Part shown: positions 1 to 64,000 of the stretch, piece by piece
Layout of the letters: every line of letters starts with the position of its first letter
Position numbering within the stretch: position 1 is the stretch's first letter
NCBI RefSeq assembly: GCF_007990525.1
Contig: NZ_AP019823.1
Location: 1,674,001-1,738,000, forward strand
DNA: 64,000 bases
Source of the DNA: Leptotrichia hofstadii
Lineage (GTDB): Bacteria; Fusobacteriota; Fusobacteriia; Fusobacteriales; Leptotrichiaceae
Direction: 5' to 3'
Notes under the pieces: model-generated
Databases searched by the model: none
Seen by the model: only the letters and a program-made list of their open reading frames with translations
What the model was told of the DNA's origin: nothing
Made by a program: the position numbers and the translations under genes

Positions 1-531
1 ATAGCTATGCTCAATTACATTTTCTCCCTTTTTAAAGTTTGCTTTAAAATAATAAACATAGCTTCTTTTATAATAGTCGGCTTCCTCTTTTGCATTTTCT
101 TCGTCATATTCCTTAAAATATTTTTTCACTTCTTCAAGTTTCTTTACATCCTTTGGAACAAAATCGGTTAATCTGTAAGAAACTGTATTTACACTTTTCC
201 CATTTACAACAGTTCTAAAATTTTTAAAATGATTAACTTCATCCCATTCCTCATTTCCACCTTCAGGCGTAATAAACCCAATGTATTTCTCGCCAGCCTC
301 AGGACTATCAAACACAAATCTTACAGTTACCGCCATTTCATTTACTGGTCCATACTCCCCCTTGACTTTTTCCAGCTTAAAATGAAGTTTCTCACTCTTT
401 ATAGCAATATTAGACACATTCATTGGAACAATATGTCCACCTTCCGAACCAAATTCCCAGTCATTTGCCAGTAAATTTGTACAAAAAATAAACATTAAGC
501 AAAATAATAAAAATATTCTGATTTTTCTCAT
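1..531 (-). CDS. Secreted protein of unknown function, C-terminus cut by window edge
   Basis: The frame is open from ATG at 531 down to base 1, so only the first 177 codons are visible and the end lies outside the window. The first ~22 residues (MRKIRIFLLFCLMFIFCTN, then LLAND) form a signal peptide, so the product is exported. The following segment (WEFGSEGGHIVPMNVSNI) resembles the start of an exported beta-rich domain, with an acidic, Lys/Glu-rich stretch after about residue 120. It has its own promoter at 577-604. I do not recognise the family. The truncated gene at the other window edge encodes a comparable envelope protein with an SH3 domain, but no homology between the two can be judged from these fragments. 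Confidence 0.75.
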   Translation of the reverse strand, partial: MRKIRIFLLFCLMFIFCTNLLANDWEFGSEGGHIVPMNVSNIAIKSEKLHFKLEKVKGEYGPVNEMAVTVRFVFDSPEAGEKYIGFITPEGGNEEWDEVNHFKNFRTVVNGKSVNTVSYRLTDFVPKDVKKLEEVKKYFKEYDEENAKEEADYYKRSYVYYFKANFKKGENVIEHSY

Positions 532-576
532 AGCAACCACTCCTATTTTTTATTAATTTTTTGTTTTTCATTATAA

Positions 577-604
577 ATTATACCTTGTATTAAATTTTAG
601 TCAA
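577..604 (-). promoter_or_regulatory. Sigma-70-type promoter for the secreted protein gene
   Basis: Minus-strand TTGACT at 604-599 and TATAAT at 582-577 are separated by 16 bases, about 45 bases upstream of the ATG at 531. Confidence 0.65.
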
Positions 605-625
605 TATCTTTAATTCTTATTTTTA

Positions 626-672
626 GAAAAATTAAAAGGACTAACTCCTGTTTTACACAGGAATCAATCCTT
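626..672 (-). terminator. Intrinsic terminator after the TcyP-like gene
   Basis: On the minus strand a two-part stem (AAGGA/TCCTT outside, TCCTGT/ACAGGA inside) is followed by TTTTAATTTTT. It lies about 110 bases past the stop codon of the symporter gene, with a weak A/T-rich stretch between. Confidence 0.6.
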
Positions 673-783
673 GTTAACCCATTAAATTACTTATCTAATT
701 ACAGATTTATCAATAACATAGACAAGTCAAAAATCTTAGGAGCAACTATAAATTTACTGCTTTAGAAATTTTTAAAAAATTTA

Positions 784-2157
784 TTATGCTTCGCTTATTC
801 TTTCCCCTTTAAAAACTTCTTCATTAAAAGTTCCCATTTCCTTGTCTACAACAGTTGAAACTACCATTGCACCGTTTACATTTATTGCTGTACGCCCCAT
901 ATCTATTATTGAGTCAATTGGCAGCACTAAAGCTACTGGAGCAAAAGGCAATCCCATTCCACCTAGTACGACTGTTGCTGCAATGTAGGCTGTTCCCGGC
1001 ACTCCTGCCATACCGAACGACCCTAATGAGATTACTGTTATAAGGCTTATTAGAAATACTGGAGTAATTGCAATGCCGTTCATATTGGCAATCATTATTG
1101 CTATTACTGCTGGAAATACTCCTGCACAACCATTCATTCCTATTGTTGTCCCTAGTGCCGCTGTAAAATTAGCAGTTGGTGAACTTACTCCTACTTCTTT
1201 TTCCAATGTTTCAATTGTTACAGGTAAAGTTCCCATGCTTGAAGTTGTTGTAAATGATAGAACTAACGGTGCTGTTACTTTCTTGTAATATCTTAGTGGA
1301 TTTACACCGTGTATTGCAAGATTTAAAGATTGCATTATTACAACCAGTCCTAATGAAATAAACATTACAATCAGATATGTAACAAGATTTTTAAACACTT
1401 CAAGCCCATAAGAAGCTGTCAAATCAAACATCAATGCCGCAACTCCATACGGAATTATTTTTATTATTGTAATCGTAACGCTTGTCATTACTGAAAACAA
1501 TGCTTCTGTTACGTCCTTCAAAGGTTTTATTTTCTCAGGATTTTTTAATCCAACTCGGTTTGTTGCAAATCCTAAAAACGCTGTAAATATTACTACTCCA
1601 ATAACACTTGTTTCTGTCATAGCCTTAAAAATATTTGACGGTATAAACGAGACTACAACATCAACAAGGCCTTTATATTCCCCTTTTCCAGCCCATGCTT
1701 CCATTCCTTCAGGCAATTTCATTCCAACTCCCAGCTTAAATGTCATTGCAATTACAATTCCAATAATCGCCGAAATAGCCACAGTCGCTGTATAATAAAC
1801 TACTGATTTTATGGTAAGTTTTTTCAAATTCTCATTATTTTTAGAATTAATTATCGAATTATAAACAGATAGCCCAACTAACGGAATAACTATCATTTTT
1901 AAAAGGCTCGTAAATCCTCTCCCTACTAACGAAGCTGCATTTGTTACATTCTTTATAACAACCTCATGCTCAGCCGCTCCCACTAATCCCAAAGTTGATT
2001 GAAATACAATTCCCGCAGCAAATCCCAATACTGTAGAAATTATTATCCTTGTAGAAAACTTAAATTTTTTCTTTAAATTCACATTTATATGAATCAATAA
2101 AAAAAATAGTAAAATCAAAATTACTATCCATATACTTGAAAACACTACCGCTGTCAT
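784..2157 (-). CDS. tcyP: Sodium/L-cystine (dicarboxylate-family) symporter, TcyP-like
   Basis: A 457-residue multi-spanning protein of the dicarboxylate/amino acid:cation symporter family. The conserved second half is clear: the serine-rich re-entrant loop reads TTTSSMGTLP, the next conserved loop is TIGMNGCAGVFPA, then GMAGVPGTA and DSIIDMGRTAINVNGAM. The NGCAGVFPA loop, in place of the NMDGTA of glutamate carriers, and the extra N-terminal helix match the TcyP/YdjN cystine branch, so cystine uptake is the best substrate guess. GGAGG precedes the ATG. It is monocistronic, with its own promoter (2208-2236) and terminator (626-672). The family call is secure; the substrate is inferred. Confidence 0.8.
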   Translation of the reverse strand: MTAVVFSSIWIVILILLFFLLIHINVNLKKKFKFSTRIIISTVLGFAAGIVFQSTLGLVGAAEHEVVIKNVTNAASLVGRGFTSLLKMIVIPLVGLSVYNSIINSKNNENLKKLTIKSVVYYTATVAISAIIGIVIAMTFKLGVGMKLPEGMEAWAGKGEYKGLVDVVVSFIPSNIFKAMTETSVIGVVIFTAFLGFATNRVGLKNPEKIKPLKDVTEALFSVMTSVTITIIKIIPYGVAALMFDLTASYGLEVFKNLVTYLIVMFISLGLVVIMQSLNLAIHGVNPLRYYKKVTAPLVLSFTTTSSMGTLPVTIETLEKEVGVSSPTANFTAALGTTIGMNGCAGVFPAVIAIMIANMNGIAITPVFLISLITVISLGSFGMAGVPGTAYIAATVVLGGMGLPFAPVALVLPIDSIIDMGRTAINVNGAMVVSTVVDKEMGTFNEEVFKGERISEA

Positions 2158-2207
2158 TTTTCCTCCTAATTTTATTTAAAATTTATTCTTAAAATTTTCA
2201 TATACAA

Positions 2208-2236
2208 ATATTATCATTAATTTATTTTCATGTCAA
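2208..2236 (-). promoter_or_regulatory. Promoter for the TcyP-like gene
   Basis: TTGACA (2236-2231) and TAATAT (2213-2208) are 17 bases apart on the minus strand. The leader to the ATG is only about 45 bases, too short for a riboswitch. Confidence 0.7.
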
Positions 2237-2309
2237 GATATTTTTGTAATTAAATCATTTTTATAACAAATTTTATAAATTAAAAGTTTAATTTTAAAAA
2301 AATTGAAGT

Positions 2310-3680
2310 TTATTTCACAATTCTGCAATATTCATATTTATGATTTTTGTCCTGTGCTGTAATTGAACTCTTTTTAGTTTCGTTGCTTTTTTCCAGTGAA
2401 CTAGAAGCATCAAAAATATTTTCCAAAGCATCTATAAATTCATCCATTGCTTCATCCTTATCATTTCCTACCATTTCAAAAGTTTTTACATCAGCACCTT
2501 TTAGCACTTTGTCATTACAATAAACGTTATTTCTATCTTTATAATAATTTTTACTAAATATTTTTACACTATCCTTATCTACATTCAATTTTACAACCTT
2601 ATTTTTCGTCAAATCAAAAGGATCTTCAATTAACAGCTTAAATACTCCATCCTTATTTTTAAAAAATATTGCATACGCAACATTAGCATTTTTACTCATA
2701 TACAGTGTCTGAAATTCAATTGGGCTTATGTTTTTTAATTTATGTTCTTTATAAAAAACATTGCTTTTATCTTTTTCAAAGAAATTATCCACTATTTGAA
2801 AAGTTTTTGCTTCTGCTCCTTCAATTTTATTTTTTTCAAAATAAATATTATTTTTATCCTTTGAAAAACCATTACCTATTAATTGAAAAGTTTTTACATC
2901 TATATTCTTAAATTTTTCATTATTGTAGTAAATGTTATTTTTGTCTTTTGAATATCCCTCTCCAATATTCTCAAAGCTCTCTTTATCAACATTTTCCAAC
3001 TTTGAAATATTATATGCATCATCACTATCATAAAAAATTACTTCTGTGTCTCTATAAATACCATTCTTATCTTTTATATATCCATCACCAATATTTTCAA
3101 AACTTTCCCTGTCTATATTTCTCAATTTCGTTTTTCCAGAATAAATCCAGTTTTTATCTTTTCCAAAGCCTCCACCTAAATCTTCAAAAGTCCTTTTATC
3201 CACGTTATCAACTTTTTCTGCATACATTCCTTGCAAAACATAGATGCCATTTTTATTTCTAAAATAATCCATTTTACCCTTAGAATTCTCATAAAAAGTA
3301 ACTTTTTTCATATCTACCGGTTCGCCACTATTTTCATACCGTACAGTCTGCCCATATAAATAAATATAATTTTTGTCTTTTCCAGTATCTTCATCCAATA
3401 TTTCAAAACTATTTATATCTGCTTCCAAAATATCATATTCCTTATAATAAATAGTATCCTTATCTTTCGCAAAATTCTCATTCAAAATTTTAAAACTCTT
3501 TAAATCGGGATTTTTTACTAAATATTTTTCACTTTTTTCATCATCTATCCGCTTTACAACCAAAGTTTTATGATAATCCTCATTATAATAAATTTTACCA
3601 TTTTCAATAATATATTCGGAAAATCCCGCATTTACTATTAAAATTAACAAACCTAATATTCTTAAAACAGTGCTTTTCAT
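2310..3680 (-). CDS. Secreted DKNxVYY-repeat protein
   Basis: A 456-residue exported protein with signal peptide MKSTVLRILGLLILIVNAGF. The body is built of about ten copies of a ~35-residue unit containing KDKNNIYY, KDKNWIYS or similar, followed by K-x-(I/V)-D-x-x-(T/S)-F-x-x-(I/V/L). This is the DKNYY repeat family that is abundant in Leptotrichia and related fusobacteria; its function is unknown. RBS AAAAGGAGGATC sits 4-9 bases before the ATG. It follows the paralogous lipoprotein gene (3718-4725) by 37 bases in the same direction, so the pair is probably co-transcribed. The C-terminal ~55 residues lack repeats and are hydrophilic. Confidence 0.85.
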   Translation of the reverse strand: MKSTVLRILGLLILIVNAGFSEYIIENGKIYYNEDYHKTLVVKRIDDEKSEKYLVKNPDLKSFKILNENFAKDKDTIYYKEYDILEADINSFEILDEDTGKDKNYIYLYGQTVRYENSGEPVDMKKVTFYENSKGKMDYFRNKNGIYVLQGMYAEKVDNVDKRTFEDLGGGFGKDKNWIYSGKTKLRNIDRESFENIGDGYIKDKNGIYRDTEVIFYDSDDAYNISKLENVDKESFENIGEGYSKDKNNIYYNNEKFKNIDVKTFQLIGNGFSKDKNNIYFEKNKIEGAEAKTFQIVDNFFEKDKSNVFYKEHKLKNISPIEFQTLYMSKNANVAYAIFFKNKDGVFKLLIEDPFDLTKNKVVKLNVDKDSVKIFSKNYYKDRNNVYCNDKVLKGADVKTFEMVGNDKDEAMDEFIDALENIFDASSSLEKSNETKKSSITAQDKNHKYEYCRIVK

Positions 3681-3717
3681 AAAGATCCTCCTTTTTTCAA
3701 ATCCATCATTCCTTTAA

Positions 3718-4725
3718 TTATCTCACAGAATAACAATCATAATATCCATGCTTGCTATCTTTCGCTGTTTCCACATCTGAATCATAAAATACTTTAAAAC
3801 TCTTGACATCAGCTCCTTCCAAAATTTTTCCATTGCAAAAAACATTATTTTTATCCTTTGAATACAAATCGTCTATCAATGCAAAAGTCTTTGGATCCGC
3901 CTTTTCTACAACACTTAATTCGGATATTTCATTCAAAAAATACACCTTGTCCCTGTCTTTTAGGTAATAACTCACATCATAAACATTTCCCACAACTTCA
4001 AATCCATTAGATAAAACGTTTTCCAGTTTAATTCCCCTATAGTACACCCTATTCTTATCCGCAGAAAAGACAAAATCAATAATTTTAAAACTATTTTTAT
4101 CCAGTCCTTTCAATTCATCAGCCTTCCCATTTGCAACATAATAAATTCCTGTTTTGTCTTTTACATATCTAAAATATTTTTTATTAACCACTTCAAATGT
4201 ATTATAGTCAATATTCCTTAGTAAAATTAATTTCCCGTCAAATTCAAGAAAATTAATATTTCTTTCTAAAAAGTAAACATTTTTCCCATCTTTAATATAA
4301 TATTCAGCTCCATCTTCCTTATTCGCAATTATTTCCATCTTACTGTTTTTCAAATTATCAATTTTCCAATAAAAATAATAAAGGGTATTCCCTGATTTTA
4401 CCAAATAATTATTTATTCTCTCAATCGGCTTGCCTTCTAATTTTCCAATTTTCTCCCCTTCAAAATAGACATTATTCTCATCTTTTCCGTACCAAGTCCC
4501 TTCAATCCATTCAAACGTACCTGTCTTAGCCCCTTTTACAACTTTTCCATCATAATACACTTTCCCTTTATCTGTTACATATTGATTTTTAGGCTTTTCA
4601 GCAATACTTTCACTTTCATTTTGCTTTTTATTTTCCATTTTTGCATCTTTATCTCCATTCTTTACGCAAGCCACCATAATTACCATCATTGACAACATCA
4701 TCATTTTTACAATATATTTTTTCAT
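3718..4725 (-). CDS. DKNxVYY-repeat lipoprotein
   Basis: The start is placed at ATG 4725 (MKKYIVKMMML), because AAAGGAGC lies 7 bases upstream; an in-frame ATG 11 codons earlier has no such site. The first ~24 residues end in a lipobox, VIMVAC, so it is a lipid-anchored envelope protein of 335 residues. It then carries repeated units such as GKDENNVYF, KDKTGIYYV, ADKNRVYY, KDRDKVYF and KDKNNVFC, the DKNYY repeat. The last residues (HGYYDCYSVR) are close to those of the downstream paralogue (HKYEYCRIVK), so the two arose by duplication. Function is unknown. Confidence 0.82.
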   Translation of the reverse strand: MKKYIVKMMMLSMMVIMVACVKNGDKDAKMENKKQNESESIAEKPKNQYVTDKGKVYYDGKVVKGAKTGTFEWIEGTWYGKDENNVYFEGEKIGKLEGKPIERINNYLVKSGNTLYYFYWKIDNLKNSKMEIIANKEDGAEYYIKDGKNVYFLERNINFLEFDGKLILLRNIDYNTFEVVNKKYFRYVKDKTGIYYVANGKADELKGLDKNSFKIIDFVFSADKNRVYYRGIKLENVLSNGFEVVGNVYDVSYYLKDRDKVYFLNEISELSVVEKADPKTFALIDDLYSKDKNNVFCNGKILEGADVKSFKVFYDSDVETAKDSKHGYYDCYSVR

Positions 4726-4770
4726 AAATGAAGCTCCTTTTAAAAATTTTTCTCTCAAATTGAATATCTG

Positions 4771-4842
4771 ATACTATTTCCCATTTAAACAGCAGAAATC
4801 AAAAAATTCATGAAATTAAAGTTATTTTTTTACAAGATTATA
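4771..4842. repeat. Mobile-element terminal repeat, copy 1
   Basis: The stretch starting ATACTATTTCCCATTTAAA is repeated with about 85% identity over ~70 bases at 16034-16104, where it interrupts a toxin gene. Ends of the same type (CCC[A/G]TTTAAA core) occur at 43797 and, inverted, at both ends of 54752-54873. It is best read as a decayed insertion-sequence end. The stretch from 4843 to 4997 is A/T-rich with no gene visible. Confidence 0.55.
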
Positions 4843-4997
4843 ATATTATCTAACTAAATTTTATCATTAAATATCAACCTTAAAGACTTTTATAGGTTTA
4901 TTTACAAATATTATGTTTAATAATACTTTTTTCTATTTTTTAAATGGGATTTAAAAACATACTTTGATTTAATAAATTATATCACATTTTTCATTTA

Positions 4998-5033
4998 AAA
5001 AACAAAAATCACAGCTAAATTAATAGCCGTGAT
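4998..5033 (-). terminator. Terminator-like hairpin beside a transposase remnant
   Basis: Minus strand ATCACGGCT / AGCTGTGAT (one mismatch) closes a 7-8 base loop and is followed by TTTTTGTTTTTT. It lies directly after the remnant stop codon at 5045. Confidence 0.5.
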
Positions 5034-5044
5034 TCTAATAAATT

Positions 5045-5158
5045 TTATTCTATATTCAATACTTGTTTCAAGGTGTTTTGCAATAACTGAAAAAATTTAA
5101 TTTTTTTATGTAAATTTATAATCAGTTCTGTTGTATCGGTTGTTAAGCAAAATTTCAA
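5045..5158 (-). pseudogene. C-terminal remnant of a possible transposase
   Basis: A 35-37 codon open stretch ends TTELIINLHKKIKFFQLLQ, then NTLKQVLNIE and a stop. It has no start codon or RBS and is cut off upstream by the tRNA terminator. A similar C-terminal pattern (LFELLQNILKK) ends at about 48016 on the plus strand. Because the stretch sits next to an element-end-like sequence at ~4983-5010, it is most simply the tail of a lost insertion-sequence gene. The family is not identified. Confidence 0.35.
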
Positions 5159-5187
5159 AAAAAAATAAGAGCCTAAAAAACTCTTAT
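5157..5187 (-). terminator. Terminator of tRNA-Lys
   Basis: Minus strand ATAAGAG-TTTTTTAGG-CTCTTAT followed by a run of eight T, starting about 24 bases past the 3' CCA of the tRNA. Confidence 0.75.
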
Positions 5188-5210
5188 CACTAATATTTTA
5201 TAGAAGATGA

Positions 5211-5287
5211 TGGTGGGACTGGTGGGGATCGAACCCACAACCTACCGATTAAGAGTCGGTTGCTCTGACCAGTTGAGCTACAGTCCC
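5211..5287 (-). tRNA. tRNA-Lys (anticodon CTT)
   Basis: The 77-base gene folds completely: acceptor GGGACTG/CAGTCCC, D arm GCTC/GAGC, anticodon stem ACCGA/TCGGT with loop CTCTTAA (anticodon CTT), T stem GTGGG/CCCAC with TTCGATC loop, discriminator A and an encoded CCA. It reads AAG codons. Its promoter (5334-5362) and terminator (5157-5187) make it a single-gene unit. Confidence 0.97.
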
Positions 5288-5333
5288 ATAAAAATTAAAT
5301 TATAAAAACAATTCTATTCAACAGCTCTTAATT

Positions 5334-5362
5334 ATAATACCACATTTTTTTCAATTTGTCAA
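5334..5362 (-). promoter_or_regulatory. Promoter of tRNA-Lys
   Basis: TTGACA (5362-5357) and TATTAT (5339-5334) spaced by 17 bases, with a TGG extension before the -10, about 45 bases upstream of the tRNA. Confidence 0.75.
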
Positions 5363-5431
5363 TTTAATAATTTCTTTTTTATACATCTCTTCACTTTTTA
5401 TTTTAAAATTTTACTAAATTATACCATGTTT

Positions 5432-5466
5432 TAAAAAAAGAGTTATCCCAATCAAGAAACAACTCT
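5432..5466 (-). terminator. Terminator of the Excalibur gene
   Basis: Minus strand hairpin GAGTTG.../...AACTC followed by seven T, starting ten bases past the stop codon at 5476. Confidence 0.6.
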
Positions 5467-5475
5467 GCATTTAAT

Positions 5476-5661
5476 TTATTTACTTTCACAAGCTATACCA
5501 TCTTTATCTCTGTCTAAATGTTTTGCATATCCTGGCTCGCCTTTTTTTATATTTTTGTAGCCTTTTGCACGTGCTTCCTTACAATTCTTGAAATACAATG
5601 TTTCCGAAAATGTATTTGCACTTACAAATACCAATGTCAATATCAAAAAAATTTTTTTCAT
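5476..5661 (-). CDS. Small secreted Excalibur calcium-binding-domain protein
   Basis: The 61-residue product starts at ATG 5661, because GGAGGAAG lies 6-13 bases upstream; an ATG five codons earlier overlaps this RBS and is less likely. Residues 1-19 are a signal peptide. The rest is one complete Excalibur domain: FKNCKEARAKGYKNI, then GEPGYAKHLDRDKDGIACE, with the DxDxDG-like loop DRDKDGIACE that binds calcium in the family and the two conserved cysteines. Such domains are normally appended to secreted nucleases or surface proteins; here the domain stands alone. It is a probable extracellular or periplasmic protein of unknown role. Confidence 0.85.
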   Translation of the reverse strand: MKKIFLILTLVFVSANTFSETLYFKNCKEARAKGYKNIKKGEPGYAKHLDRDKDGIACESK

Positions 5662-5725
5662 TTTGGCTTCCTCCATTTTTTATATTTTTAAACCAAAATT
5701 AACCCTATAAAATCTATTTTTCTCA

Positions 5726-5886
5726 GTTTTTGATATTGGGATAGTCTATATCTCAATATGTGACTGGGCTGTAAACAGTGGTGTTTTAGTCCCCTTCAAT
5801 ATTGGGGTGGTCTATATCAATTAAGAAAAGAAATTTTAAACTTAACGTGGGTTTTAGTCCCCTTCAATATTGGGGTGGTCTATATC
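5726..5886 (-). CRISPR. Minimal type VI-A (Cas13a-like) CRISPR array, 2 spacers
   Basis: Two identical 36-base repeats lie at 5783-5818 and 5851-5886, and a degenerate terminal copy with 9 bases missing lies at 5726-5752. They enclose spacers of 30 (5753-5782) and 32 (5819-5850) bases. In the minus direction the repeat begins GATATAGA, continues CCACCCCAATATTGAAGGGG and ends ACTAAAAC. From memory this matches the Leptotrichia shahii Cas13a direct repeat except for about one base, including the CCCC/GGGG crRNA stem and the ACTAAAAC 3' end. The degenerate repeat at the low-coordinate end is the expected distal end, so transcription runs on the minus strand from a leader at 5887-6010. No cas13a, cas1 or cas2 gene is in the window, so any effector must act in trans. 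The spacer targets are unknown. Confidence 0.85.
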
Positions 5887-5949
5887 TCATCATATAATTG
5901 GAATAATATAGTTTTTTGAATTTTAATTGTCCCTCTATTCTTAAATTTT

Positions 5950-5964
5950 GATATAGATTACCCC
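5950..5964 (-). other. Anti-repeat-like segment in the CRISPR leader
   Basis: Minus-strand GGGGTAATCTATATC is complementary to the 5' part of the array repeat (GATATAGACCACCCC) at 13 of 15 positions. It lies just downstream of the putative leader promoter (5974-6003), so a leader transcript would start with it. It could pair with the repeat or be a relic of an inverted repeat copy. Confidence 0.4.
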
Positions 5965-5973
5965 TTTTCATAT

Positions 5974-6003
5974 ATTTTAAGTACAGTTTATCTATAAAAA
6001 CAA
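5974..6003 (-). promoter_or_regulatory. Putative leader promoter of the CRISPR array
   Basis: Minus strand TTGTTT (6003-5998) and TAAAAT (5979-5974), spacing 18, about 85 bases upstream of the first full repeat and directly behind the purH stop codon. It is a moderate match only; readthrough from purH is the alternative. Confidence 0.4.
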
Positions 6004-6017
6004 GTATTTGTTTAATT

Positions 6018-7538
6018 TTAATGTTTGAAGTGTCTGATGCCAGTAAATACCATTGTCATTCCGTGTTCATCGGCAGCTTCGATTGACTCTTTGTCTCTAA
6101 TTGAGCCACCTGGCTGTACTAATGCTTTGATACCGTATTTTGCAGCTTCATCTACACAGTCTCTGAATGGGAAAAATGCGTCTGATGCCAGAACTGCTCC
6201 TTCTAGTGAATCCAAGTCCCCTTTGGCGTGTTCAAGTGCGTGCTGAGTTGCCCAGATTCTGTTTGTCTGTCCTGTTCCAACTCCTGTTGCCGCTCCATCT
6301 TTTACGACCACAATTGCATTTGATTTTACGTGTTTTACGACTTTCATTCCAAGTTCCATGTCTTTTAATTCTTGCTCTATTGGCTGTTTTTTCGTTACAA
6401 CTTCCATATTGTCAATCATTTTTTGATTTGTCTGCTGAACTAATATTCCACCGTCAACTTTTACATATTCCACTTTATCCTGCGGTTTTGCAACTTCGCA
6501 TTTTATTACTCTCAAATTTTTCTTGGATTTTAATATTTCCAGAGCTTCATCAGTAAATGCCGGGGCAATTACGATTTCTAGGAAAATTTTGTTCAGTTCC
6601 TGTGCAGTTTTTGCATCAATTTCTCTATTAATTGCAACAATTCCACCAAAAATTGATACTGGATCACAATCATGGGCTTTCTTATAAGCTGTGAAAACAT
6701 CATCTGCAACTGCCACACCACAAGGAGTCGAGTGTTTTACAGCACAGCAGGCAATTTCATCAAATTCATTTGCCACTTTCCAAGCAATATCCATATCCCT
6801 GATATTATTAAACGACAATTCTTTTCCATTTAACTGGACAAAATCCTTCATACTTCCATTTTCAGTAGTTGAAACGTAGTATGCAGACGATTGGTGAGGA
6901 TTTTCGCCATATCTTAAATCAAATTTCTTTTCATACGAAACATTCAAATATTTTGGATATTCCTCTTCCAGCAAAAAGTTAGAAATAGCCGCATCGTAAG
7001 CTGATGTTAAGTTAAACACCTTCCCAGCCAATTTTTTTTTTGTTTCAAATGAAACTTCACCATTATTTTCAATTTCTTCCATAACTTTCTCATAGTCTTC
7101 TGTTTCGCAGATAACTGTAACGTCCTTGAATGATTTTGCAGCCGAACGAAGCATTGTAGGCCCGCCTATATCGATAAATTCGATTTTTTCATCAAAAGTC
7201 TTGTCTGTCTGAACTTCCCTGAAAAACGGATAAAGATTAACAACAACATAATCAATCGTCTCTATTCCTTCTTTTGCAATCGTATCCATATGCTCCTTAT
7301 TGTCCCTAATCGCCAAAATTCCACCATGAATATTCGGATGCAACGTTTTCACCCTTCCATCCAGCATTTCTTTAAAATTAGTAACTTCTGAAACATCTAT
7401 TACAGAAAGCCCATTTTCCTTCAAAAACTTGTAAGTCCCTCCAGTCGAAATAATTTCCACACCTTTTTGATTTAAAAACTGTGCAAATTCCAATATCCCA
7501 GTCTTATCAAAAACACTAATCAAAGCTCTTTTTTTCAT
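6018..7538 (-). CDS. purH: Bifunctional AICAR transformylase / IMP cyclohydrolase
   Basis: A 506-residue cytosolic enzyme that catalyses the last two steps to IMP: formyl transfer from 10-formyl-THF to AICAR, then ring closure. Residues ~1-145 are the MGS-like cyclohydrolase domain ([29 protein letters not shown]). The rest is the transformylase, with the [10 protein letters not shown] catalytic segment (Lys-His), [18 protein letters not shown] and [10 protein letters not shown]. Length is normal. GGAGG lies 11 bases before the ATG. It stands alone about 29 kb from the other pur genes of the window, behind its own promoter with a dyad in the spacer (7573-7601), and is convergent with nothing: the CRISPR array follows on the same strand. 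Confidence 0.97.
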
Positions 7539-7572
7539 TCGGCATCATTCCTCCAATATATTTTGTTAATTT

Positions 7573-7601
7573 ATTTTATCACAAACCCTTGTATTTATCA
7601 A
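7573..7601 (-). promoter_or_regulatory. purH promoter with internal dyad
   Basis: TTGATA (7601-7596), 17 bases, TAAAAT (7578-7573) on the minus strand. An inverted repeat AACCTTG...CAAGGgTT overlaps the -35 and spacer, a position suited to a repressor; no regulator is identified. Confidence 0.6.
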
Positions 7602-7694
7602 GGTTGTGTAATTATTAACTTTTTGAAAATTGTAAATTTAAAATTATTATACAATAATCTATAAAATTAACTACAATTTAATTCCCTTATAAGC

Positions 7695-7723
7695 AAAAAA
7701 AAAAAAAAAAAGAATAGTATAAT
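7695..7723 (+). promoter_or_regulatory. Promoter with a 17-A homopolymer in the -35/spacer position
   Basis: TATAAT at 7718-7723 lies 43 bases before the nuclease gene start. The normal -35 and most of the spacer are replaced by an uninterrupted run of 17 A (7695-7711). Length changes in such tracts alter promoter strength, so this is a candidate phase-variable promoter. Confidence 0.5.
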
Positions 7724-7766
7724 TAAAAGGAAAATATAACTTTAAAACAAATAAGGAGGTTTTTTT

Positions 7767-8783
7767 ATGGGATTTATTAATCCATTTCAAATTTACTCTA
7801 AAGGAGAGAACACTATTACAAATAATATTCTATTACTTCTATCAAACTTGTATAGAATAAATCCAAAAATTTATGAGTTGTTTATAAACAGTATTCTTCC
7901 AGAAAACATCAATTATGAAGTTATCCCTGTTTTTACACAGCAAAAATCACAAAAGGAAGGAGGAGTTATCGACGGACATATCCAGACAAAAGCAACAAAA
8001 ATCATTATTGAAACCAAAATTACAGGATTAGACAATACAAAAAAACTTATTAATTACTGCAAAAATGAAAATTTAGCTGAAACAAATATATTAATTCACA
8101 TAAGTGATTCTACCTTTGATGAAACTACCATAAAATCTATAAATCAAAGAATAGGAATTTATAATTTTAATTTTGTTTCAATAACTTTTTCCGAATTAAT
8201 TTCTTCCCTTCAGGAAATTGCGGACGAATATCCTTTTAATGAAGAGCTATACCGTTTATCCAAAGATTTTTATTATTATTGTAGTTCAATGGGTCTAATA
8301 AAAAACGTATTTAGAATCGTTCCATGTAATAAAAGTTTTGAATTAAATAAAAAATATCGTTTATACTTCCAACCTGAATCCAGAGGATATTCAAACCATC
8401 AATTTACTGGAATATATACTGCAAAAGAAGTGAAATATATTGGAAAAGTAAATAAAGTTTTTTTGGCTGAGCTTACAGAAGAAGGAACATTAATTACTAA
8501 AAAAATTTTAGGCAATGCGGAAATTACTAACGAGGAAGAAAACAGAATCATCAATGCAATAAGGGAATTTCCAGAAATTTATGGCTATGGAGATATTTCA
8601 AAAAGACATATTTTCTTTTTATTTGACGATAATGATTTTTGTCCAACAAAATTTAAAAAAACTTCAAAATATGGTTTGCTAGGCTCTAGATTTTTTGACT
8701 TAAAAGCAGATTTGGAAATTGAAAATGTAGAGAAATTATCAACTTTAGAAATTGCAGAAAAATTAAATGATATTACTTGGTAA
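7767..8783 (+). CDS. Putative PD-(D/E)XK nuclease
   Basis: A 338-residue protein with a very good RBS (AAGGAGG, 7 bases before ATG). The N-terminal half shows a PD-(D/E)XK-like core: GGVIDGHI with Asp69, then KIIIETKI with Glu82-x-Lys84 at the end of a beta strand. Upstream is a GENTITNNIL motif of the kind seen in helix 1 of restriction-type nucleases. The C-terminal half (from about residue 180) is a separate alpha/beta domain without recognisable motifs. No methylase is adjacent, so a stand-alone nuclease, possibly defence related, is inferred rather than shown. It is transcribed away from purH and followed at 30 bases by a secreted-protein gene. Confidence 0.5.
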   Translation: MGFINPFQIYSKGENTITNNILLLLSNLYRINPKIYELFINSILPENINYEVIPVFTQQKSQKEGGVIDGHIQTKATKIIIETKITGLDNTKKLINYCKNENLAETNILIHISDSTFDETTIKSINQRIGIYNFNFVSITFSELISSLQEIADEYPFNEELYRLSKDFYYYCSSMGLIKNVFRIVPCNKSFELNKKYRLYFQPESRGYSNHQFTGIYTAKEVKYIGKVNKVFLAELTEEGTLITKKILGNAEITNEEENRIINAIREFPEIYGYGDISKRHIFFLFDDNDFCPTKFKKTSKYGLLGSRFFDLKADLEIENVEKLSTLEIAEKLNDITW

Positions 8784-8813
8784 GAATGTATTTTAAAAGA
8801 TTGGAAAAGAATT

Positions 8814-9605
8814 ATGAGAAAATTGTTGTTAATTTTAAGTTTGTTCGTTATAAATATTATTGGATTGGCTTATGAGAAATGTAATCCTAAAACAATCTAT
8901 GAAATTAGTGTAAATGATTTAAATGGAAGTTATTTTGGACAAAACAAAAAAGATGGAACAATTATGATAAAACTTGGTAAAAATGCTAACAAAGTACAGG
9001 CAATTCACTTTGATGAAAATAGGATTTTAAATAATTGTATTCTTGATCCCAAAATAACAGAATTTCATATTGAACATGGTTTATTTATCAATGCGATGTA
9101 TGCTGAAATGATGGATGGTGTATATAATAATAATCAAGACATAAAAATAGATTATGATTCATGTCTTGAGAAAAATCATCAATTTTGTAAAATTTCTAAA
9201 GATGCAGATATTAACGGAAATCCTGTGGGAATTTCATTTAATCAAGAAGTTCAGGATATTGAAATTTATGGAAATATAGTTGACGTTGAAAAAAGAAATG
9301 ATTATAAAAAAGTGATAATAGGTGAAGGATATGAGGAGGAGAATATTGCTGTATGTGCAAGTAAAAGTATTAGTGAAGAAAATTGTAAAAAAGAAAAATT
9401 CATAGTAAAATCTCCAAATGGTTATGCCAATCTTACTAGAAAAGCGTATGATAATTCGACTATTCGTGATAAAATAAAAAATGGAACAATTGTAGTCATA
9501 GATCCAATTGATATAAGTCCTTTTGATGTTGAAGGAGTATATGTTGAAGTTTTAGGACAACATAAATTTGGATACATTAATTGGAAATATTTGAAAAAGA
9601 AATAG
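8814..9605 (+). CDS. Secreted protein with C-terminal SH3-like domain
   Basis: A 263-residue product with signal peptide (MRKLLLILSLFVINIIGLAY). The central region has four cysteines (CNPK, NNCILDP, DSCLEK, HQFCKI) and no known fold that I recognise. The last ~70 residues (VKSPNGYANLTRKAYDNS onward, ending GYINWKYLKKK) follow the pattern of bacterial SH3 domains (NGYANLR...G..V...). The C-terminus resembles that of the truncated gene at 63270-64000. RBS is weak (GGAAAAG). It lies 30 bases after the nuclease gene and 39 before the next gene, so the three may form an operon. Confidence 0.65.
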   Translation: MRKLLLILSLFVINIIGLAYEKCNPKTIYEISVNDLNGSYFGQNKKDGTIMIKLGKNANKVQAIHFDENRILNNCILDPKITEFHIEHGLFINAMYAEMMDGVYNNNQDIKIDYDSCLEKNHQFCKISKDADINGNPVGISFNQEVQDIEIYGNIVDVEKRNDYKKVIIGEGYEEENIAVCASKSISEENCKKEKFIVKSPNGYANLTRKAYDNSTIRDKIKNGTIVVIDPIDISPFDVEGVYVEVLGQHKFGYINWKYLKKK

Positions 9606-9644
9606 TATTAAACATTTTAAATTTAAAATTTAGGAGAAATATAA

Positions 9645-10328
9645 ATGGAAAATAATAATGTTGAAAATAAAAATTTAGTAAAAATTCTAATTGGAATAAT
9701 AATTGCTCTTGTTCTAGTTATAGGATTTATCATCATAGGTAGTGGTATTTACCAATTTGTAAGTATGAAAAATAAAATAAGCGAGATGGAAAAAGTTCAA
9801 AAGGAACAAGAAAAACGACAGTTGGAAAATCAAATGATGGCTTCAGTACAAACTCAGGCTAAAGAAGACAACAAAAAAAGTGAAACCAAAACCAACGAAA
9901 CTAAGACTGAAACTAAAGAAGTTGATCCATATGAAAGAAGATTTACAGCTTCTGATATGGATTATACACTTGTTGAAATAAAAGGAATAAGAAGTAATAA
10001 CAAAATATTAGTTCAAGTTTTGGATGGAAAAGATAAAGGAAAAAAGGGATATATAAATTTAAAAGGCTTTAAAAACATAAGCACTTCTTCTCTAAAAAAA
10101 TATATCGGTACAGTTTGGGCTGCAACAGGTATCAGTAATGGAGTAGAAATGGAATACGGCCTAATACTTCATTTACCAAATGCCAGCAGTAATCAGTTAG
10201 CTGAATATAATTTAAATAAATTGCTCATAGAAAGCAAAATGTCTGGAGATTCAGTCATTAAATACGACTGTGAGCGTGACACAGCAAGAAATTTTGTACA
10301 AAATTATGATTCTTCAGCTTGCTATTAA
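9645..10328 (+). CDS. Membrane-anchored protein with Lys/Glu-rich stalk
   Basis: A 227-residue protein with one transmembrane helix at about residues 12-36 (LVKILIGIIIALVLVIGFII), followed by a charged coiled-coil stalk (residues ~40-100, rich in K, E, T) and a ~125-residue outer domain. Part of the outer domain (ILVQVLDGKDKGKKGYINLK) has the look of a small SH3-like beta barrel. Two cysteines near the end (YDCER and the DSSACY terminus) could form a disulphide. RBS AGGAG precedes the ATG at 10 bases. It is the last gene of the unit, closed by the terminator at 10335-10382. Function unknown. Confidence 0.65.
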   Translation: MENNNVENKNLVKILIGIIIALVLVIGFIIIGSGIYQFVSMKNKISEMEKVQKEQEKRQLENQMMASVQTQAKEDNKKSETKTNETKTETKEVDPYERRFTASDMDYTLVEIKGIRSNNKILVQVLDGKDKGKKGYINLKGFKNISTSSLKKYIGTVWAATGISNGVEMEYGLILHLPNASSNQLAEYNLNKLLIESKMSGDSVIKYDCERDTARNFVQNYDSSACY

Positions 10329-10334
10329 ATATTC

Positions 10335-10382
10335 AAAAAAATACTCAGACAACTAATTACACCACTGTTTGAGTATTTTTTA
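10335..10382. terminator. Bidirectional terminator between convergent genes
   Basis: AAATACTCA.../...TGAGTATTT stem with A-run before and T-run after. It serves the plus-strand membrane gene and, in reverse, rarA. Confidence 0.75.
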
Positions 10383-10415
10383 TACCAACTATTTTTCTAA
10401 ATTCAACAGACAAAT

Positions 10416-11645
10416 TTATTTTCCATTCTTCTTAATCTTCTTCAACCACTCATCTGCCGCCTTTTCAAATTTATTTTCCCCATGCTCGTAAAACTTGATT
10501 TTTTCATTCATATAAATTTGGTCTACATAATGATTTTCATAATTATGTGGGTATTTGTAGTCTTTTGCTCCAACTTTTGTGAGATGAACTGGTACTTCCT
10601 GAATTTTTTCATTTTCAATGTGGCTTAGTGCTGAATTTATAGCATTGTAGGCTGAATTGCTTTTGGGAGAAATTGCGAGATAGATTGCCACTTCAGATAA
10701 GATGATTCTAGCTTCGGGCATTCCAATTTCCTTTATTGCATTAAGTCCTGCCACAGCAACTGGTAAAGCCTGCGGATTTGCAAGCCCAATGTCTTCAGAA
10801 GCCAAAATTACAAGTCTTCTTGCAATATACAAAATATCTTCTCCGCCAGACAGCATTTTCGCCATCCAGTAGACAGTCGCATCAGGATCACTTCCACGAA
10901 TACTTTTTATCATTGCTGAAATTGTATTGTACTTGTCTTCTGTCTTGTGGTATGATTTTTTTGTATTCAAAATTTCCTTTACTTCATCTAGCGTAAACTC
11001 CACTCCAACATTTGTTATCAGTTCCAAAATATTTATAGCCTGCCTTGCATCTCCTTCGATTATTTCCGAAATATATCCCAAAATATCATCTGAAATTCCA
11101 AAATTCTCCTTTTCATTAATATTTTTCAATATTTTAAGCAAATCATCCTCACTCAGCTTCTTAAATTCAAATGCCATACATCTTGATAACAATGCATTAT
11201 TCAAGCTGTAATAAGGATTTTCAGTAGTCGCTCCAATTAAAATAATATTTCCATTTTCCAAATCTTCAAGCAGTGAATCCTGCTGCAACTTGTTAAATCT
11301 ATGAATTTCATCTAAAAATAGTAATGTCTGCTGACCATTTGTGTGAAAGCTGCTGTGTGCCTTGTCAGAAATATTCTTTATATCAGTTACAGAGGCTTTT
11401 ATAGCATTCAAATATTCATAATGGTAATTCATTTTATCAGCGATTATTTCTGCAAGCGTAGTTTTCCCTGTTCCCGGTGCTCCCCAGAAAATCGCATTCA
11501 TAAAGTTTCCTCGCTCAATAATCTTCCTCAAAATCCCATTTTCCCCAACCAATCTCTTCTGCCCATAAAAATCATCAAGACTTTTGGGACGGTATCTAAA
11601 TGCCAGCGGCTTCTTATCTTCATATACTTCATCAAATAAATTCAT
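10416..11645 (-). CDS. rarA: Replication-associated recombination protein A (AAA+ ATPase, MgsA family)
   Basis: A 409-residue clamp-loader-like AAA+ ATPase that acts at stalled replication forks. It has Walker A GAPGTGKTTLAEI (around residue 56), Walker B LLFLDEIHRFN, sensor 1 IILIGATTENP with the family-typical NPYYSLNNALLSRC, and the C-terminal tetramerisation region containing GSDPDATVYWMAKML. Length matches the family. RBS GGAA is weak. The gene sits 64 bases behind a 26-codon ORF and a promoter-terminator unit (11804-11909), so its expression may be attenuated. Confidence 0.95.
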   Translation of the reverse strand: MNLFDEVYEDKKPLAFRYRPKSLDDFYGQKRLVGENGILRKIIERGNFMNAIFWGAPGTGKTTLAEIIADKMNYHYEYLNAIKASVTDIKNISDKAHSSFHTNGQQTLLFLDEIHRFNKLQQDSLLEDLENGNIILIGATTENPYYSLNNALLSRCMAFEFKKLSEDDLLKILKNINEKENFGISDDILGYISEIIEGDARQAINILELITNVGVEFTLDEVKEILNTKKSYHKTEDKYNTISAMIKSIRGSDPDATVYWMAKMLSGGEDILYIARRLVILASEDIGLANPQALPVAVAGLNAIKEIGMPEARIILSEVAIYLAISPKSNSAYNAINSALSHIENEKIQEVPVHLTKVGAKDYKYPHNYENHYVDQIYMNEKIKFYEHGENKFEKAADEWLKKIKKNGK

Positions 11646-11709
11646 TTTTTTATATTTCCTTTTTTATAATTTTATTTAATTTTCTAAATATTAAAAATAC
11701 AAATAAAAA

Positions 11710-11790
11710 TTAACTTCTAAATAAGTAATTATTCTTTTTTTCTTTTAAAATTTCTATTTGTTGTTCTAATAAATAATTTTCCTCTTTCAT
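11710..11790 (-). CDS. 26-residue small ORF upstream of rarA
   Basis: ATG at 11790 is preceded by AAGGAGAAGGGG, one of the strongest ribosome sites in the window, with 1-5 bases spacing. The peptide (MKEENYLLEQQIEILKEK, then KNNYLFRS) would be a short amphipathic coil. It follows the terminator hairpin at 11815-11847, so it would be translated only on readthrough transcripts, and it lies 64 bases before rarA. It may be a leader peptide, or a remnant of an IS3-type OrfA, whose ends can look similar. Confidence 0.4.
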   Translation of the reverse strand: MKEENYLLEQQIEILKEKKNNYLFRS

Positions 11791-11803
11791 TCCCCTTCTC
11801 CTT

Positions 11804-11874
11804 AAAACAAAAAAGTCTTGTCATAACTTATTTAAATACGACAAGACCGATGATCAAAACGATCAATTTATCTT
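11804..11874 (-). ncRNA. Putative ~70-nt small RNA or attenuator upstream of rarA
   Basis: A near-consensus promoter (11881-11909) would start RNA at about 11874. The transcript has a small hairpin (TGATC-GTTTT-GATCA) and then an 8-bp perfect stem GTCTTGTC/GACAAGAC (11815-11847) followed by TTTTTTGTTTT. That layout gives a discrete RNA of about 70 nt, with readthrough into the small ORF and rarA. Confidence 0.5.
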
Positions 11875-11880
11875 GAATTA

Positions 11881-11909
11881 AGTATATCACTAAAACATTA
11901 ATTCGTCAA
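11881..11909 (-). promoter_or_regulatory. Strong promoter driving the rarA leader RNA
   Basis: TTGACG (11909-11904), 17 bases, TATACT (11886-11881) on the minus strand. Confidence 0.7.
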
Positions 11910-12010
11910 CAAACATTTTAATTTTTTTTAAATAAAGTAAATTATAAACACAAATATCATTTTTCAAAACTTTAATCACTAAACATCAATATTTTCAACA
12001 GTTTTAAAAA

Positions 12011-12814
12011 CTATTCTTCTCCATAAAGTTTCTTTTTGTTATCTGAAAAAACATTTAAAATTAATATTATTGTAAATATTACAACAACAGATGATGTTAA
12101 ATAAAAATAATAATTAAACACTACTTCCTGCATATTTGCATTTTGCATTATTTCTCTTATAAATCCAGAGAGTGTTTCCATTTTCCAGCCTTGACTTGTT
12201 TGAAGCAGATATAAATCTAAAAATAGCCCAGCAAAATAAAAAATTATCATTAGAATTATTGAACTTACGCCAGAAAAAATTATTGCAAATAGACTCTTTT
12301 TCTTATTATTCTCGTAAACTTTAATCGAAAATAAACACATTGTCAATAAAAATCCAATTAACTGCATCCCTTTTATTCCTTCTAAAACTCCCGTTTTAAA
12401 AAATATAGTAATTTTATCACTCATAGAAATACTCCCAGTATTTTTAACTATCGAATTTATCATCGAAAAAGTCACTCCAAGTGCAAATAAAACAATAGTT
12501 ATCACTATTATAACAAAAGTCCAGAATTTTATTTTATTCAAATTCTCATTACCAAATCTAGTCTTCATCATTTTTATAAAAATAACACTTAATATAATCA
12601 GTACAACAAAGCTAAATAACGTCTGAACAAGCGTTACCATTTCTCCAGCTTTCAAATCTCCTGTTTTTGCCACACTATTGAAATAATAACTGCCAAAAAT
12701 ACCTCTTTGAAAAATTAGAATACTCCATGTAAAAATCATTATTCCAACTATTTTAACAGCTCCCAATAAAATATCAATAAAATTCCTATTTTCTATTTTT
12801 TCAAAATTTCTCAT
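12011..12814 (-). CDS. Polytopic membrane protein of unknown function
   Basis: The start is placed at ATG 12814 because GGAGG lies 5 bases upstream; an ATG four codons earlier overlaps that site. The 267-residue protein has about six hydrophobic helices, with a lysine-rich break in the middle (KVYENNKKKS). No motif is recognised. It follows a cytosolic gene (12883-13842) by 68 bases in the same direction. Transcription may run on toward the 11.8 kb region. Confidence 0.65.
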   Translation of the reverse strand: MRNFEKIENRNFIDILLGAVKIVGIMIFTWSILIFQRGIFGSYYFNSVAKTGDLKAGEMVTLVQTLFSFVVLIILSVIFIKMMKTRFGNENLNKIKFWTFVIIVITIVLFALGVTFSMINSIVKNTGSISMSDKITIFFKTGVLEGIKGMQLIGFLLTMCLFSIKVYENNKKKSLFAIIFSGVSSIILMIIFYFAGLFLDLYLLQTSQGWKMETLSGFIREIMQNANMQEVVFNYYFYLTSSVVVIFTIILILNVFSDNKKKLYGEE

Positions 12815-12882
12815 AAAAGCCTCCATTATATTTTAAATTTTTGTAAATCAACATTTACAATTTTAAGTATGATTTATTTCTC

Positions 12883-13842
12883 TTAAAAACTGTACTCTTT
12901 ATAATCAAACCAGACATACCACAGTATTTTTTCTTTCTGATTAGGATATTCCCCAATAAGTTCTGTTACTATTGCCAATTCTTTTATTACTTCACTAAGC
13001 CACACATCTTCATCAGTTTCATCGTAATAAATTTCATATTTTTCCATTTTCTCTTCCGTTAAGTAATCACCAATTTTCAAATCTTCTGCTGGAAAATACT
13101 TCTCATCTTTTATATCAATCTTTACAATTTTTCCAGTTTTTGGATTTGCAAATAATGAATATTTCTGTTCCTTGTCTTCATACAGCAAATACTGACAATA
13201 TTTTTTTAGATTTCTTTTCTCTGATTCAGGAATTACTTTTTCAATGTGATTTCCTAATTTTATTCCGCTATATTTACGGTTAATTTTAATATTTTCATCT
13301 AGTTTGACTTCTATTTTCCCTGTATCAAAATATCTCTTTAAGATTTTTTCAATTAACCTCAATTCATCCCAATAATATTTTTTTAAATTTACAAATTCAG
13401 GAACATCAAGATTTACGTTGTATTCCTGCAAATTATTTAAAAACTCCTCAGTATTCCCTATTTCAATTTCATCAAACCATTTATTATTAACAATATACTT
13501 TCCTTCTTTTTTACTTATATAAAAAAAAACGCAAAAAGCATAAATATCTCTAAATACTGCAATAATAAATGGCTCTCCATCCTTTGCTTCTTCGTTATAA
13601 ATCAAAAATTTATTTTCAAAATTTCCATTTTTGGCTTTTACATATTTTTCTGTATTGTTTAAAATGTCACAAAGTAATTCATAATTTAAATTTTCCTTAA
13701 TTATTACCTCTTCTTCTCCACTATCTGTTTCTTCTTTTTTATATTGATTATACAGCCACAATTTTAATTTTTTACTCATAAATTTTTTTAAAAGAAAGCT
13801 ATCCCTAAATATTTTCTTTTCCCATAATGACTTATTCAACAT
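12883..13842 (-). CDS. Uncharacterised cytosolic protein
   Basis: A 319-residue acidic/lysine-rich soluble protein with no signal peptide or membrane segment. The C-terminal part (KYEIYYDETDEDVWLSEV, then YPNQKEKILWYVWFDYKEYSF) recalls the small DUF-type proteins found in toxin-immunity neighbourhoods, but no family is assigned. AGGTGAGG lies 11 bases before the ATG. The first 25 residues are basic and may be a poorly conserved extension. Confidence 0.55.
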   Translation of the reverse strand: MLNKSLWEKKIFRDSFLLKKFMSKKLKLWLYNQYKKEETDSGEEEVIIKENLNYELLCDILNNTEKYVKAKNGNFENKFLIYNEEAKDGEPFIIAVFRDIYAFCVFFYISKKEGKYIVNNKWFDEIEIGNTEEFLNNLQEYNVNLDVPEFVNLKKYYWDELRLIEKILKRYFDTGKIEVKLDENIKINRKYSGIKLGNHIEKVIPESEKRNLKKYCQYLLYEDKEQKYSLFANPKTGKIVKIDIKDEKYFPAEDLKIGDYLTEEKMEKYEIYYDETDEDVWLSEVIKELAIVTELIGEYPNQKEKILWYVWFDYKEYSF

Positions 13843-14038
13843 AACTGAAAAACCTCACCTAATTTATTTCCCATTATATCATAAAAAGAGAACTCTGAAA
13901 ATGTTAAAGTTTTCATTTAAAATTTTTACTTTTTCACTCCCTATTTACTTTTTTACCCAACCATATTATAATACATTTACCACAAAATGAATTAAAAAAT
14001 TCAAATTTTAAATATAAAAAATTGAAAGGCTGATAACA

Positions 14039-14536
14039 ATGAAAAAAAATATCTATTTTTATGAAACCAATACTCCAATTGGAAAAATTGGACTTGCCAC
14101 AACAGAAAATGATTCTCATATTACTGATGTAATCTGGAATTATGAAATTGAAAAATTTAAAAATGATGATAATTTTCAAATTAAAGAAACCGAGTTAATA
14201 AAAAAGGCAAAAAATCAGTTATTTGAATATTTTTCGAAAAAACGAAAACAATTTGACTTGCCACTTTTAAAAGAAGGAACTCCTTTTCAAATTTCCGTCT
14301 GGAACGCTCTTGAAACAATCCCTTACGGCGAAACCCGTTCCTACAAGGACATATCCGTTGCCATTAATAACGAAAAAGCAGTCCGTGCAGTCGGAATGGC
14401 AAACAATCGAAATAAAATCTCAATTTTTATTCCCTGCCATCGTGTAATTGGTATGAATGGAAAGTTAGTCGGATATGGTGGAGGACTCCATATAAAAGAG
14501 TTTTTATTGGAACTGGAAGGTATTGAAATAAAATAA
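14039..14536 (+). CDS. ogt: Methylated-DNA--protein-cysteine methyltransferase
   Basis: A 165-residue suicide DNA-repair enzyme that takes the methyl group from O6-methylguanine. The acceptor cysteine is in IPCHRVIG (about residue 133). The helix-turn-helix region reads IPYGETRSYKDISVAI, with the asparagine hinge VGMANNRN and the C-terminal GYGGGLHIKEFLLELE. The N-terminal ribonuclease-like domain is short, as in Ogt. GAAAGG lies 9 bases before the ATG. It is a single gene. Confidence 0.95.
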   Translation: MKKNIYFYETNTPIGKIGLATTENDSHITDVIWNYEIEKFKNDDNFQIKETELIKKAKNQLFEYFSKKRKQFDLPLLKEGTPFQISVWNALETIPYGETRSYKDISVAINNEKAVRAVGMANNRNKISIFIPCHRVIGMNGKLVGYGGGLHIKEFLLELEGIEIK

Positions 14537-14610
14537 TTTAAGAAAATTATATTGTAATTTAGGTATAATTTTATTTTTCATCAAATTTTCTACAGAAATA
14601 TAAAAAACAT

Positions 14611-14639
14611 TTGTATTCCAATTTAAAATATTGTATAAT
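14611..14639 (+). promoter_or_regulatory. Promoter of the small lipoprotein pair
   Basis: TTGTAT (14611-14616), 17 bases, TATAAT (14634-14639), about 75 bases before the first lipoprotein gene. Confidence 0.6.
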
Positions 14640-14715
14640 AAAAATATAAAAAAACACAAATAATCAATACATAAAATGAGATAAATATATTTAAAACATA
14701 AGGAGATGATATGCA

Positions 14716-14895
14716 ATGTTTAAAAAAATTTTATTAATGGTTATACTTGCTATGTCTGTCGTGGGATGTGAGCTTTTAAGTCCAAGTTACTGGAATGATG
14801 TAAGTCAATCCAGAAGAGAAAGAGGAGAAAAATGTTATAGAAATGAAAATGGATATGCTTACTGCGTAGACAAGTACGGAAATAGAACATACTAG
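14716..14895 (+). CDS. 59-residue lipoprotein, copy 1
   Basis: ATG at 14716 follows AAGGAGATG. Signal MFKKILLMVILAMSVVGC ends in lipobox VVGC, so the mature peptide is a ~42-residue lipid-anchored protein. It carries two cysteines within a C-x9-C spacing (KCYRNENGYAYC) and ends DKYGNR-x2. It is one of two tandem copies about 307 bases apart. Function unknown. Confidence 0.75.
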   Translation: MFKKILLMVILAMSVVGCELLSPSYWNDVSQSRRERGEKCYRNENGYAYCVDKYGNRTY

Positions 14896-15022
14896 CTATA
14901 TGTAATTTTATATTTCAACTTAAAATATTATTTAGTTAAAAAGAACACAAATAGTTAATACACAAAATCGAAGAAATATATTCACATAAATAGATAATTT
15001 AAACGGAAGGAAATGATATACA

Positions 15023-15202
15023 ATGTTTAAGAAAATTTTATTGATGATTATACTTGCTATGTCTGTCGTGGGATGTGAGCTTCTAAGTCCAAAAGAATGG
15101 AGCGAATACAATAAGAGAAGGGCTGAAAGAGGTGTAAGGTGTTATGAGAGAGCTGATGGAATTTATTACTGCAATGATAAATACGGAAACAGAGTAGACT
15201 GA
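15023..15202 (+). CDS. 59-residue lipoprotein, copy 2
   Basis: Same length and architecture as copy 1: an almost identical signal (MFKKILLMIILAMSVVGC), CELLSP after the lipid cysteine, RCYERADGIYYC and DKYGNR near the end. The middle has diverged while the signal and cysteine block are kept, which suggests selection on both copies. RBS GGAAGG precedes ATG 15023. The ~100-base upstream region also resembles that of copy 1, so the duplicated unit includes the leader. A strong terminator follows at 15276. Confidence 0.75.
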   Translation: MFKKILLMIILAMSVVGCELLSPKEWSEYNKRRAERGVRCYERADGIYYCNDKYGNRVD

Positions 15203-15275
15203 TATATAATAGTATAGATATAAAACTAATCAATAAGATGGATAATGATAATCAGAAAAGAAGGAAACATATATT

Positions 15276-15323
15276 AAAGGCAGGGGCTTCCCATACAGGG
15301 GAATGCTTTCCCGCCTTTTTTTG
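15276..15323 (+). terminator. Branched intrinsic terminator after the lipoprotein pair
   Basis: AAGGC...GCCTT outer stem with an inner TTCCC/GGGGAA hairpin and a run of seven T. It is GC-rich compared with its surroundings. 15324-15600 holds no gene that I can support. Confidence 0.8.
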
Positions 15324-15600
15324 ATAAATATTTTATTTCTATTCTATCCCAGTTCAATTTCTTCATTAATTTTCTGATGAAAATCAATTTTGTTTTCAAC
15401 ATTAATAACATTAACTAATCATTTGTTTGACATATATTTTCTATAAAGCTATCTATTTTGTCTTATGTTATTCACTTCTTTTATTGTTTTCTGTATGAAT
15501 GATATTTTTTATTCTAATAGGAACAATTTCATGCCCATATAGAGCAATTTCCTCTGAAGGAATTTTTTTGATACAAATTGCAGTTAATAAAATATTTTCG

Positions 15601-15629
15601 TTGATTTTTATTATTTTTTATGTTAAAAT
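15601..15629 (+). promoter_or_regulatory. Promoter of the toxin-antitoxin operon
   Basis: TTGATT (15601-15606), 17 bases, TAAAAT (15624-15629), 38 bases before the antitoxin start. Confidence 0.65.
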
Positions 15630-15666
15630 TTTATTAACAAAAATAACAAGAAAGGGTGTGAATTTT

Positions 15667-15903
15667 ATGATAACCGTTTCTATAAATGCTCATCCTGACA
15701 TAGAAGATAAAATAAACAACTATGTTAAGGAAAACAATATCAATTTAAACCAAGTAATGTTAGATTTAATTCTTGAAAAAATCGAAGATGAAGAGGACTA
15801 CAAATTGGCTGTTGAAGCTTATGAAGAATATAAGTTAAACAAGGAAAAAGCAATTTCATTTGAAGATTTAGTAAAAAAAATGGGATTGGAAAATGAAATA
15901 TAA
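15667..15903 (+). CDS. Type II antitoxin, RelB/DinJ-like
   Basis: A 78-residue protein starting at ATG 15667, preceded by AAGAAAGGGTG; the longer upstream open frame crosses the promoter and is rejected. The N-terminus (MITVSINAHPDIEDKIN) reads as a ribbon-helix-helix strand, followed by a long helix and an acidic tail (EDEEDYKLAVEAYEEYKLNK) that would wrap the toxin. The final residues FEDLVKKMGLENEI are typical of the family. Its end overlaps the toxin start by 11 bases, the classical coupling. Confidence 0.8.
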   Translation: MITVSINAHPDIEDKINNYVKENNINLNQVMLDLILEKIEDEEDYKLAVEAYEEYKLNKEKAISFEDLVKKMGLENEI

Positions 15904-16051
15904 AGTTATCATTAGACAAAAAGCTGAAAAACAATTAAATAAACTAGATGATTCTATGAAACTAAAAATTATGCGATACATTAAACAAAATCTTAATAAC
16001 ACAGATAATCCAAAAAAATTTGGTAAAGCATTAATACTATTTCCCATTTAA
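15893..16051 (+). pseudogene. RelE/ParE-type toxin, truncated by a mobile-element end
   Basis: ATG 15893 overlaps the antitoxin gene. The 52-residue product starts MKYKVIIRQKAEKQLNKLD and contains IKQNLNNTDNPKKFGKAL, the N-terminal half of a RelE-fold toxin. Full-length members run to about 85 residues and carry the catalytic Arg/Tyr residues after this point. The frame leaves homology exactly where the repeat beginning ATACTATTTCCC starts (16034) and stops at TAA 16049-16051. The toxin is therefore almost certainly inactive while the antitoxin remains intact. Confidence 0.75.
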
Positions 16052-16104
16052 AGAGTAGAAATTAAAAAATTCATGGAGTTAAAGCGTTTTTTACAAGATT
16101 GTAC
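16034..16104. repeat. Mobile-element terminal repeat, copy 2, inserted in the toxin gene
   Basis: About 85% identical over ~70 bases to 4771-4842, starting with the same 19 bases. Its first base coincides with the end of the toxin homology, marking an insertion (or insertion followed by deletion) boundary. No transposase remains nearby. Confidence 0.6.
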
Positions 16105-16233
16105 TGTTATACAACCAAAATATCCTTTAATTAAATTTAATTATTAAGTATTCATATAAGGGATTCTTATTCAGATTTTGAAAAACTGTTTATTGTTCAT
16201 AAATATTTATAAATAAAGTTTAGTATTAGAAAT

Positions 16234-16281
16234 AAAAAAACTGCCTTCTATTCTTAAAAATAAGAGTATTAGACAGTTTTT
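16234..16281. terminator. Bidirectional hairpin terminator
   Basis: AAAAACTG.../...CAGTTTTT with a further TCTATTCTTA/TAAGAGTATTAGA stem inside. It lies about 120 bases past the GltP-like stop codon, and the rest of 16105-16399 shows nothing else. Confidence 0.6.
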
Positions 16282-16399
16282 ACAAATTTTGACTCCATTC
16301 TTACAAACATTTCTTATTTAATAATTCTATTTTAATGTAGATTTTGTAATTTCTATACAATCAAGAATGAAATAACTTTTAGTTTGAATTTAAAAAAAG

Positions 16400-17647
16400 T
16401 TAATTATAAAATTTTTCAGTATCTGTAATTTCATTTTCACTTCTAGCTACAACCAATGTACATACAGCATCTCCTGTTATATTTACTGCTGTCCTGAACA
16501 TGTCTATTATTCTGTCAACACCAATTACAACTCCAATTCCTTCAAGCGGTAATCCTGCCTGTTTTAACACAAGTGACAGCATAAGCATTCCTGCTCCAGG
16601 AACTCCTGCTGTACCGACAGAAGCCAGCACTGCTGTTAAAATAATTCCTAAATATTGTGTCGGACCTAAATTAATATTGTAAAGATTTGCAATAAAGACC
16701 GCCGCAACACCTTGCATAATCGCTGTACCATCCATATTTACTGTGGCTCCTAAAGGAATTGTGAATGAGCTTATTTCTTCGGATACGCCAAATTTTTCTG
16801 ATAAAGTTTCAATATTTATTGGAATTGTTGCATTACTGCTGGATGTAGAAAATGCAACCGATATTACATTAAAGAATTTTTTGAAAAATCTTAATGGATT
16901 TACCTTTGCCATAGTTACCAGCATTACTTGATAGACACCTGCATGAATAACAAATGCAAATAATGTCGCCGCAACAAATCCAAGTAATCTTATCAGCACA
17001 TCCACACCAGTTGAAGCAACTACTTTTGAAATTAACGCAAATACACCTACTGGCGCAACTTTCATTATCAGTTCTACCATCTTTAACACAAGTTCATTTG
17101 ATTCTTCAAGTAAAACTTTTAAATTTTTTACTTTATCTCCTAAAGTTGAAATTGCAACTCCCAACAGTAGAAAAAATACTATAATTGCAAGCATTTTTTC
17201 ATCTGACATTGCATTAATGATATTTTTGGGAACCATATCAAGCAGAACATCAATAAGTTTACCTTGCTCCGCAATCTTAAATTCACCTTTAGGAAGTTCT
17301 CCATGAACCATTCCCTTTCCAATTCCAGAAACTTTTGCTACAAATAATCCGATTGCTACAGCAATGGCAGTAGTTGCAAAATAAAATCCTAAAACCTTTG
17401 TACCAATTCTTTTAAGTTTTTTTATATCTCCAATGGAAGCCGCGCCCATTGCAAGAGAAATAGAAACTAACGGCACAATCATAACTTTCATAAGATTGAT
17501 GAACATTCCTCCCAAAAAAGCAAGAACCGAATCAATAACAACATCTTTCACAAACGGATCTTTTGCAAAAGGGCTTAGTATCAGCCCAAATATAATTCCA
17601 AGTACTAGTCCAATCATTATTCGGGTTGTTAATCCTATTTTTTTCAT
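16400..17647 (-). CDS. gltP: Dicarboxylate/amino acid:cation symporter (GltP/GltPh type)
   Basis: A 415-residue carrier starting at MKKIGLTTRIM. It has the complete glutamate-carrier signature: serine loop AFSTSSSNATIPINIE, Na+ and substrate motif PLGATVNMDGTAI, hairpin 2 VGTAGVPGAGMLM and helix 8 DRIIDMFRTAVNITGDA. The Asp/Arg/Asn trio in helix 8 (DMFRTAVN) favours acidic amino acids such as glutamate or aspartate. It is a second member of the same superfamily as the TcyP-like gene at 784. The Shine-Dalgarno sequence is separated from the ATG by a small stem-loop (17658-17672). Confidence 0.9.
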   Translation of the reverse strand: MKKIGLTTRIMIGLVLGIIFGLILSPFAKDPFVKDVVIDSVLAFLGGMFINLMKVMIVPLVSISLAMGAASIGDIKKLKRIGTKVLGFYFATTAIAVAIGLFVAKVSGIGKGMVHGELPKGEFKIAEQGKLIDVLLDMVPKNIINAMSDEKMLAIIVFFLLLGVAISTLGDKVKNLKVLLEESNELVLKMVELIMKVAPVGVFALISKVVASTGVDVLIRLLGFVAATLFAFVIHAGVYQVMLVTMAKVNPLRFFKKFFNVISVAFSTSSSNATIPINIETLSEKFGVSEEISSFTIPLGATVNMDGTAIMQGVAAVFIANLYNINLGPTQYLGIILTAVLASVGTAGVPGAGMLMLSLVLKQAGLPLEGIGVVIGVDRIIDMFRTAVNITGDAVCTLVVARSENEITDTEKFYN

Positions 17648-17657
17648 AGATTTTTTA

Positions 17658-17680
17658 CAGTATAAAATACTGCCTCCTTT
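17658..17680 (-). promoter_or_regulatory. Stem-loop between the SD and the start codon of the symporter
   Basis: AAAGGAGG (17680-17673) is followed directly by CAGTAT-TTT-ATACTG (17672-17658), a perfect 6-bp hairpin, and then TAAAAAATCT before ATG 17647. Unfolded, the SD-to-ATG distance is 25 bases; folded, about 10. Translation may thus depend on the hairpin, or a non-ATG start lies nearer the SD. Confidence 0.5.
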
Positions 17681-17821
17681 CTCAAATTTATAAAATATAC
17701 TATATTTTAACTTTTTATTGAAAAATTTACAACCCATTTTAAAAAATTTTTATTATTTTTGAATATTTTTTTAAATTCATAACTTATTTAGACTAAATTT
17801 TCGCGTGTATAAAAGTTGACA

Positions 17822-18007
17822 TTATCTAGTATTTCTATATTTAAAATTCAAGGCCTCTAATACAGTATCAAAAATATCAATATTAAAATTTTTTTTATTT
17901 ACATTCATAGATTTTAGAAACTCCTCATTATTTCTAAATGATTTCCATAATAATTTCTTCCCTGCTTCGTCAATATTAATCTTATCATAGATTGTATAAT
18001 ATATTTT
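17822..18007 (-). pseudogene. Gene remnant, 5'-truncated, unknown family
   Basis: An open stretch without a start codon or RBS reads like protein (DEAGKKLLWKSFRNNEEFLK, then FDTVLEALNFKYRNTR and a stop). It begins directly after the HAD hydrolase stop codon. The amino acid composition is coding-like but the family is not recognised. It may be the decayed end of a former downstream gene. Between it and the symporter (17648-17821) no gene is visible. Confidence 0.35.
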
Positions 18008-18012
18008 TCAAA

Positions 18013-18684
18013 TTACAAATTATCTATTGATATTTCCGTAAAATCTTTTATGACATACGAAACTCCATCAATTGATGATAATTTATTGGTATCGAGTGTT
18101 GAAGAAACAGCTATAATTTTTGAAGCATTTGCCCTCTTTGCCGCCTCTATTCCGAGTATTGCATCTTCAAATACTGCACAGTTTTCAATATCCACATTTA
18201 TATTTTTGGCTGCTTTCAAAAAAATATCTGGTTCTGGCTTTCCTTTAAAACTTCCGTCAGTATAAACAACTTTATTTATATCAAACCATTTGCCCAAATT
18301 TAGATGTTCAAAATAAAATTTTACATTGCTTATCGGAGCACCTGTTGCTATAGTAATTGGAATACCAGCCTCTTTTAACTTATTAAGAAATTCTGGCAAT
18401 CCTTTTACTAATTTGAACATTTTCTCATCTTTTAGGCACATATCCCGATACATGCTTTCCTTTTCTTCTCCTAGTTTTTGAACTTCTTCATTTGAAAAAT
18501 CTTTGTTAAAAAAGTATGAAAGTACAGTTTTATTATTTCCACCATGAATATACTTATGAATTTCTTCATTTGTTATTTCCCTACCAATTTTGCTTCTTAA
18601 AAATTTTTTCCATACATCTTCCTGTAAAGCACTATCAAAAAGCATTGTTCCATTAAAATCAAATAATATCCCTTTTATTTTCAT
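18013..18684 (-). CDS. HAD-superfamily hydrolase, beta-phosphoglucomutase-like
   Basis: A 223-residue HAD protein with a helical cap after motif I. Motif I reads LFDFNGTML, so the usual second aspartate of DxD is an asparagine. Motif II is ITIATGAPIS, motif III lysine lies in FKGKPEPDIF, and motif IV is AVFEDAILGIEAAKRAN. The KPxPDIF and EDxxxGIxAA signatures belong to the beta-phosphoglucomutase/phosphatase branch. The D-to-N change at the general acid/base position may limit or alter activity. It lies 99 bases after the GH13 gene in the same direction, consistent with a role in alpha-glucoside metabolism, though no maltose phosphorylase is present in the window. Confidence 0.8.
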   Translation of the reverse strand: MKIKGILFDFNGTMLFDSALQEDVWKKFLRSKIGREITNEEIHKYIHGGNNKTVLSYFFNKDFSNEEVQKLGEEKESMYRDMCLKDEKMFKLVKGLPEFLNKLKEAGIPITIATGAPISNVKFYFEHLNLGKWFDINKVVYTDGSFKGKPEPDIFLKAAKNINVDIENCAVFEDAILGIEAAKRANASKIIAVSSTLDTNKLSSIDGVSYVIKDFTEISIDNL

Positions 18685-18783
18685 TTTTCCTCCAAGTAAG
18701 CAAAAAATATTGATTATTTTAAAATATTACTTTCAATTTTATTTTTTTCCAATTTATATCAGAAAGTTTTACCTTAAATTTTA

Positions 18784-20526
18784 TTATAAAATTTGGACTA
18801 ATAAACTTTGGTATCCTTCCAAAACTAACGCTTTTCCATCATTTTTAATATTCTCATAATTATTAATCAGAATATCTCCTAGCTTGATTTCTGTTTCGTC
18901 AATATTTTTAGCAATTTCGCTTAGCTCCACTTTTTGTTTTTTATCAGAAAAATTATTAATACAAAGAACTTGCTGATTTTCATATTTTCTTACATATGCG
19001 ATTATTTCATCATTTCCTACTTCTACTGGAATAAATTCCCCATAAATCAGGCAATCTGAATATTTTCCATTTTGTCGTAAATCAATCATTTTTTTATAAT
19101 GGGCAAAAATTGAATTTTCATTATTTATTTGAGATTCTGCATTTACTTTATCTTGACTTCCAGTCAATTCTATCCATGCTTTTACATCTTCATTTTTTGA
19201 AAATCCTGCATTTTTACTGCTATTCCATTGGAAAGGTGTTCTTGAATTGTCACGGCTTCTTTTGTTTACAAAATATAGTGCTTCTTTAGGAGAAAAACCT
19301 TCTCCCAATGCACGTTGATACTGATCTTTGCTGGCAATATCATCAAACTGTGCTATGTCAGTTCTCTCAAAATTGTCCATTCCTATTTCCTGTCCCTGAT
19401 AAATAAACGGTGTCCCACGTAAAAAGAAAAACAATGTCGCAAGTAATTTTGCATTTATTTCATTTGCTTTTTTCCCTAAAAATTTATTCAAACTTCTTGG
19501 CAAATCGTGATTTTCTAAAAATGGTGCTCCCCATCCATATTTCTGCTGTGTCAGCTGACTTTCAAAAATTTTTTTTCTCAATTCATTAATTTTCACATCC
19601 TGCACTGAATAGTAAAAACCTTCTTTCGCCATATCCAAATCAGAATAGCTGAAATCAAAAATCATTGAAAAAAATCCATCTTCACCAATAAAATCATTGT
19701 ATCTTTCGTATTCAAGTAAAGGTGTTTCAGCTACAGTCATGCAGTTGTACTTCTTAAATGTTTTTTCTGCCAGTTCTCCTAAAAATTCCTCAATTCCTGG
19801 CTGATTTAACGTATATTTTATGCTAAATGCAAAACCATCCGCTCCATCAACAGGCAAGTCTAGATAATCTTTGTCTTTTTTTATTGAATTTATAGCATCT
19901 ACCCTGAAACCTGCAATTCCTTTTTCCAGCCAGTAATTTACCATTTTATAAAGTTCTTCCCTAACTTCAGGATTTTCCCAATTTAAATCAGGCTGTTTCT
20001 TTGAAAATAAATGTAAATAATACATTTCATTCCCATTTTCATCAGTTTCTCCTTCAACCTTTTCCCAAGCAGAACCTCCAAAATGACTTCTCCAGTTTGT
20101 TGGTGGCAGTCCATTTTTCCCTCTTTTAAAAATATAATAATTTCTATACTTGCTTTCAGGATTTTTCAATGCTTCTATAAACCACTCATGCTCATCTGAA
20201 GTGTGATTAATTACCAAGTCCAGAATTATCTTTATTCCTCTTTTTTCCGCCTCTACAATTAATCTTTCTAAATCTTCCTTTGTTCCAAATTCAGGATTTA
20301 TATCATAATAATCAGAAATATCGTATCCATTGTCATCCATTGGCGACTTATACACAGGACAAATCCAGATAAGAGTTATCCCCAGTTCTTTTAGATAGTC
20401 CAATTTTTCAGTAATTCCATTCAAATCTCCAATTCCATCATTGTTGCTGTCATAAAAACTTCTTGGATATATTTGATATCCAACTTCTTTCTTCCACCAC
20501 TTTTTATCTAGTTTTTTTGTATCCAT
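18784..20526 (-). CDS. malL: GH13 alpha-glucosidase / oligo-1,6-glucosidase
   Basis: A 580-residue cytosolic glycoside hydrolase of family 13. The (beta/alpha)8 barrel motifs are all seen: DLVINHTSDEHEWF, the nucleophile region GIAGFRVDAINSI, the acid/base in MTVAETPLLEYERYND and FLENHDLPRSLN. DNGYDISDY and QIYPRSFYDSNNDGIGDLNG are typical of the oligo-1,6-glucosidase/MalL group, whose length (~560) also fits. It would hydrolyse unphosphorylated isomalto- or malto-oligosaccharides. Between malH and this gene a terminator-like hairpin (20561-20626) suggests reduced readthrough or separate expression. RBS AAAGGAG precedes the ATG. Confidence 0.9.
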   Translation of the reverse strand: MDTKKLDKKWWKKEVGYQIYPRSFYDSNNDGIGDLNGITEKLDYLKELGITLIWICPVYKSPMDDNGYDISDYYDINPEFGTKEDLERLIVEAEKRGIKIILDLVINHTSDEHEWFIEALKNPESKYRNYYIFKRGKNGLPPTNWRSHFGGSAWEKVEGETDENGNEMYYLHLFSKKQPDLNWENPEVREELYKMVNYWLEKGIAGFRVDAINSIKKDKDYLDLPVDGADGFAFSIKYTLNQPGIEEFLGELAEKTFKKYNCMTVAETPLLEYERYNDFIGEDGFFSMIFDFSYSDLDMAKEGFYYSVQDVKINELRKKIFESQLTQQKYGWGAPFLENHDLPRSLNKFLGKKANEINAKLLATLFFFLRGTPFIYQGQEIGMDNFERTDIAQFDDIASKDQYQRALGEGFSPKEALYFVNKRSRDNSRTPFQWNSSKNAGFSKNEDVKAWIELTGSQDKVNAESQINNENSIFAHYKKMIDLRQNGKYSDCLIYGEFIPVEVGNDEIIAYVRKYENQQVLCINNFSDKKQKVELSEIAKNIDETEIKLGDILINNYENIKNDGKALVLEGYQSLLVQIL

Positions 20527-20560
20527 ATTTTCTCCTTTTTTAGAATTATTTTATATTATC

Positions 20561-20626
20561 AATAAAAAGATTATCTCACAAGTTAAGAGTAATTCATAAA
20601 TAAATTTTTAAACTTTTGAGATAATC
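20561..20626 (-). terminator. Terminator-like hairpin between malH and the GH13 gene
   Basis: Minus strand GATTATCTCAAAAGTT / AACTTGTGAGATAATC stem with a long A/T loop, followed by TTTTTATT. Confidence 0.6.
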
Positions 20627-20650
20627 CTATAAATTAAGTATATTTGTTAA

Positions 20651-21979
<1,329 letters not shown>

Positions 21980-22029
21980 TCATCTCCATTTCTATTTTTA
22001 TTAATTTTTATTTCCTATTTTCATTATTT

Positions 22030-22057
22030 ATTATATCACAATTTTTTTAAATGTCAA
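22030..22057 (-). promoter_or_regulatory. malH promoter
   Basis: TTGACA (22057-22052), 16 bases, TATAAT (22035-22030) on the minus strand. The -35 to -10 block is closely similar to that of the PTS gene promoter (24637-24664), including the AT-rich spacer. Confidence 0.8.
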
Positions 22058-22058
22058 T

Positions 22059-22074
22059 ACTTTTATATAAATCT
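22059..22074 (-). promoter_or_regulatory. Degenerate GntR operator at malH
   Basis: Minus strand AGATTTATATAAAAGT occupies the same position relative to the -35 box (one base gap) as AGATATACGTAAATGT at the PTS promoter, with 12 of 16 bases shared. Confidence 0.5.
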
Positions 22075-22081
22075 TTTTTTA

Positions 22082-22110
22082 TTGATATTTATTATTATTT
22101 ATTGTATAAT
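22082..22110 (+). promoter_or_regulatory. Promoter of the GntR regulator
   Basis: TTGATA (22082-22087), 17 bases, TATAAT (22105-22110), divergent from malH and sharing its 195-bp intergenic region, so one bound repressor could control both directions. Confidence 0.75.
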
Positions 22111-22168
22111 CATAGTGATAATACTTAAAATTGAACTTAAAAATTATAAGAAAGGTTTATATAAATGA

Positions 22169-22876
22169 ATGAATAAATATGCAAAAGTATATCACGATAT
22201 AAAAGATAAAATTAAAAAAGGTAAACTAAAGCCTGGAGATTTTCTAAAAAAAGAAGACGATTTGGCACTAGATTATAATTTTTCCAAGCTGACTGTGAGA
22301 AAAGCTCTCTCTATGCTAGAAGCAGAAGGCTACATTCAAAAAATAAAAGGAAAAAAATCTATTATACTTGAGAAAAAAAATCTGGAAAATATTTCTTTAA
22401 CTTCCATTCAGACTGTACAAGAAATTAACAAGCTTCAAAATATTCATCTTGAAACTGATTTAATCAGTTTATACATCGTTCAAGGAGTAAAAAAACTAAT
22501 GGAAGAATTTCAAGTACCTGAAAGTGCTGATTTTTATAAAGTTGTCCGTACCAATTCTTTAAATGGGGAAGTTTTAAATTATTCTACGAGTTTTTTTGAC
22601 AGAAAAATTGTACCTTTTCTAAATGAAGAAATAGCAAAAAAATCAATATATGAATATCTGGAAAAAGAACTTAACCTAAAAATAGCTTATTCCCGTAGAG
22701 ATATTAGTTTTAGAAAAATTACTTCTGAAGAACAGAAATATCTTAAGCTAGAGGATATAAATATGGTTGTTGTTATTGAAACTCATGCCTATCTTTCAAA
22801 TGGCACTCTATTTCAATACGAAACAATTATTCACCATCCTGAAAAATTTACTTTTAGTGCAATTGCAAAAAGATAA
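22169..22876 (+). CDS. GntR-family (HutC/UTRA) transcriptional regulator of the alpha-glucoside genes
   Basis: A 235-residue regulator. Residues 1-70 form the winged helix-turn-helix (KLKPGDFLKKEDDLALDYNF, SKLTVRKALSMLEAEGYI); residues ~85-235 are a UTRA effector domain (FYKVVRTNSLNGEVLNYSTS, ending FQYETIIHHPEKFTFSAIAKR-like residues). By family, sugar phosphates release it from DNA. Context (divergent from malH, beside the PTS gene) makes it the local repressor. ATG 22169 partly overlaps an upstream mini-ORF ATGAATGAATAA at 22165; the SD AAAGG is modest, so translation could be coupled to that mini-ORF. Confidence 0.9.
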   Translation: MNKYAKVYHDIKDKIKKGKLKPGDFLKKEDDLALDYNFSKLTVRKALSMLEAEGYIQKIKGKKSIILEKKNLENISLTSIQTVQEINKLQNIHLETDLISLYIVQGVKKLMEEFQVPESADFYKVVRTNSLNGEVLNYSTSFFDRKIVPFLNEEIAKKSIYEYLEKELNLKIAYSRRDISFRKITSEEQKYLKLEDINMVVVIETHAYLSNGTLFQYETIIHHPEKFTFSAIAKR

Positions 22877-22891
22877 GTATTTTAAAAATAA

Positions 22892-22957
22892 AAGAAAGAA
22901 CTTTCTTAAGTCTTATATTAAAATTTTTGACTTTTGAAAATTCTTTCTTGATTTTTT
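22892..22957 (+). terminator. Terminator between convergent gntR and PTS genes
   Basis: AAGAAAGAA.../...TTCTTTCTT with an inner AAGTC/GACTT stem and a following T-run; it may also work in reverse for the PTS gene. Confidence 0.65.
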
Positions 22958-22995
22958 TATAAAATTCAAATTTAATTATTTATCAAATTTTATTT

Positions 22996-24582
22996 TTATC
23001 CTTTTTTCATCATTTCTTCGATTCTTTCTCTTACTTGAGGTACTGACAATCCAATGATTACTTGAATAGCTGATCCTTTTCTAACTACACCATGAGCTCC
23101 TGCTGCTTTAAATGCTGCGTCTGGCGATAATTTACTCGGATCTTTTACACTTACTCTAAGTCTAGTTGCACAGTTATTAAGCTCTTCAATATTTTCCCTT
23201 CCACCTAATGCTTCAAGGATAATTGCACCTTTTTGAGCATATTCATCTCCGCCTGCTGTTCCACCTGCTGTATTTCCTTCACCGTGTTTAGCTTTATAAT
23301 CAGCTTTAGTATAAAGTTTCATTTCTTCATCTTCGTCTTCTCTACCTGGAGTTTTCAGATTCATTTTTTGAATCAGGAACTTAAATACGAAGAAGTATAT
23401 TGCTGTAAATATTAATCCTATTATTATTTGAGTAAATACTGTTCCAGAGTGATTTTTAAACATAGGTATCCAGTTCAGGAACAAGAAGTCAAGTAATCCT
23501 CCACCCATATTTCCAACTACTCCAAAAGCATACATTGTTGCCGCCATTGTTGCCGCTAAAAATGCGTGAACTGCAAACAATACTGGAGCTATAAATAAGA
23601 ATGTAAATTCCAATGGCTCAGTTATACCTGAAACTACGGCTGTAAATACTATAGGTATTAATAATGCCGCTACAACTTTTTTCTTATTAGGTTTTGCTGT
23701 AGCATACATAGCAAGAGCTATCCCTGCCGCACCAAATATTTTTGAGTTTCCATGTAACGCGAATCCACCTTGCGGAAATAAAGATTTCAATGATTGTGTG
23801 CTTTGAGCAAATTCTTTTATATGTTCAACCCAGTAAACTTGAATTCCGTTAGGAACAGCTGCCGGTCCGAATATGAATGGTGTATAAACAAAGTGGTGTA
23901 ATCCAGTTGGAATCAATATTCTTTCTAAGAATGTATAAATCCATACCCCAAATACTCCTGAAGCTTTCATAAATCCTTGCATTGCACCAATTCCCAATTG
24001 AACTTTAGGCCAAATTAATACTGTTAAGAATGCACAAGGAATCATCACTACAAATCCTACCATGTATACAAATACTGAACCTTGGAATACTCCTAAGAAA
24101 TCAGGTAATTTTTGATCAAAATATTTATTATGCAGATATACTACTAATGCTGCTATCAAGATACCACCAAATAAGTTTGTGTCTAATGTTGGAACTCCAC
24201 CTATTGCAGCATATCCTGTTACTTTATCTGCTACCATTTTAGCTGTATCTACTCCAGAAAATACTTTTAATATTGCAGCTACAAAATAGTTAAATGTCAT
24301 GTATAATGCAAATGTTTCCATACATGCTCTGGCATTTGTTTTTGTTGCCAAACTTATTGGTAACCCTATCGCGAATAATAACGGCATTTGTCTAAATACT
24401 GTCCAACCACCTTCTGCTACCACATACCAGAAATTATACCATATTGTACCTTCTTCAGCAATGCTCCCCATAACTTGCGTATTAGTGAATACTGAAGCCA
24501 ATCCTACCACTATCCCCGTAAATGCAAATAATAGAACTGGCGCCATCATTGCTCCACCAAAACGTTGAATTTTTTTCATCAT
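22996..24582 (-). CDS. PTS alpha-glucoside/maltose transporter, EIICB
   Basis: A 528-residue phosphotransferase permease. Residues ~1-415 are the IIC channel with about ten helices (FGGAMMAPVLLFAFTGIVVG at the start, GLHHFVYTPF and SGITEPLEFTFLFIAP as the sugar-binding GITE region). A hydrophilic Gly/Thr linker follows, and residues ~455-528 are the IIB domain with the phospho-cysteine in NNCATRLRVSV. It would import and phosphorylate alpha-glucosides at C6', feeding MalH. No IIA domain is fused, so EIIA-Glc must come from elsewhere. The gene has its own promoter and operator (24637-24681). RBS is AGGAGG. Confidence 0.92.
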   Translation of the reverse strand: MMKKIQRFGGAMMAPVLLFAFTGIVVGLASVFTNTQVMGSIAEEGTIWYNFWYVVAEGGWTVFRQMPLLFAIGLPISLATKTNARACMETFALYMTFNYFVAAILKVFSGVDTAKMVADKVTGYAAIGGVPTLDTNLFGGILIAALVVYLHNKYFDQKLPDFLGVFQGSVFVYMVGFVVMIPCAFLTVLIWPKVQLGIGAMQGFMKASGVFGVWIYTFLERILIPTGLHHFVYTPFIFGPAAVPNGIQVYWVEHIKEFAQSTQSLKSLFPQGGFALHGNSKIFGAAGIALAMYATAKPNKKKVVAALLIPIVFTAVVSGITEPLEFTFLFIAPVLFAVHAFLAATMAATMYAFGVVGNMGGGLLDFLFLNWIPMFKNHSGTVFTQIIIGLIFTAIYFFVFKFLIQKMNLKTPGREDEDEEMKLYTKADYKAKHGEGNTAGGTAGGDEYAQKGAIILEALGGRENIEELNNCATRLRVSVKDPSKLSPDAAFKAAGAHGVVRKGSAIQVIIGLSVPQVRERIEEMMKKG

Positions 24583-24636
24583 GTTTAGTACCTCCTAAAA
24601 ATTTTTATATATTTGATTTATTTTTTCCTTATTTTA

Positions 24637-24664
24637 AATATACCACACTTTTTTAAATTGTCAA
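24637..24664 (-). promoter_or_regulatory. Promoter of the PTS EIICB gene
   Basis: TTGACA (24664-24659), 16 bases, TATATT (24642-24637). Confidence 0.75.
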
Positions 24665-24665
24665 T

Positions 24666-24681
24666 ACATTTACGTATATCT
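24666..24681. promoter_or_regulatory. GntR operator at the PTS promoter
   Basis: Plus strand ACATTTACGTATATCT, one base upstream of the -35 box. It shares 15 of 16 bases with the malQ site (31118-31133) and is a near-palindrome around TACGTA. Confidence 0.65.
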
Positions 24682-24691
24682 TTTTTCAGAT

Positions 24692-24736
24692 TTTTTTATA
24701 AAAAAATAATCGCTGTATTAAAAAACAACGATTATT
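24692..24736 (-). terminator. Terminator of the MapP-like gene
   Basis: Minus strand AATAATCG.../...CGATTATT followed by TTTTTATAAAAAAA, insulating the PTS promoter from upstream transcription. Confidence 0.75.
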
Positions 24737-24801
24737 ACTGGTTTTATACATATATTTAGAATTATAAATTTATTTTAAAATCATTATTTTTTCATTTAAA
24801 T

Positions 24802-25593
24802 TTAAATTTCTATTTCGACTTCTACACCAAAGTGATCTGATACTACACCTTTATTTTTTCCGTTAAAGATAACTTTGCTTTCTTTTACTTTGATTTCCTT
24901 AGTACAGAATATGTAGTCTATTCTCTTTTTCGACTTATCTTGAGCCCATCCATGTATTCCTTTATCCACTGTCACACCACTGTCTTTTTTTTCAGCAAGT
25001 GTATATGTATCAAATAAGCCTTGATTTAAAATATTTTGATAATCTTCAGGATTCCCATTGGCATCTGTATTAAAGTCACCCATTAATATTTTCAAATTAT
25101 CAGTTTTAGATCTGTTCAAAATATTTCTTAAATTTTCTCCCATATCTTCAGTTTCACAATTTGGTAAATTCATGTGACAACTGTAAAATTCAACATCCTG
25201 TCCTTTATAATCAATAGTAATACTAACTATTCTTCTTGCCGATATTGTTCTTACCGACTGTGCAAAAGTACAGTAAAATTCATCTTCAGCCTTGATTTTA
25301 TGTCTCGTTATTACTGCCACGCCTTCATTATATTTGCTAAATCCAATATGCGAGTTGCTCCAGTGGTAATAATAATCAGTGTCTGTATATTCCTGTAATT
25401 TTTCCAGAAGAACCCATCCATAGTTTTCCTGTCTTATATCGTCAAAAATTACAGGATTGTTCATAAGCTGGTTTACTTCCTGCATTGCTATTACATCATA
25501 CTGCTTTTCAGCTATATCTTTTGCAAGAATATCAATTTTTTCCATTTGATTTTCTTCTAACCATGCATGTACATTTATTGTCAATAATTTCAT
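24802..25593 (-). CDS. mapP: EEP-fold phosphatase, likely maltose 6'-phosphate phosphatase (MapP-like)
   Basis: A 263-residue endonuclease/exonuclease/phosphatase-fold protein with the metal-binding and catalytic set: INVHAW, MQEVNQ (Glu), SCHMN (His), LMGDFNTDA (Asp/Asn), RIDYIF and VSDHFGV (Asp-His). The opening KLLTINVHAWLEENQMEKI and the tail VIFNGKNKGVVSDHFGV fit, as I recall it, the enterococcal MapP pattern, which hydrolyses maltose 6'-phosphate to maltose. Its place just upstream of the PTS gene supports this. It lies only 38 bases after the HsdM-like stop codon, so it may be transcribed with that block. A plain nuclease or sphingomyelinase-like role is less likely, because no signal peptide is present. 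Confidence 0.7.
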   Translation of the reverse strand: MKLLTINVHAWLEENQMEKIDILAKDIAEKQYDVIAMQEVNQLMNNPVIFDDIRQENYGWVLLEKLQEYTDTDYYYHWSNSHIGFSKYNEGVAVITRHKIKAEDEFYCTFAQSVRTISARRIVSITIDYKGQDVEFYSCHMNLPNCETEDMGENLRNILNRSKTDNLKILMGDFNTDANGNPEDYQNILNQGLFDTYTLAEKKDSGVTVDKGIHGWAQDKSKKRIDYIFCTKEIKVKESKVIFNGKNKGVVSDHFGVEVEIEI

Positions 25594-25631
25594 AAAATTA
25601 CAACCTTTCTATCTAAATTTTATTATTAAAT

Positions 25632-26762
25632 TTATTCCTCTTCCAGATAACTATTTACTAAATCATCGCATTTTTTCCTATTTACTGTCATTAATTCAAA
25701 AACATTATCCCTATTTTGCTTTAATTCTTCCAAATCAACTTTTTCCTTAGTTTTGAAAACATACCCCAGAATATCCAGATTGCATTTTCTTCTTAATATT
25801 GTTTCATTGGAAACTAATTTTGAAATACCGTTTATTTCCTGCTTTTTCTGAATTATTTCAACTAATTCCTTATAATTTTCAGGCTTTATTTTTTCACTTC
25901 CTTTTTCAAAAAAGTGCTGCGACTGAACAAATAATATATTGTTTTTATTCTCTTTTTTTTCATTAAATATTATTACCTGATTTTTTAGTGTATTGTTAAA
26001 GGGTATAGAAACTACATATTCTATTTTATCAGATTTTATAAAATTCTTCATTTCCTCGTTTTTTAACAGATAAAAGGCATCCTTTTCTACTATTCCTTTT
26101 TTACTGTTGCTTAAAAAACTATACAGCAACTTGCTGGTATCCGAGTTTTTGGTTAGCATCACTGCAGAATCTTTATTAGATTTTGAATTTTTTAATGAGT
26201 ATAAAATCTCTATAATTGCATTTTTTTCATCCGTTTCTATTTTTTCACGATAAAAATTATTCCCTTCAAAAAAATCAACGCTATACAATATTTCATTATT
26301 TCTTATATCTAAAAATTCCAGTGATAATTGATTAACGCTTTCATCACGTGTAATTGGCAGATTAATTACATTGTCTAAATAATTTTGTGCAATTTTTGCA
26401 TATTTCCCTCTTAAAATATTCAGTTTCAGCTCCATTTCCAGTTCCGGTAGGCTTTCGATAAACCCTTGCTTGTCCGGATGTTCTTCTATAAAACTGTATG
26501 TCTGGCTGAATATTGCTATTCTATTTGATAAATTTTTCATATTTTCCAAATATGTGCCGTTCAAATTATACTTAAATCCCAGATTATTTAAATATTCCAA
26601 AAATAAATAGCTGTCGTCTCTTAAATCTTCCAGTTCTTCATAAACAACCTTACTTGCACAGATAACATATAAAAGTAGAGACATTTTCAAAATCTGTAAT
26701 TTTTTCTGATTTTTATTATTTTCCAACTCATCTGTTATAAGTTCAAAGAATTTATTCTTCAT
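25632..26762 (-). CDS. HsdM-like protein lacking methyltransferase motifs
   Basis: A 376-residue protein. The C-terminal third follows the end of type I/II N6-adenine methylase (HsdM) subunits: IEYVVSIPFNNTLKNQVIIF (the strand after motif IV in HsdM), NNILFVQSQHFF, and SNETILRRKCNLDILGYVF, matching the DYNLNIPRYV element. The central part carries none of the SAM-binding or NPPY catalytic motifs, and the protein is shorter than an HsdM (~500). It overlaps the HsdS-like gene by 11 bases. No HsdR gene is present. It may have become a structural or regulatory partner of the S subunit; the homology is inferred from pattern only. Confidence 0.5.
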   Translation of the reverse strand: MKNKFFELITDELENNKNQKKLQILKMSLLLYVICASKVVYEELEDLRDDSYLFLEYLNNLGFKYNLNGTYLENMKNLSNRIAIFSQTYSFIEEHPDKQGFIESLPELEMELKLNILRGKYAKIAQNYLDNVINLPITRDESVNQLSLEFLDIRNNEILYSVDFFEGNNFYREKIETDEKNAIIEILYSLKNSKSNKDSAVMLTKNSDTSKLLYSFLSNSKKGIVEKDAFYLLKNEEMKNFIKSDKIEYVVSIPFNNTLKNQVIIFNEKKENKNNILFVQSQHFFEKGSEKIKPENYKELVEIIQKKQEINGISKLVSNETILRRKCNLDILGYVFKTKEKVDLEELKQNRDNVFELMTVNRKKCDDLVNSYLEEE

Positions 26763-27339
26763 TTATTATCACCTTATTTTTCGCTAGAATTTTTTCTTCG
26801 ATATATTTTTTCTTAATTTTCAGATACTCTATCGTATTTTCTTCCTCATTTTCAAAACTTGTTATTATTTCAACCATTCTGTCCTGTTCTTCCCTATCAG
26901 GCAAGTCTATGTCAAGTTCAACAATATCAGTTTTATTTACAGCTCTGACAGCGCTCATGGTCTTGTATTTCTTTTCAAAATAAAGCAGCAGCAGCTCTGT
27001 CTTTAAAAGCCATTGCAAATACTTGGGATTTATTCTGTCGTTTGCCCGTAAAATGAAGTAAAGCGTTGCAGGAAGTACATTTTCGTATTCCTTGTCAACA
27101 TATACGACTTCTATTTTACTCCCTTTTGCCTGAAACAGCACGTCGTTCTTTCTTACAAAGTATTTTTCATTTATTTTATTTTTCCCATTTTTATATCTTT
27201 CAGGAACTTCCGCATTTTCAAAGCTCTCTATCTTCCCATTATTTACAAGCGTCGGATTTAACAAAAGATAACCTGTTTCCGAATCGGCTGTTTTTACATT
27301 TAATGGTGCTATTATATCTACATTATCTCCTAATTTCAT
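26752..27339 (-). CDS. Half-size HsdS-like DNA specificity protein
   Basis: A 195-residue protein with one target-recognition domain: YFVRKNDVLFQAKGSKIEVV, LPATLYFILRANDRINPKYL, WLLKT, then DIVELDIDLPDREEQDRMVE, followed by a C-terminal coiled coil. These are the standard elements of one half of an HsdS subunit (~400 residues with two TRDs). A half-S must dimerise to recognise a bipartite site. The GGGAAGG site lies upstream of the ATG. An extended -10 promoter (27366-27374) is in the gap to the J-like gene, so this and the HsdM-like gene can be expressed independently. Confidence 0.7.
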   Translation of the reverse strand: MKLGDNVDIIAPLNVKTADSETGYLLLNPTLVNNGKIESFENAEVPERYKNGKNKINEKYFVRKNDVLFQAKGSKIEVVYVDKEYENVLPATLYFILRANDRINPKYLQWLLKTELLLLYFEKKYKTMSAVRAVNKTDIVELDIDLPDREEQDRMVEIITSFENEEENTIEYLKIKKKYIEEKILAKNKVIINEE

Positions 27340-27365
27340 ATTTTCACTTCCCTTCCCTTGTAAAT

Positions 27366-27374
27366 ATTATACCA
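27366..27374 (-). promoter_or_regulatory. Extended -10 promoter of the HsdS/HsdM-like pair
   Basis: TGGTATAAT on the minus strand 27 bases upstream of the ATG, with no good -35. The Hsp70 gene promoter (31015-31023) has the same TGGTATAAT core. Confidence 0.5.
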
Positions 27375-27451
27375 TAAAAAAATGTGGAATACTATATAAT
27401 AAATCTTTTTTTATATATAAAATATCTTAATTTTAATCTTAATTTTACCCA

Positions 27452-29179
27452 CTAATTTTTATTTTCAATATCATTTCTAAATTCAGTAAAGCAGCCACCA
27501 TTACTTTTAAGCTGTGTATCTTCTTCCATCTGTTTCTTATCCTTGTAAATCATTACATCTTCAGGATTCTCAACAAATAAAGTTGTTCCTGAAGCCTTTA
27601 TCTTGGCATTGCATTTAAATTTGAATATTCTGTCTTTAACCCCATTTTTCAAGAGAATATTGTATCTTTTTTTAGGAAATTTCTCTATAACTAAAAAGTC
27701 GTAATCCCCTGAAGCAGTGCTTCCCCTTATTCCTGTCTTCTCTAAATACTCATCTTTTTTAGCACTGTAGTACAAATTATTATCAGTAACATAAAAGCTG
27801 GTATCCTTGTCAAGGGAAACCATCTTCTCCTCTTTCGCATCCAGAACTATATTTTCATCATTCTGTTCTGCATTTTGAGATGTTTCGTTGTTTGACATAA
27901 TTAAATAAACTATTATGCAAAACATTGTTGCTATGAGTATAAAAATAATTATATTCTGATTTGATCCCTTCGCTTTTTTTGGTTTCATCAGATGAAATGA
28001 TTTTCTTTTTTTCAGAAATTCTTTTTCTTTCTTTTTATTTTCAATCCATGTCTTCCTTGTTTCCTGCAATTTTTCCTCAAGAACTTCAATAGAATCATTT
28101 TCAGGCCAGTATAACTTTGCATCATTTAAGTATTTTTGAGCTTCTTCAAATTTAAATGCCTTTATCGCTCTCAATGCTTCAATGCACAGATTTTCAGATT
28201 TTTCAGCATATCTATTTTCTTTTGCTGTTTTCTGTCTTGAGCTGCCATCATTTTGCCTGTATTCTTTCATTCCGCTTGATTTTTTAGAGACAGTATACGG
28301 TATTTTATTCTCCTTGCAAAATCCTATAAAAATACTTTTTGCTTCTTCCTTGTTTTCCACAATCTTCTGTATTTCGTCAATAAATTCCTCAGAAGGAATT
28401 TTATCATCTGTCAAGTTGTGGATTTGTTCGGCTCTTTCGAGTATTTTCAATGCTTTTAAATATTGGAGATATTTTAAATATCCATTGTATCTTCTTAATT
28501 TTTCTTTATTTTTTAATATTATTTCACATGCGCTATATAGTTTTTTCTTGGCAGAAGTTTCATTGTCAAACTTAATCAGATGTTTTCTTTTTTCGTCAAT
28601 TTGTTCCTGAGTCAGCGTTTTTATGTCTAGTCCTTCAGAAACTAAAAATTGATATAAATTCTCTTTGCCTAAAATTTCCAGATGTTTTTCAAATACTGAA
28701 AATTCAAAAAATTCATCCTGATTTTTGTTAATATTTTCATAAAAATTCCTGTATAATTTTTGATTATATTCACTAGGTAAAATTTTTCTTCCACTAATTT
28801 TTATTCTTTCTCTTACCAGATTTTCTTGCCGATGTGTTCTTTTGGCAATTTCCTTTACAATTTCTTCTTTAATTTCTGCATTTTTTATATATTTCAAAAA
28901 ATTGTCTATCGGATCAAACAGTTTTTTCTGGGCATCTTTTATTAGTTCTTCTCTTCTAGCTTCATTTAGCATTTCCTGCCTTATAATGCCAGTTTTTGCG
29001 AGATTGCTGTATTTTCTGTATTTTTTCCCATCAAAAGGGTCGCTTTCCTTTGCCAGCCAATACCGTTTTTTTGCTTCTATTCGCGCTTCTATTTTCTTTT
29101 CGTCTTTTTCAGGAACTGGATAATACTCAAGCCCAAGAATTATGTACCAGTTATTTATTATTCGACTCTCTTCTGCCAT
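27452..29179 (-). CDS. Single-pass membrane protein with J-like N-terminus (Hsp70 partner)
   Basis: A 575-residue protein. The start NNWYIILGLEYYPVP, then KKIEARIEAKKRYWL, resembles a J domain, but the loop carries no HPD motif. Residues ~60-400 are almost entirely helical and charged, with a tetratricopeptide-like stretch near residue 330 (CIEALRAIKAFKFEEAQKYL). One membrane helix lies at about 406-425 (IIIFILIATMFCIIVYLIM) and a ~145-residue C-terminal domain follows on the other side. It starts 61 bases after the Hsp70 gene, RBS AAAGGAGGAG. Context makes it the dedicated membrane co-chaperone or substrate adaptor of that Hsp70. Function unknown. Confidence 0.65.
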   Translation of the reverse strand: MAEESRIINNWYIILGLEYYPVPEKDEKKIEARIEAKKRYWLAKESDPFDGKKYRKYSNLAKTGIIRQEMLNEARREELIKDAQKKLFDPIDNFLKYIKNAEIKEEIVKEIAKRTHRQENLVRERIKISGRKILPSEYNQKLYRNFYENINKNQDEFFEFSVFEKHLEILGKENLYQFLVSEGLDIKTLTQEQIDEKRKHLIKFDNETSAKKKLYSACEIILKNKEKLRRYNGYLKYLQYLKALKILERAEQIHNLTDDKIPSEEFIDEIQKIVENKEEAKSIFIGFCKENKIPYTVSKKSSGMKEYRQNDGSSRQKTAKENRYAEKSENLCIEALRAIKAFKFEEAQKYLNDAKLYWPENDSIEVLEEKLQETRKTWIENKKKEKEFLKKRKSFHLMKPKKAKGSNQNIIIFILIATMFCIIVYLIMSNNETSQNAEQNDENIVLDAKEEKMVSLDKDTSFYVTDNNLYYSAKKDEYLEKTGIRGSTASGDYDFLVIEKFPKKRYNILLKNGVKDRIFKFKCNAKIKASGTTLFVENPEDVMIYKDKKQMEEDTQLKSNGGCFTEFRNDIENKN

Positions 29180-29240
29180 TTTTATTATTTCTCCTCCTTT
29201 ACATCAAGATTTTTTATCCAGCACAATTAGGATTATATAC

Positions 29241-30893
29241 TTACAGCACCGCAATTCCTTGCGATTTACTTGTCAATCTTTCTAATTTTTCCTTAGATAT
29301 TATACTTTTTGTTTCTAATTTTACATTTACTTCCTTATTTCCAGCTTTGTCCCTTCCTCTTATTTCCAAAATCCCTTCTTTATTCAATTTCAGAGTGATT
29401 TCCACTAAAGCTCCTGCTGGAAGGTTTTCAGGCAGTTCCAATATCGCATTGCCTATTTTCAAGTCCTCATCTACGTCAAAATACTTATCCATATAGTCAT
29501 TTTCATAAATTTCTATATCTACTGTCTCCTGATTGTCATTAAGCGTCGTAAAATTACCCGAAACTTCCAAAATTCCACTTGGCATAGGCTCATTTTTTAT
29601 AATCATGTTAAAACAGCTCTTAACTCCATCTTTATTTTCAACTTTTACTGCAAAGCTCTTTGTTGTTGCAATGACAATTTCTCTTGTATTTCCACCTATT
29701 CCCATCATTTCAGGAGAGAATGTCAAATCTTCCTTGTAATCCTTTGCTCTCAATTCCTTTTCATCTCCATTAACCATTACTGTTACTTCCTTGTCAGATT
29801 CAAAATCCTGCCCTGCAAGGCTCTTCTGGTTATTCACATAAACATTTGCAGCATGAATTGCCGCTCCCTTCGCAACGGCTTCATCCGGCTCAAGGATTTT
29901 TATTTCTATTCCTCCAAAGTTTTCTGTCAATGCCCTTTTTATCTGCGGCATTCTTGTAGAGCCACCAACAAGAAGTATTTCATCTATTTTTTCATATCCT
30001 TTTCTTTTTGCTACATCAATTACTTCTTTCGTTTTTTTCAAAGTTTCATTTAGCAATGTAGAAGTTATCTCTTCAAATTCATCTCTAGTTATAGAGACTT
30101 TTTCCCTGCTTCCCATAACCTCCAGCAAATCTCCAGCCTGACTTCGTGAAGTTAGCTGTTTTTTTATCTTTTCTGCCTTCAATCGTAAATCCTGTTTTGC
30201 ATATTCATCAAACTCAATATCATAACCTATTTTCTTGACAAATTGGTCAGCAAGATATTCTATCAATACTTCATCCCAGTTTTTTCCACCTAAATCATGA
30301 TCCCCGTCTGAACAGATAACCTGAATTTTATCAGAACTGATACGCATAATCGTAACGTCAAAAGTCCCGCCTCCTAAATCATAAACCAGAATCGTCTTTT
30401 CATTCTGTTCCTTTGCGCATCCATAGTACAGTGCCGCCGCTGTTGGCTCGCTTATGATTTCCAGTACGTTAAGTCCTGCGATTTTACCTGCATTTTTAGT
30501 TGCTGTTCGCTCCGCTGTCCCAAAGTAGGCTGGACAAGTTATTACAACATCCTTAACTTCCACTCCAAGCTGTTCTGAAGCATCTTGTGTCAATTTTCTT
30601 AAAATAAAAGCCGATATTTCTTCAGGAGTCTTGTCTTCCCCATTATAATTAATTGCAAAATCTGTCTTTCCCATAAGCGTTTTTACAAGCATTACTGTAT
30701 TTTCAGGATTTAAAACTGCCTCAGATTTTGCATCTGATCCTACAATCACATTATCTCCGTCAAATTCAACCACAGACGGTGTTATATTATCTCCATCATT
30801 ATTTTTAATTACTTCAGCCCTTGCTGTATCATCCACACGAGCTATACAGGAATAAGTCGTTCCCAAATCAATTCCAAAAACATATTTTGACAT
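29241..30893 (-). CDS. Hsp70/DnaK-family chaperone lacking the C-terminal lid
   Basis: The start is ATG 30893 (MSKYVFG), with GGGAG 8 bases upstream; the TTG two codons before is not needed. The 550-residue protein has a full Hsp70 ATPase: GIDLGTTYSCIA, EPTAAALYYG, VYDLGGGTFDVT and EILLVGGSTRMPQIK. A beta-sandwich substrate domain (SGNFTTLNDNQETVDIEIYE, GILEIRGRDKAGNKEV) follows. It ends about where DnaK begins its alpha-helical lid, so it is ~60-80 residues shorter than housekeeping DnaK. It is an accessory Hsp70 tied to the J-like membrane gene downstream, not the general DnaK (no grpE or dnaJ nearby). Confidence 0.85.
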   Translation of the reverse strand: MSKYVFGIDLGTTYSCIARVDDTARAEVIKNNDGDNITPSVVEFDGDNVIVGSDAKSEAVLNPENTVMLVKTLMGKTDFAINYNGEDKTPEEISAFILRKLTQDASEQLGVEVKDVVITCPAYFGTAERTATKNAGKIAGLNVLEIISEPTAAALYYGCAKEQNEKTILVYDLGGGTFDVTIMRISSDKIQVICSDGDHDLGGKNWDEVLIEYLADQFVKKIGYDIEFDEYAKQDLRLKAEKIKKQLTSRSQAGDLLEVMGSREKVSITRDEFEEITSTLLNETLKKTKEVIDVAKRKGYEKIDEILLVGGSTRMPQIKRALTENFGGIEIKILEPDEAVAKGAAIHAANVYVNNQKSLAGQDFESDKEVTVMVNGDEKELRAKDYKEDLTFSPEMMGIGGNTREIVIATTKSFAVKVENKDGVKSCFNMIIKNEPMPSGILEVSGNFTTLNDNQETVDIEIYENDYMDKYFDVDEDLKIGNAILELPENLPAGALVEITLKLNKEGILEIRGRDKAGNKEVNVKLETKSIISKEKLERLTSKSQGIAVL

Positions 30894-31014
30894 TTTCAAT
30901 TCTCCCTTCGATTCTTATTTTTGCAAGTCTTAGAATTATCTGATTTTTATATTTTTTATAAGTTTTAAATATATTTTAATGTATTAATTAAAATTTTAAT
31001 CAATAACTATCTGT

Positions 31015-31023
31015 ATTATACCA
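31015..31023 (-). promoter_or_regulatory. Extended -10 promoter of the Hsp70 gene
   Basis: Minus strand TGGTATAAT, leader about 120 bases. The 322-base gap to malQ holds this promoter and the malQ promoter back to back. Confidence 0.55.
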
Positions 31024-31117
31024 CATTCATTATTAAATTTCATTAATTTTTTTATAAGATATCCTCGGAACCTTAATATGAAACCAGTTAAGATTAATTT
31101 TAATTTTCAACAATTTT

Positions 31118-31133
31118 ACATTTACGTATATGT
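31118..31133. promoter_or_regulatory. GntR operator at malQ
   Basis: ACATTTACGTATATGT, a 16-bp palindrome with a single mismatched pair, abutting the malQ -35 box. A near-identical copy lies at 24666-24681 and a weak one at 22059-22074. Confidence 0.7.
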
Positions 31134-31161
31134 TGACAATTCAAATAAAATATAGTATATT
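31133..31161 (+). promoter_or_regulatory. malQ promoter
   Basis: TTGACA (31133-31138), 17 bases, TATATT (31156-31161), 55 bases before the ATG; it overlaps the last base of the operator. Confidence 0.8.
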
Positions 31162-31215
31162 TAGTATGAGAAATCAAAACTAATTTTATTAATAAATTTT
31201 AAGGAGGATATAGAA

Positions 31216-32706
31216 ATGTTTGAGAGAAGTTCTGGAATTTTGTTACATCCTACTTCACTTCCTGGAAAATACGGAATTGGAAGTTTAGGAAAAGAAGCAT
31301 ACAAATTTGTAGATTTCCTGAAAAAAGCAAATCAAAAATTATGGCAAATTTTCCCGCTTGGGCCAACTGGGTATGGGGATTCGCCTTATCAATGCTTTTC
31401 AACATTCGCTGGAAACCCATATTTAATTGATTTTGACTTGTTAATCGAGCAAAATTTATTGACTGAGGAAGATTTGAGAGATGTTGATTTTGGAGGAAAT
31501 GGAGAATATATTGATTATGGCGCTATTTATAATCAAAAATATCCTTTGTTAAGAAAAGCTTATGACAACTTTAAGGCTAATGGAAATGATTATTTAAAAG
31601 GAAAATTAGATGCCTTCAAAGCTGAAAACAATGATTGGCTAAATGATTACAGCCTGTTTATCTCTTTAAAAAATCACTTCAACGGACTTCCTTGGACTGA
31701 ATGGCCGCATGACATTAAAGTTAGGGAAGAAGCTGCAGTTAGTAAATACAGAGAAGAATTAGCTGACGACATTGAGTACAACAACTTTATTCAATGCCTG
31801 TTCTTTACTCAATGGGACAACTTGAAAAAATACGCTAACGACAATGGAATCAAAATAATCGGAGATATTCCAATTTTCGTTGCAGTAGACAGCTCAGACG
31901 CATGGGCAAATCCAGAAATTTTCCTATTCGACCCTGAACTAAAACCTGTTAAAGTAGCTGGTGTTCCGCCTGATTATTTCAGTGCCACAGGACAGCTTTG
32001 GGGAAATCCTCTATACGACTGGGACAAATTAAAAGAGTTAAACTACAAATGGTGGGTAGACAGAGTTAGAGCCAACCTTTCTACGTGCGACATCATAAGA
32101 ATTGATCACTTCAGAGGGTTTGAAGCATACTGGGCAGTTCCTTATGGAGACGATACTGCAATAAACGGACAATGGGTAAAAGGACCCGGAATTGACTTAT
32201 TTAACAAAATAAAAGAAGAATTGGGAGAATTACCAATTATTGCAGAAGATTTAGGATTAATGACACAAGGTGTTATTGATTTAAGAGATGCAACTGGATT
32301 CCCAGGAATGAAAATCTTAGGTTTTGCATTTGATTCAGAAGAAGAAAATGACTACTTGCCTCATACTTATACAAAAAACTGTGTAGTTTATACTGGAACT
32401 CACGATAATGACACATTAATCGGATGGTTTACAAAAGCAAAAGAAAAAGATAAACAATTTGCAAGAGATTATTTAAACTCACAAACTGACGATAACATCC
32501 ATTGGGATGCAATAAGAGGTGCATGGAGTTCTGTTGCAAACATGGCAATCGCTCCAATTCAAGATTTCTTAGGATTAGGAAGCGAAGCTAGAATCAATAC
32601 TCCTGGAGTTGCTAGCGGAAACTGGCAATGGAGATTAAAAGACGGTGTATTAAGTGATGAATTAGCAGAAAGAATTGCTAAATTAACAAAAGTTTATTCA
32701 AGATAA
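31216..32706 (+). CDS. malQ: 4-alpha-glucanotransferase (amylomaltase, GH77)
   Basis: A 496-residue enzyme that transfers glucan segments between malto-oligosaccharides, releasing glucose. All GH77 landmarks are present: RSSGILLHPTSLPGKYGIGS, GPTGYGDSPYQ, nucleophile region IIRIDHFRGFEAYW, acid/base IIAEDLGLMT and YTGTHDNDT. RBS AAGGAGG precedes the ATG. Expression is from its own promoter with the shared GntR-type operator. Codons are somewhat less A/T-biased than in neighbouring hypothetical genes, as expected for a well-expressed gene. Confidence 0.96.
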   Translation: MFERSSGILLHPTSLPGKYGIGSLGKEAYKFVDFLKKANQKLWQIFPLGPTGYGDSPYQCFSTFAGNPYLIDFDLLIEQNLLTEEDLRDVDFGGNGEYIDYGAIYNQKYPLLRKAYDNFKANGNDYLKGKLDAFKAENNDWLNDYSLFISLKNHFNGLPWTEWPHDIKVREEAAVSKYREELADDIEYNNFIQCLFFTQWDNLKKYANDNGIKIIGDIPIFVAVDSSDAWANPEIFLFDPELKPVKVAGVPPDYFSATGQLWGNPLYDWDKLKELNYKWWVDRVRANLSTCDIIRIDHFRGFEAYWAVPYGDDTAINGQWVKGPGIDLFNKIKEELGELPIIAEDLGLMTQGVIDLRDATGFPGMKILGFAFDSEEENDYLPHTYTKNCVVYTGTHDNDTLIGWFTKAKEKDKQFARDYLNSQTDDNIHWDAIRGAWSSVANMAIAPIQDFLGLGSEARINTPGVASGNWQWRLKDGVLSDELAERIAKLTKVYSR

Positions 32707-32737
32707 TTTATAAAATTTTTTAATTTGAAAAATTAAA

Positions 32738-32788
32738 GAAAAATAGAGAGAAGTTTGAAAATATTATTCAAAAAACTCTCTATTTTTT
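32738..32788. terminator. Bidirectional terminator after malQ
   Basis: AAATAGAGAG.../...CTCTCTATTT with flanking A- and T-runs. Its right edge touches the stop codon of the convergent gene at 32788. Confidence 0.8.
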
Positions 32789-33390
32789 TAATCTCCTATC
32801 CTATTTAACATCTGTATCTCATGCAAATATTTTGCAATATTTAACGCACTCGTTTCTTGAATGGTGATTACTGTTTTTCCAGTATTACTGCTATAATTAT
32901 CATTATCTGGAACAAATTTTATATACATCAAAGTTTCAGAAGTGTACAAAAATGTTGCTGAAGCGTATGCATTTTGAAGTTTCGTGTAACCTTTTCTTTT
33001 AGAATAAAGTTTTCTAATTTCGGCATCCATTTTTTTATGTTCTTTTACAGTTGTATCATATTCAAAAATTGAAGACATAAGCATATTTTTCCCAAAATAA
33101 AAACTAGCTCTTGCATAATTTCCAAATGGATCTTTTACTTTTTCATAGTAAAATACCGTATCATCTACTCCATCATTATCACGATAATATTCTTTTTGTG
33201 GAACTACTTTTTTAAATTCTTCGTAACTCATCAAAAGACTAATATCATCTGTAACTTTATGCATTGTCTTAAAATCGCTCCATTTATCTGGACTTGTGAA
33301 CTTTGGTTCAGTGATGTAGCCAAATCCTGTGTATGCTGAATATGATAACAAAGTAATGATTAATGATAATATAATTATTATTTGTTTCAT
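32788..33390 (-). CDS. Secreted protein of unknown function
   Basis: A 200-residue product with signal peptide (MKQIIIILSLIITLLSYSAY). The mature part is a mixed alpha/beta domain with many Tyr/Phe (YYRDNDGVDDTVFYYEKVKD, ARASFYFGKNMLMSSIFEY) and no cysteine. No family is recognised. It is the last of four secreted-protein genes in the same direction (35922 to 32788); the gap to the TPR gene is 19 bases. Confidence 0.6.
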   Translation of the reverse strand: MKQIIIILSLIITLLSYSAYTGFGYITEPKFTSPDKWSDFKTMHKVTDDISLLMSYEEFKKVVPQKEYYRDNDGVDDTVFYYEKVKDPFGNYARASFYFGKNMLMSSIFEYDTTVKEHKKMDAEIRKLYSKRKGYTKLQNAYASATFLYTSETLMYIKFVPDNDNYSSNTGKTVITIQETSALNIAKYLHEIQMLNRIGD

Positions 33391-33409
33391 TTTTTGCCTT
33401 TCATATTTT

Positions 33410-34426
33410 TTAAAATTGATCTCTTGTTATAACAATCTTCGATTGTTCTTCAAGGAATTTTGCAATTCTTTTTTGATACTCTAAAGACATTTTCTGTGCT
33501 TCATTATTTTTTCCTTGTAATTTATAAATTTCTTCCATACACATGAAAGAAAACGGATCCTCTTTTTGAATACCTGTTTTACACATTTTTTCGGCACCTT
33601 TTCCATTATTTTCTAATATAAAAAGTCCATAAAGTCCATAAGCATATTTATTTTGTTTATTATACTGATTTCTTAGTACTTCTTCAATTTTATCATCTTC
33701 ATCTAATTCACCATATAACTTAACCACATTTGATAACATTTCTTTATCTCCGTTATCCAAAGCTTTTTTGAAATATTCTACTGCTTTTCTTTTATTATTT
33801 TGTTTCCAATATAAAATTCCAAATGCTCTTATAGAATTTTTTGAATTTTTATCGTTCATACTTAATAATGTATTTTCAGCTTCTTTATATTTCTTCTGTT
33901 CTCGATATACTGCTGCTAAATTTAGCTTAACATTATCACTTAACTCTTTTTTATCTTTTATCTTATTTAAAGCACTTACATATGCTTTTTCTGCCAAATC
34001 ATATTTTTTTTGATAAAAATATGTCGTTCCAAGTTCTATTTCAGCACTTACATCATTTGTACTTTTTGAAGACATTTTCAAATATTTCTCTGCTTTATCA
34101 TTCTGATTTGTTATCTGATACAACCTAGATAAATTAAATAATGTAGATTTTTTCAGTTCAGGATCCCCACTAGTTTTCTTTAATGCATCTAAAAAATATC
34201 TTTCAGCTTTATCATACTCTTTTTTATTCAAATATAAAGTTGCCAAATTATAGTTCGCTCTTACATTTCCCTTTTTTATTGACTCCAAAAACATCTTTTC
34301 TGCATTAGAATAATCATTTTTCTCATAATATTCATTCGCCTTCAAAAATTCCTCATTTCCATTTGCTCCGTAACTTATTGAAAAACTAAAAATTAACAGC
34401 ATCAAAATTAAAAATTTATGTTTCAT
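33410..34426 (-). CDS. Secreted TPR/Sel1-type repeat protein
   Basis: The start is ATG 34426 with AGGAG 6 bases upstream; the ATG two codons earlier overlaps that site. The 338-residue protein has a signal peptide (FLILMLLIFSFSISYGANG) and about seven tetratricopeptide units, for example EKNDYSNAEKMFLESIKKGN, NKKEYDKAERYFLDALKKT and EQKKYKEAENTLLS. It probably mediates protein contacts in the periplasm. Its first ~25 residues are nearly identical to those of the TPR gene at 35134, showing a recent duplication. Confidence 0.8.
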   Translation of the reverse strand: MKHKFLILMLLIFSFSISYGANGNEEFLKANEYYEKNDYSNAEKMFLESIKKGNVRANYNLATLYLNKKEYDKAERYFLDALKKTSGDPELKKSTLFNLSRLYQITNQNDKAEKYLKMSSKSTNDVSAEIELGTTYFYQKKYDLAEKAYVSALNKIKDKKELSDNVKLNLAAVYREQKKYKEAENTLLSMNDKNSKNSIRAFGILYWKQNNKRKAVEYFKKALDNGDKEMLSNVVKLYGELDEDDKIEEVLRNQYNKQNKYAYGLYGLFILENNGKGAEKMCKTGIQKEDPFSFMCMEEIYKLQGKNNEAQKMSLEYQKRIAKFLEEQSKIVITRDQF

Positions 34427-34490
34427 TTTCATCTCCTCTCAGTTTTTGTATAAATTCATATTTTTCAATATTATCTTTAATCAAAAAAAT

Positions 34491-35039
34491 TTACCTTTTT
34501 ACATTATCATATTTTTGCATAAAAAGTGTTGCGACATATTCATTTTTATTGTATTTTACGCCTCCAATTTCCACTTCTCCTGCCAAATCTTTTAAATCAG
34601 AATATTGATTATATTCCCAGCCATTTTTACTTGTCTGTTCCAAAATTTTAGCATTCTTTTGATATGACAGTTCAATTACTTCAACATTACCTCTATATCT
34701 ATATTTTTTTAACAGTTGTAAAATCTGAACCATAGTATTTTCTTCGTTTTGTTCTATCAAAAAAGTTAATTTATTTGGAAGAGATTTGTTCATTCTCCAA
34801 ATTTCTTCTATCAACTTTTCTGCAAATTTCTTCTCATCACTTTTATATCTAAAAGTAACCATGTCTCCTAATGATAGAGCTTTTGTTAACACTCCGCTTT
34901 GCTCTACAGTTCTTGCAATAGGATTTTTGAAATTATCATCCATTACAGTTATAACCACTTTTGGCATATAAACTTTTTTCTCTTTTGAAAAAGATAAAAT
35001 TCCTAATATTAAGAATAATGATAGTATTATTTTTTTCAT
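34491..35039 (-). CDS. Secreted protein of unknown function
   Basis: A 182-residue product with signal peptide (MKKIILSLFLILGILSFS). The mature part begins KEKKVYMPKVVITVMDDNF, contains an EIWRMNKSLPNKLTFLIEQ helix-strand stretch and is rich in Lys/Glu. No family is recognised. It lies between two paralogous TPR genes, 64 and 94 bases apart from them, same direction. It may therefore be part of the same duplicated secreted locus. Confidence 0.6.
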   Translation of the reverse strand: MKKIILSLFLILGILSFSKEKKVYMPKVVITVMDDNFKNPIARTVEQSGVLTKALSLGDMVTFRYKSDEKKFAEKLIEEIWRMNKSLPNKLTFLIEQNEENTMVQILQLLKKYRYRGNVEVIELSYQKNAKILEQTSKNGWEYNQYSDLKDLAGEVEIGGVKYNKNEYVATLFMQKYDNVKR

Positions 35040-35133
35040 TTTCCACTCCGTTCTTAAATTTTTATTGTCTTGTTTGTATTCTAAATTGAAATAGAATCTT
35101 ATTACGAATACTAACTGCTTTATTAATGAAAAT

Positions 35134-35922
35134 CTACTTTTTATTTTTTTCTAATTTATCTTCTAATTTACTCATTTCTAGCTTATATTTCTCAAATAAT
35201 TCTTTCGATTTAGTTTTGTTGCCTTTTTGCTCATAAAATACACTCATACACAAATACGAACTAGGATCACCTTTTTGTATGCCTAATTTACAAATTCTTT
35301 CTCCTTCTTCAAGACTTCCATCCTTTATTTTTTCTGTTCCATAATATCCATAAGCATAAATATTACCATTTTCATATTCTTTTTTTATTAAGTTTTTAAT
35401 TTCATCAGTTACATTTCTACGTTTAATCGAAATTACTACAATATTATTTATTGAGACGTTATCTCCTTTTGCTAATGCTTTTTTAAAAAATTCTTCTGCT
35501 TTTTCATAATTTTGATTGTCATAATAAAAATTGGCTAACATTTTAAAAATTGTTATATCATTATTTTTAATAGTTCTTAATATTTTTTCTGCCTCTTTTT
35601 CTTTATTTTGTTTTATATAAATATATGCCAAATTTATTTTCATTCTTTCTTTTAATTTTTCATCTTTGGTATTTTCTAAATCTTTCAAAAGATAATATTC
35701 CGCTTTTTGAAATTTACCTTGAACAGAATATAAATAACCTAGAGCATTATAAGCGTTTGGATTCCCTTTTTTCAATGCTACCAAAAAATATTTTTCAGCT
35801 TCATTGTATTTTTTTTGATTAATATAATTATTTCCCTTTTCAAATTCCTCATTGCCATTTGCTCCATAACTTATCGAAAAACTAAAAATTAACAGCATCA
35901 AAATTAAAAATGTAGGTTTCAT
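35134..35922 (-). CDS. Secreted TPR/Sel1-type repeat protein, paralogue
   Basis: The start is ATG 35922 (RBS AAAGGAG). The 262-residue protein has the same signal peptide and ANGNEEF start as the gene at 33410, then about five TPR units (NQKKYNEAEKYFLVALKKGN, YDNQNYEKAEEFFKKALAKG) and ends in a charged helix (LSKLEDKLEKNKK-like). IQKGDPSSYLCMSVFYEQ matches IQKEDPFSFMCMEEIYKL in the paralogue, so the duplication covers the whole protein. It is the first gene of the four-gene unit. Confidence 0.8.
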   Translation of the reverse strand: MKPTFLILMLLIFSFSISYGANGNEEFEKGNNYINQKKYNEAEKYFLVALKKGNPNAYNALGYLYSVQGKFQKAEYYLLKDLENTKDEKLKERMKINLAYIYIKQNKEKEAEKILRTIKNNDITIFKMLANFYYDNQNYEKAEEFFKKALAKGDNVSINNIVVISIKRRNVTDEIKNLIKKEYENGNIYAYGYYGTEKIKDGSLEEGERICKLGIQKGDPSSYLCMSVFYEQKGNKTKSKELFEKYKLEMSKLEDKLEKNKK

Positions 35923-36021
35923 TTTCATCTCCTTTCAGTTTTTTCCTCTATTTCTCCGAATTACAGTAATATTTAACTTATCTAGAATATTGCCATGTAT
36001 CTATTTTTACTTTCATGCCTT

Positions 36022-36129
36022 CTAATTATTCTTATTTTTATCCTTTAATTTTTTCTGAATAAACTTTACCAGTAAAAATCCACTTAATCCTCCCACAATC
36101 ATAGCAACAATTACTAATATTTCTTCCAT
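36022..36129 (-). CDS. 35-residue single-helix membrane micro-protein
   Basis: ATG 36129 follows GGAGG at 11 bases. The peptide MEEILVIVAMIVGGLSGFLL, then VKFIQKKLKDKNKNN, is one membrane helix with a GGLSG small-residue patch and a basic tail. It lies 30 bases after a second similar micro-protein gene (36160-36312). Confidence 0.55.
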   Translation of the reverse strand: MEEILVIVAMIVGGLSGFLLVKFIQKKLKDKNKNN

Positions 36130-36159
36130 ATTATAGTTTACCTCCAAATCTTTCTAAAA

Positions 36160-36312
36160 TCAATCATCTAATTTTTCTTCTTCTAATTTATCTTTGCTTT
36201 CAATTTTTTCTAATTTTCTAAAAAAAGCTACTATTAATCCTATTCCAGCTACTCCTCCAATAATTATCATGATATATGTTAATATAACTAAAATAGTATA
36301 ATCTGTATCCAT
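36160..36312 (-). CDS. 50-residue single-helix membrane micro-protein
   Basis: ATG 36312 follows AAAGGA. One membrane helix (ILVILTYIMIIIGGVAGIGL) with a GGVAG patch is followed by a charged tail (FFRKLEKIESKDKLEEEKLD). It has the same architecture as the 35-residue neighbour: an N-terminal acidic residue, a helix with a Gly-rich patch and a Lys/Glu tail. It is the first gene after purN; the gap to the purN stop is 27 bases, so it may be on the pur transcript. Confidence 0.55.
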   Translation of the reverse strand: MDTDYTILVILTYIMIIIGGVAGIGLIVAFFRKLEKIESKDKLEEEKLDD

Positions 36313-36339
36313 ATTTAAATCATTCCTTTACTTTTAAAA

Positions 36340-36963
36340 TTATTGTCCTAATAACTTTTTAATCCCCTCTATTAGCAAAATATGCTCTTTTTCCAGCACT
36401 CTCTTTTGCAAAATTTCAGGCGTATCATTCTCATAAACAGGCACTTTCACATTTGTTATAATTTCTCCTGTGTCTATTCCATTGTCTACAAAATGGATGG
36501 TGCAGCCGCTTTCTTTTTCCTTGTTTGCGATTACGGCTTCGTGGACTTTTATTCCGTACATTCCTTTTCCACCGTATTTTGGGAGAAGTGAAGGATGAAT
36601 ATTTATAATTTTACGATTCCATTTGTTTATAAAACTTTCTGATAAAATTGATAGATAGCCTGCAAGTACGATGTAATCTGTTCTTTCTGTATCATTTTCC
36701 AAAATAGCGTTTATTTCATCTGATAAATTTTTTCCAAATAACTTTTTATCAAGCATTATGCTTTTTATCCCATGTTTTTCAGCTCTTTCCAGTCCAAAGC
36801 ATTCCCTGTCGGCAATTACATAGGAAATTTCACAGTTTAAGTTGCCATTTTCGATATTGTCGATTATTGACTGTAAATTAGAGCCTGAACCTGATATAAA
36901 TACTGCTATTCGTGTTTTTTTATTCTCTGACTTATCTTTTAGATTTTCAATTATTTTAGACAT
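36340..36963 (-). CDS. purN: Phosphoribosylglycinamide formyltransferase
   Basis: A 207-residue folate-dependent GAR transformylase (step 3 of purine synthesis). It has the phosphate loop FISGSGSNLQSIID, the active-site segment KIINIHPSLLPKYGG with the catalytic His, the folate-loop GCTIHFVDNGIDTGEII with Asp, and a C-terminal helix. It has a ~15-residue N-terminal extension before the core. Its start overlaps purM by 13 bases, so translation is coupled. Confidence 0.96.
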   Translation of the reverse strand: MSKIIENLKDKSENKKTRIAVFISGSGSNLQSIIDNIENGNLNCEISYVIADRECFGLERAEKHGIKSIMLDKKLFGKNLSDEINAILENDTERTDYIVLAGYLSILSESFINKWNRKIINIHPSLLPKYGGKGMYGIKVHEAVIANKEKESGCTIHFVDNGIDTGEIITNVKVPVYENDTPEILQKRVLEKEHILLIEGIKKLLGQ

Positions 36964-37949
36964 ATTTTTTCATCACCTTTTCCAATATGTCCAATTTCAT
37001 AAGCATTTTCACCATTTTTTTCTAAAATTTCAATCACTTTTTCCTTATCTTTTGCGTCTACAATCAATACAAATCCTATACCCATATTAAACGTTCCCCA
37101 CATTTCGTCTTCGCTTACTCTTGAAAATGCGTTGTGCTTAAATAACTCATGAATTTGAATTTTTGATTTTTGTATATTTGCACAAAGTCCATCAGGTATT
37201 GTTCTTGGTACGTTTTCGATTAGCCCTCCACCCGTGATGTGGGCCATTCCGTTGATTTTTACTTCCTTCATTACAGCCTGAACTGGTTTTACATAAATTT
37301 TTGTTGGAGTCAATAAATGTTCCCCAATTGTTTTTCCACTGTAAACTTCAGTAAAGTCAGTAAATAATTTTCTGATTAATGAAAAACCGTTACTGTGTGC
37401 TCCACTTGATGGAATTGCAATTAAAACATCGTTTTCCTTAACATCTGAACCATTCACAATTTGGTCCTCTTCTACTGCCCCTACTGCAAATCCTGCAATA
37501 TCGTATTCACCCGGAGTATAGAATCCTGGCATTTCAGCCGTTTCTCCACCAATCAAGGCAGCTTCTGACTGCAAGCATCCTTCCACAACTCCGCTTACAA
37601 TTTCAGCCGATACATTTGAATCTAATTTCCCGCAAGCTAAGTAATCTAGGAAAAATAACGGCTTTGCTCCGTGACATAAAATATCATTTATACACATTGC
37701 TACGCAGTCTATTCCTACTGTGTTGTAAATCCTTGTTTCAAATGCAACTTTTAATTTTGTCCCAACTCCATCAGTTCCAGAAACCAGCACAGGCTTTTTA
37801 TAATCTCCAAGTTTGTATAAAGCTCCGAAACTTCCCAAATCATTCATAACATTGGCATTATATGTGCTTTTGGCACCATTTTTTATTTTTTCTACACTTT
37901 TATACCCTTCTTCTTTATCTACTCCCGAATCTTTATAAGAAATTGACAT
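36951..37949 (-). CDS. purM: Phosphoribosylformylglycinamidine cyclo-ligase (AIR synthetase)
   Basis: A 332-residue ATP-dependent enzyme, step 5. Motifs: SGTDGVGTKLKVA, GIDCVAMCINDILCHGAKPL, GGETAEMPGFY, SSGAHSNGFSLIRK and AHITGGGLIENVPR. Length is normal. It lies 21 bases after the YciI-like gene and overlaps purN. Confidence 0.96.
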   Translation of the reverse strand: MSISYKDSGVDKEEGYKSVEKIKNGAKSTYNANVMNDLGSFGALYKLGDYKKPVLVSGTDGVGTKLKVAFETRIYNTVGIDCVAMCINDILCHGAKPLFFLDYLACGKLDSNVSAEIVSGVVEGCLQSEAALIGGETAEMPGFYTPGEYDIAGFAVGAVEEDQIVNGSDVKENDVLIAIPSSGAHSNGFSLIRKLFTDFTEVYSGKTIGEHLLTPTKIYVKPVQAVMKEVKINGMAHITGGGLIENVPRTIPDGLCANIQKSKIQIHELFKHNAFSRVSEDEMWGTFNMGIGFVLIVDAKDKEKVIEILEKNGENAYEIGHIGKGDEKICLK

Positions 37950-37970
37950 TTTTTCCTCCTATTATATCTT

Positions 37971-38258
37971 TTATTCTACAAATATTTTAAAATTTTTGTT
38001 ATATTTTGTAGGAAAAAATTCCGTAATTTCATATTCTGCAATTTCATTTATATTAAATGGATCTTCTAAAATTATCTTTTCTACTTCTGATAAACTTTCT
38101 GCATTTAACAAAATTACACCGCCTGTTCTAGGATTTTTTCTTCCTGAACAAATGAATTTTCCCATTTCATAATATTTTTCCAAAAATTTTATGTGATCTT
38201 CTAAATGTTTTTCAACTTCACTTACTTCTTTTATATAATTCAAACTTACAATATACAT
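37971..38258 (-). CDS. YciI-like small protein in the pur operon
   Basis: A 95-residue single-domain protein with the YciI/dimeric alpha-beta barrel pattern: MYIVSLNY strand, HIKFLEKYYEMGKFICSGRK with the conserved His (His22 region) and GGVILLNAESLSEVEKII, then DPFNINEIAEYEITEF. YciI proteins are stand-alone or fused to other enzymes; their activity is mostly unknown. It lies 9 bases after purF and 21 before purM, so it is translated with the pur enzymes. The conserved location suggests a housekeeping or detoxifying role there, but nothing in the sequence proves it. Confidence 0.8.
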   Translation of the reverse strand: MYIVSLNYIKEVSEVEKHLEDHIKFLEKYYEMGKFICSGRKNPRTGGVILLNAESLSEVEKIILEDPFNINEIAEYEITEFFPTKYNKNFKIFVE

Positions 38259-38267
38259 TTTTTCACC

Positions 38268-39719
38268 TTACTTCTTTAATTCCTCTAAAGCCTCTTTTTG
38301 AACCGGTGTCAACGAAGCATAAAATTCTTCCTCATAATCGCCCAATCCAGCTGGATAATCTCCATTAAAACATTCCATGCAAAGCCCTGTATAAGGTGCG
38401 TCAAAATCAAGCCCTATTGACTCAATCAGCCCATCTATGCTAAGAAATGCAAGCGAATCTGCTCCTATATATTCTCTTACTTCCTCAACAGTTTTATTTG
38501 CCGAAATTAATTCAGATGATTTTGAAACATCTATTCCATAAAAAATAGGAAATTTAAATTCTGGAGATGCAATACGGACATGCACTTCCTTTGCTCCCGC
38601 TTCTTTTAACAGCTGAACTATACGGCTTGAAGTTGTCCCACGGACTATTGAGTCATCTATCATAACTACAACTTTATCTTTTACAACGCTTTTTACAGCA
38701 GATAATTTCATTCTGACACCTTGCTCACGTAATTCCTGAGTTGGCTGAATAAAAGTACGTGCTACATATTGATTTTTAATTAAGCCCATTTCATAAGGCT
38801 TTCCAATTTCTTCTGCATATCCGCTTGCCGCTGATAATGATGAATTTGGGACTCCAATTATAATATCTGCATGTTCAACTGGAGCTTCCTGCGCCAGTCT
38901 TCTTCCACATCTTTTACGTGACTTATGAACATTTACTCCAGAAATATCAGAATCAGGACGCGCAAAATACACATATTCCATTGCCGCAATAGCAGTTGAA
39001 GTATTTTCAGTGTATTTTTCTATTCTATATCCACTTTCATCAATAATAACCACTTCTCCAGATCTTATATTTCTAATAAACTCCGCTCCCACAATTTCCA
39101 ATGCACATGTTTCACTTGCCAAAATATACGCCCCATTTTTTGCTTTTCCTAAAATTAAAGGACGAAATTCAAATGGATCTACTGCCCCATACAATTCTGT
39201 CTGAGTTTGAATTACGAAAGAAAATCCACCTTTTACTTGACGTAATGCATCTTTTAACTGGCTCAGAAAATCCTTTTCCTTGCTTCTTCTTATCAAGTGA
39301 ACCAATACTTCCGTATCAGATGAAGAATGAAAAATCGCACCGTGTTCTTCTAATTCCCTTTTTAATGTTTTGGCATTGATTAAATTTCCATTGTGTGCCA
39401 ACGCAATGCTTCCATCAAAAAATTGAAATAAAAATGGCTGAATATTACGTCCACTGCTGCTTCCAGAAGTTGCATACCGCACATGCCCTATGGCACTATT
39501 CCCTTCCAGACGGTTAAATATCCTGTCATCATTAAATACTTCTGACACTAATCCAGGACCACGATGTCCGTTTACACGTTTTCCATCACTTACCACAATT
39601 CCTGCCGCTTCCTGCCCTCTATGCTGAAGACTATGAAGCCCATAATAAGTAAGCCTTGCCGCATTAGGATGTCCATAAACTCCAAATACTCCGCATTCCT
39701 CATTCAAACTCTTAATCAT
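38268..39719 (-). CDS. purF: Amidophosphoribosyltransferase
   Basis: A 483-residue committed-step enzyme: glutamine + PRPP to phosphoribosylamine. The N-terminal glutaminase starts at Cys9 after a short propeptide ([13 protein letters not shown]), so the enzyme is processed as in the Bacillus type. The PRPP loop is [14 protein letters not shown]. Cysteines in KRCGRRL and [10 protein letters not shown] match the iron-sulphur ligand set of the Bacillus enzyme. Length normal. It is followed by the YciI-like gene at 9 bases. Confidence 0.97.
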
Positions 39720-39867
39720 TTGTAATTTTCCTCCATTTTTATTATAAACTATTCTAAATTTATAATTTTATTGATATTTTTACTATAAAAAAAATTATCT
39801 CTCATTTATCTGATAACAAGTATTCAAGACTCTCTTGCTAATGTATGCTTTAAAATTCCTAAAAAAT

Positions 39868-40584
39868 TTATTTCAATACTTCTTCCAAACGACGTAAAAC
39901 TTCACGATATGCTCCCATTACATCTCCTAAATCCTGTCTAAATCTATCCTTATCCAATTTTTTAAGCGTATCTTTATCCCATAATCTCATTGAATCTGGA
40001 CTTATTTCATCAGCTAGCAAAATATTCCCATCCTTATCTCTTCCAAACTCAATTTTGTAATCCACTAAAATCAAGTTCATTTTATCAAATAATTTTGAAA
40101 GCAAGTCATTTATCAAAAAAGTTTGCTCCTTAATCCCAGCCAATTCATCTTCAGTTACCAATTCCAAAGCCAAAGCATGATCATCATTCAATAGCGGATC
40201 TCCTAAATCATCATTTTTATACGACAGTTCAAATGTAGGTCTTTTAAAAATTTTCCCTTCTTCTGCTCCATATCTTTTCACAAAACTTCCAGTCGCCCTA
40301 TTTCTAATAATCACTTCCAAAGGCACAATTTCCACTTTTTTACATAATTGTTCCCTTTCGTTCAAAGTTTCAATCCAGTGAGTTTTCACACCATTTTTTA
40401 TCAAATATTCATAAATTAAAGTAGAAATTTTATTATTCAAAATCCCCTTATCTTCCAACTGATCCTTTTTTACTCCATTAAAAGCTGTTGCATCATCTTT
40501 AAAATACATAATTATTTCATCCGCTTTATCTGTTGAAAAAATTGATTTTGCTTTTCCTTCATAAATTTGTTCTCTTTTTTCCAT
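39868..40584 (-). CDS. purC: SAICAR synthetase
   Basis: A 238-residue ATP-dependent ligase joining CAIR and aspartate, step 7. Motifs: [55 protein letters not shown] and [20 protein letters not shown] precedes the ATG. The 148-base gap to purF has no gene and no evident promoter. An unrelated membrane gene (40607-41302) lies 22 bases upstream. Confidence 0.97.
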
Positions 40585-40606
40585 TTTTTATTTCCTCCAT
40601 TTATAT

Positions 40607-41302
40607 TTATTTAAATGCTTGTATAATTTGTACTACTCCTATTATAATTCCAATTACAGCAAAAGAAATATTCCACAAGTTGCTTCTCGTTTCTTCCTTT
40701 TCCTTAATTTGTTCTTCTTTTTTTCTGATTTGATACTTAGCGATATTTCTAATCAAATTTAATGTTCTTTCTAGTTCTTGAATTTGTTCTTCTATATTAT
40801 ATTTTTTTAATATTTCTTCAATATCTTTAGATGATTTTCGATTTTCCGAAATCGGATATTTATAATACATTTTTGTATAAAATAATGTCATTTCTTTTAA
40901 AATATTTTCTACTTTCATAAAATCGTCTGCTGAATAATTTAAATATAATTTTTCTATATCCAATTCTGAAACCTTTTCTTGAAAATAAGTTATCATTACA
41001 GAATAATACTTGGATATGGCTTCTCCTAATAATTTTAAACGTTCTGTATTATACTTTGTCATATTCTTGTCCTCATCAGGAAACTTTCTCTTTCTAGATA
41101 TTTGTGTTATTTTGTTTTCTGATAATTTAAAATAATAATCATAATAATCTGAAGTTTTATTAACAAATAATGAAATTTTATTTTTCAAATTTGGTTTTAA
41201 TGTGTCATTACCACAAATTTCTGTGTTACCACTAATATTTTGTTTATTTTCTTCTATCTCTTCTTCACTTAAAAAATAATTTTTAAAATAAAACTCTCCC
41301 AT
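40607..41302 (-). CDS. Tail-anchored membrane protein of unknown function inside the pur cluster
   Basis: A 231-residue protein, Lys/Glu/Ile-rich and largely helical, with one hydrophobic helix at the C-terminus (LWNISFAVIGIIIGVVQIIQ) and a charged coiled coil before it (KYQIRKKEEQIKEKEETRS). There is no signal peptide, so the bulk should face the cytosol. It lies between purE and purC with gaps of 19 and 22 bases, same strand. Codon use is more A/T-rich than in the flanking pur genes, which hints at later insertion. No family recognised. Confidence 0.6.
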   Translation of the reverse strand: MGEFYFKNYFLSEEEIEENKQNISGNTEICGNDTLKPNLKNKISLFVNKTSDYYDYYFKLSENKITQISRKRKFPDEDKNMTKYNTERLKLLGEAISKYYSVMITYFQEKVSELDIEKLYLNYSADDFMKVENILKEMTLFYTKMYYKYPISENRKSSKDIEEILKKYNIEEQIQELERTLNLIRNIAKYQIRKKEEQIKEKEETRSNLWNISFAVIGIIIGVVQIIQAFK

Positions 41303-41321
41303 ATTTTATAATTTCTCCCTT

Positions 41322-41801
41322 TTACAATTCAATTTTTTTCTCATTATCCGCAATAAACTTAGCTTTCATTTCTTTTCTGAAATTAATCAGTTTTTCCTTA
41401 ATTTCAGGATATTTTACCGATAAAATCTGTACAGCCAGCATCCCCGCATTATACGAATTATCAATTCCAACTGTTGCCACAGGAATAGACTTTGGCATCT
41501 GAACAATTGAATAAAGTGCATCAAGCCCTCCAATCGCTCCATTTAAAGGTACGCCTACAACAGGAAGAATTGTCTTTGAAGCAATAACTCCTGGTAAATG
41601 TGCCGCAAGCCCTGCTCCAGCGATAATCACTTCAGCCCCTCTCTTTTCCACATCTGCAAGAACTTCCTCCAATTTTTCAGGAACCCTGTGAGCCGACAAG
41701 ACATAAGCTTCGTACCCAATCCCAAATTCCTTCAGGCAATTTGCCGCACCTCTCATTTTTTCAGTATCTGACTGACTTCCAAAAAATATTGCTACTTTCA
41801 T
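41322..41801 (-). CDS. purE: N5-carboxyaminoimidazole ribonucleotide mutase (class I PurE)
   Basis: A 159-residue mutase, step 6. It has FGSQSDTEKM, YVLSAHRVPE, IAGAGLAAHLPGVIA, GVPLNGAIGGLDALYSIVQM and PVATVGIDNSYNAG. SAHR and AHLPG are the class I signature; the usual partner PurK is not in this window. It is flanked by unrelated membrane genes on both sides. Confidence 0.95.
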   Translation of the reverse strand: MKVAIFFGSQSDTEKMRGAANCLKEFGIGYEAYVLSAHRVPEKLEEVLADVEKRGAEVIIAGAGLAAHLPGVIASKTILPVVGVPLNGAIGGLDALYSIVQMPKSIPVATVGIDNSYNAGMLAVQILSVKYPEIKEKLINFRKEMKAKFIADNEKKIEL

Positions 41802-41841
41802 TTTTTAATTCTCCCTTCATTTTTACTTTGCTTATTTTTAA

Positions 41842-42543
41842 TTACTTTAATTCTCTATTTAAAATATCATAACCACATTTTTCATTAATTTTAAAATCTG
41901 ATGTTTCCATAACAATATTTACAATATTTCTATCTGTGTTTTTAATGTATTTCCCATAAAATATAATTTTTTCTTTATTATTTCTAACATCGTTAAAATT
42001 TTTAGAAAAATAGCTATAAAAATTTTTAATATCTGAATATTCAGCTTGCAAAACTAAATCAAATTCATTTTTAAATCCCAACACAGAAGTATTTTCAGAT
42101 TTCAAGATTTTTATATTTTCAAATTTATCAAGTTTAAAAGATTGTATTTGAAAATAGAGATTAAAATTTTTTAAATTATTTACAACTTTGTTATTTTCAG
42201 CATTATAAAACTTTCCGTTTTTATATAAGATTGGTATTTCTTTAATTTTATTTTCTATTTCTTCAGTATAGTTTCCGTTCCAATTTCCATTTTCCTTTTT
42301 TAAAAATAAAATTTTATTTTTTTCTTTACCATCTCTTTTATCTTTTATTGTCAATTCATACTTTGTATCACAAAATTCATCTAATGTTTTTTTGGAATAA
42401 CTATTTATAATGCCATTTTTTAAAATCTTTGCCTCCTTTTCCAAATCTCTAGATTTTTCTAATTTCCAGTTTACAAAAAGAAATATTATTGGACAAGATG
42501 CAAGTATTAATATTACCATAGTTATGAACATTATTTTTCTCAT
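41842..42543 (-). CDS. Membrane-anchored protein of unknown function
   Basis: A 233-residue protein with an N-terminal hydrophobic helix (MRKIMFITMVILILASCPI, then IFLFV), which may be a lipoprotein signal or an anchor; the ASC triplet is not a perfect lipobox. The outer part is Lys/Asn-rich with no motif that I recognise. It lies 40 bases before purE and follows a lipoprotein gene by 98 bases. With that gene it forms an insert between purL and purE. Confidence 0.55.
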   Translation of the reverse strand: MRKIMFITMVILILASCPIIFLFVNWKLEKSRDLEKEAKILKNGIINSYSKKTLDEFCDTKYELTIKDKRDGKEKNKILFLKKENGNWNGNYTEEIENKIKEIPILYKNGKFYNAENNKVVNNLKNFNLYFQIQSFKLDKFENIKILKSENTSVLGFKNEFDLVLQAEYSDIKNFYSYFSKNFNDVRNNKEKIIFYGKYIKNTDRNIVNIVMETSDFKINEKCGYDILNRELK

Positions 42544-42641
42544 ATTCTATCCTTTAATAAAAAATCTAATCTCACTGCACCATTTTTTATGTAAATTTTT
42601 ACTTATCTATATAAAAATCAGCTTTCTTTTTATTTGAATTA

Positions 42642-43757
42642 CTATCTGCTTCTTGCAAGTTGTTTTCTTATAACTTGTTCTATTTCCTGATTTCTTTTCA
42701 TAAGAAGTATTCCAATTGGATTTATATCTGTATATTTCTTATTTTCCATATCAGACATTATTTGATTAATTAATTCTAAATTTGATTTATTTTCTTTTTT
42801 AGCCAAAAGATATATTTCTTTGTTTATTATTGTTTTGGAGTTTATAAATTTATACTCCTTGTTTTCCATCGTATCTGATAATTTTTTTATTTCTGATTGA
42901 ATTTTTTTCAAATCCTGTAAATATTTTTCCCTGTCTTTTTCTTCAACTGGAACTTCAAATACCTCTTCTGTATTATAAATTTCATTCCAATCGTACAATT
43001 TATAATAAAATATATCAATCAATAAACTTTCTTTAAACAAATCACCTATTGGTGTATTATTTCCATATTGCTGATCTGCATAAAAAACAGCCGTTTTTTT
43101 TAGTAAATATTTTAATTTAAAAATAAATATTTTGTTTAATTCCCTATATTTTTCCTTACGTTGTTTAATACTTTCTAAATATTCAGAATTTAAAGTTTTT
43201 CCCTTTGCAAAATTGTCCTTTTTATAATCTCCTGATTGATAATAATTTTCCAAGTTATCTGCTTTCGACTTCCAAATTTTTAATGATTCAATCCAATTTC
43301 CTGTTAATTTACCAAACAATTTATCATTTTTATTTTCCTTTTCCAGCACTTGAATTACACTGTCAAAATCTGAAAAATTTTTTTCTGATGCCATTTTCAA
43401 AAAGTCATTTATTTGCTTTTCATCAGGTTTTACAAAATTATTATTATCATCTAAAAATATCTTTTTGTAATCATAAAAAAAATCTTTTTCATAAAAATAC
43501 AAAATTATTTTAGTAACATTGTTACCATAACGAGGCATATTTTCAGCAATTTCTCTGAATTCTTCCTTCCAATTCTTAGGTATATGTTCAAAATCCAGCA
43601 TTTCATCAAGTGAGATTTCACGTAAAGCATCCTGATTACTCACATTTTCAATCTTTTTATTTTGAGCATTCTCCGACTTTTCTTCTTTCTTTTGGCAATT
43701 TGATAAAACTAACGACAGCAAAATGGCTAAAAACATAAATTTATTTATTTTTTTCAC
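42642..43757 (-). CDS. Lipoprotein of unknown function
   Basis: A 371-residue protein with signal peptide and lipobox LSNC (MKKINKFMFLAILLSLVL, then SNC). The mature part is highly charged and helical (YRELNKIFIFKLKYLLKK, EVPVEEKDREKYLQDLKKI). No cysteines other than the lipid site are conspicuous. It lies downstream of the purL hairpins and starts the non-pur insert in the cluster. No family recognised. Confidence 0.65.
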   Translation of the reverse strand: MKKINKFMFLAILLSLVLSNCQKKEEKSENAQNKKIENVSNQDALREISLDEMLDFEHIPKNWKEEFREIAENMPRYGNNVTKIILYFYEKDFFYDYKKIFLDDNNNFVKPDEKQINDFLKMASEKNFSDFDSVIQVLEKENKNDKLFGKLTGNWIESLKIWKSKADNLENYYQSGDYKKDNFAKGKTLNSEYLESIKQRKEKYRELNKIFIFKLKYLLKKTAVFYADQQYGNNTPIGDLFKESLLIDIFYYKLYDWNEIYNTEEVFEVPVEEKDREKYLQDLKKIQSEIKKLSDTMENKEYKFINSKTIINKEIYLLAKKENKSNLELINQIMSDMENKKYTDINPIGILLMKRNQEIEQVIRKQLARSR

Positions 43758-43796
43758 ACCAAACTTCCTTTACAAAAAATTAAAATTATTTAAGTT

Positions 43797-43851
43797 ATAC
43801 TCAAACCCATTTAAAATTAAACTATTAAAAATTAGACATTAAGGTTTGAGT
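43797..43851. repeat. Inverted-repeat element end between purL and the lipoprotein gene
   Basis: ACTCAAACC (43799-43807) and GGTTTGAGT (43843-43851) form a perfect 9-bp inverted repeat 53 bases long overall. The left end ATACTCAAACCCATTTAAA matches the terminal repeat of the element at 54752 with two small indels. Confidence 0.5.
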
Positions 43852-43901
43852 AAATAGTCATAGCCTTTGAGTTCTGTTTTAAAACAGTTTTACTATGCAA
43901 A

Positions 43902-43932
43902 GATAGAATCAATATTAATCCAAGATTCTATC
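43902..43932 (-). terminator. Possible terminator of purL
   Basis: GATAGAATC / GATTCTATC 9-bp stem, 20 bases past the purL stop. The T-run is short (TTTG), so it may be a processing or pausing hairpin. Confidence 0.4.
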
Positions 43933-43951
43933 TCCATAACATAATTTTTTT

Positions 43952-46900
43952 CTATTTAAAAAATTTTATTCCATTTCTAAAGATATTCTGCTCCTTATTC
44001 CCATAAATATTTTTATAAACATTCTTTCCTTTTCTTTCAGAATGTCCCATTTTCCCAAAGATTCTACCATTATGAGCAAGCATTCCTTCAATTGCATAAT
44101 ATGAACCGTTTGGATTAAATTGAGAATCCATCGTTGAATTTCCATCTAAACCTACATATTTTGTTGCAATTTGATTGTTTTTGAATAATTTTTTGTATTC
44201 TTCCTCCGTAATAATTATTCTTCCTTCACCGTGAGAAATTGCAACAGAGTGAATATCTCCCTCTTCCATATCAGAAAGCCACGGAGAGTTATTTGTAATA
44301 ATTTTTGTCTGCACGATTTTTGACATATGCTTGTCAATTGCATTAAAGGTCAAAGTTGGTGAAGTTTCGTTCAATTCCCGAATTTCCCCGTAAGGAAGTA
44401 ATCCTGATTTTATAAGTGCTTGGAAACCATTACAAATTCCTAAGATTAACCCATCTCTCTTTAGTAAATTTTCCACAGCTTCTTTGACTTTTTTATTTTT
44501 TAGGACAGCAACCATGAATTTAGCAGAACCATCTGGCTCATCTCCTGCACTATATCCTCCTGGGAGCATTAAAATCTGCGAATTATTAATTTCCTTAACA
44601 AAATTGTCTATTGAATCTAAAATATTTCTATGAGACAAGTTGTTAAACACTCCTATTTTAGAAATTCCTCCTTCACGGTTAAATGCTCTTTCCAAATCAT
44701 ATTCTGAATTTGTTCCTGGAAATACTGGTATAAACACTCTAGGTTTTGCATAAGTATTCGAGATGTTACTAATTATATTTTCATGCTCAATTTTAGCAAG
44801 TTTTTCATATTTTAAGCCTTCACAATGTGCAATTTCATGCTCTTTTGCCACTTCTTTTTTTGTTGGGAAGATTTTTTCAAGTTTGCTTTCCCAATTTCCA
44901 ATTAACTCATCTAATTCAAAAGTTATTCCATTTACAGTAATTTTGGCTTCATCAGTAACTTTTCCAAGCAACATCGCATTTTTATGCTCAATATTTTCAG
45001 CAGTTTCCACAATAAATGCTCCGTAATTTACTTTAAACCAGTCATTTTCATCAATTTGTGCCGAAACATCCACACCCAGTTTATTTCCAAAAGTCATTTT
45101 TGTAATACTTTCTGCAATTCCACCATTTTTCACAGCCATAGCAGATACAATTTTTTTATTTCTTATATTTTCAGTTATAAAATCAAAATTTGCCTTTAAT
45201 TCATCAAGTTTTGGCAAGTCATTTTCATCATTTGGCGTTGTAATTAAGTACACATTGTTTCCAGCCTTTTTAAATTCACTAGAAATCACATTTTCCGCAT
45301 CTGTAATGCTTACTGCAAATGATACCAATGTTGGCGGTACAGAAATTTCGTTAAATGTTCCACTCATTGAGTCCTTTCCACCAATTGACGGCAATCCAAA
45401 GGCTTTCTGAATGTGCAATGCTCCTAATAATGCTGATAATGGTTTACCCCATTTTTTGGAATCCTGCCCCAGTCTTTCAAAATATTCCTGGAATGTAAAT
45501 CTAATGTTTTTGTAGTTCCCTCCACCAGCGACAACTTTTGCCATTGACTCAATTACAGCGTAAGCACCGCCGTGGAATGTACTTTGTTTTGCAACATAAG
45601 GATTGTATCCATACCCAACCATTGAAGCAACATCTGTTTCTGCATTAATTACTGACACTTTCTGTACCGAAACTTCCGCAGGTGTCAACTGATATTTCCC
45701 ACCAAATGGCATTAATACAGTAGTTGCCCCGATTGTTGCGTCAAAAGTTTCAACCAATCCTCTTTGTGAAGCGACATTTAAGTCTTTCAGGTTATTTATA
45801 AATTTGCTTCTAAAGTCATTTCCTTCAATTTCTCTGTTTAAATTCAATTTTGGTGTATTTTCAATTGTAATATTGATATTTGAAGCAGCTCCGTTCGTAT
45901 TTAGGAAATCTCTTGAAATATCAACAATCGCCTTTCCATTGTATTTCATAACAAGCCTGTTAGAATCATTAATTTCAGCCACTTGACACGCTTCTAGATT
46001 TTCCTCATTTGCAAATTCTATAAATTTATCCAAGTTTTGTTTTTCGATAACAACTGCCATTCTCTCCTGCGACTCTGAAATAGCAAGTTCCGTACCATTT
46101 AGCCCAATATATTTAACTCTTACCTTATTCAAGTCAATTTCAAGTCCGTCAGCCAGTTCTCCAATTGCAACCGAAACTCCTCCAGCTCCAAAGTCATTAC
46201 ATTTCTTAATTAATTTTGTAACATTTCTGTTTCTGAAAAGTCTTTGAATTTTTCTTTCAACAATCGCATTTCCTTTTTGTACTTCAGCACTTGATTTTTC
46301 TGAAGATTCTGTTGTATGCTCCTTAGACGATCCAGTCGCTCCTCCAATTCCATCTCTTCCAGTTCTTCCACCAAGTAAAATTACAATATCCCCATTTTCA
46401 GGCTTTTCACGAATAATATTTTCAGCAGGTGCTGCTCCCACGACAAGTCCCAGTTCCATCCTTTTAGCCTTATATCCTTCATCGTAAATTTCATTTACAT
46501 GAGTTGTTGCAAGCCCAATCTGATTTCCGTAAGAAGAAAATCCGTGTGCAGCTACTTGTGTAATAACCTTTTGCGGCAATTTCCCAGCCATTGTATCCTC
46601 AATTTTTTCAGTCGGATCAGCAGAACCGCTAATTCTCACAGCCTGATAAACATAAGTTCTCCCAGATAACGGATCACGGATTGCTCCACCAATACAAGTA
46701 GAAGCTCCTCCAAACGGCTCAATTTCTGTTGGATGGTTATGAGTTTCATTTTTAAACTGCAAAATCCATTTTTCAGTAACTGTATTCTTTTTCCCATTTT
46801 CATCAATTCTTTCAATTGGCACATCAATATAGATCGAACACGCATTTATCTCATCCGAAACTTCCAAATCTGGCAAGTTCCCATTTTTTCTCTGCTCTTT

Positions 46901-47758
46901 TCCAAAAATTGTAGCAAGATCCATAAGTGTCATAGGCTTTTTAGAAATTCTGTCAGCATGAACATGCTCCCTGCTTTCCAAATATTCATTAATAGCCTTT
47001 TCAATAATATTCTTATAAGTCTCATTTTCAATTTTTATATCGTCAATAATTGTTTCAAAAGTTGTGTGTCGGCAGTGATCACTCCAGTAAGTATCAAGAA
47101 CACGAATCTCAGTTTCCGTAGGATTTCTTTTTTCCTCATTTTTAAAATATTCCTGAATAAACAGCAAGTCATTCACAGTCATTGCTAATTCCAATTCATT
47201 TTTAAGACTTTCAATTTCCTCTTTTGTTTTTTCAGTAAATCCTTCATAAACAATAACATCATCCGTATTTTCAGTTTCAACATTTTCACTTAAAACATTT
47301 AAATCTTTTTCCCTCGCCTCAACCTCATTTATATAATATTTTTTTATTCTTGCAAGTTCATCAGGAGAAATTTTTCCGTATAAAATTATCAATTTTCCAC
47401 TTTTTACATTAATATTATTATCTTCATCAATCAATAAATTTATACATTGAATTGCAGAATCCGCCCTCTGATCATATTGCCCCGGCAAAAACTCCATTGA
47501 AAAATACACATTTTCTGAATCTTTTTCCTTAAACACTTCATCGAATGATCTAAAAACATTGTCAACATTTATTTCTGAAAATACAGTTTTTTCCAATTTT
47601 TCCAAATCATTTTCACCCAAGTTAAACACATCATAAATATTCAAGACTCTTACATCAACAAGCCCATCTATCCCGATGTTCTCCTTCAAGTCAATAAACA
47701 AATTCTGTGCTTCCACTCTAAAATCTTCTTTTTTTTCCACAAAGATTCTATAATTCAT
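43952..47758 (-). CDS. purL: Phosphoribosylformylglycinamidine synthase, single-chain
   Basis: A 1268-residue large PurL, step 4, as in the proteobacterial/eukaryotic form and unlike the PurS/Q/L type of Bacillus. It has the N-terminal PurS-like region, the linker with TYWSDHCRHTTFET, KNETHNHPTEIEPFGGAST, GGRTGRDGIGGATGSS, a second AIRS unit (SIGGKDSMSGTF) and a C-terminal glutaminase with VFPGTNSEYDLERAF, the nucleophile GICNGFQ (near residue 1108) and SHGEGRI. Length is typical. It is the first gene of the 47.8-36.3 kb run. RBS GAAGGAGAG. Confidence 0.97.
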   Translation of the reverse strand: MNYRIFVEKKEDFRVEAQNLFIDLKENIGIDGLVDVRVLNIYDVFNLGENDLEKLEKTVFSEINVDNVFRSFDEVFKEKDSENVYFSMEFLPGQYDQRADSAIQCINLLIDEDNNINVKSGKLIILYGKISPDELARIKKYYINEVEAREKDLNVLSENVETENTDDVIVYEGFTEKTKEEIESLKNELELAMTVNDLLFIQEYFKNEEKRNPTETEIRVLDTYWSDHCRHTTFETIIDDIKIENETYKNIIEKAINEYLESREHVHADRISKKPMTLMDLATIFGKEQRKNGNLPDLEVSDEINACSIYIDVPIERIDENGKKNTVTEKWILQFKNETHNHPTEIEPFGGASTCIGGAIRDPLSGRTYVYQAVRISGSADPTEKIEDTMAGKLPQKVITQVAAHGFSSYGNQIGLATTHVNEIYDEGYKAKRMELGLVVGAAPAENIIREKPENGDIVILLGGRTGRDGIGGATGSSKEHTTESSEKSSAEVQKGNAIVERKIQRLFRNRNVTKLIKKCNDFGAGGVSVAIGELADGLEIDLNKVRVKYIGLNGTELAISESQERMAVVIEKQNLDKFIEFANEENLEACQVAEINDSNRLVMKYNGKAIVDISRDFLNTNGAASNINITIENTPKLNLNREIEGNDFRSKFINNLKDLNVASQRGLVETFDATIGATTVLMPFGGKYQLTPAEVSVQKVSVINAETDVASMVGYGYNPYVAKQSTFHGGAYAVIESMAKVVAGGGNYKNIRFTFQEYFERLGQDSKKWGKPLSALLGALHIQKAFGLPSIGGKDSMSGTFNEISVPPTLVSFAVSITDAENVISSEFKKAGNNVYLITTPNDENDLPKLDELKANFDFITENIRNKKIVSAMAVKNGGIAESITKMTFGNKLGVDVSAQIDENDWFKVNYGAFIVETAENIEHKNAMLLGKVTDEAKITVNGITFELDELIGNWESKLEKIFPTKKEVAKEHEIAHCEGLKYEKLAKIEHENIISNISNTYAKPRVFIPVFPGTNSEYDLERAFNREGGISKIGVFNNLSHRNILDSIDNFVKEINNSQILMLPGGYSAGDEPDGSAKFMVAVLKNKKVKEAVENLLKRDGLILGICNGFQALIKSGLLPYGEIRELNETSPTLTFNAIDKHMSKIVQTKIITNNSPWLSDMEEGDIHSVAISHGEGRIIITEEEYKKLFKNNQIATKYVGLDGNSTMDSQFNPNGSYYAIEGMLAHNGRIFGKMGHSERKGKNVYKNIYGNKEQNIFRNGIKFFK

Positions 47759-47869
47759 TTTTTTCTCTCCTTCTTTCTGCTATATTTTTTATTTATATTA
47801 ATTAATTGAAACCCATATTATTTTTTATTAAGTAATTATTTTTATAAAACAATCCTAAACAGTTGCCAT

Positions 47870-48130
47870 CTCCTTTAAAAATTAGACTTGTCTAAGTATT
47901 TTTTGACATTTAATCATAATAGTTTATTTGACTAAAATAAATACCAAACAAAATTTAGTTAGAAGAAAAAGAATTGTTTGAGCTTTTGCAAAACATTTTA
48001 AAAAAATCTATTTTTTGATATTAAAATGATTTATTCTCAAAAGCGATTTTTTTTCTTTTATAAGAAAGTTTTGTGTAAAGCGGGAGTGCAGAGATATGGC
48101 GTATGATATTATCTCTGTCTAAAAAAGATC
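47870..48130. other. Gene-free region with decayed element fragments upstream of purL
   Basis: Contents: a 14-base palindrome TTAGACTTGTCTAA (47882-47895); TTAAAAATTAGAC shared with 43826-43838; a short open stretch ending LFELLQNILKK (stop at ~48016), similar to the remnant at 5045; and an 8-bp hairpin CAGAGATA/TATCTCTG near 48089-48117. No complete gene or riboswitch fold is visible. The purL promoter must lie here but no strong match is found. Confidence 0.35.
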
Positions 48131-48175
48131 GTTATAAATAATAAATAAAATAACCATTATTAATCAAAGCAATAT

Positions 48176-48219
48176 AAAAAAACAAAAAAAATCTAAGTAA
48201 ACAAAATTCACCTAGATTT
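48176..48219 (-). terminator. Terminator of the 48.3-kb small transcript
   Basis: Minus strand AAATCTA.../...TAGATTT followed by TTTTTTTGTTTTTTT; it overlaps the stop codon of the 43-codon ORF. Confidence 0.6.
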
Positions 48220-48339
48220 CTGACATAAATTTATATATTTATTTTTTTTACATTTTATACATAACAAAGCAGACAATTTTACAATTTGTCTTGTGAAAAA
48301 TATCCTCATTGCTCTCGTGACAAAAAAAATTTTTTTCAT
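48208..48339 (-). CDS. 43-residue basic small ORF
   Basis: ATG 48339 has GGAGG 4 bases upstream. The peptide MKKIFFVTRAMRIFFTRQIV, then KLSALLCIKCKKNKY, is strongly basic with a short hydrophobic stretch and a CxxC. It lies in a 240-base unit with its own promoter (48431-48459) and terminator (48176-48219). It may be a real micro-protein, or the transcript may act as RNA. Confidence 0.35.
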   Translation of the reverse strand: MKKIFFVTRAMRIFFTRQIVKLSALLCIKCKKNKYINLCQKSR

Positions 48340-48430
48340 CTTTCCTCCACAATAAATTTAACTTTACATCCTAATAACAAAAATAATCTACTAAAAAATT
48401 TCATATTTGTAAAATTTCTCACCTAGTAAA

Positions 48431-48459
48431 AGTATAACAAAATTTTACTATTTTTTCAA
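48431..48459 (-). promoter_or_regulatory. Promoter of the 48.3-kb small transcript
   Basis: TTGAAA (48459-48454), 17 bases, TATACT (48436-48431), just downstream of mpg. Confidence 0.6.
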
Positions 48460-48470
48460 TACCTAAAAAA

Positions 48471-49139
48471 TTATTTCCAACAATTATCATTAAATTCAGA
48501 TTTTTTCATTCTTGAAACATATTTATTCCCTGCCACAAAATATCGTAATTGCTTTTCTGTCCAGATTCCTTTGTTTGGAATTCCTATTCTTGCCGAAATT
48601 TCAATTTTCTTTGGAATTTTACTATTTTCAAAATCAACATAAAGTAGATTTTCCTTCATATTTTCACTATTATAAATCAATTCTTGCGTTATTTTATGAA
48701 AATTTTTAGTAATTTCAAAAATATTACTCTTATTAAATTTGTCACTAATTCCCATAGCCTTTGTCAATTTTCCCGGACCATTGCTAACTAGAATCCCAGA
48801 TTTTCCTCTATTTTCAACCATTCTTTCAACATTAATCACTGGCTCAATTCCCCTAATCAGTACTGCCTGCGGATTTCCTTCTTCACAGCTGACAATATTA
48901 AGCATTTTATGCGTATGCATTGTATAAATATAAACTGTGCCAGCTTTTCCGAATAAAGCCTCAACCTTTGGAGTCCTTTTGCCTTCAAATCCGTGACAAG
49001 CCCTATCAACTGCTCCCAAATAAGCCTCTGTTTCCACAATATATCCCCCTAATATTTCATCATCCTTTTTCACAAGTATCAATTTCCCAAGTAAATCTTT
49101 TGCAAGCGAAATTGTATCCTGCTTAAAAAACTTTATCAT
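48471..49139 (-). CDS. mpg: DNA-3-methyladenine glycosylase (AAG/MPG family)
   Basis: A 222-residue base-excision repair glycosylase. The catalytic segment is ETEAYLGAVDRACHGFEG, in which Glu activates water; VYIYTMHTHKMLNIVS and GRAVLIRGIEP-like QAVLIRGIEPV follow, then NGPGKLTKAMGI and SARIGI. It removes alkylated and deaminated purines. Length is at the usual ~200-220. It is not adjacent to other repair genes (ogt is 34 kb away). Confidence 0.95.
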   Translation of the reverse strand: MIKFFKQDTISLAKDLLGKLILVKKDDEILGGYIVETEAYLGAVDRACHGFEGKRTPKVEALFGKAGTVYIYTMHTHKMLNIVSCEEGNPQAVLIRGIEPVINVERMVENRGKSGILVSNGPGKLTKAMGISDKFNKSNIFEITKNFHKITQELIYNSENMKENLLYVDFENSKIPKKIEISARIGIPNKGIWTEKQLRYFVAGNKYVSRMKKSEFNDNCWK

Positions 49140-49424
49140 TTTTTCACCTTATATTTCCATTTTATAAATCAATAATTTTACAACATTATTATATACAATT
49201 TATTGAATAATTTCAAATTCAATAAACACTAATTTAAATTTTTATATTATATACTTTAATCTTTTTTAATATTAAAATATAGATTAAAAGATTTGAAGTT
49301 ACATAACATTGTAATTACTTTATAAATATTATTATATGCCAGTTTATCTCACAGAATTTAATAAATAACAGATGTTTTTTTAATCATTTATTATAAAGAA
49401 TTTTTAATTATTTTATTTTGGCTA
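49140..49424. other. A/T-rich intergenic stretch without gene
   Basis: The stretch between the divergent mpg and hpf genes contains only A/T-rich low-complexity sequence. No RNA fold, ORF with RBS or repeat was seen; the hpf promoter begins at 49425. Confidence 0.5.
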
Positions 49425-49452
49425 TTGACATTTAGGATTTTCAAGGTACAAT
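49425..49452 (+). promoter_or_regulatory. Promoter of hpf
   Basis: TTGACA (49425-49430), 16 bases, TACAAT (49447-49452), 33 bases before the start codon. Confidence 0.75.
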
Positions 49453-49485
49453 ATTATTGACATAGATGAAAGGATGTGATGATTT

Positions 49486-49806
49486 ATGAAAATCATTATT
49501 AGCGGAAAACAACTTAAAATTACAGATGCAATTAAAAATTATACTGAAGAAAAAGTAAGCAAAATTTCTAAGTATTCAGATGCTATCACAGAAATCGATG
49601 TTGTTCTAACAGTCGAAGATACCAAGTCTGAAGGTCCTGTTCACAAAGCTGATGGATTAGTTTATGCAAGTGGTACAAAAATAAAAATAGAAGCTGAAAA
49701 TAAAGACTTATACGCAGCGATTGACGACTTATCTGACAGACTGGAAAGACAAGTTAGAAAATATAAAGAAAAACAAAAAGATTATAATAAAAAAGGTTCT
49801 CGTTAA
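49486..49806 (+). CDS. hpf: Ribosome hibernation promoting factor, short form
   Basis: A 106-residue ribosome-binding protein with the beta-alpha-beta-beta-beta-alpha fold: MKIIISGKQLKITDAIKNYT, then EEKVSKISKYSD, TEIDVVLTVE, and the basic C-terminal helix DRLERQVRKYKEKQKDYN. It binds the decoding centre of the 30S subunit in resting cells. It lacks the C-terminal dimerisation domain of the long form (~180 residues) that most Firmicutes use, so it belongs to the short YfiA/HPF type. RBS AAAGGATGTG. Confidence 0.9.
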   Translation: MKIIISGKQLKITDAIKNYTEEKVSKISKYSDAITEIDVVLTVEDTKSEGPVHKADGLVYASGTKIKIEAENKDLYAAIDDLSDRLERQVRKYKEKQKDYNKKGSR

Positions 49807-49848
49807 TTATAATTTTTAAAAAATATTTTAAAAGTAAAAAAGCGTGAT

Positions 49849-49907
49849 ATATAAAAAAAGACTATTTTAGAACTTATCAAGTTTTAGGGTTAGTCTTTTT
49901 TATATAT
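49849..49907. terminator. Bidirectional terminator after hpf
   Basis: ATATAAAAAAAGACTA.../...TAGTCTTTTTTATAT long stem with an inner stem; it serves hpf and the convergent lipoprotein gene. Confidence 0.8.
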
Positions 49908-49931
49908 TTTATTTAGTAAGAATTAACTGTA

Positions 49932-50573
49932 TTATTTCAACTCCTTTAACTCTTTTAAATCAGGATATACTTCTTTTAATACTGGTATTGATGTTTTATC
50001 AATATTTATCATATACCATTTCCCTTCATCTTCAAATATTAAAGTTTCGCTTTTACTTTCTTCAGATTTACCATCGCTTATCTTCAACTGGGAACTAAGC
50101 GGTACAATTACGTATGTTCTACCAGAGAAAGTCTGATTTACTCTTGCTTTGCTGAAATCTCTTGTTAATATCAGTTTTCCATCTTCATATTCTTCGGATG
50201 CATATTTAGATACTTCTTCTACAAATTCCTTTGCAGTAACTCCGTTGGCTTTTCCTACATGTTCAGCCACTTTTTCTGGAAGCAAATCAAACATATGCTC
50301 GTATTGTCCATTTTCTATATATTTTTCATTCTCTTTTACCTTAGCCTCAATTTCGGCTTTATTTTTATCCCAAACTTCCTTTGCCATTTCAGCTTGAACT
50401 TTCTTTACATTAACACAATTTTTGTCATTTAATTTTAATTTTCCTGTGCTACATTTCTGCATTGTTTCCTTCAGAAGTTTTTCATCTTTTTTTAAATCAT
50501 CCGCTGAATTACCTCCACAGCTTAATAATCCAATAAACGCTGTTAAAATCAGCATAGCTTTAACTTTTTTCAT
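49932..50573 (-). CDS. Lipoprotein of unknown function
   Basis: A 213-residue lipoprotein with lipobox LLSC (MKKVKAMLILTAFIGLLSC). The N-terminal half is a charged helical segment with cysteines (QKCSTGKLKLNDKNCV). The C-terminal half (RVNQTFSGRTYVIVPLSSQL, ETLIFEDEGKWYMINID) is a beta domain like those of DUF-type periplasmic proteins. It is the last of six same-direction genes from 54701. Confidence 0.65.
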   Translation of the reverse strand: MKKVKAMLILTAFIGLLSCGGNSADDLKKDEKLLKETMQKCSTGKLKLNDKNCVNVKKVQAEMAKEVWDKNKAEIEAKVKENEKYIENGQYEHMFDLLPEKVAEHVGKANGVTAKEFVEEVSKYASEEYEDGKLILTRDFSKARVNQTFSGRTYVIVPLSSQLKISDGKSEESKSETLIFEDEGKWYMINIDKTSIPVLKEVYPDLKELKELK

Positions 50574-50609
50574 AATATTTTTTCTCCTTTACTTTATTCA
50601 TTTTTTAAC

Positions 50610-51260
50610 TTAATCAAAAATTACTTTCCAATTATCTCTATTTTCATTTGCATCAAAGCACATTCGTATCTGCTCAACTGTAGTTTTATTACTTGCAAGC
50701 TCTGGCAATTCATCAATTCCAAAATATCGGCTGTCAATCGTTTCTATATTTTTCTCAAATTTTCCGCTAACATATTTACATAACACAAAAATTTTTGTTA
50801 TGCCATAAGGAATTGCTTTCCTTTGATTTTTTGTTACATCCAGTAAGGCTACAATCATCTCTGCACTTGCTTCAATTCCAGCTTCCTCCTTAACTTCCTT
50901 CAATACATTTGCCCGAACAGAAAGGAATACATCTGCCCAGCCACCTGGCAATGCCCATTTTCCATTGCTCTCCTGAATAAGTAAAATTTTATTGTTCTCA
51001 AAAATTGCAGCTCTCGTATCAATCTTAGGTGTCTGATATCCAACTTCATTGCAAAACAGATTTTTCACCTTTTCCACTGAAATATCAGTCTTATGAGCCA
51101 TCATCTCCGCTGAAATCTCTCTAATTCTCTCAAACCGCTCAATATCGAACTTATCCTTGCCATAAGCCAGTCCTGCCTGAGCCAGACTTTGCAGTTCAAT
51201 CGCCCATTTCAGCCACTTTTCTTCTTCCTGCTCCCTATCTTTTGTCTCTCCATCTTTCAT
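50610..51260 (-). CDS. NUDIX hydrolase with N-terminal accessory domain
   Basis: A 216-residue protein. Residues ~10-70 are the helical domain (WAIELQSLAQAGLAYGKDKF) found N-terminal to the YjhB-type NUDIX family (Nudix_N). The NUDIX box is GGWADVFLSVRANVLKEVKE, then EAGIE; the KEVKEEAG core keeps the metal-binding glutamates, with K in place of the usual R before EVKEE, as is common in this subgroup. It would hydrolyse nucleoside diphosphates linked to X, ADP-ribose-like. No membrane segment. It lies 36 bases before the lipoprotein gene and follows the 51294-51695 gene by 33. Confidence 0.88.
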   Translation of the reverse strand: MKDGETKDREQEEEKWLKWAIELQSLAQAGLAYGKDKFDIERFERIREISAEMMAHKTDISVEKVKNLFCNEVGYQTPKIDTRAAIFENNKILLIQESNGKWALPGGWADVFLSVRANVLKEVKEEAGIEASAEMIVALLDVTKNQRKAIPYGITKIFVLCKYVSGKFEKNIETIDSRYFGIDELPELASNKTTVEQIRMCFDANENRDNWKVIFD

Positions 51261-51293
51261 AAATCATCATCCTCTGCTAAAATTTCTTGCTGT

Positions 51294-51695
51294 CTACTCT
51301 TCAACATCCACTTTTATTACTTCCCTCATAAACATCAAATACAAAAACAAAATTAAAAAAATAACACTAAAAATTGTTCTCAAAAGTGAAAGTTTCGGAA
51401 AAACAAAATTATTTATTATTAATTGAAGTATTACCATCATTACCGGTAAACTGACATCTATCCTTACAGAAACCTTTGCCTCTTTTCCCACCACCTTAAT
51501 TTTCTTCACAACCTTTTTAAGTCCAGTCCTAAATATTGTAACTTCATGCTCCCCTTTTGAAACTTGAATCTCCAAATATTTTTTTCTAAATTCTATCGGA
51601 TTCCCACCGTCTATTTTTACTCTGTAACCAGTTGTTCCGTTTTTATCGGCATTTTTTTCTTTTATGTTTAGGTTGTTTATTATTAATTTTGGCAT
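51294..51695 (-). CDS. Small membrane protein with N-terminal beta domain
   Basis: A 133-residue protein. The first ~75 residues form a beta-sheet-like domain (KLIINNLNIKEKNADKNGTT, PIEFRKKYLEIQVSKGEHEV) reminiscent of PEGA domains. The rest has two hydrophobic helices (LPVMMVILQLIINNFVFPKL, SLLRTIFSVIFLILFLYLMF). It overlaps or abuts the upstream gene (51683-52186 reaches into its start by 13 bases), so the two are translationally coupled. Confidence 0.6.
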   Translation of the reverse strand: MPKLIINNLNIKEKNADKNGTTGYRVKIDGGNPIEFRKKYLEIQVSKGEHEVTIFRTGLKKVVKKIKVVGKEAKVSVRIDVSLPVMMVILQLIINNFVFPKLSLLRTIFSVIFLILFLYLMFMREVIKVDVEE

Positions 51696-52186
51696 TTATT
51701 TACCCTTTCTTTTAAATTTATTGCATAATCAGCTGCAAGCCATGTTTGAACTTCATTTTCTACATTTACATTTTCTAGAAAAGAAACTCCAAAACTAAAA
51801 ATTTGATTCCTTGTTTTTTCAAAAATTACAATTTCAATTCCATTTTCCAAATACTCAACATCAAAATCATTATTATTTCCGTCAACTTCTGCCATAGACA
51901 ATCCAGAAGTTGTTCCAATTGTTAATTTCCCTCTATTAACTTCAAAAGAGATTGCTTCCAATCTCTCTCCAGTTTCAACAAAACTTTCGTATTCACAATT
52001 TGTTTCTAAGATACATTTCAAGAAATGTTTTTTTATCTTATCGGATTTTTCCTTTTTAAATTCATACTTCAATAAATATGTTTCAGTTTTCAAAAAAGAT
52101 TTAGAATTTTGAATTTTAAAAAAATTAAACTCAACTTCTTTTTTATCCAAAAACATTCGTATATTTCCAAAAGGTGTTTTTAGCAT
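51683..52186 (-). CDS. Hypothetical protein coupled to the small membrane protein gene
   Basis: The start is ATG 52186 (MLKTPFGNIRMFLDKKE), preceded by GAAGGGAAG at 6 bases; an ATG 14 codons earlier has no SD. The 167-residue protein is soluble, with strand-rich segments (FNFFKIQNSKSFLKTETYLL, ISFEVNRGKLTIGTTSG) and one pair of Cys (KCILETNCEY). No family recognised. It lies between the paralogous membrane genes and the small beta/2TM gene, in one direction, likely one operon. Confidence 0.6.
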   Translation of the reverse strand: MLKTPFGNIRMFLDKKEVEFNFFKIQNSKSFLKTETYLLKYEFKKEKSDKIKKHFLKCILETNCEYESFVETGERLEAISFEVNRGKLTIGTTSGLSMAEVDGNNNDFDVEYLENGIEIVIFEKTRNQIFSFGVSFLENVNVENEVQTWLAADYAINLKERVNKCQN

Positions 52187-52215
52187 TATATTCTTCCCTT
52201 CATTTTTTAAATTTC

Positions 52216-53409
52216 CTATTCTACACAATATGAATGTTCTCCTAATTCATCTTTCCAATATACTAATGAATAATTATTATTTTCTGCTTTTTCTAATGAA
52301 AGTTTTTTTGCTTCTTCTATAATTTTATTAATTTCTTTTTTATCTACTTCTACTAAAATTTTTTCCAAACCTTCTTTTAATTTTCTTCTTTCATTTCCTA
52401 TATTTTTATCTATTATTTCTAATTCTTTTATTCTTTCTAACATTTCACATAGTTCTATCAATTTATTCCATTTTTTTTCATAATTTTTTATTTCTTCTTT
52501 TGTCTTTTTCATATTTATTTCAAAATATTCAGGATTTTCTTGTAATATTAATTTATTTCTTAAAACTAAAATTCTAACTGATAAAATTGAAAAGCAAACC
52601 CATAATCTTATATCTAAAGTTTCTGATGTTTTTATCTTAGATTCGAATATTTTCATTTTTTCCCTAAGTTTTTCTTCCCTTTTCTTTTTGTCTTCAGAAT
52701 CTTTCAAATCTTTTCTTGTCAATTCAAATATTTCATCATATTCTAAAATATTATCCTGTATTAATGTCCAATACATTTCATCTTCCGCTTTTACATTATT
52801 TTCAACTACACCAAGTCTTTCTATCATATCAGTTGTAAACTTTTGTGAATAAAAAAATTCATCCTCAATTTCATTTATTATGTCTAAAGAAGAAGAAAAA
52901 TACCCAATATCATTGGCAATATCCCTTTTTAATAATTTTTGAATACCTATTCCGATTTTTACTATTTCTTGCTCTATTTTACCAAATTGCCAAAGCAACA
53001 ATAAAGAAGAAGCAATTTGAGTTAATAAAACAGGTAACACTAACCCTGAAGAAATAGGAATAAATGGAGCATGCCCTGCAATTTTTCCACTTTCCATAAT
53101 TGGGGAACCAAATCCAAATCCTATTTTCATTAAATTATCAACGTTTGTTGTCGCTATGAATAACGGAGTATTGACAGTTCCTAAATAACTTTCTATCCCA
53201 GCAGCAGATACTAACGACATCATAACTGTATTCTTTATTTTATTTGCATTTTTAAAGTAATTTCCTGTTTCTGAAAAATTTTTATTAATTTCTTTTAAAA
53301 ATTCATTCTTTAATTTTCCATTTACGTTTACTAATACCATATTTCCATCTATATTTTCATTTTTTTCAAATGTATATACATTCATATCTTTTTTTTCATT
53401 TTCTTCCAT
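52216..53409 (-). CDS. Membrane/coiled-coil protein, paralogue B
   Basis: A 397-residue protein without signal peptide. It has a hydrophobic segment (SSGLVLPVLLTQIASSLLLL) around residues 120-145 and then long charged helices with heptad-like spacing (IEQEIVKIGIGIQKLLKRDI, RKLKEGLEKILVEVDKKEI). The C-terminus, YWKDELGEHSYCVE, is shared with paralogue A at 53448. N-terminal residues ~30-80 (LVNVNGKLKNEFLKEINKNF) are similar too. The architecture, a hydrophobic hairpin between helices, recalls alpha-helical pore-forming proteins, but no motif supports that. Function unknown. Confidence 0.55.
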   Translation of the reverse strand: MEENEKKDMNVYTFEKNENIDGNMVLVNVNGKLKNEFLKEINKNFSETGNYFKNANKIKNTVMMSLVSAAGIESYLGTVNTPLFIATTNVDNLMKIGFGFGSPIMESGKIAGHAPFIPISSGLVLPVLLTQIASSLLLLWQFGKIEQEIVKIGIGIQKLLKRDIANDIGYFSSSLDIINEIEDEFFYSQKFTTDMIERLGVVENNVKAEDEMYWTLIQDNILEYDEIFELTRKDLKDSEDKKKREEKLREKMKIFESKIKTSETLDIRLWVCFSILSVRILVLRNKLILQENPEYFEINMKKTKEEIKNYEKKWNKLIELCEMLERIKELEIIDKNIGNERRKLKEGLEKILVEVDKKEINKIIEEAKKLSLEKAENNNYSLVYWKDELGEHSYCVE

Positions 53410-53447
53410 AATTACTCTCCTAAATTTTATTTACTTTAAGTATTTTA

Positions 53448-54701
53448 TTATTCTAAAGAATAAGAGTGTTCTCCTAATTCGTCTTTCCAATATATCAAAG
53501 AATAATCTTTTTTTTCATTTTCTTCTTCTTTTAAAAATATTTCTGCTTCATTTACAAGACTTTCCATTTCTTGAACATCAATACCATTTAAAATTTTTTC
53601 CAAACTATTTTTTAACATTGTTCTTTCTCTTCCAATGTTTCTATCTATTGCTTCAAATTCTTTTATTTTTTCCAACATTCTATACAATTTAATTAATTTT
53701 TCCCATTTTTCTTTATAATTCTCCATTCTTTTTTTAGTTTTATTAATATTTTTTTCAGAATATTGAGGATTCTCTTGTAACATTAATTTATTTCTCAAAA
53801 TCATTATTCTAACTGATAAAATTGAAAAACACAGCCATAATTTTGTATCCAATCTTTCTATTAATTCTACTTTAGAAACAAATACTCCCATTTTTTCCTT
53901 AAGCATTCTTTCTCTTTCATTTTTTTTGTTTGAATCCTTAATATCTTTTCTTGTCATTTCATATATTTCATCATATTCTAAAATAACATCTTGTATCAAA
54001 ATCCATTGCTTTTCATCTTCTTTTCTAACATTATTTTCAACTAAACTTAATCTTGTTATCATATCATTTGTAAATTTTTGTGAATTTAAAAATTCATTTT
54101 CAATACTTTCAACTATTTTCAAAGAAGAAGAAAAATAACTTATGTCTTTAGCAATATTTCTTTTTAATAGTTTTTCTATTTCTGTTCCTATTCTTATTAA
54201 CTCTTTTTCAATTCTTGCCAATCTCCAAAGAAAAAATAATGTTATAGAAATTTGACTAATTACCATTGGAACAAAAAGTGGACCAGAAGAAAACGCAGTT
54301 ATAGCTCCCACAACACCTCCTATTGCTGCCACTGAGATCATTCCCCAAAATGCAAACTGACTACGAAATTCCGCATCATTCATAGCTATTTCATAATTAA
54401 TTCCTCTAAGTTGCATTAATTTTTCAGGACTTGTTGTTACTATGAATATAGGAGTTTTTTTTAGACTAAGCTGCTTTTCTGATCCAATTTGAGTTAATAA
54501 CAATGATATTGGATTAGTTTTTATCTCATTGGCATCTTCAAAATATTTTCCAGTTTTTGCAAAATTCTTTTTAAGATTTTTTAAAAATTTTTCTCGCTCT
54601 TCTCCATCAATACTCACTAAAATCATTTTTTCTTTTATAACATCACCTTCACTCTTTATAATTGGATAATAATTGACATCTTTTTTTGATTCATCAATCA
54701 T
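53448..54701 (-). CDS. Membrane/coiled-coil protein, paralogue A
   Basis: A 417-residue protein, about 50% identical to the downstream paralogue over its length. It has an N-terminal domain (LVSIDGEEREKFLKNLKKNF), one or two hydrophobic segments near residues 120-155 (GMISVAAIGGVVGAITAFSS, ISQISITLFFLWRLA) and then long helices with KLLKRNIAKDISYFSSSLK, closely matching KLLKRDIANDIGYFSSSLD in B. It ends YWKDELGEHSYSLE. The pair lies 38 bases apart. RBS GGAGG. First gene of the six-gene unit. Confidence 0.6.
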   Translation of the reverse strand: MIDESKKDVNYYPIIKSEGDVIKEKMILVSIDGEEREKFLKNLKKNFAKTGKYFEDANEIKTNPISLLLTQIGSEKQLSLKKTPIFIVTTSPEKLMQLRGINYEIAMNDAEFRSQFAFWGMISVAAIGGVVGAITAFSSGPLFVPMVISQISITLFFLWRLARIEKELIRIGTEIEKLLKRNIAKDISYFSSSLKIVESIENEFLNSQKFTNDMITRLSLVENNVRKEDEKQWILIQDVILEYDEIYEMTRKDIKDSNKKNERERMLKEKMGVFVSKVELIERLDTKLWLCFSILSVRIMILRNKLMLQENPQYSEKNINKTKKRMENYKEKWEKLIKLYRMLEKIKEFEAIDRNIGRERTMLKNSLEKILNGIDVQEMESLVNEAEIFLKEEENEKKDYSLIYWKDELGEHSYSLE

Positions 54702-54751
54702 AATTTAACCTCCTAAATTTTTATTGTTATTTTTTAACTATTTTAAATTTA

Positions 54752-54873
54752 TAATACTAAACCCCATTTAAACAACGAACTTATTATAAACTTTTTTACC
54801 AATGAATAAAGGCCTAACATTTCGAATAATTAAAATATAATTTCGTTTTTTAAACGGGGAATAGTGTATTATA
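54752..54873. mobile_element. MITE with imperfect terminal inverted repeats
   Basis: The left end TAATACTAAACCCCATTTAA and the inverted right end (minus strand AATACACTATTCCCCGTTTA) match through a CCCC[A/G]TTTAAA core and on into [C/A]AACGAA. The ~120-bp interior has no ORF. It sits 4 bases from the deoB stop codon and may supply its 3' hairpin. The same terminal core occurs at 4771, 16034 and 43797. Confidence 0.6.
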
Positions 54874-54877
54874 TTTT

Positions 54878-56059
54878 TTAGTCTTCCAAAATTTCTTTTG
54901 CAAAACTTCCTTCTTTTTCAGTTCCCAATAAAATTTCCTCAACAGTTGCCGCAATATCAGCAAAAGTTTTTCTAGTTCCAATATTTACATTCTTCTTAAC
55001 ATTTTTACCACAAATCATTATAGGTATATACTCTCTTGTATGGTCTGTTCCTTTGAATGTAGGGTCATTTCCATGATCGGCTGTGATAATCAAGATTTCA
55101 TCATCTTTCAAGTTTTTCTCAATTTCAGGTAGCCAGTTATCAAATTCGATTAGAGCCTTTACATATCCTTCAACATTTCTTCTATGTCCATAAACAGCAT
55201 CAAAATCAACTAAGTTAGTGAAAATCAATCCTTTTGTATCTTCCTTCAATGCAGCTATTGTTTTTTTAATTCCATCTAGATTGTCCTGATTAGCTTTTCT
55301 GTTATCTGTAATTCCTTTTCCATTGAACAGGTCGCTTGTCTTACCAATTCCGACTACATCAAGTCCAGCTTTTTCCAACCTTTCAAGCATGCTTTCTTTT
55401 GGAGGGTCAATAGAGAAGTCGTGTCTGTTCGCAGTTCTCTTAAATTCTCCTACTTTTTTACCAACATAAGGTCTTGCAATTACCCTTGCCACAGGTGATT
55501 TCTCATTACAAATTTCAAGTGCAATTTCACACGCTTTGTAAAGTTCTTCCAATGGTATAATTTCTTCATTTGCAGCAATCTGGAATACAGGATCTGCTGA
55601 ACCGTAAACTATCCAGTTACCTGTTCTAATTTGCTCTTCTCCATATTGATCAATTGCGACAGTTCCTGAAAGTGGCTTGTTTAACATAACTTTTCTTCCA
55701 GTTTTTTCTTCAAATTCCTTTATAACCTCATCTGAAAATCCATTTTGGTAGTTTGGAAACGGTCTTTCCAATGGCACTCCGGCAATTTCCCAGTGTCCAG
55801 TCGTAGAATCTTTTCCATGTGATACTTCAATAGCTCTTCCATAAGCCCCTTCTACTTTTTCCACAGCTGGAGTCCCTTCAATCTCAGTAATATTTCCAAG
55901 CCCCAATTTCCCCATATTAGGCAAACTCATTCCCCCATAAGCTTTAGCCATATTTCCTAAAGTATTTGACCCGCAGTCATCAAATAAATTTGCATCAGGC
56001 AATTCTCCTGCTCCAACACTATCCAGTACAATTAATGTAATTCTTTCAATTTTTTTCAT
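54878..56059 (-). CDS. deoB: Phosphopentomutase
   Basis: A 393-residue Mn-dependent enzyme interconverting ribose-1-P and ribose-5-P (and the deoxy forms), used in nucleoside salvage. It belongs to the alkaline-phosphatase-like fold: VLDSVGAGELPDANLFDD with the metal Asp, a catalytic-threonine segment GKDSTTGHWEIAG, NLVDFDAVYGHRRN and ITADHGNDPTFKGTDHTRE. Length is typical. It is monocistronic; upstream (56060-56139) no gene lies between it and the hypothetical at 56140. Confidence 0.96.
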   Translation of the reverse strand: MKKIERITLIVLDSVGAGELPDANLFDDCGSNTLGNMAKAYGGMSLPNMGKLGLGNITEIEGTPAVEKVEGAYGRAIEVSHGKDSTTGHWEIAGVPLERPFPNYQNGFSDEVIKEFEEKTGRKVMLNKPLSGTVAIDQYGEEQIRTGNWIVYGSADPVFQIAANEEIIPLEELYKACEIALEICNEKSPVARVIARPYVGKKVGEFKRTANRHDFSIDPPKESMLERLEKAGLDVVGIGKTSDLFNGKGITDNRKANQDNLDGIKKTIAALKEDTKGLIFTNLVDFDAVYGHRRNVEGYVKALIEFDNWLPEIEKNLKDDEILIITADHGNDPTFKGTDHTREYIPIMICGKNVKKNVNIGTRKTFADIAATVEEILLGTEKEGSFAKEILED

Positions 56060-56139
56060 TTCTATCTCTCCCTTTCTTTTTTATTTACTGATATTATACC
56101 TTTTATGTTTTTTAAAGGCAAATAAATTCCCTGTTTTTT

Positions 56140-56718
56140 TTATTCATCAGAGCGGTAAACAATCATTAATAAACATTCTTTATACCGTATTATTCCTGCT
56201 GAAAAAACATTGTATGCATAAAATTCACTTAAAATAGCTTCATATTTCCTTATCGCTACATAAAAATTTACAGGCTCACCAAACCAATGTGTTATTTGAT
56301 TGAAAAAACATCTTACATTCCAGTATTGTTGCTTTTTATCTGCTTTATTTTCTAAATTTTCAATTATTTCCTCAACAGTAAATTCTGTTTGCAATTTAAT
56401 AAATTCAGAAATTCTATCGTAATCAGCTTTTGCTTCATTTTGTTTTATCAATTTTTCATATTTTCTATTTTTTTTGAAAACAATATTCAATTTTTCCAAT
56501 TTTTTTCTAGTATTATCATCTTTTTTCTCAGATGAACTACTTTCATAATATTGCAATAATTTTTTCTTTATTATTTCATTCAAATCATTATTTTTATCAT
56601 TGTCAATAAAAAATGTATCAATATATATTGCCGTATATTCAGGACAAACCTTCATTCCATTATTCCAGCACATTGAAACACCTTCAATAAATCCTTCAAT
56701 GTAATCCCTATTCTTCAT
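56140..56718 (-). CDS. Hypothetical protein, possible immunity-type
   Basis: A 192-residue soluble protein, Lys/Glu/Asn-rich, with an aromatic C-terminal half (QQYWNVRCFFNQITHWFGE, FYVAIRKYEAILSEFYAYNV). No signal or membrane helix. It is not recognised. It belongs to a run of small lone genes (56140-59948), all minus strand with 21-110 base gaps and without enzymatic motifs, which is a pattern common in polymorphic-toxin immunity arrays. Confidence 0.5.
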   Translation of the reverse strand: MKNRDYIEGFIEGVSMCWNNGMKVCPEYTAIYIDTFFIDNDKNNDLNEIIKKKLLQYYESSSSEKKDDNTRKKLEKLNIVFKKNRKYEKLIKQNEAKADYDRISEFIKLQTEFTVEEIIENLENKADKKQQYWNVRCFFNQITHWFGEPVNFYVAIRKYEAILSEFYAYNVFSAGIIRYKECLLMIVYRSDE

Positions 56719-56739
56719 TGTGATAATTCCTTTTCAAAA

Positions 56740-57237
56740 TTATGATTTTTTATAAATATTTGTCAAATCATCAAAAACAACTTTCTCATAAATCTCAGCG
56801 TCAGTTATAAACATATATCCATCAAAAAGTACTTCATCGTAAGCCCACACACTAAATTGACTAATAGAATATGGCATTATTTCATCAATTGTTAAATTTT
56901 GGAAGAAAAAGTTTTCTGTAATAATTCCATTTCTAGCATTTTCTACATCGTACTTAGTTAAGCTATTTCCCAATTTTTGAATAACCTTCTCCAATGAAAC
57001 AGACAATTTATTCTCTTTTAAACGGCTGTTTGCCATACCTAAATATTTTTTTACAATGCTATTTTTTATTTTGACATCCCATTCTTTTACATTATCAAGA
57101 ATAAGAGACATCTGTTTTTCCAGTTCCTTATCATAAATTTCAGCTTCTTCCATTGACACATACACTTTTTTCCCAAGCCAGTCAACTTCAAAATCCTCAA
57201 TATCGCCATTATCATTTACATTAAACGCTATCTTCAT
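56740..57237 (-). CDS. Hypothetical protein, DUF-type immunity-like
   Basis: A 165-residue protein starting MKIAFNVNDNGDIEDFEVDW, then LGKKVYVSMEEAEIYDKELE. The pattern (short acidic strands, W-L/F-G-K-K-V/I, then paired helices, and a final FSVWAYDEVLFDGYMFI) resembles the DUF2004/DUF2262-type small proteins found near secreted toxin genes. That assignment is from memory of the pattern only. Separated from the neighbours by 21 and 22 bases, likely one operon. Confidence 0.5.
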   Translation of the reverse strand: MKIAFNVNDNGDIEDFEVDWLGKKVYVSMEEAEIYDKELEKQMSLILDNVKEWDVKIKNSIVKKYLGMANSRLKENKLSVSLEKVIQKLGNSLTKYDVENARNGIITENFFFQNLTIDEIMPYSISQFSVWAYDEVLFDGYMFITDAEIYEKVVFDDLTNIYKKS

Positions 57238-57259
57238 TTTCCCTCATTTCTATTTTTAC

Positions 57260-57718
57260 CTAAAATGAATCCCAAAAAATATCATCTCCATTTTCCTCAA
57301 TATATTTATAAATTTTATCTTCATTTTCAATCAAATCCTCAACTATTTCAGCCACTTTCCGTATTTTTTCCCAGTTTTCCTTAGTATTTCCAAAATAGCG
57401 TCCGACATATCCCCCAGCTTCAGGATCAGAATCATAGTCTTCATAAAGTTCTGGATAATTATTCTCCAAATAACTTTCAATTAAAGCCGCCCATCCATGG
57501 CCATTTAAATAAGCTTCTTCATTAATTTCAGATACTTTTTCAAAAATTTCATCAAATTTTTTATCATTATTCATTAGGCAAAAGGCTACTTGATCGTTAA
57601 TGTCATCCTTTATTTCCTGTATTTCTTCTTCTGAAAGTTCCATTCCACTTTTTTTCAAACTTTCAATATATTCCTCAAACCCTTTTTCATCTTGCTCATC
57701 AATTGCTACATATTTCAT
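57260..57718 (-). CDS. Imm51-like immunity protein
   Basis: A 152-residue acidic protein. The region NGHGWAALIESYLENNYPEL, YEDYDSDPEAGGYVGRYFG and a C-terminal helix pair resemble the Imm51 family, whose hallmark is G-x-W-x-x-L ... D-P/S-E-A-G. Typical length is 100-160. It would bind and neutralise a cognate secreted toxin; no toxin gene is in the window. RBS AAGGAG. Confidence 0.5.
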   Translation of the reverse strand: MKYVAIDEQDEKGFEEYIESLKKSGMELSEEEIQEIKDDINDQVAFCLMNNDKKFDEIFEKVSEINEEAYLNGHGWAALIESYLENNYPELYEDYDSDPEAGGYVGRYFGNTKENWEKIRKVAEIVEDLIENEDKIYKYIEENGDDIFWDSF

Positions 57719-57829
57719 AAATTTCTCCTTCTTTTTTTCATTTTATTTTTAACCAATCTCCAAAAACGCCATGTATGATAAATAATCCAATAATTTCGTT
57801 CATTCCTGTAAATCATTATTTTTATAATT

Positions 57830-58717
57830 TTAATTATCATATTTTTTATAATTTTTAGGCATAACGTTATTTTGAAAATAATAAAAATTAAATTTTACGC
57901 TATTAAAATTTGTATTTTCATAATTAATTATTACTTTTTTATCTGTTTCAAAAAAATCATCCATAATATAAATTTCTTTTTTCTTTTCAGAAATTGATAT
58001 ACTATAATTATTGTACCTTTTCATAATATAATCTTTTTTAAAAAATCTTATTACAGTTACTACCAGTAATAATATTATTATTGTAAACAATTTAATCATT
58101 AAATTTAAATATCCCCAAGTAATTCCAACTGAAAAAATTACTATTATAAAAAATACTGCAAAACACATCATATAATACTTTTCAAAAATTGAATATTTTA
58201 CATATAATTTTTCTCCATTCACTTTTTCACGAATTTCTTTTTTTGGATAACCTATTTTCTCCAATAAACATTCCAAAATTTCATCTTTATTTTTTATGTC
58301 ACAAAAAATATAACTTTTTTTATGATTACTTTCTATTGAAACATCAATTATTAAATTACAGAAATACTTGTAAATATTCATTGAGCTGTCAAAATTTAAA
58401 AGAATGTCATACGAGCCTAATATATTTTTTCTCACTGTCAAAGTTTTTATATCATTATATGCAATCGTTTTCTCAAAAAATAGACCTTTTATTTTCACTT
58501 CATAATCAGAAAAATCAAATTTCATCTTATTTTTAATAATCATTACCAAAAGAAATCTATATATAAAATAACTTATTCCAATAGCTAAAAAAAATATCCC
58601 GGCCTTTTCTTTCTCATTAAATAAAATATCAATTCCTACTAATAAATGTCCTAAAAACATCATCAGAGAAAACATATCCCACATATTAATTTCAAATTTT
58701 GAATATTTTATTTCCAT
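57830..58717 (-). CDS. Membrane protein with PH-like segments
   Basis: The start at ATG 58717 is chosen because GGAG lies 9 bases upstream; an ATG five codons earlier overlaps it. The 295-residue protein has about four hydrophobic helices in two pairs (MWDMFSLMMFLGHLLVG, IFFLAIGISYFIYRFLLVM; MMCFAVFFIIVIFSVGITWG, LFTIIILLLVVTVI). Each pair is followed by a beta-strand-rich segment (DYEVKIKGLFFEKTIAYND), as in bacterial PH-domain proteins. Function unknown. Confidence 0.55.
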   Translation of the reverse strand: MEIKYSKFEINMWDMFSLMMFLGHLLVGIDILFNEKEKAGIFFLAIGISYFIYRFLLVMIIKNKMKFDFSDYEVKIKGLFFEKTIAYNDIKTLTVRKNILGSYDILLNFDSSMNIYKYFCNLIIDVSIESNHKKSYIFCDIKNKDEILECLLEKIGYPKKEIREKVNGEKLYVKYSIFEKYYMMCFAVFFIIVIFSVGITWGYLNLMIKLFTIIILLLVVTVIRFFKKDYIMKRYNNYSISISEKKKEIYIMDDFFETDKKVIINYENTNFNSVKFNFYYFQNNVMPKNYKKYDN

Positions 58718-58812
58718 ATAATTTATCTCCATATTTTACTATTTCTTTCAATACTTTCTCCCTTTCTTTTTTATTTAATTATATCTTTTATCCGTTTTAA
58801 AAGCAATTGATT

Positions 58813-59499
58813 TTAAGATTTTTTATAATACTTCTCTGCAATATCTATTATATCTATGCTTACATCCAGTCCTGTATTCAAATATATTTTATCATCCTTT
58901 TTCAAAAATGCTTCCCAAATTTTTCCCGTATTCAAATAAGCCGTGACAATTTCAAAATCATTTTTTAAAATTTTTACTATTTCTCTATTTCTTAGTTTCG
59001 ATATTTCTTTAAAAAAATTTTCAATATTATCATCTAATTTATCTATATCAACAAAATATATATCATAAAATAATTGTTTTTTATATTCTTCAAATGTATC
59101 AAAATATCCTTTAAAATTACTCAATCCTAACCACTGTAACAAAATATCTAAACAAGAAATTTCATCTATTAAACTTATTTCTTCTTTAGACATCAACCTT
59201 AATAACTGATGTTCAGTAAATTTTAAAGGTAAATATTTGTAATTGTGTTGATAAATTTTTTCTCGATATGGAACCATCAAAAAATTATTCTCAAATTTTA
59301 CTATACCTGTATCACATTTATTTTTTATATCCCCATAATTAAATTCAAACATAAACTTATATCGTGCTTCTTCATTACAAGAAATTAATTCATAACAGTA
59401 TCCATAATAAACAATTTCATTATTTTTCATAATTTGAAGATAATCCTCGTAACAACTATCATAATAATTCTCATCCCAAGTAATTATACTTATATCCAT
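58813..59499 (-). CDS. Hypothetical soluble protein
   Basis: A 228-residue protein rich in Tyr, Asp and Ile (ITWDENYYDSCYEDYLQIM). No signal or membrane helix. The start MDISIITW is preceded by an AGGATGAGATAAA stretch. Not recognised. It belongs to the same run of small genes as 56140-58717. Confidence 0.5.
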   Translation of the reverse strand: MDISIITWDENYYDSCYEDYLQIMKNNEIVYYGYCYELISCNEEARYKFMFEFNYGDIKNKCDTGIVKFENNFLMVPYREKIYQHNYKYLPLKFTEHQLLRLMSKEEISLIDEISCLDILLQWLGLSNFKGYFDTFEEYKKQLFYDIYFVDIDKLDDNIENFFKEISKLRNREIVKILKNDFEIVTAYLNTGKIWEAFLKKDDKIYLNTGLDVSIDIIDIAEKYYKKS

Positions 59500-59579
59500 T
59501 TTATCTCATCCTGTTTATATTAATTTATTTTTGAATTACCGTAATTTTTTATGATTTTTAAATATTTAAAAATTCAAAA

Positions 59580-59948
59580 TTATTTCTTCCGATACTTTCT
59601 CCCTTTTTTCTCTCCAAATGCCTCCAAAATTCCATTTTTCAAAAGTTTATTCAAAAATCTTCTCGCCGTAGAATCCGAAACATTCAAAATTTTTTGAGCC
59701 TCACTATTATCAATATAATTATTTTTCTCAAAATACACTTCCAGTATTTTCAGTCTTTGTAGCTCTTTATCAGTCATTTTATCAGTCAAAATATCAGTCA
59801 TTTTTAAGTCTTTTTTTTCTTTTTTCACAATATTTCTAATTTCTTCTATTATATACAATAGTAAATTTAACAACTTTTCTTCTTTTTTATAATCATTCAT
59901 TGATATTCTTGCTGGTATTTCAAGACAATATTTTTCTTCCATCAACAA
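59580..59948 (-). CDS. Winged-helix protein, possibly a C-terminal remnant
   Basis: The 122-residue product ends with a clear winged helix (YIDNSEAQKILNVSDSTARR, FLNKLLKNGILEAFGEKKGR). This matches the C-terminal DNA-binding module that closes AlbA/Schlafen-like ATPases and some Fic proteins. The N-terminal half is a short charged helix. No convincing SD precedes the ATG, and two 16-base direct repeats (59945-59960 and 60010-60025) lie just upstream. It may be the broken tail of such a protein; a stand-alone regulator is possible. Confidence 0.4.
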   Translation of the reverse strand: MLMEEKYCLEIPARISMNDYKKEEKLLNLLLYIIEEIRNIVKKEKKDLKMTDILTDKMTDKELQRLKILEVYFEKNNYIDNSEAQKILNVSDSTARRFLNKLLKNGILEAFGEKKGRKYRKK

Positions 59949-60154
59949 AAATTACAACGAAAAAATGTTCTTATCACACACTTTTTACAATGAAAAATGT
60001 AAATATATTACAAAAATTACAACGATACTTTATCATTTTTAAATTTATTAAAAGCCATAAAAACACCTTTCTTTCATTAAATAGTAGCTTTAACAACTCT
60101 ATTATAATAGAAAATATTTTTTACTTGAAAATTTTGTTTCCGCATAACTTATTT

Positions 60155-60505
60155 TTAAACCTTACCTGTATTATCATTAATCAATTCCAAATATTCATTT
60201 CCCCAATCACATAAAGTTTTTAATACAGGCTCAATAGAACTACCTATGTCAGTTAGAGAATATTCAACTTTTGGAGGAATTTCAGGATAAATAGTTCTTT
60301 TTATTATTTTTTTATCTTCAAGTTCTCTCAATTGCTCTGTCAAAGTTTTTGTAGTAATATTTCCCAGGTTTCTTTGCAATTCATTAAATCTGACCACTTT
60401 TTTAATATACAAATTCCATAAAATCCTTAATTTCCATTTTCCACTGAGTATGTTTATTCCTAACTCCATTGGACAAGCGTTTGAAACTGCTTCTGTTTTT
60501 GACAT
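60155..60505 (-). CDS. HxlR-family transcriptional regulator
   Basis: A 116-residue winged-helix regulator: CPMELGINILSGKWKLRILW, NLGNITTKTLTEQLRELEDK, PPKVEYSLTDIG and the Cys11 near the N-terminus that is redox- or ligand-sensing in the family. It is divergent from the amidohydrolase gene, and its promoter overlaps a perfect 9-bp inverted repeat (60523-60546), suggesting autorepression and control of the neighbour. Confidence 0.92.
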   Translation of the reverse strand: MSKTEAVSNACPMELGINILSGKWKLRILWNLYIKKVVRFNELQRNLGNITTKTLTEQLRELEDKKIIKRTIYPEIPPKVEYSLTDIGSSIEPVLKTLCDWGNEYLELINDNTGKV

Positions 60506-60522
60506 ATTTTTCCTTCCTTTAA

Positions 60523-60546
60523 TAAAGTATCAAAAAAGATACTTTA
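60523..60546. promoter_or_regulatory. HxlR-type operator
   Basis: TAAAGTATC (60523-60531) and GATACTTTA (60538-60546), a perfect inverted repeat with 6-base A spacer, inside the hxlR promoter. A half-copy TATACTTTATTATATC recurs near 60589. Confidence 0.65.
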
Positions 60547-60637
60547 TATCAAAAATGTGCGTACTTGTATTGATTACAAGAGGTATGTTATACTTTATTA
60601 TATCAAAAATAATAGAAAGATGAAAGAGTGAGAAGAT

Positions 60638-61438
60638 ATGATAATAGACAGTCACCAACATTTAATATTGCCAACAGAATTACAAATTGAACAAATGAAT
60701 AAAGCGGGGGTAGACAAGGCAATACTTTTTACTACAACACCACATCCTGAAAAAGCTAAGACTTTAACTGAATTCAAAAATGCGATGTCAATTTTATTTA
60801 AAATTTTAGGAGGAGAAAATTCTCTTGAAAATAATAAAAAAAGATTTAAAAAGGATATTTCTGATTTAATGAAAGTGATAAATAATTATCCTGATAAATT
60901 TTATGGCTTTGGAACAGTTCCACTTGGATTATCACTTGAAGAAACTCAAATCTGGATAAAACAATATATTATTGACAATGGATTAAAAGGCATTGGCGAA
61001 TTTACACCTGGAAATAATGAACAAGTAAGCCAATTGGAAACAATTTTTAAAGCACTAAAACAATATGAGACCTTTCCCATATGGGTTCACACTTTTAATC
61101 CAGTCACTCTAAACGGTATAAAAATTCTTGAAAATCTCACAAAAAAATACTCTAAAACACCAGTAATTTTTGGACATATGGGAGGTTATAACTGGATGGA
61201 AGTAACAGATTTTGTAAAAAATACGCCAAATGCCTACATTGATTTATCCGCTGCTTTTTCTACACTCGCATTAAAAATGATAATAACAGAAGTTCCTGAC
61301 AAATGTCTATTTAGTTCTGACGCTCCTTACGGTGATTCATTTTTAAATAAACAAGCAATAGAATATTTAAGTCCATCTAAAAAAATATCAGATAAAATAC
61401 TTGGAGAGAATATTATAAAATTATTGGGATTAAAATAA
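60638..61438 (+). CDS. Amidohydrolase-family metal-dependent hydrolase
   Basis: A 266-residue TIM-barrel hydrolase of the amidohydrolase 2 group. Metal and catalytic motifs: DSHQHL at residue 3, KGIGEFTPG, PIWVHTFNP, IFGHMGGYN and FSSDAPYGDS (the last Asp). This group includes decarboxylases and lactonases; the substrate is unknown. It is controlled with the HxlR regulator across the shared gap. The SD is weak (GAGTGAGAAG). Confidence 0.85.
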   Translation: MIIDSHQHLILPTELQIEQMNKAGVDKAILFTTTPHPEKAKTLTEFKNAMSILFKILGGENSLENNKKRFKKDISDLMKVINNYPDKFYGFGTVPLGLSLEETQIWIKQYIIDNGLKGIGEFTPGNNEQVSQLETIFKALKQYETFPIWVHTFNPVTLNGIKILENLTKKYSKTPVIFGHMGGYNWMEVTDFVKNTPNAYIDLSAAFSTLALKMIITEVPDKCLFSSDAPYGDSFLNKQAIEYLSPSKKISDKILGENIIKLLGLK

Positions 61439-61560
61439 ATTTTAACAGGGATATTCTTACCATACCCCTATTTATCTTCAAAATTTTTCTACATTGACTA
61501 AAAATTTACTCCTGATTTAAAATAAAAAGTTTTTTTAATTTGAATAGGGGCATAAAGATT

Positions 61561-61712
61561 AAGCTGTGTCTGAAAACTCAAAATCTATGTTATTTTTAAT
61601 ATTTTTTGATTTTAGAAATTATACAAAGTACGATAAAATTAGTATTTGTTATTTTTGAATTTAGAAAAATTTGTTAAAAATTCATCATTTTGAGAGTTTT
61701 AAGACATGACCT
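61561..61712. mobile_element. MITE with terminal inverted repeats
   Basis: The left end GCTGTGTCTGAAAACTC, AAAATC and the inverted right end GGTCATGTCTTAAAACTCTC pair at most positions. The ~150-bp interior is non-coding A/T-rich. It has the size of a MITE of the GTGTCTxAAAACTC-ended IS type. No TSD is clear. Confidence 0.5.
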
Positions 61713-61746
61713 AATTCAAAAAATCTCAAAATTATTTCCAATAAAT

Positions 61747-62472
61747 TTATTCCACTTCAAAAACCGCCATATACGGCAAATGATCCGACAGCTTTGTCCA
61801 TTCCTGCGAATCATCATTTATAAAAAAACTTTGCTTAGTTCTGTAATTTGCATATTTTTTTGCCATTATATAATCAATTCTCTGTGTTTCAAGATTCCTG
61901 TTTTCAAGATTTGATTTATTTTCCAAGTCCTTGCCTTCAAAATAAGTGTCATTCCAGTTTTCAGTAATTTTACGATAATGCTCTGTCGTTGGCAAAAGGT
62001 TAAAATCACCACATAGAAATTTTATATCTCCCTTAAAATAATCTATAACTGTCATCAAATCGTCAATTTGGGTACTTTTTACTGCAGGCTCATAATCCAG
62101 ATGTGTATTTATAACCAAAATATGTTTTTTATATTTTGAACTGTTAATTTGTGCTGCCAAAACCTGTCTTTTTTCATTTCCAGCAGACGGCAGCTCGTGA
62201 ACATATATATTTTTCACATCGTATCTTGAAACAAACGCAATTCCAAACTCCCCTTTGTCAAAATCCATTGCCTTTTGAAAATAATAATAATTATACCCAA
62301 GTTCAAGTGCAAAATCCTGCGTTACGTCACGAAAATTACTTCTTTTAGTATTTTTATCAACTTCCTGCAATGCAACAAAATCAGGCTTATATTTTTTTAT
62401 GCTTTTTGCCAATTTCTTACCATCAGCAAGCCTTGCTCCATAAATATTGTAAGTCATTATTCTAAATTCCAT
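61747..62472 (-). CDS. EEP-fold endonuclease/exonuclease/phosphatase
   Basis: A 241-residue protein. Motifs: IMTYNIYGARL, ALQEVDKNTKR, GIAFVSRYDV, NTHLDYEP, FLCGDFNLLP, QRIDYIMAKK and LSDHLPYMAVFE. These form the full metal-binding Asn/Glu/Asp/His set. No signal peptide, so it is cytosolic or the start is mis-set. It differs from the MapP-like protein at 24802 (no HAWLEEN opening), so another phosphoesterase or a DNA-repair nuclease is possible. Confidence 0.85.
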   Translation of the reverse strand: MEFRIMTYNIYGARLADGKKLAKSIKKYKPDFVALQEVDKNTKRSNFRDVTQDFALELGYNYYYFQKAMDFDKGEFGIAFVSRYDVKNIYVHELPSAGNEKRQVLAAQINSSKYKKHILVINTHLDYEPAVKSTQIDDLMTVIDYFKGDIKFLCGDFNLLPTTEHYRKITENWNDTYFEGKDLENKSNLENRNLETQRIDYIMAKKYANYRTKQSFFINDDSQEWTKLSDHLPYMAVFEVE

Positions 62473-62539
62473 TTTTTATTTCCTATCCTTTTTATTTTAT
62501 CTGTATAAGCAATTAGTTCCCTATTGATTAAAACCATTC

Positions 62540-63207
62540 TTATTCATCTTTAGTCAAATATTCATAACTTCGATTTTTATCTTTTCCATTTCCATTCGGA
62601 AGCACTTCAAATGTATTGTAATCAACATCTTCTAAAATTTTTCCCTTAAAATAAATATTTTTATCATCTTTTATAAATTTTTTATTCAAGAATTTTACTT
62701 TATCTTTATTAATTCCTTCTACTTTAAACCCTATCCAAGTATATGTACCAAAACAACTTAAAAATATCCTATTTACATAATAAACATTATATTTGTCTTT
62801 TCCATAAAATAGATCTGTTCGATAACTATATATATTTAGAATTTAATAAAACAAATATTCTAAAGCAAGGGGTCTTGACCCCTTGCGAAAATAAAAAAAC
62901 TTAGGTTATCGAACACATCTAATGAATCAGTATTTATAGTATCTGATAAAAATTCAAATGTTTCAGGATTTTCAATTTTTACATCTTTTATTTTTTCACC
63001 CATGTAATAAACATTCTTATCATCTTTTAAAAGAGAAAATCCTATCAACTCAGCAGTTTTCGGATTTGCTCCTTCCAAAATTTTATTTTTGTAATAAACT
63101 TTTCCTCTATCTATCGAATAATAATCTCCTATAATTTGTGCAACATCTCCAAATCCCACATTTACAAAAATCAAAAATATCACTATTTTCAACAAAATTT
63201 TTTTCAC
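62540..63207 (-). pseudogene. DKNxVYY-repeat secreted protein, split by a 100-bp element
   Basis: The start is ATG 63207 with a signal peptide (MKKILLKIVIFLIFVNVGF). The first 105 codons contain two DKNxVYY units (KDDKNVYYMGEKIKD). The frame then runs into an element (62817-62916) and stops at 62860. Beyond the element the same frame continues to a stop at 62540: FYGKDKYNVYYVNRIF, KDDKNIYFKGKILED, YNTFEVLPNGNGKDKNRSYE. Removing the element and one ATCT copy restores an intact reading frame (S-L-D-L-F-Y-G-K-D). The gene is thus recently inactivated; ancestor about 188 residues. Confidence 0.8.
62817..62916. mobile_element. 100-bp palindromic insertion element with ATCT duplication
   Basis: It is bounded by GTTCGATAAC and GTTATCGAAC (perfect 10-bp inverted repeat, 11 bp with the adjoining T/A) and flanked by ATCT at 62813-62816 and 62917-62920. 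The interior has a perfect 10-bp stem GCAAGGGGTC/GACCCCTTGC (62865-62886), unusually G/C-rich for the region, and a TAGAAT/ATTCTA stem. It carries no ORF and has the size of a non-autonomous element. Confidence 0.8.
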
Positions 63208-63269
63208 AAGTTATCCTCTCTTTGTAATCAAAAAGCATAAATTTTTTCAAATTTTTTTACAAAAACACT

Positions 63270-64000
63270 CTAATCAACATATTTTTTCAACTGGCTCTTA
63301 TGGATAAATCCTCTATATTCCTTAGTTTTTGTAAGCTTATTACTTTCATCAGGATACTCAACATCAAAAATATAATACCAGTCGCCAGATTTCGTAATAT
63401 ATTTCACAACAGTTCTATTGTCCATTTTTGAAACAGTTCTCGAGTTTGTTGTCGGCTTTTCTCGCAAATTCGTGTATCCGTCCTTTGAGCTCACTTCATA
63501 TTTTTTCAAATCAAACGGTTCATTCAGATTTGAAAATTCTTCTTCAAAATCCTTCGATTTTTTCGTTTTAATTTCAGTAATTTTAGATTTCGCACCAGCC
63601 ACCCTCTTCAATTCCGTAGCATAAGCATAAACCGTCGTAAAATCACATTCTGTATATGGCAAAACCTTTTTTATCTTAACTGTCGCTGGAACTTCAAATT
63701 CCCCTTTACGAATTTTTTGCATTTTTTGATACTCTTCTGGAAAATTTTTCTTCAATGTTTCAGTAATAATTTTCTCTTCCTTAGCAGCTTCTTTTTCATA
63801 ATTTTCATTATTTTCATATATATCTGGATTATTATAGTCAAAATCCCTAAGCCTCAAAACTATCGCTTTCCCATTCACAATATCCTTATTATCAGGATAA
63901 AACAGCATCTCGCCATATTCTATTGCAGAACAGGGCACATCTGAATCACTTTTATCCCAATTAATTTTAAATGTTCCCTTCAAATCCAAAATTACTCCAT
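63270..64000 (-). CDS. SH3-domain envelope protein, N-terminus cut by window edge
   Basis: The frame runs in from beyond base 64000 (reads GVILDLKGTFKINWDKSD), so the start is outside. 243 residues are visible. The N-terminal part is a beta-rich domain with PCSAIEYGEMLFYPDNKD and RLRDFDYNN. The C-terminal ~75 residues are a bacterial SH3 domain (YEVSSKDGYTNLREKPTTNS, WYYIFDVEYPDESNKLTKTK, YRGFIHKSQLKKYVD). This is the same C-terminal type as in 8814-9605. Such proteins are usually secreted. It ends 63 bases before the disrupted DKNxVYY gene in the same direction. Confidence 0.7.
   Translation of the reverse strand, partial: GVILDLKGTFKINWDKSDSDVPCSAIEYGEMLFYPDNKDIVNGKAIVLRLRDFDYNNPDIYENNENYEKEAAKEEKIITETLKKNFPEEYQKMQKIRKGEFEVPATVKIKKVLPYTECDFTTVYAYATELKRVAGAKSKITEIKTKKSKDFEEEFSNLNEPFDLKKYEVSSKDGYTNLREKPTTNSRTVSKMDNRTVVKYITKSGDWYYIFDVEYPDESNKLTKTKEYRGFIHKSQLKKYVD

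Follow-up and report, generated by a model that had tools for sequence, protein, structure and literature searches.

Why should the genome of Leptotrichia hofstadii (2.6 Mb) keep genes of a chaperone set beside remnants of a type I methyltransferase, and could the two work together? The question is raised by four adjacent genes in a 64,000-nt stretch of this genome, here called the window. A sequence-only reading had described them as a lidless Hsp70, a membrane protein with a J-like start lacking the HPD motif, a single-TRD HsdS and an HsdM-like protein without SAM or NPPY motifs, with no HsdR, and had proposed that the block could be a DNA-targeting or envelope-stress system not yet described. 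The four ORFs were confirmed within 25632-30893, all on the minus strand (Table 1). A second block lies at C1:1193453-1198706 (locus L009) with the gene order of the window and a GrpE-like gene (PF01025, 2.3e-9) at its head: GrpE-like, Hsp70, J-like, half HsdS and HsdM-like. Identity between the two copies is 76% for HsdS, 65% for Hsp70, 52% for the HsdM-like protein and 35% for the J-like protein. The GrpE-like gene is present in most blocks; the ancestral block had it besides the other four, and the window-type copy has lost it. No HsdR-like ORF was seen beside the window block or the L009 copy. The ordinary type I restriction-modification (RM) locus of this genome is far off at 2.38 Mb (L192, 3015-9388), where it adjoins an integrase and encodes an HsdM of 725 aa with NPPY, a two-TRD HsdS and an HsdR of 977 aa.

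Table 1. Features of the block in the window (positions count from the first nucleotide of the window).
Feature	Position	Strand	Description
HsdM-like protein, 376 aa	25632..26762	(-)	helical N-terminus and C-terminal half of HsdM methylase fold
Half HsdS, 195 aa	26752..27339	(-)	one TRD and one helical conserved region
hsdS/hsdM-like promoter	27366..27393	(-)	28-nt element RGTATTC-N12-TGNTATAAT
J-like membrane protein, 575 aa	27452..29179	(-)	J-type N-terminal domain, helical cytosolic part, one TM segment, C-terminal domain predicted outside
J-type N-terminal domain without HPD, residues 1-100	28880..29179	(-)	
TM segment of J-like protein, residues 410-428	27896..27952	(-)	
Lidless Hsp70, 550 aa	29241..30893	(-)	Pfam HSP70
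Chaperone-gene promoter	31015..31042	(-)	TGAAATTTA-N10-TGNTATAAT

The Hsp70 matches PF00012 in two stretches (E 8e-116) that make up the nucleotide-binding domain and the peptide-binding beta domain (Pfam). The alpha lid is absent because the protein ends right after the beta domain. The J-like protein has no Pfam match. Its single TM segment has an N-in/C-out charge pattern; one such segment is found in all 15 members compared, and the positive-inside pattern of the block members places the N-terminus in the cytosol. The HPD motif is missing from 13 of 13 homologues. An AlphaFold model of residues 1-110 has the topology of a J-domain, and its four top PDB matches are all J-domains, but weak ones (E 0.19 and upwards). 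No similarity was detected when the J-type profile was compared by hhalign with three ordinary-type J-domains of another Hsp70 locus of this genome (L010). In that locus the J-domain proteins carry HPE or degenerate motifs, and proteins with DKNYY repeats adjoin both Hsp70 loci (L009, 5294-7318; L010, 7610-11850). The C-terminal domain of the J-like protein is variable. Its form in genomes G080 and G074 (L135, L136) is similar to TM proteins that stand alone next to the L009 block: three single-TM proteins encoded in tandem there (1264-3320) share their C-terminal domain with the J-like proteins of these two genomes, in which it occurs as a fusion. In genome G077, two Hsp70 genes are arrayed with several J-like genes, repeated and in part broken (L137-L138, G077:C1:814000-848000), which suggests that the J-like family has been amplified there and is decaying.

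A comparable set is HscC with DjlB and DjlC of Escherichia coli, where a short Hsp70 (~550 aa) likewise has J partners of its own and has been suggested to act with membrane clients (PMC8215388), the likeness being one of size and partner type alone. In contrast to HscC/DjlB/DjlC, the J-type domain of the block lacks HPD and an HsdM-like/half HsdS (M-S) pair is attached. Furthermore, most blocks encode a dedicated GrpE-like protein, whereas HscC is believed to work without GrpE.

As for the M-S pair, the half HsdS has one Methylase_S domain (Pfam, E 1.7e-10), and all intact copies consist of 195 aa with one TRD, none having the two TRDs of a type I system. Residues 212-341 of the HsdM-like protein match the C-terminal half of N6_Mtase (Pfam, 1.6e-7), and the hhalign match to ordinary HsdM is confined to residues 238-371. 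Ordinary HsdM (510-530 aa) is longer than this protein by about 140 residues, and in all 11 homologues both the FxGxG-type motif I (SAM) and the NPPF-type motif are absent. The contents of the block were thus described correctly by the sequence-only reading. It had also suggested comparing a predicted structure of the 376-residue protein with HsdM, and the fold does agree: the top Foldseek matches of the AlphaFold model, a model of low confidence (pLDDT 65), are HsdM structures (3lkd, E 7e-7; 7vru; EcoR124I). Type I M2S and "Type 1 1/2" methyltransferases with a single-TRD S (PMC3874165) are alike in the HsdM fold, the Methylase_S TRD and the single-TRD S. Unlike them, the block is without motif I, NPPF and HsdR, and its TRD is frozen rather than variable.

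The half HsdS is among the most conserved block proteins, with 75-97% identity across species and paralogues and a mean column identity of 89%. Among 20 ordinary TRDs of the genus, by comparison, at least 70% identity is reached in just 2 of 190 pairs, and most pairs fail to align over 100 residues. The DNA target of the half HsdS therefore seems to be fixed, as in a regulator, rather than diversified as in restriction. Half HsdS proteins made by engineering dimerise and are functional, and a resemblance to homodimeric regulators, BmrR among them, has been noted (PMC6158711). The overlap between hsdS and the hsdM-like gene is 11 nt in 12 of 12 homologous pairs, a constancy which suggests that their translation may be coupled.

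All block genes are under purifying selection. Within block types, dN/dS is 0.02-0.05 for HsdS, 0.01-0.10 for Hsp70, 0.06-0.14 for the HsdM-like protein and 0.13-0.24 for the J-like protein, and it reaches 0.24 (HsdM-like) and 0.37 (J-like) in the most distant pairs, where dS is near saturation. The M-S pair can nevertheless be lost, since the hsdM-like frame is broken in G070 and a transposase-like ORF interrupts hsdS in G080 (L048, 6664-9204, where a TnpB-like ORF of 414 aa splits the gene in two). Such broken copies, together with the lost catalytic motifs, would fit the remains of a type I methyltransferase decaying as pseudogenes. Against this, the frames are intact in 11 homologues and HsdS is strongly conserved; for the intact copies a pseudogene is refuted by dN/dS far below 1, and the explanation as a whole is scarcely credible. 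The 376-residue protein is thus no broken form of an HsdM frame kept by relatives, as the sequence-only reading had considered it might be, and belongs to an intact, selected family.

The promoters are also conserved. RGTATTC, followed at constant spacing by TGNTATAAT (28 nt in all), is found upstream of hsdS in 10 of 10 blocks, and the A-form of this pattern has only two sites in the L. hofstadii genome, both at hsdS copies. Immediately upstream of hsdS, the box is missing in G077 and G080. The other pattern, TGAAATTTA-N10-TGNTATAAT, lies ahead of hsp70 or grpE in nine of the ten blocks and has three sites in the L. hofstadii genome, two of them at such blocks and one other in locus L198. Downstream of this third site, at ~1640-1755 of L198, a short hydrophobic ORF (MMNWDLTVLALIITAFLFFSSQK) follows a strong ribosome-binding site; it looks like a small membrane peptide of the type I toxin kind, judged from its sequence. 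The similarity of promoters proposed earlier for the two gene pairs holds in part: both have TGGTATAAT, but this element alone is common, a generic extended -10 with five occurrences in the window, and the conserved upstream box differs between the hsdS/hsdM-like promoter and the chaperone promoter. Inspection by eye found no palindromic operator common to both promoters, and no CIRCE element was present in the loci examined. Chance, or a decaying restriction system, is ruled out by the selection, the frozen HsdS, the constant overlap and the conserved promoters.

Profile searches of 13 Leptotrichia genomes identified the HsdM-like protein in nine, the half HsdS in the same nine, and the J-like protein and the Hsp70 of block type in ten each. 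Ten contiguous blocks were found, in seven of the 13 genomes. Wherever the M-S pair occurs, chaperones occur in the same genome (9/9), and the two pairs are contiguous in 7/9; independent occurrence in most genomes, which was to speak against a common system, was not what we observed. The M-S pair lies ~20-35 kb from the Hsp70/J array in G077 and ~440 kb from the chaperones in G080, G074 has chaperones alone with no M-S pair, and G073, G075 and G079 have neither pair. In other fusobacteria the HsdM-like profile found ordinary HsdM C-termini alone, as it did outside the genus in a search of 389 genomes from 292 genera. In this sample, matches to the J-domain profile were restricted to the genus, the one in G073 belonging to the profile itself. 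A GTDB contig scan with the HsdS alignment, which used two peptide patterns and is weak evidence of absence, returned only Leptotrichia, including Leptotrichia sp. oral taxon 879 and L. hongkongensis. The four-gene order, for which a check across fusobacteria had been proposed, recurs in ten blocks confined to this genus.

Do the two pairs form one system, or are they only neighbours? They could be two independent modules, an HscC-like membrane chaperone pair and a DNA-binding M-S remnant, whose adjacency is preserved by the closeness of the species and by duplication of the whole block. The M-S genes and the chaperones have separate promoters, and since the pairs are apart in G077 and G080 and the chaperones stand alone in G074, coupling is not obligatory; for this reason mere neighbourhood stays a serious rival. 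The four genes have a shared history, their trees recovering the same block clades, but plain vertical descent would also yield concordant trees. However, adjacency has been kept at three kinds of locus despite divergence to 52-76% (M-S, Hsp70) and 35% (J), no genome has the M-S pair without chaperones, and where the GrpE-like gene was lost the M-S pair was still retained beside Hsp70 and J. On balance we regard independent modules as somewhat unlikely.

Another explanation looks to the resident restriction systems. The M-S proteins could be dominant-negative subunits that modulate or inhibit a resident type I RM system, or the half HsdS could methylate in trans with an ordinary HsdM. The homology to HsdM and HsdS, the one ordinary type I system in the L. 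hofstadii genome, and the fact that a full S can be replaced by a half S (PMC6158711) are all compatible with this. Genome G069, however, has two blocks with no ordinary HsdS and no further HsdM by profile, which means that the pair can do without a resident type I system, and in L. hofstadii the resident HsdM is of a different, 725-aa type. This explanation is very unlikely.

A stronger candidate is defence. If the block were a defence or conflict system not yet described, the M-S pair would recognise a fixed sequence of invader DNA and Hsp70/J/GrpE would serve as an ATP-driven switch or membrane effector. The GAP1-N2 GTPase-centred conflict systems include an Hsp70, a GrpE and a DnaJ-FNIII protein (Kaur et al. 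2020, PMC7159879), so that a unit of Hsp70, GrpE and a J-type protein is common to them and to the block. The components of the block derive from restriction-modification, and its distribution within the genus is patchy (9/13). A related element with a J-type N-terminus is present in G073, and hhalign relates the J-type N-terminus of the block to that of the element with E 3e-6 over 39 columns. The element itself (L139, G073:C1:264000-280000, at 4345-15413) is an integrase-flanked set resembling the Hsp70 variants of the systems described by Kaur et al. 2020; it encodes a GTPase-like protein, a 378-aa ORF at the GrpE position, an Hsp70, an Hsp70 with a long C-terminal extension, a 1049-aa J-type protein and a zinc-ribbon GTPase-like protein. 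In contrast to GAP1-N2 systems, the block has no GTPase, vWA, FNIII or zinc ribbon, carries the M-S pair instead, and lies off mobile elements; no GAP1/DO-type GTPase was seen in the window block or the L009 copy. Nor does it encode a nuclease or toxin. The blocks occupy three kinds of chromosomal neighbourhood, not islands, and these are fixed, with an endonuclease-phosphatase gene and a PTS gene or with trpS-rimP-nusA. Viral contigs and phages searched with HsdS, and plasmids searched with the HsdM-like and J-like proteins, gave no match, and PADLOC matched no defence system, returning only a generic Specificity_I and weak matches. The TRD is not diversifying, unlike what an arms race would produce. 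Defence thus appears unlikely, and envelope-linked regulation is somewhat more likely, given the fixed positions, the non-diversifying target and the lack of any mobile or phage context in the searches made.

We therefore return to regulation as the preferred reading. The TRD is frozen, the catalytic motifs are lost, the two genes overlap and their promoter is a dedicated one; together these features point to a fixed-target, non-methylating DNA-binding complex. We suggest, tentatively, that the methylase-dead M-S pair is a domesticated complex of this kind, that it acts together with a membrane-tethered Hsp70/J/GrpE set, and that its role may be that of a regulator responding to the envelope. 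One module would be the chaperone set, made up of the lidless Hsp70 and the HPD-less J-type TM protein, to which most copies add a GrpE-like exchange factor, with the J-type domain facing the cytosol and the variable C-terminal domain presumably outside. The other would be the methyltransferase remnant, in which a homodimerising single-TRD HsdS and an HsdM-like scaffold without SAM-binding motifs may come together as an M2-(half S)2-like complex, one that would bind a single fixed DNA sequence and leave it unmethylated. The membrane-anchored Hsp70/J set would sense the state of the envelope and control whether the M-S complex assembles or binds DNA; the complex could then act as a transcription regulator. 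Contact between the modules is a predicted part of this scheme. DnaK is known to control sigma32 or HspR. The DnaK-sigma32 and DnaK-HspR circuits are a functional analogy only, in that an Hsp70 controls a DNA-binding regulator; the scheme proposed here differs in having a methyltransferase remnant as regulator and an Hsp70 recruited to the membrane.

A literature search, with subscription papers and preprints mostly outside its reach, found no paper linking Hsp70 with HsdS/HsdM loci. We found no description of a conserved, duplicated block in Leptotrichia, which are mouth bacteria, that joins a membrane-anchored Hsp70 set to a methylase remnant. An undescribed DNA-targeting or envelope-stress system, as first proposed, is possible. 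A non-catalytic M-S pair acting as a DNA-binding regulator set by a membrane Hsp70/J/GrpE, a form of envelope-to-DNA signalling (or defence) of a kind not described before, is likewise an idea we put forward with reserve. If true, a type I methyltransferase would have been stripped of catalysis and retained as a DNA-binding device with a fixed target, linked to a membrane chaperone. The frozen HsdS half makes its DNA target directly measurable, and the small size of the block makes it testable in a laboratory host.
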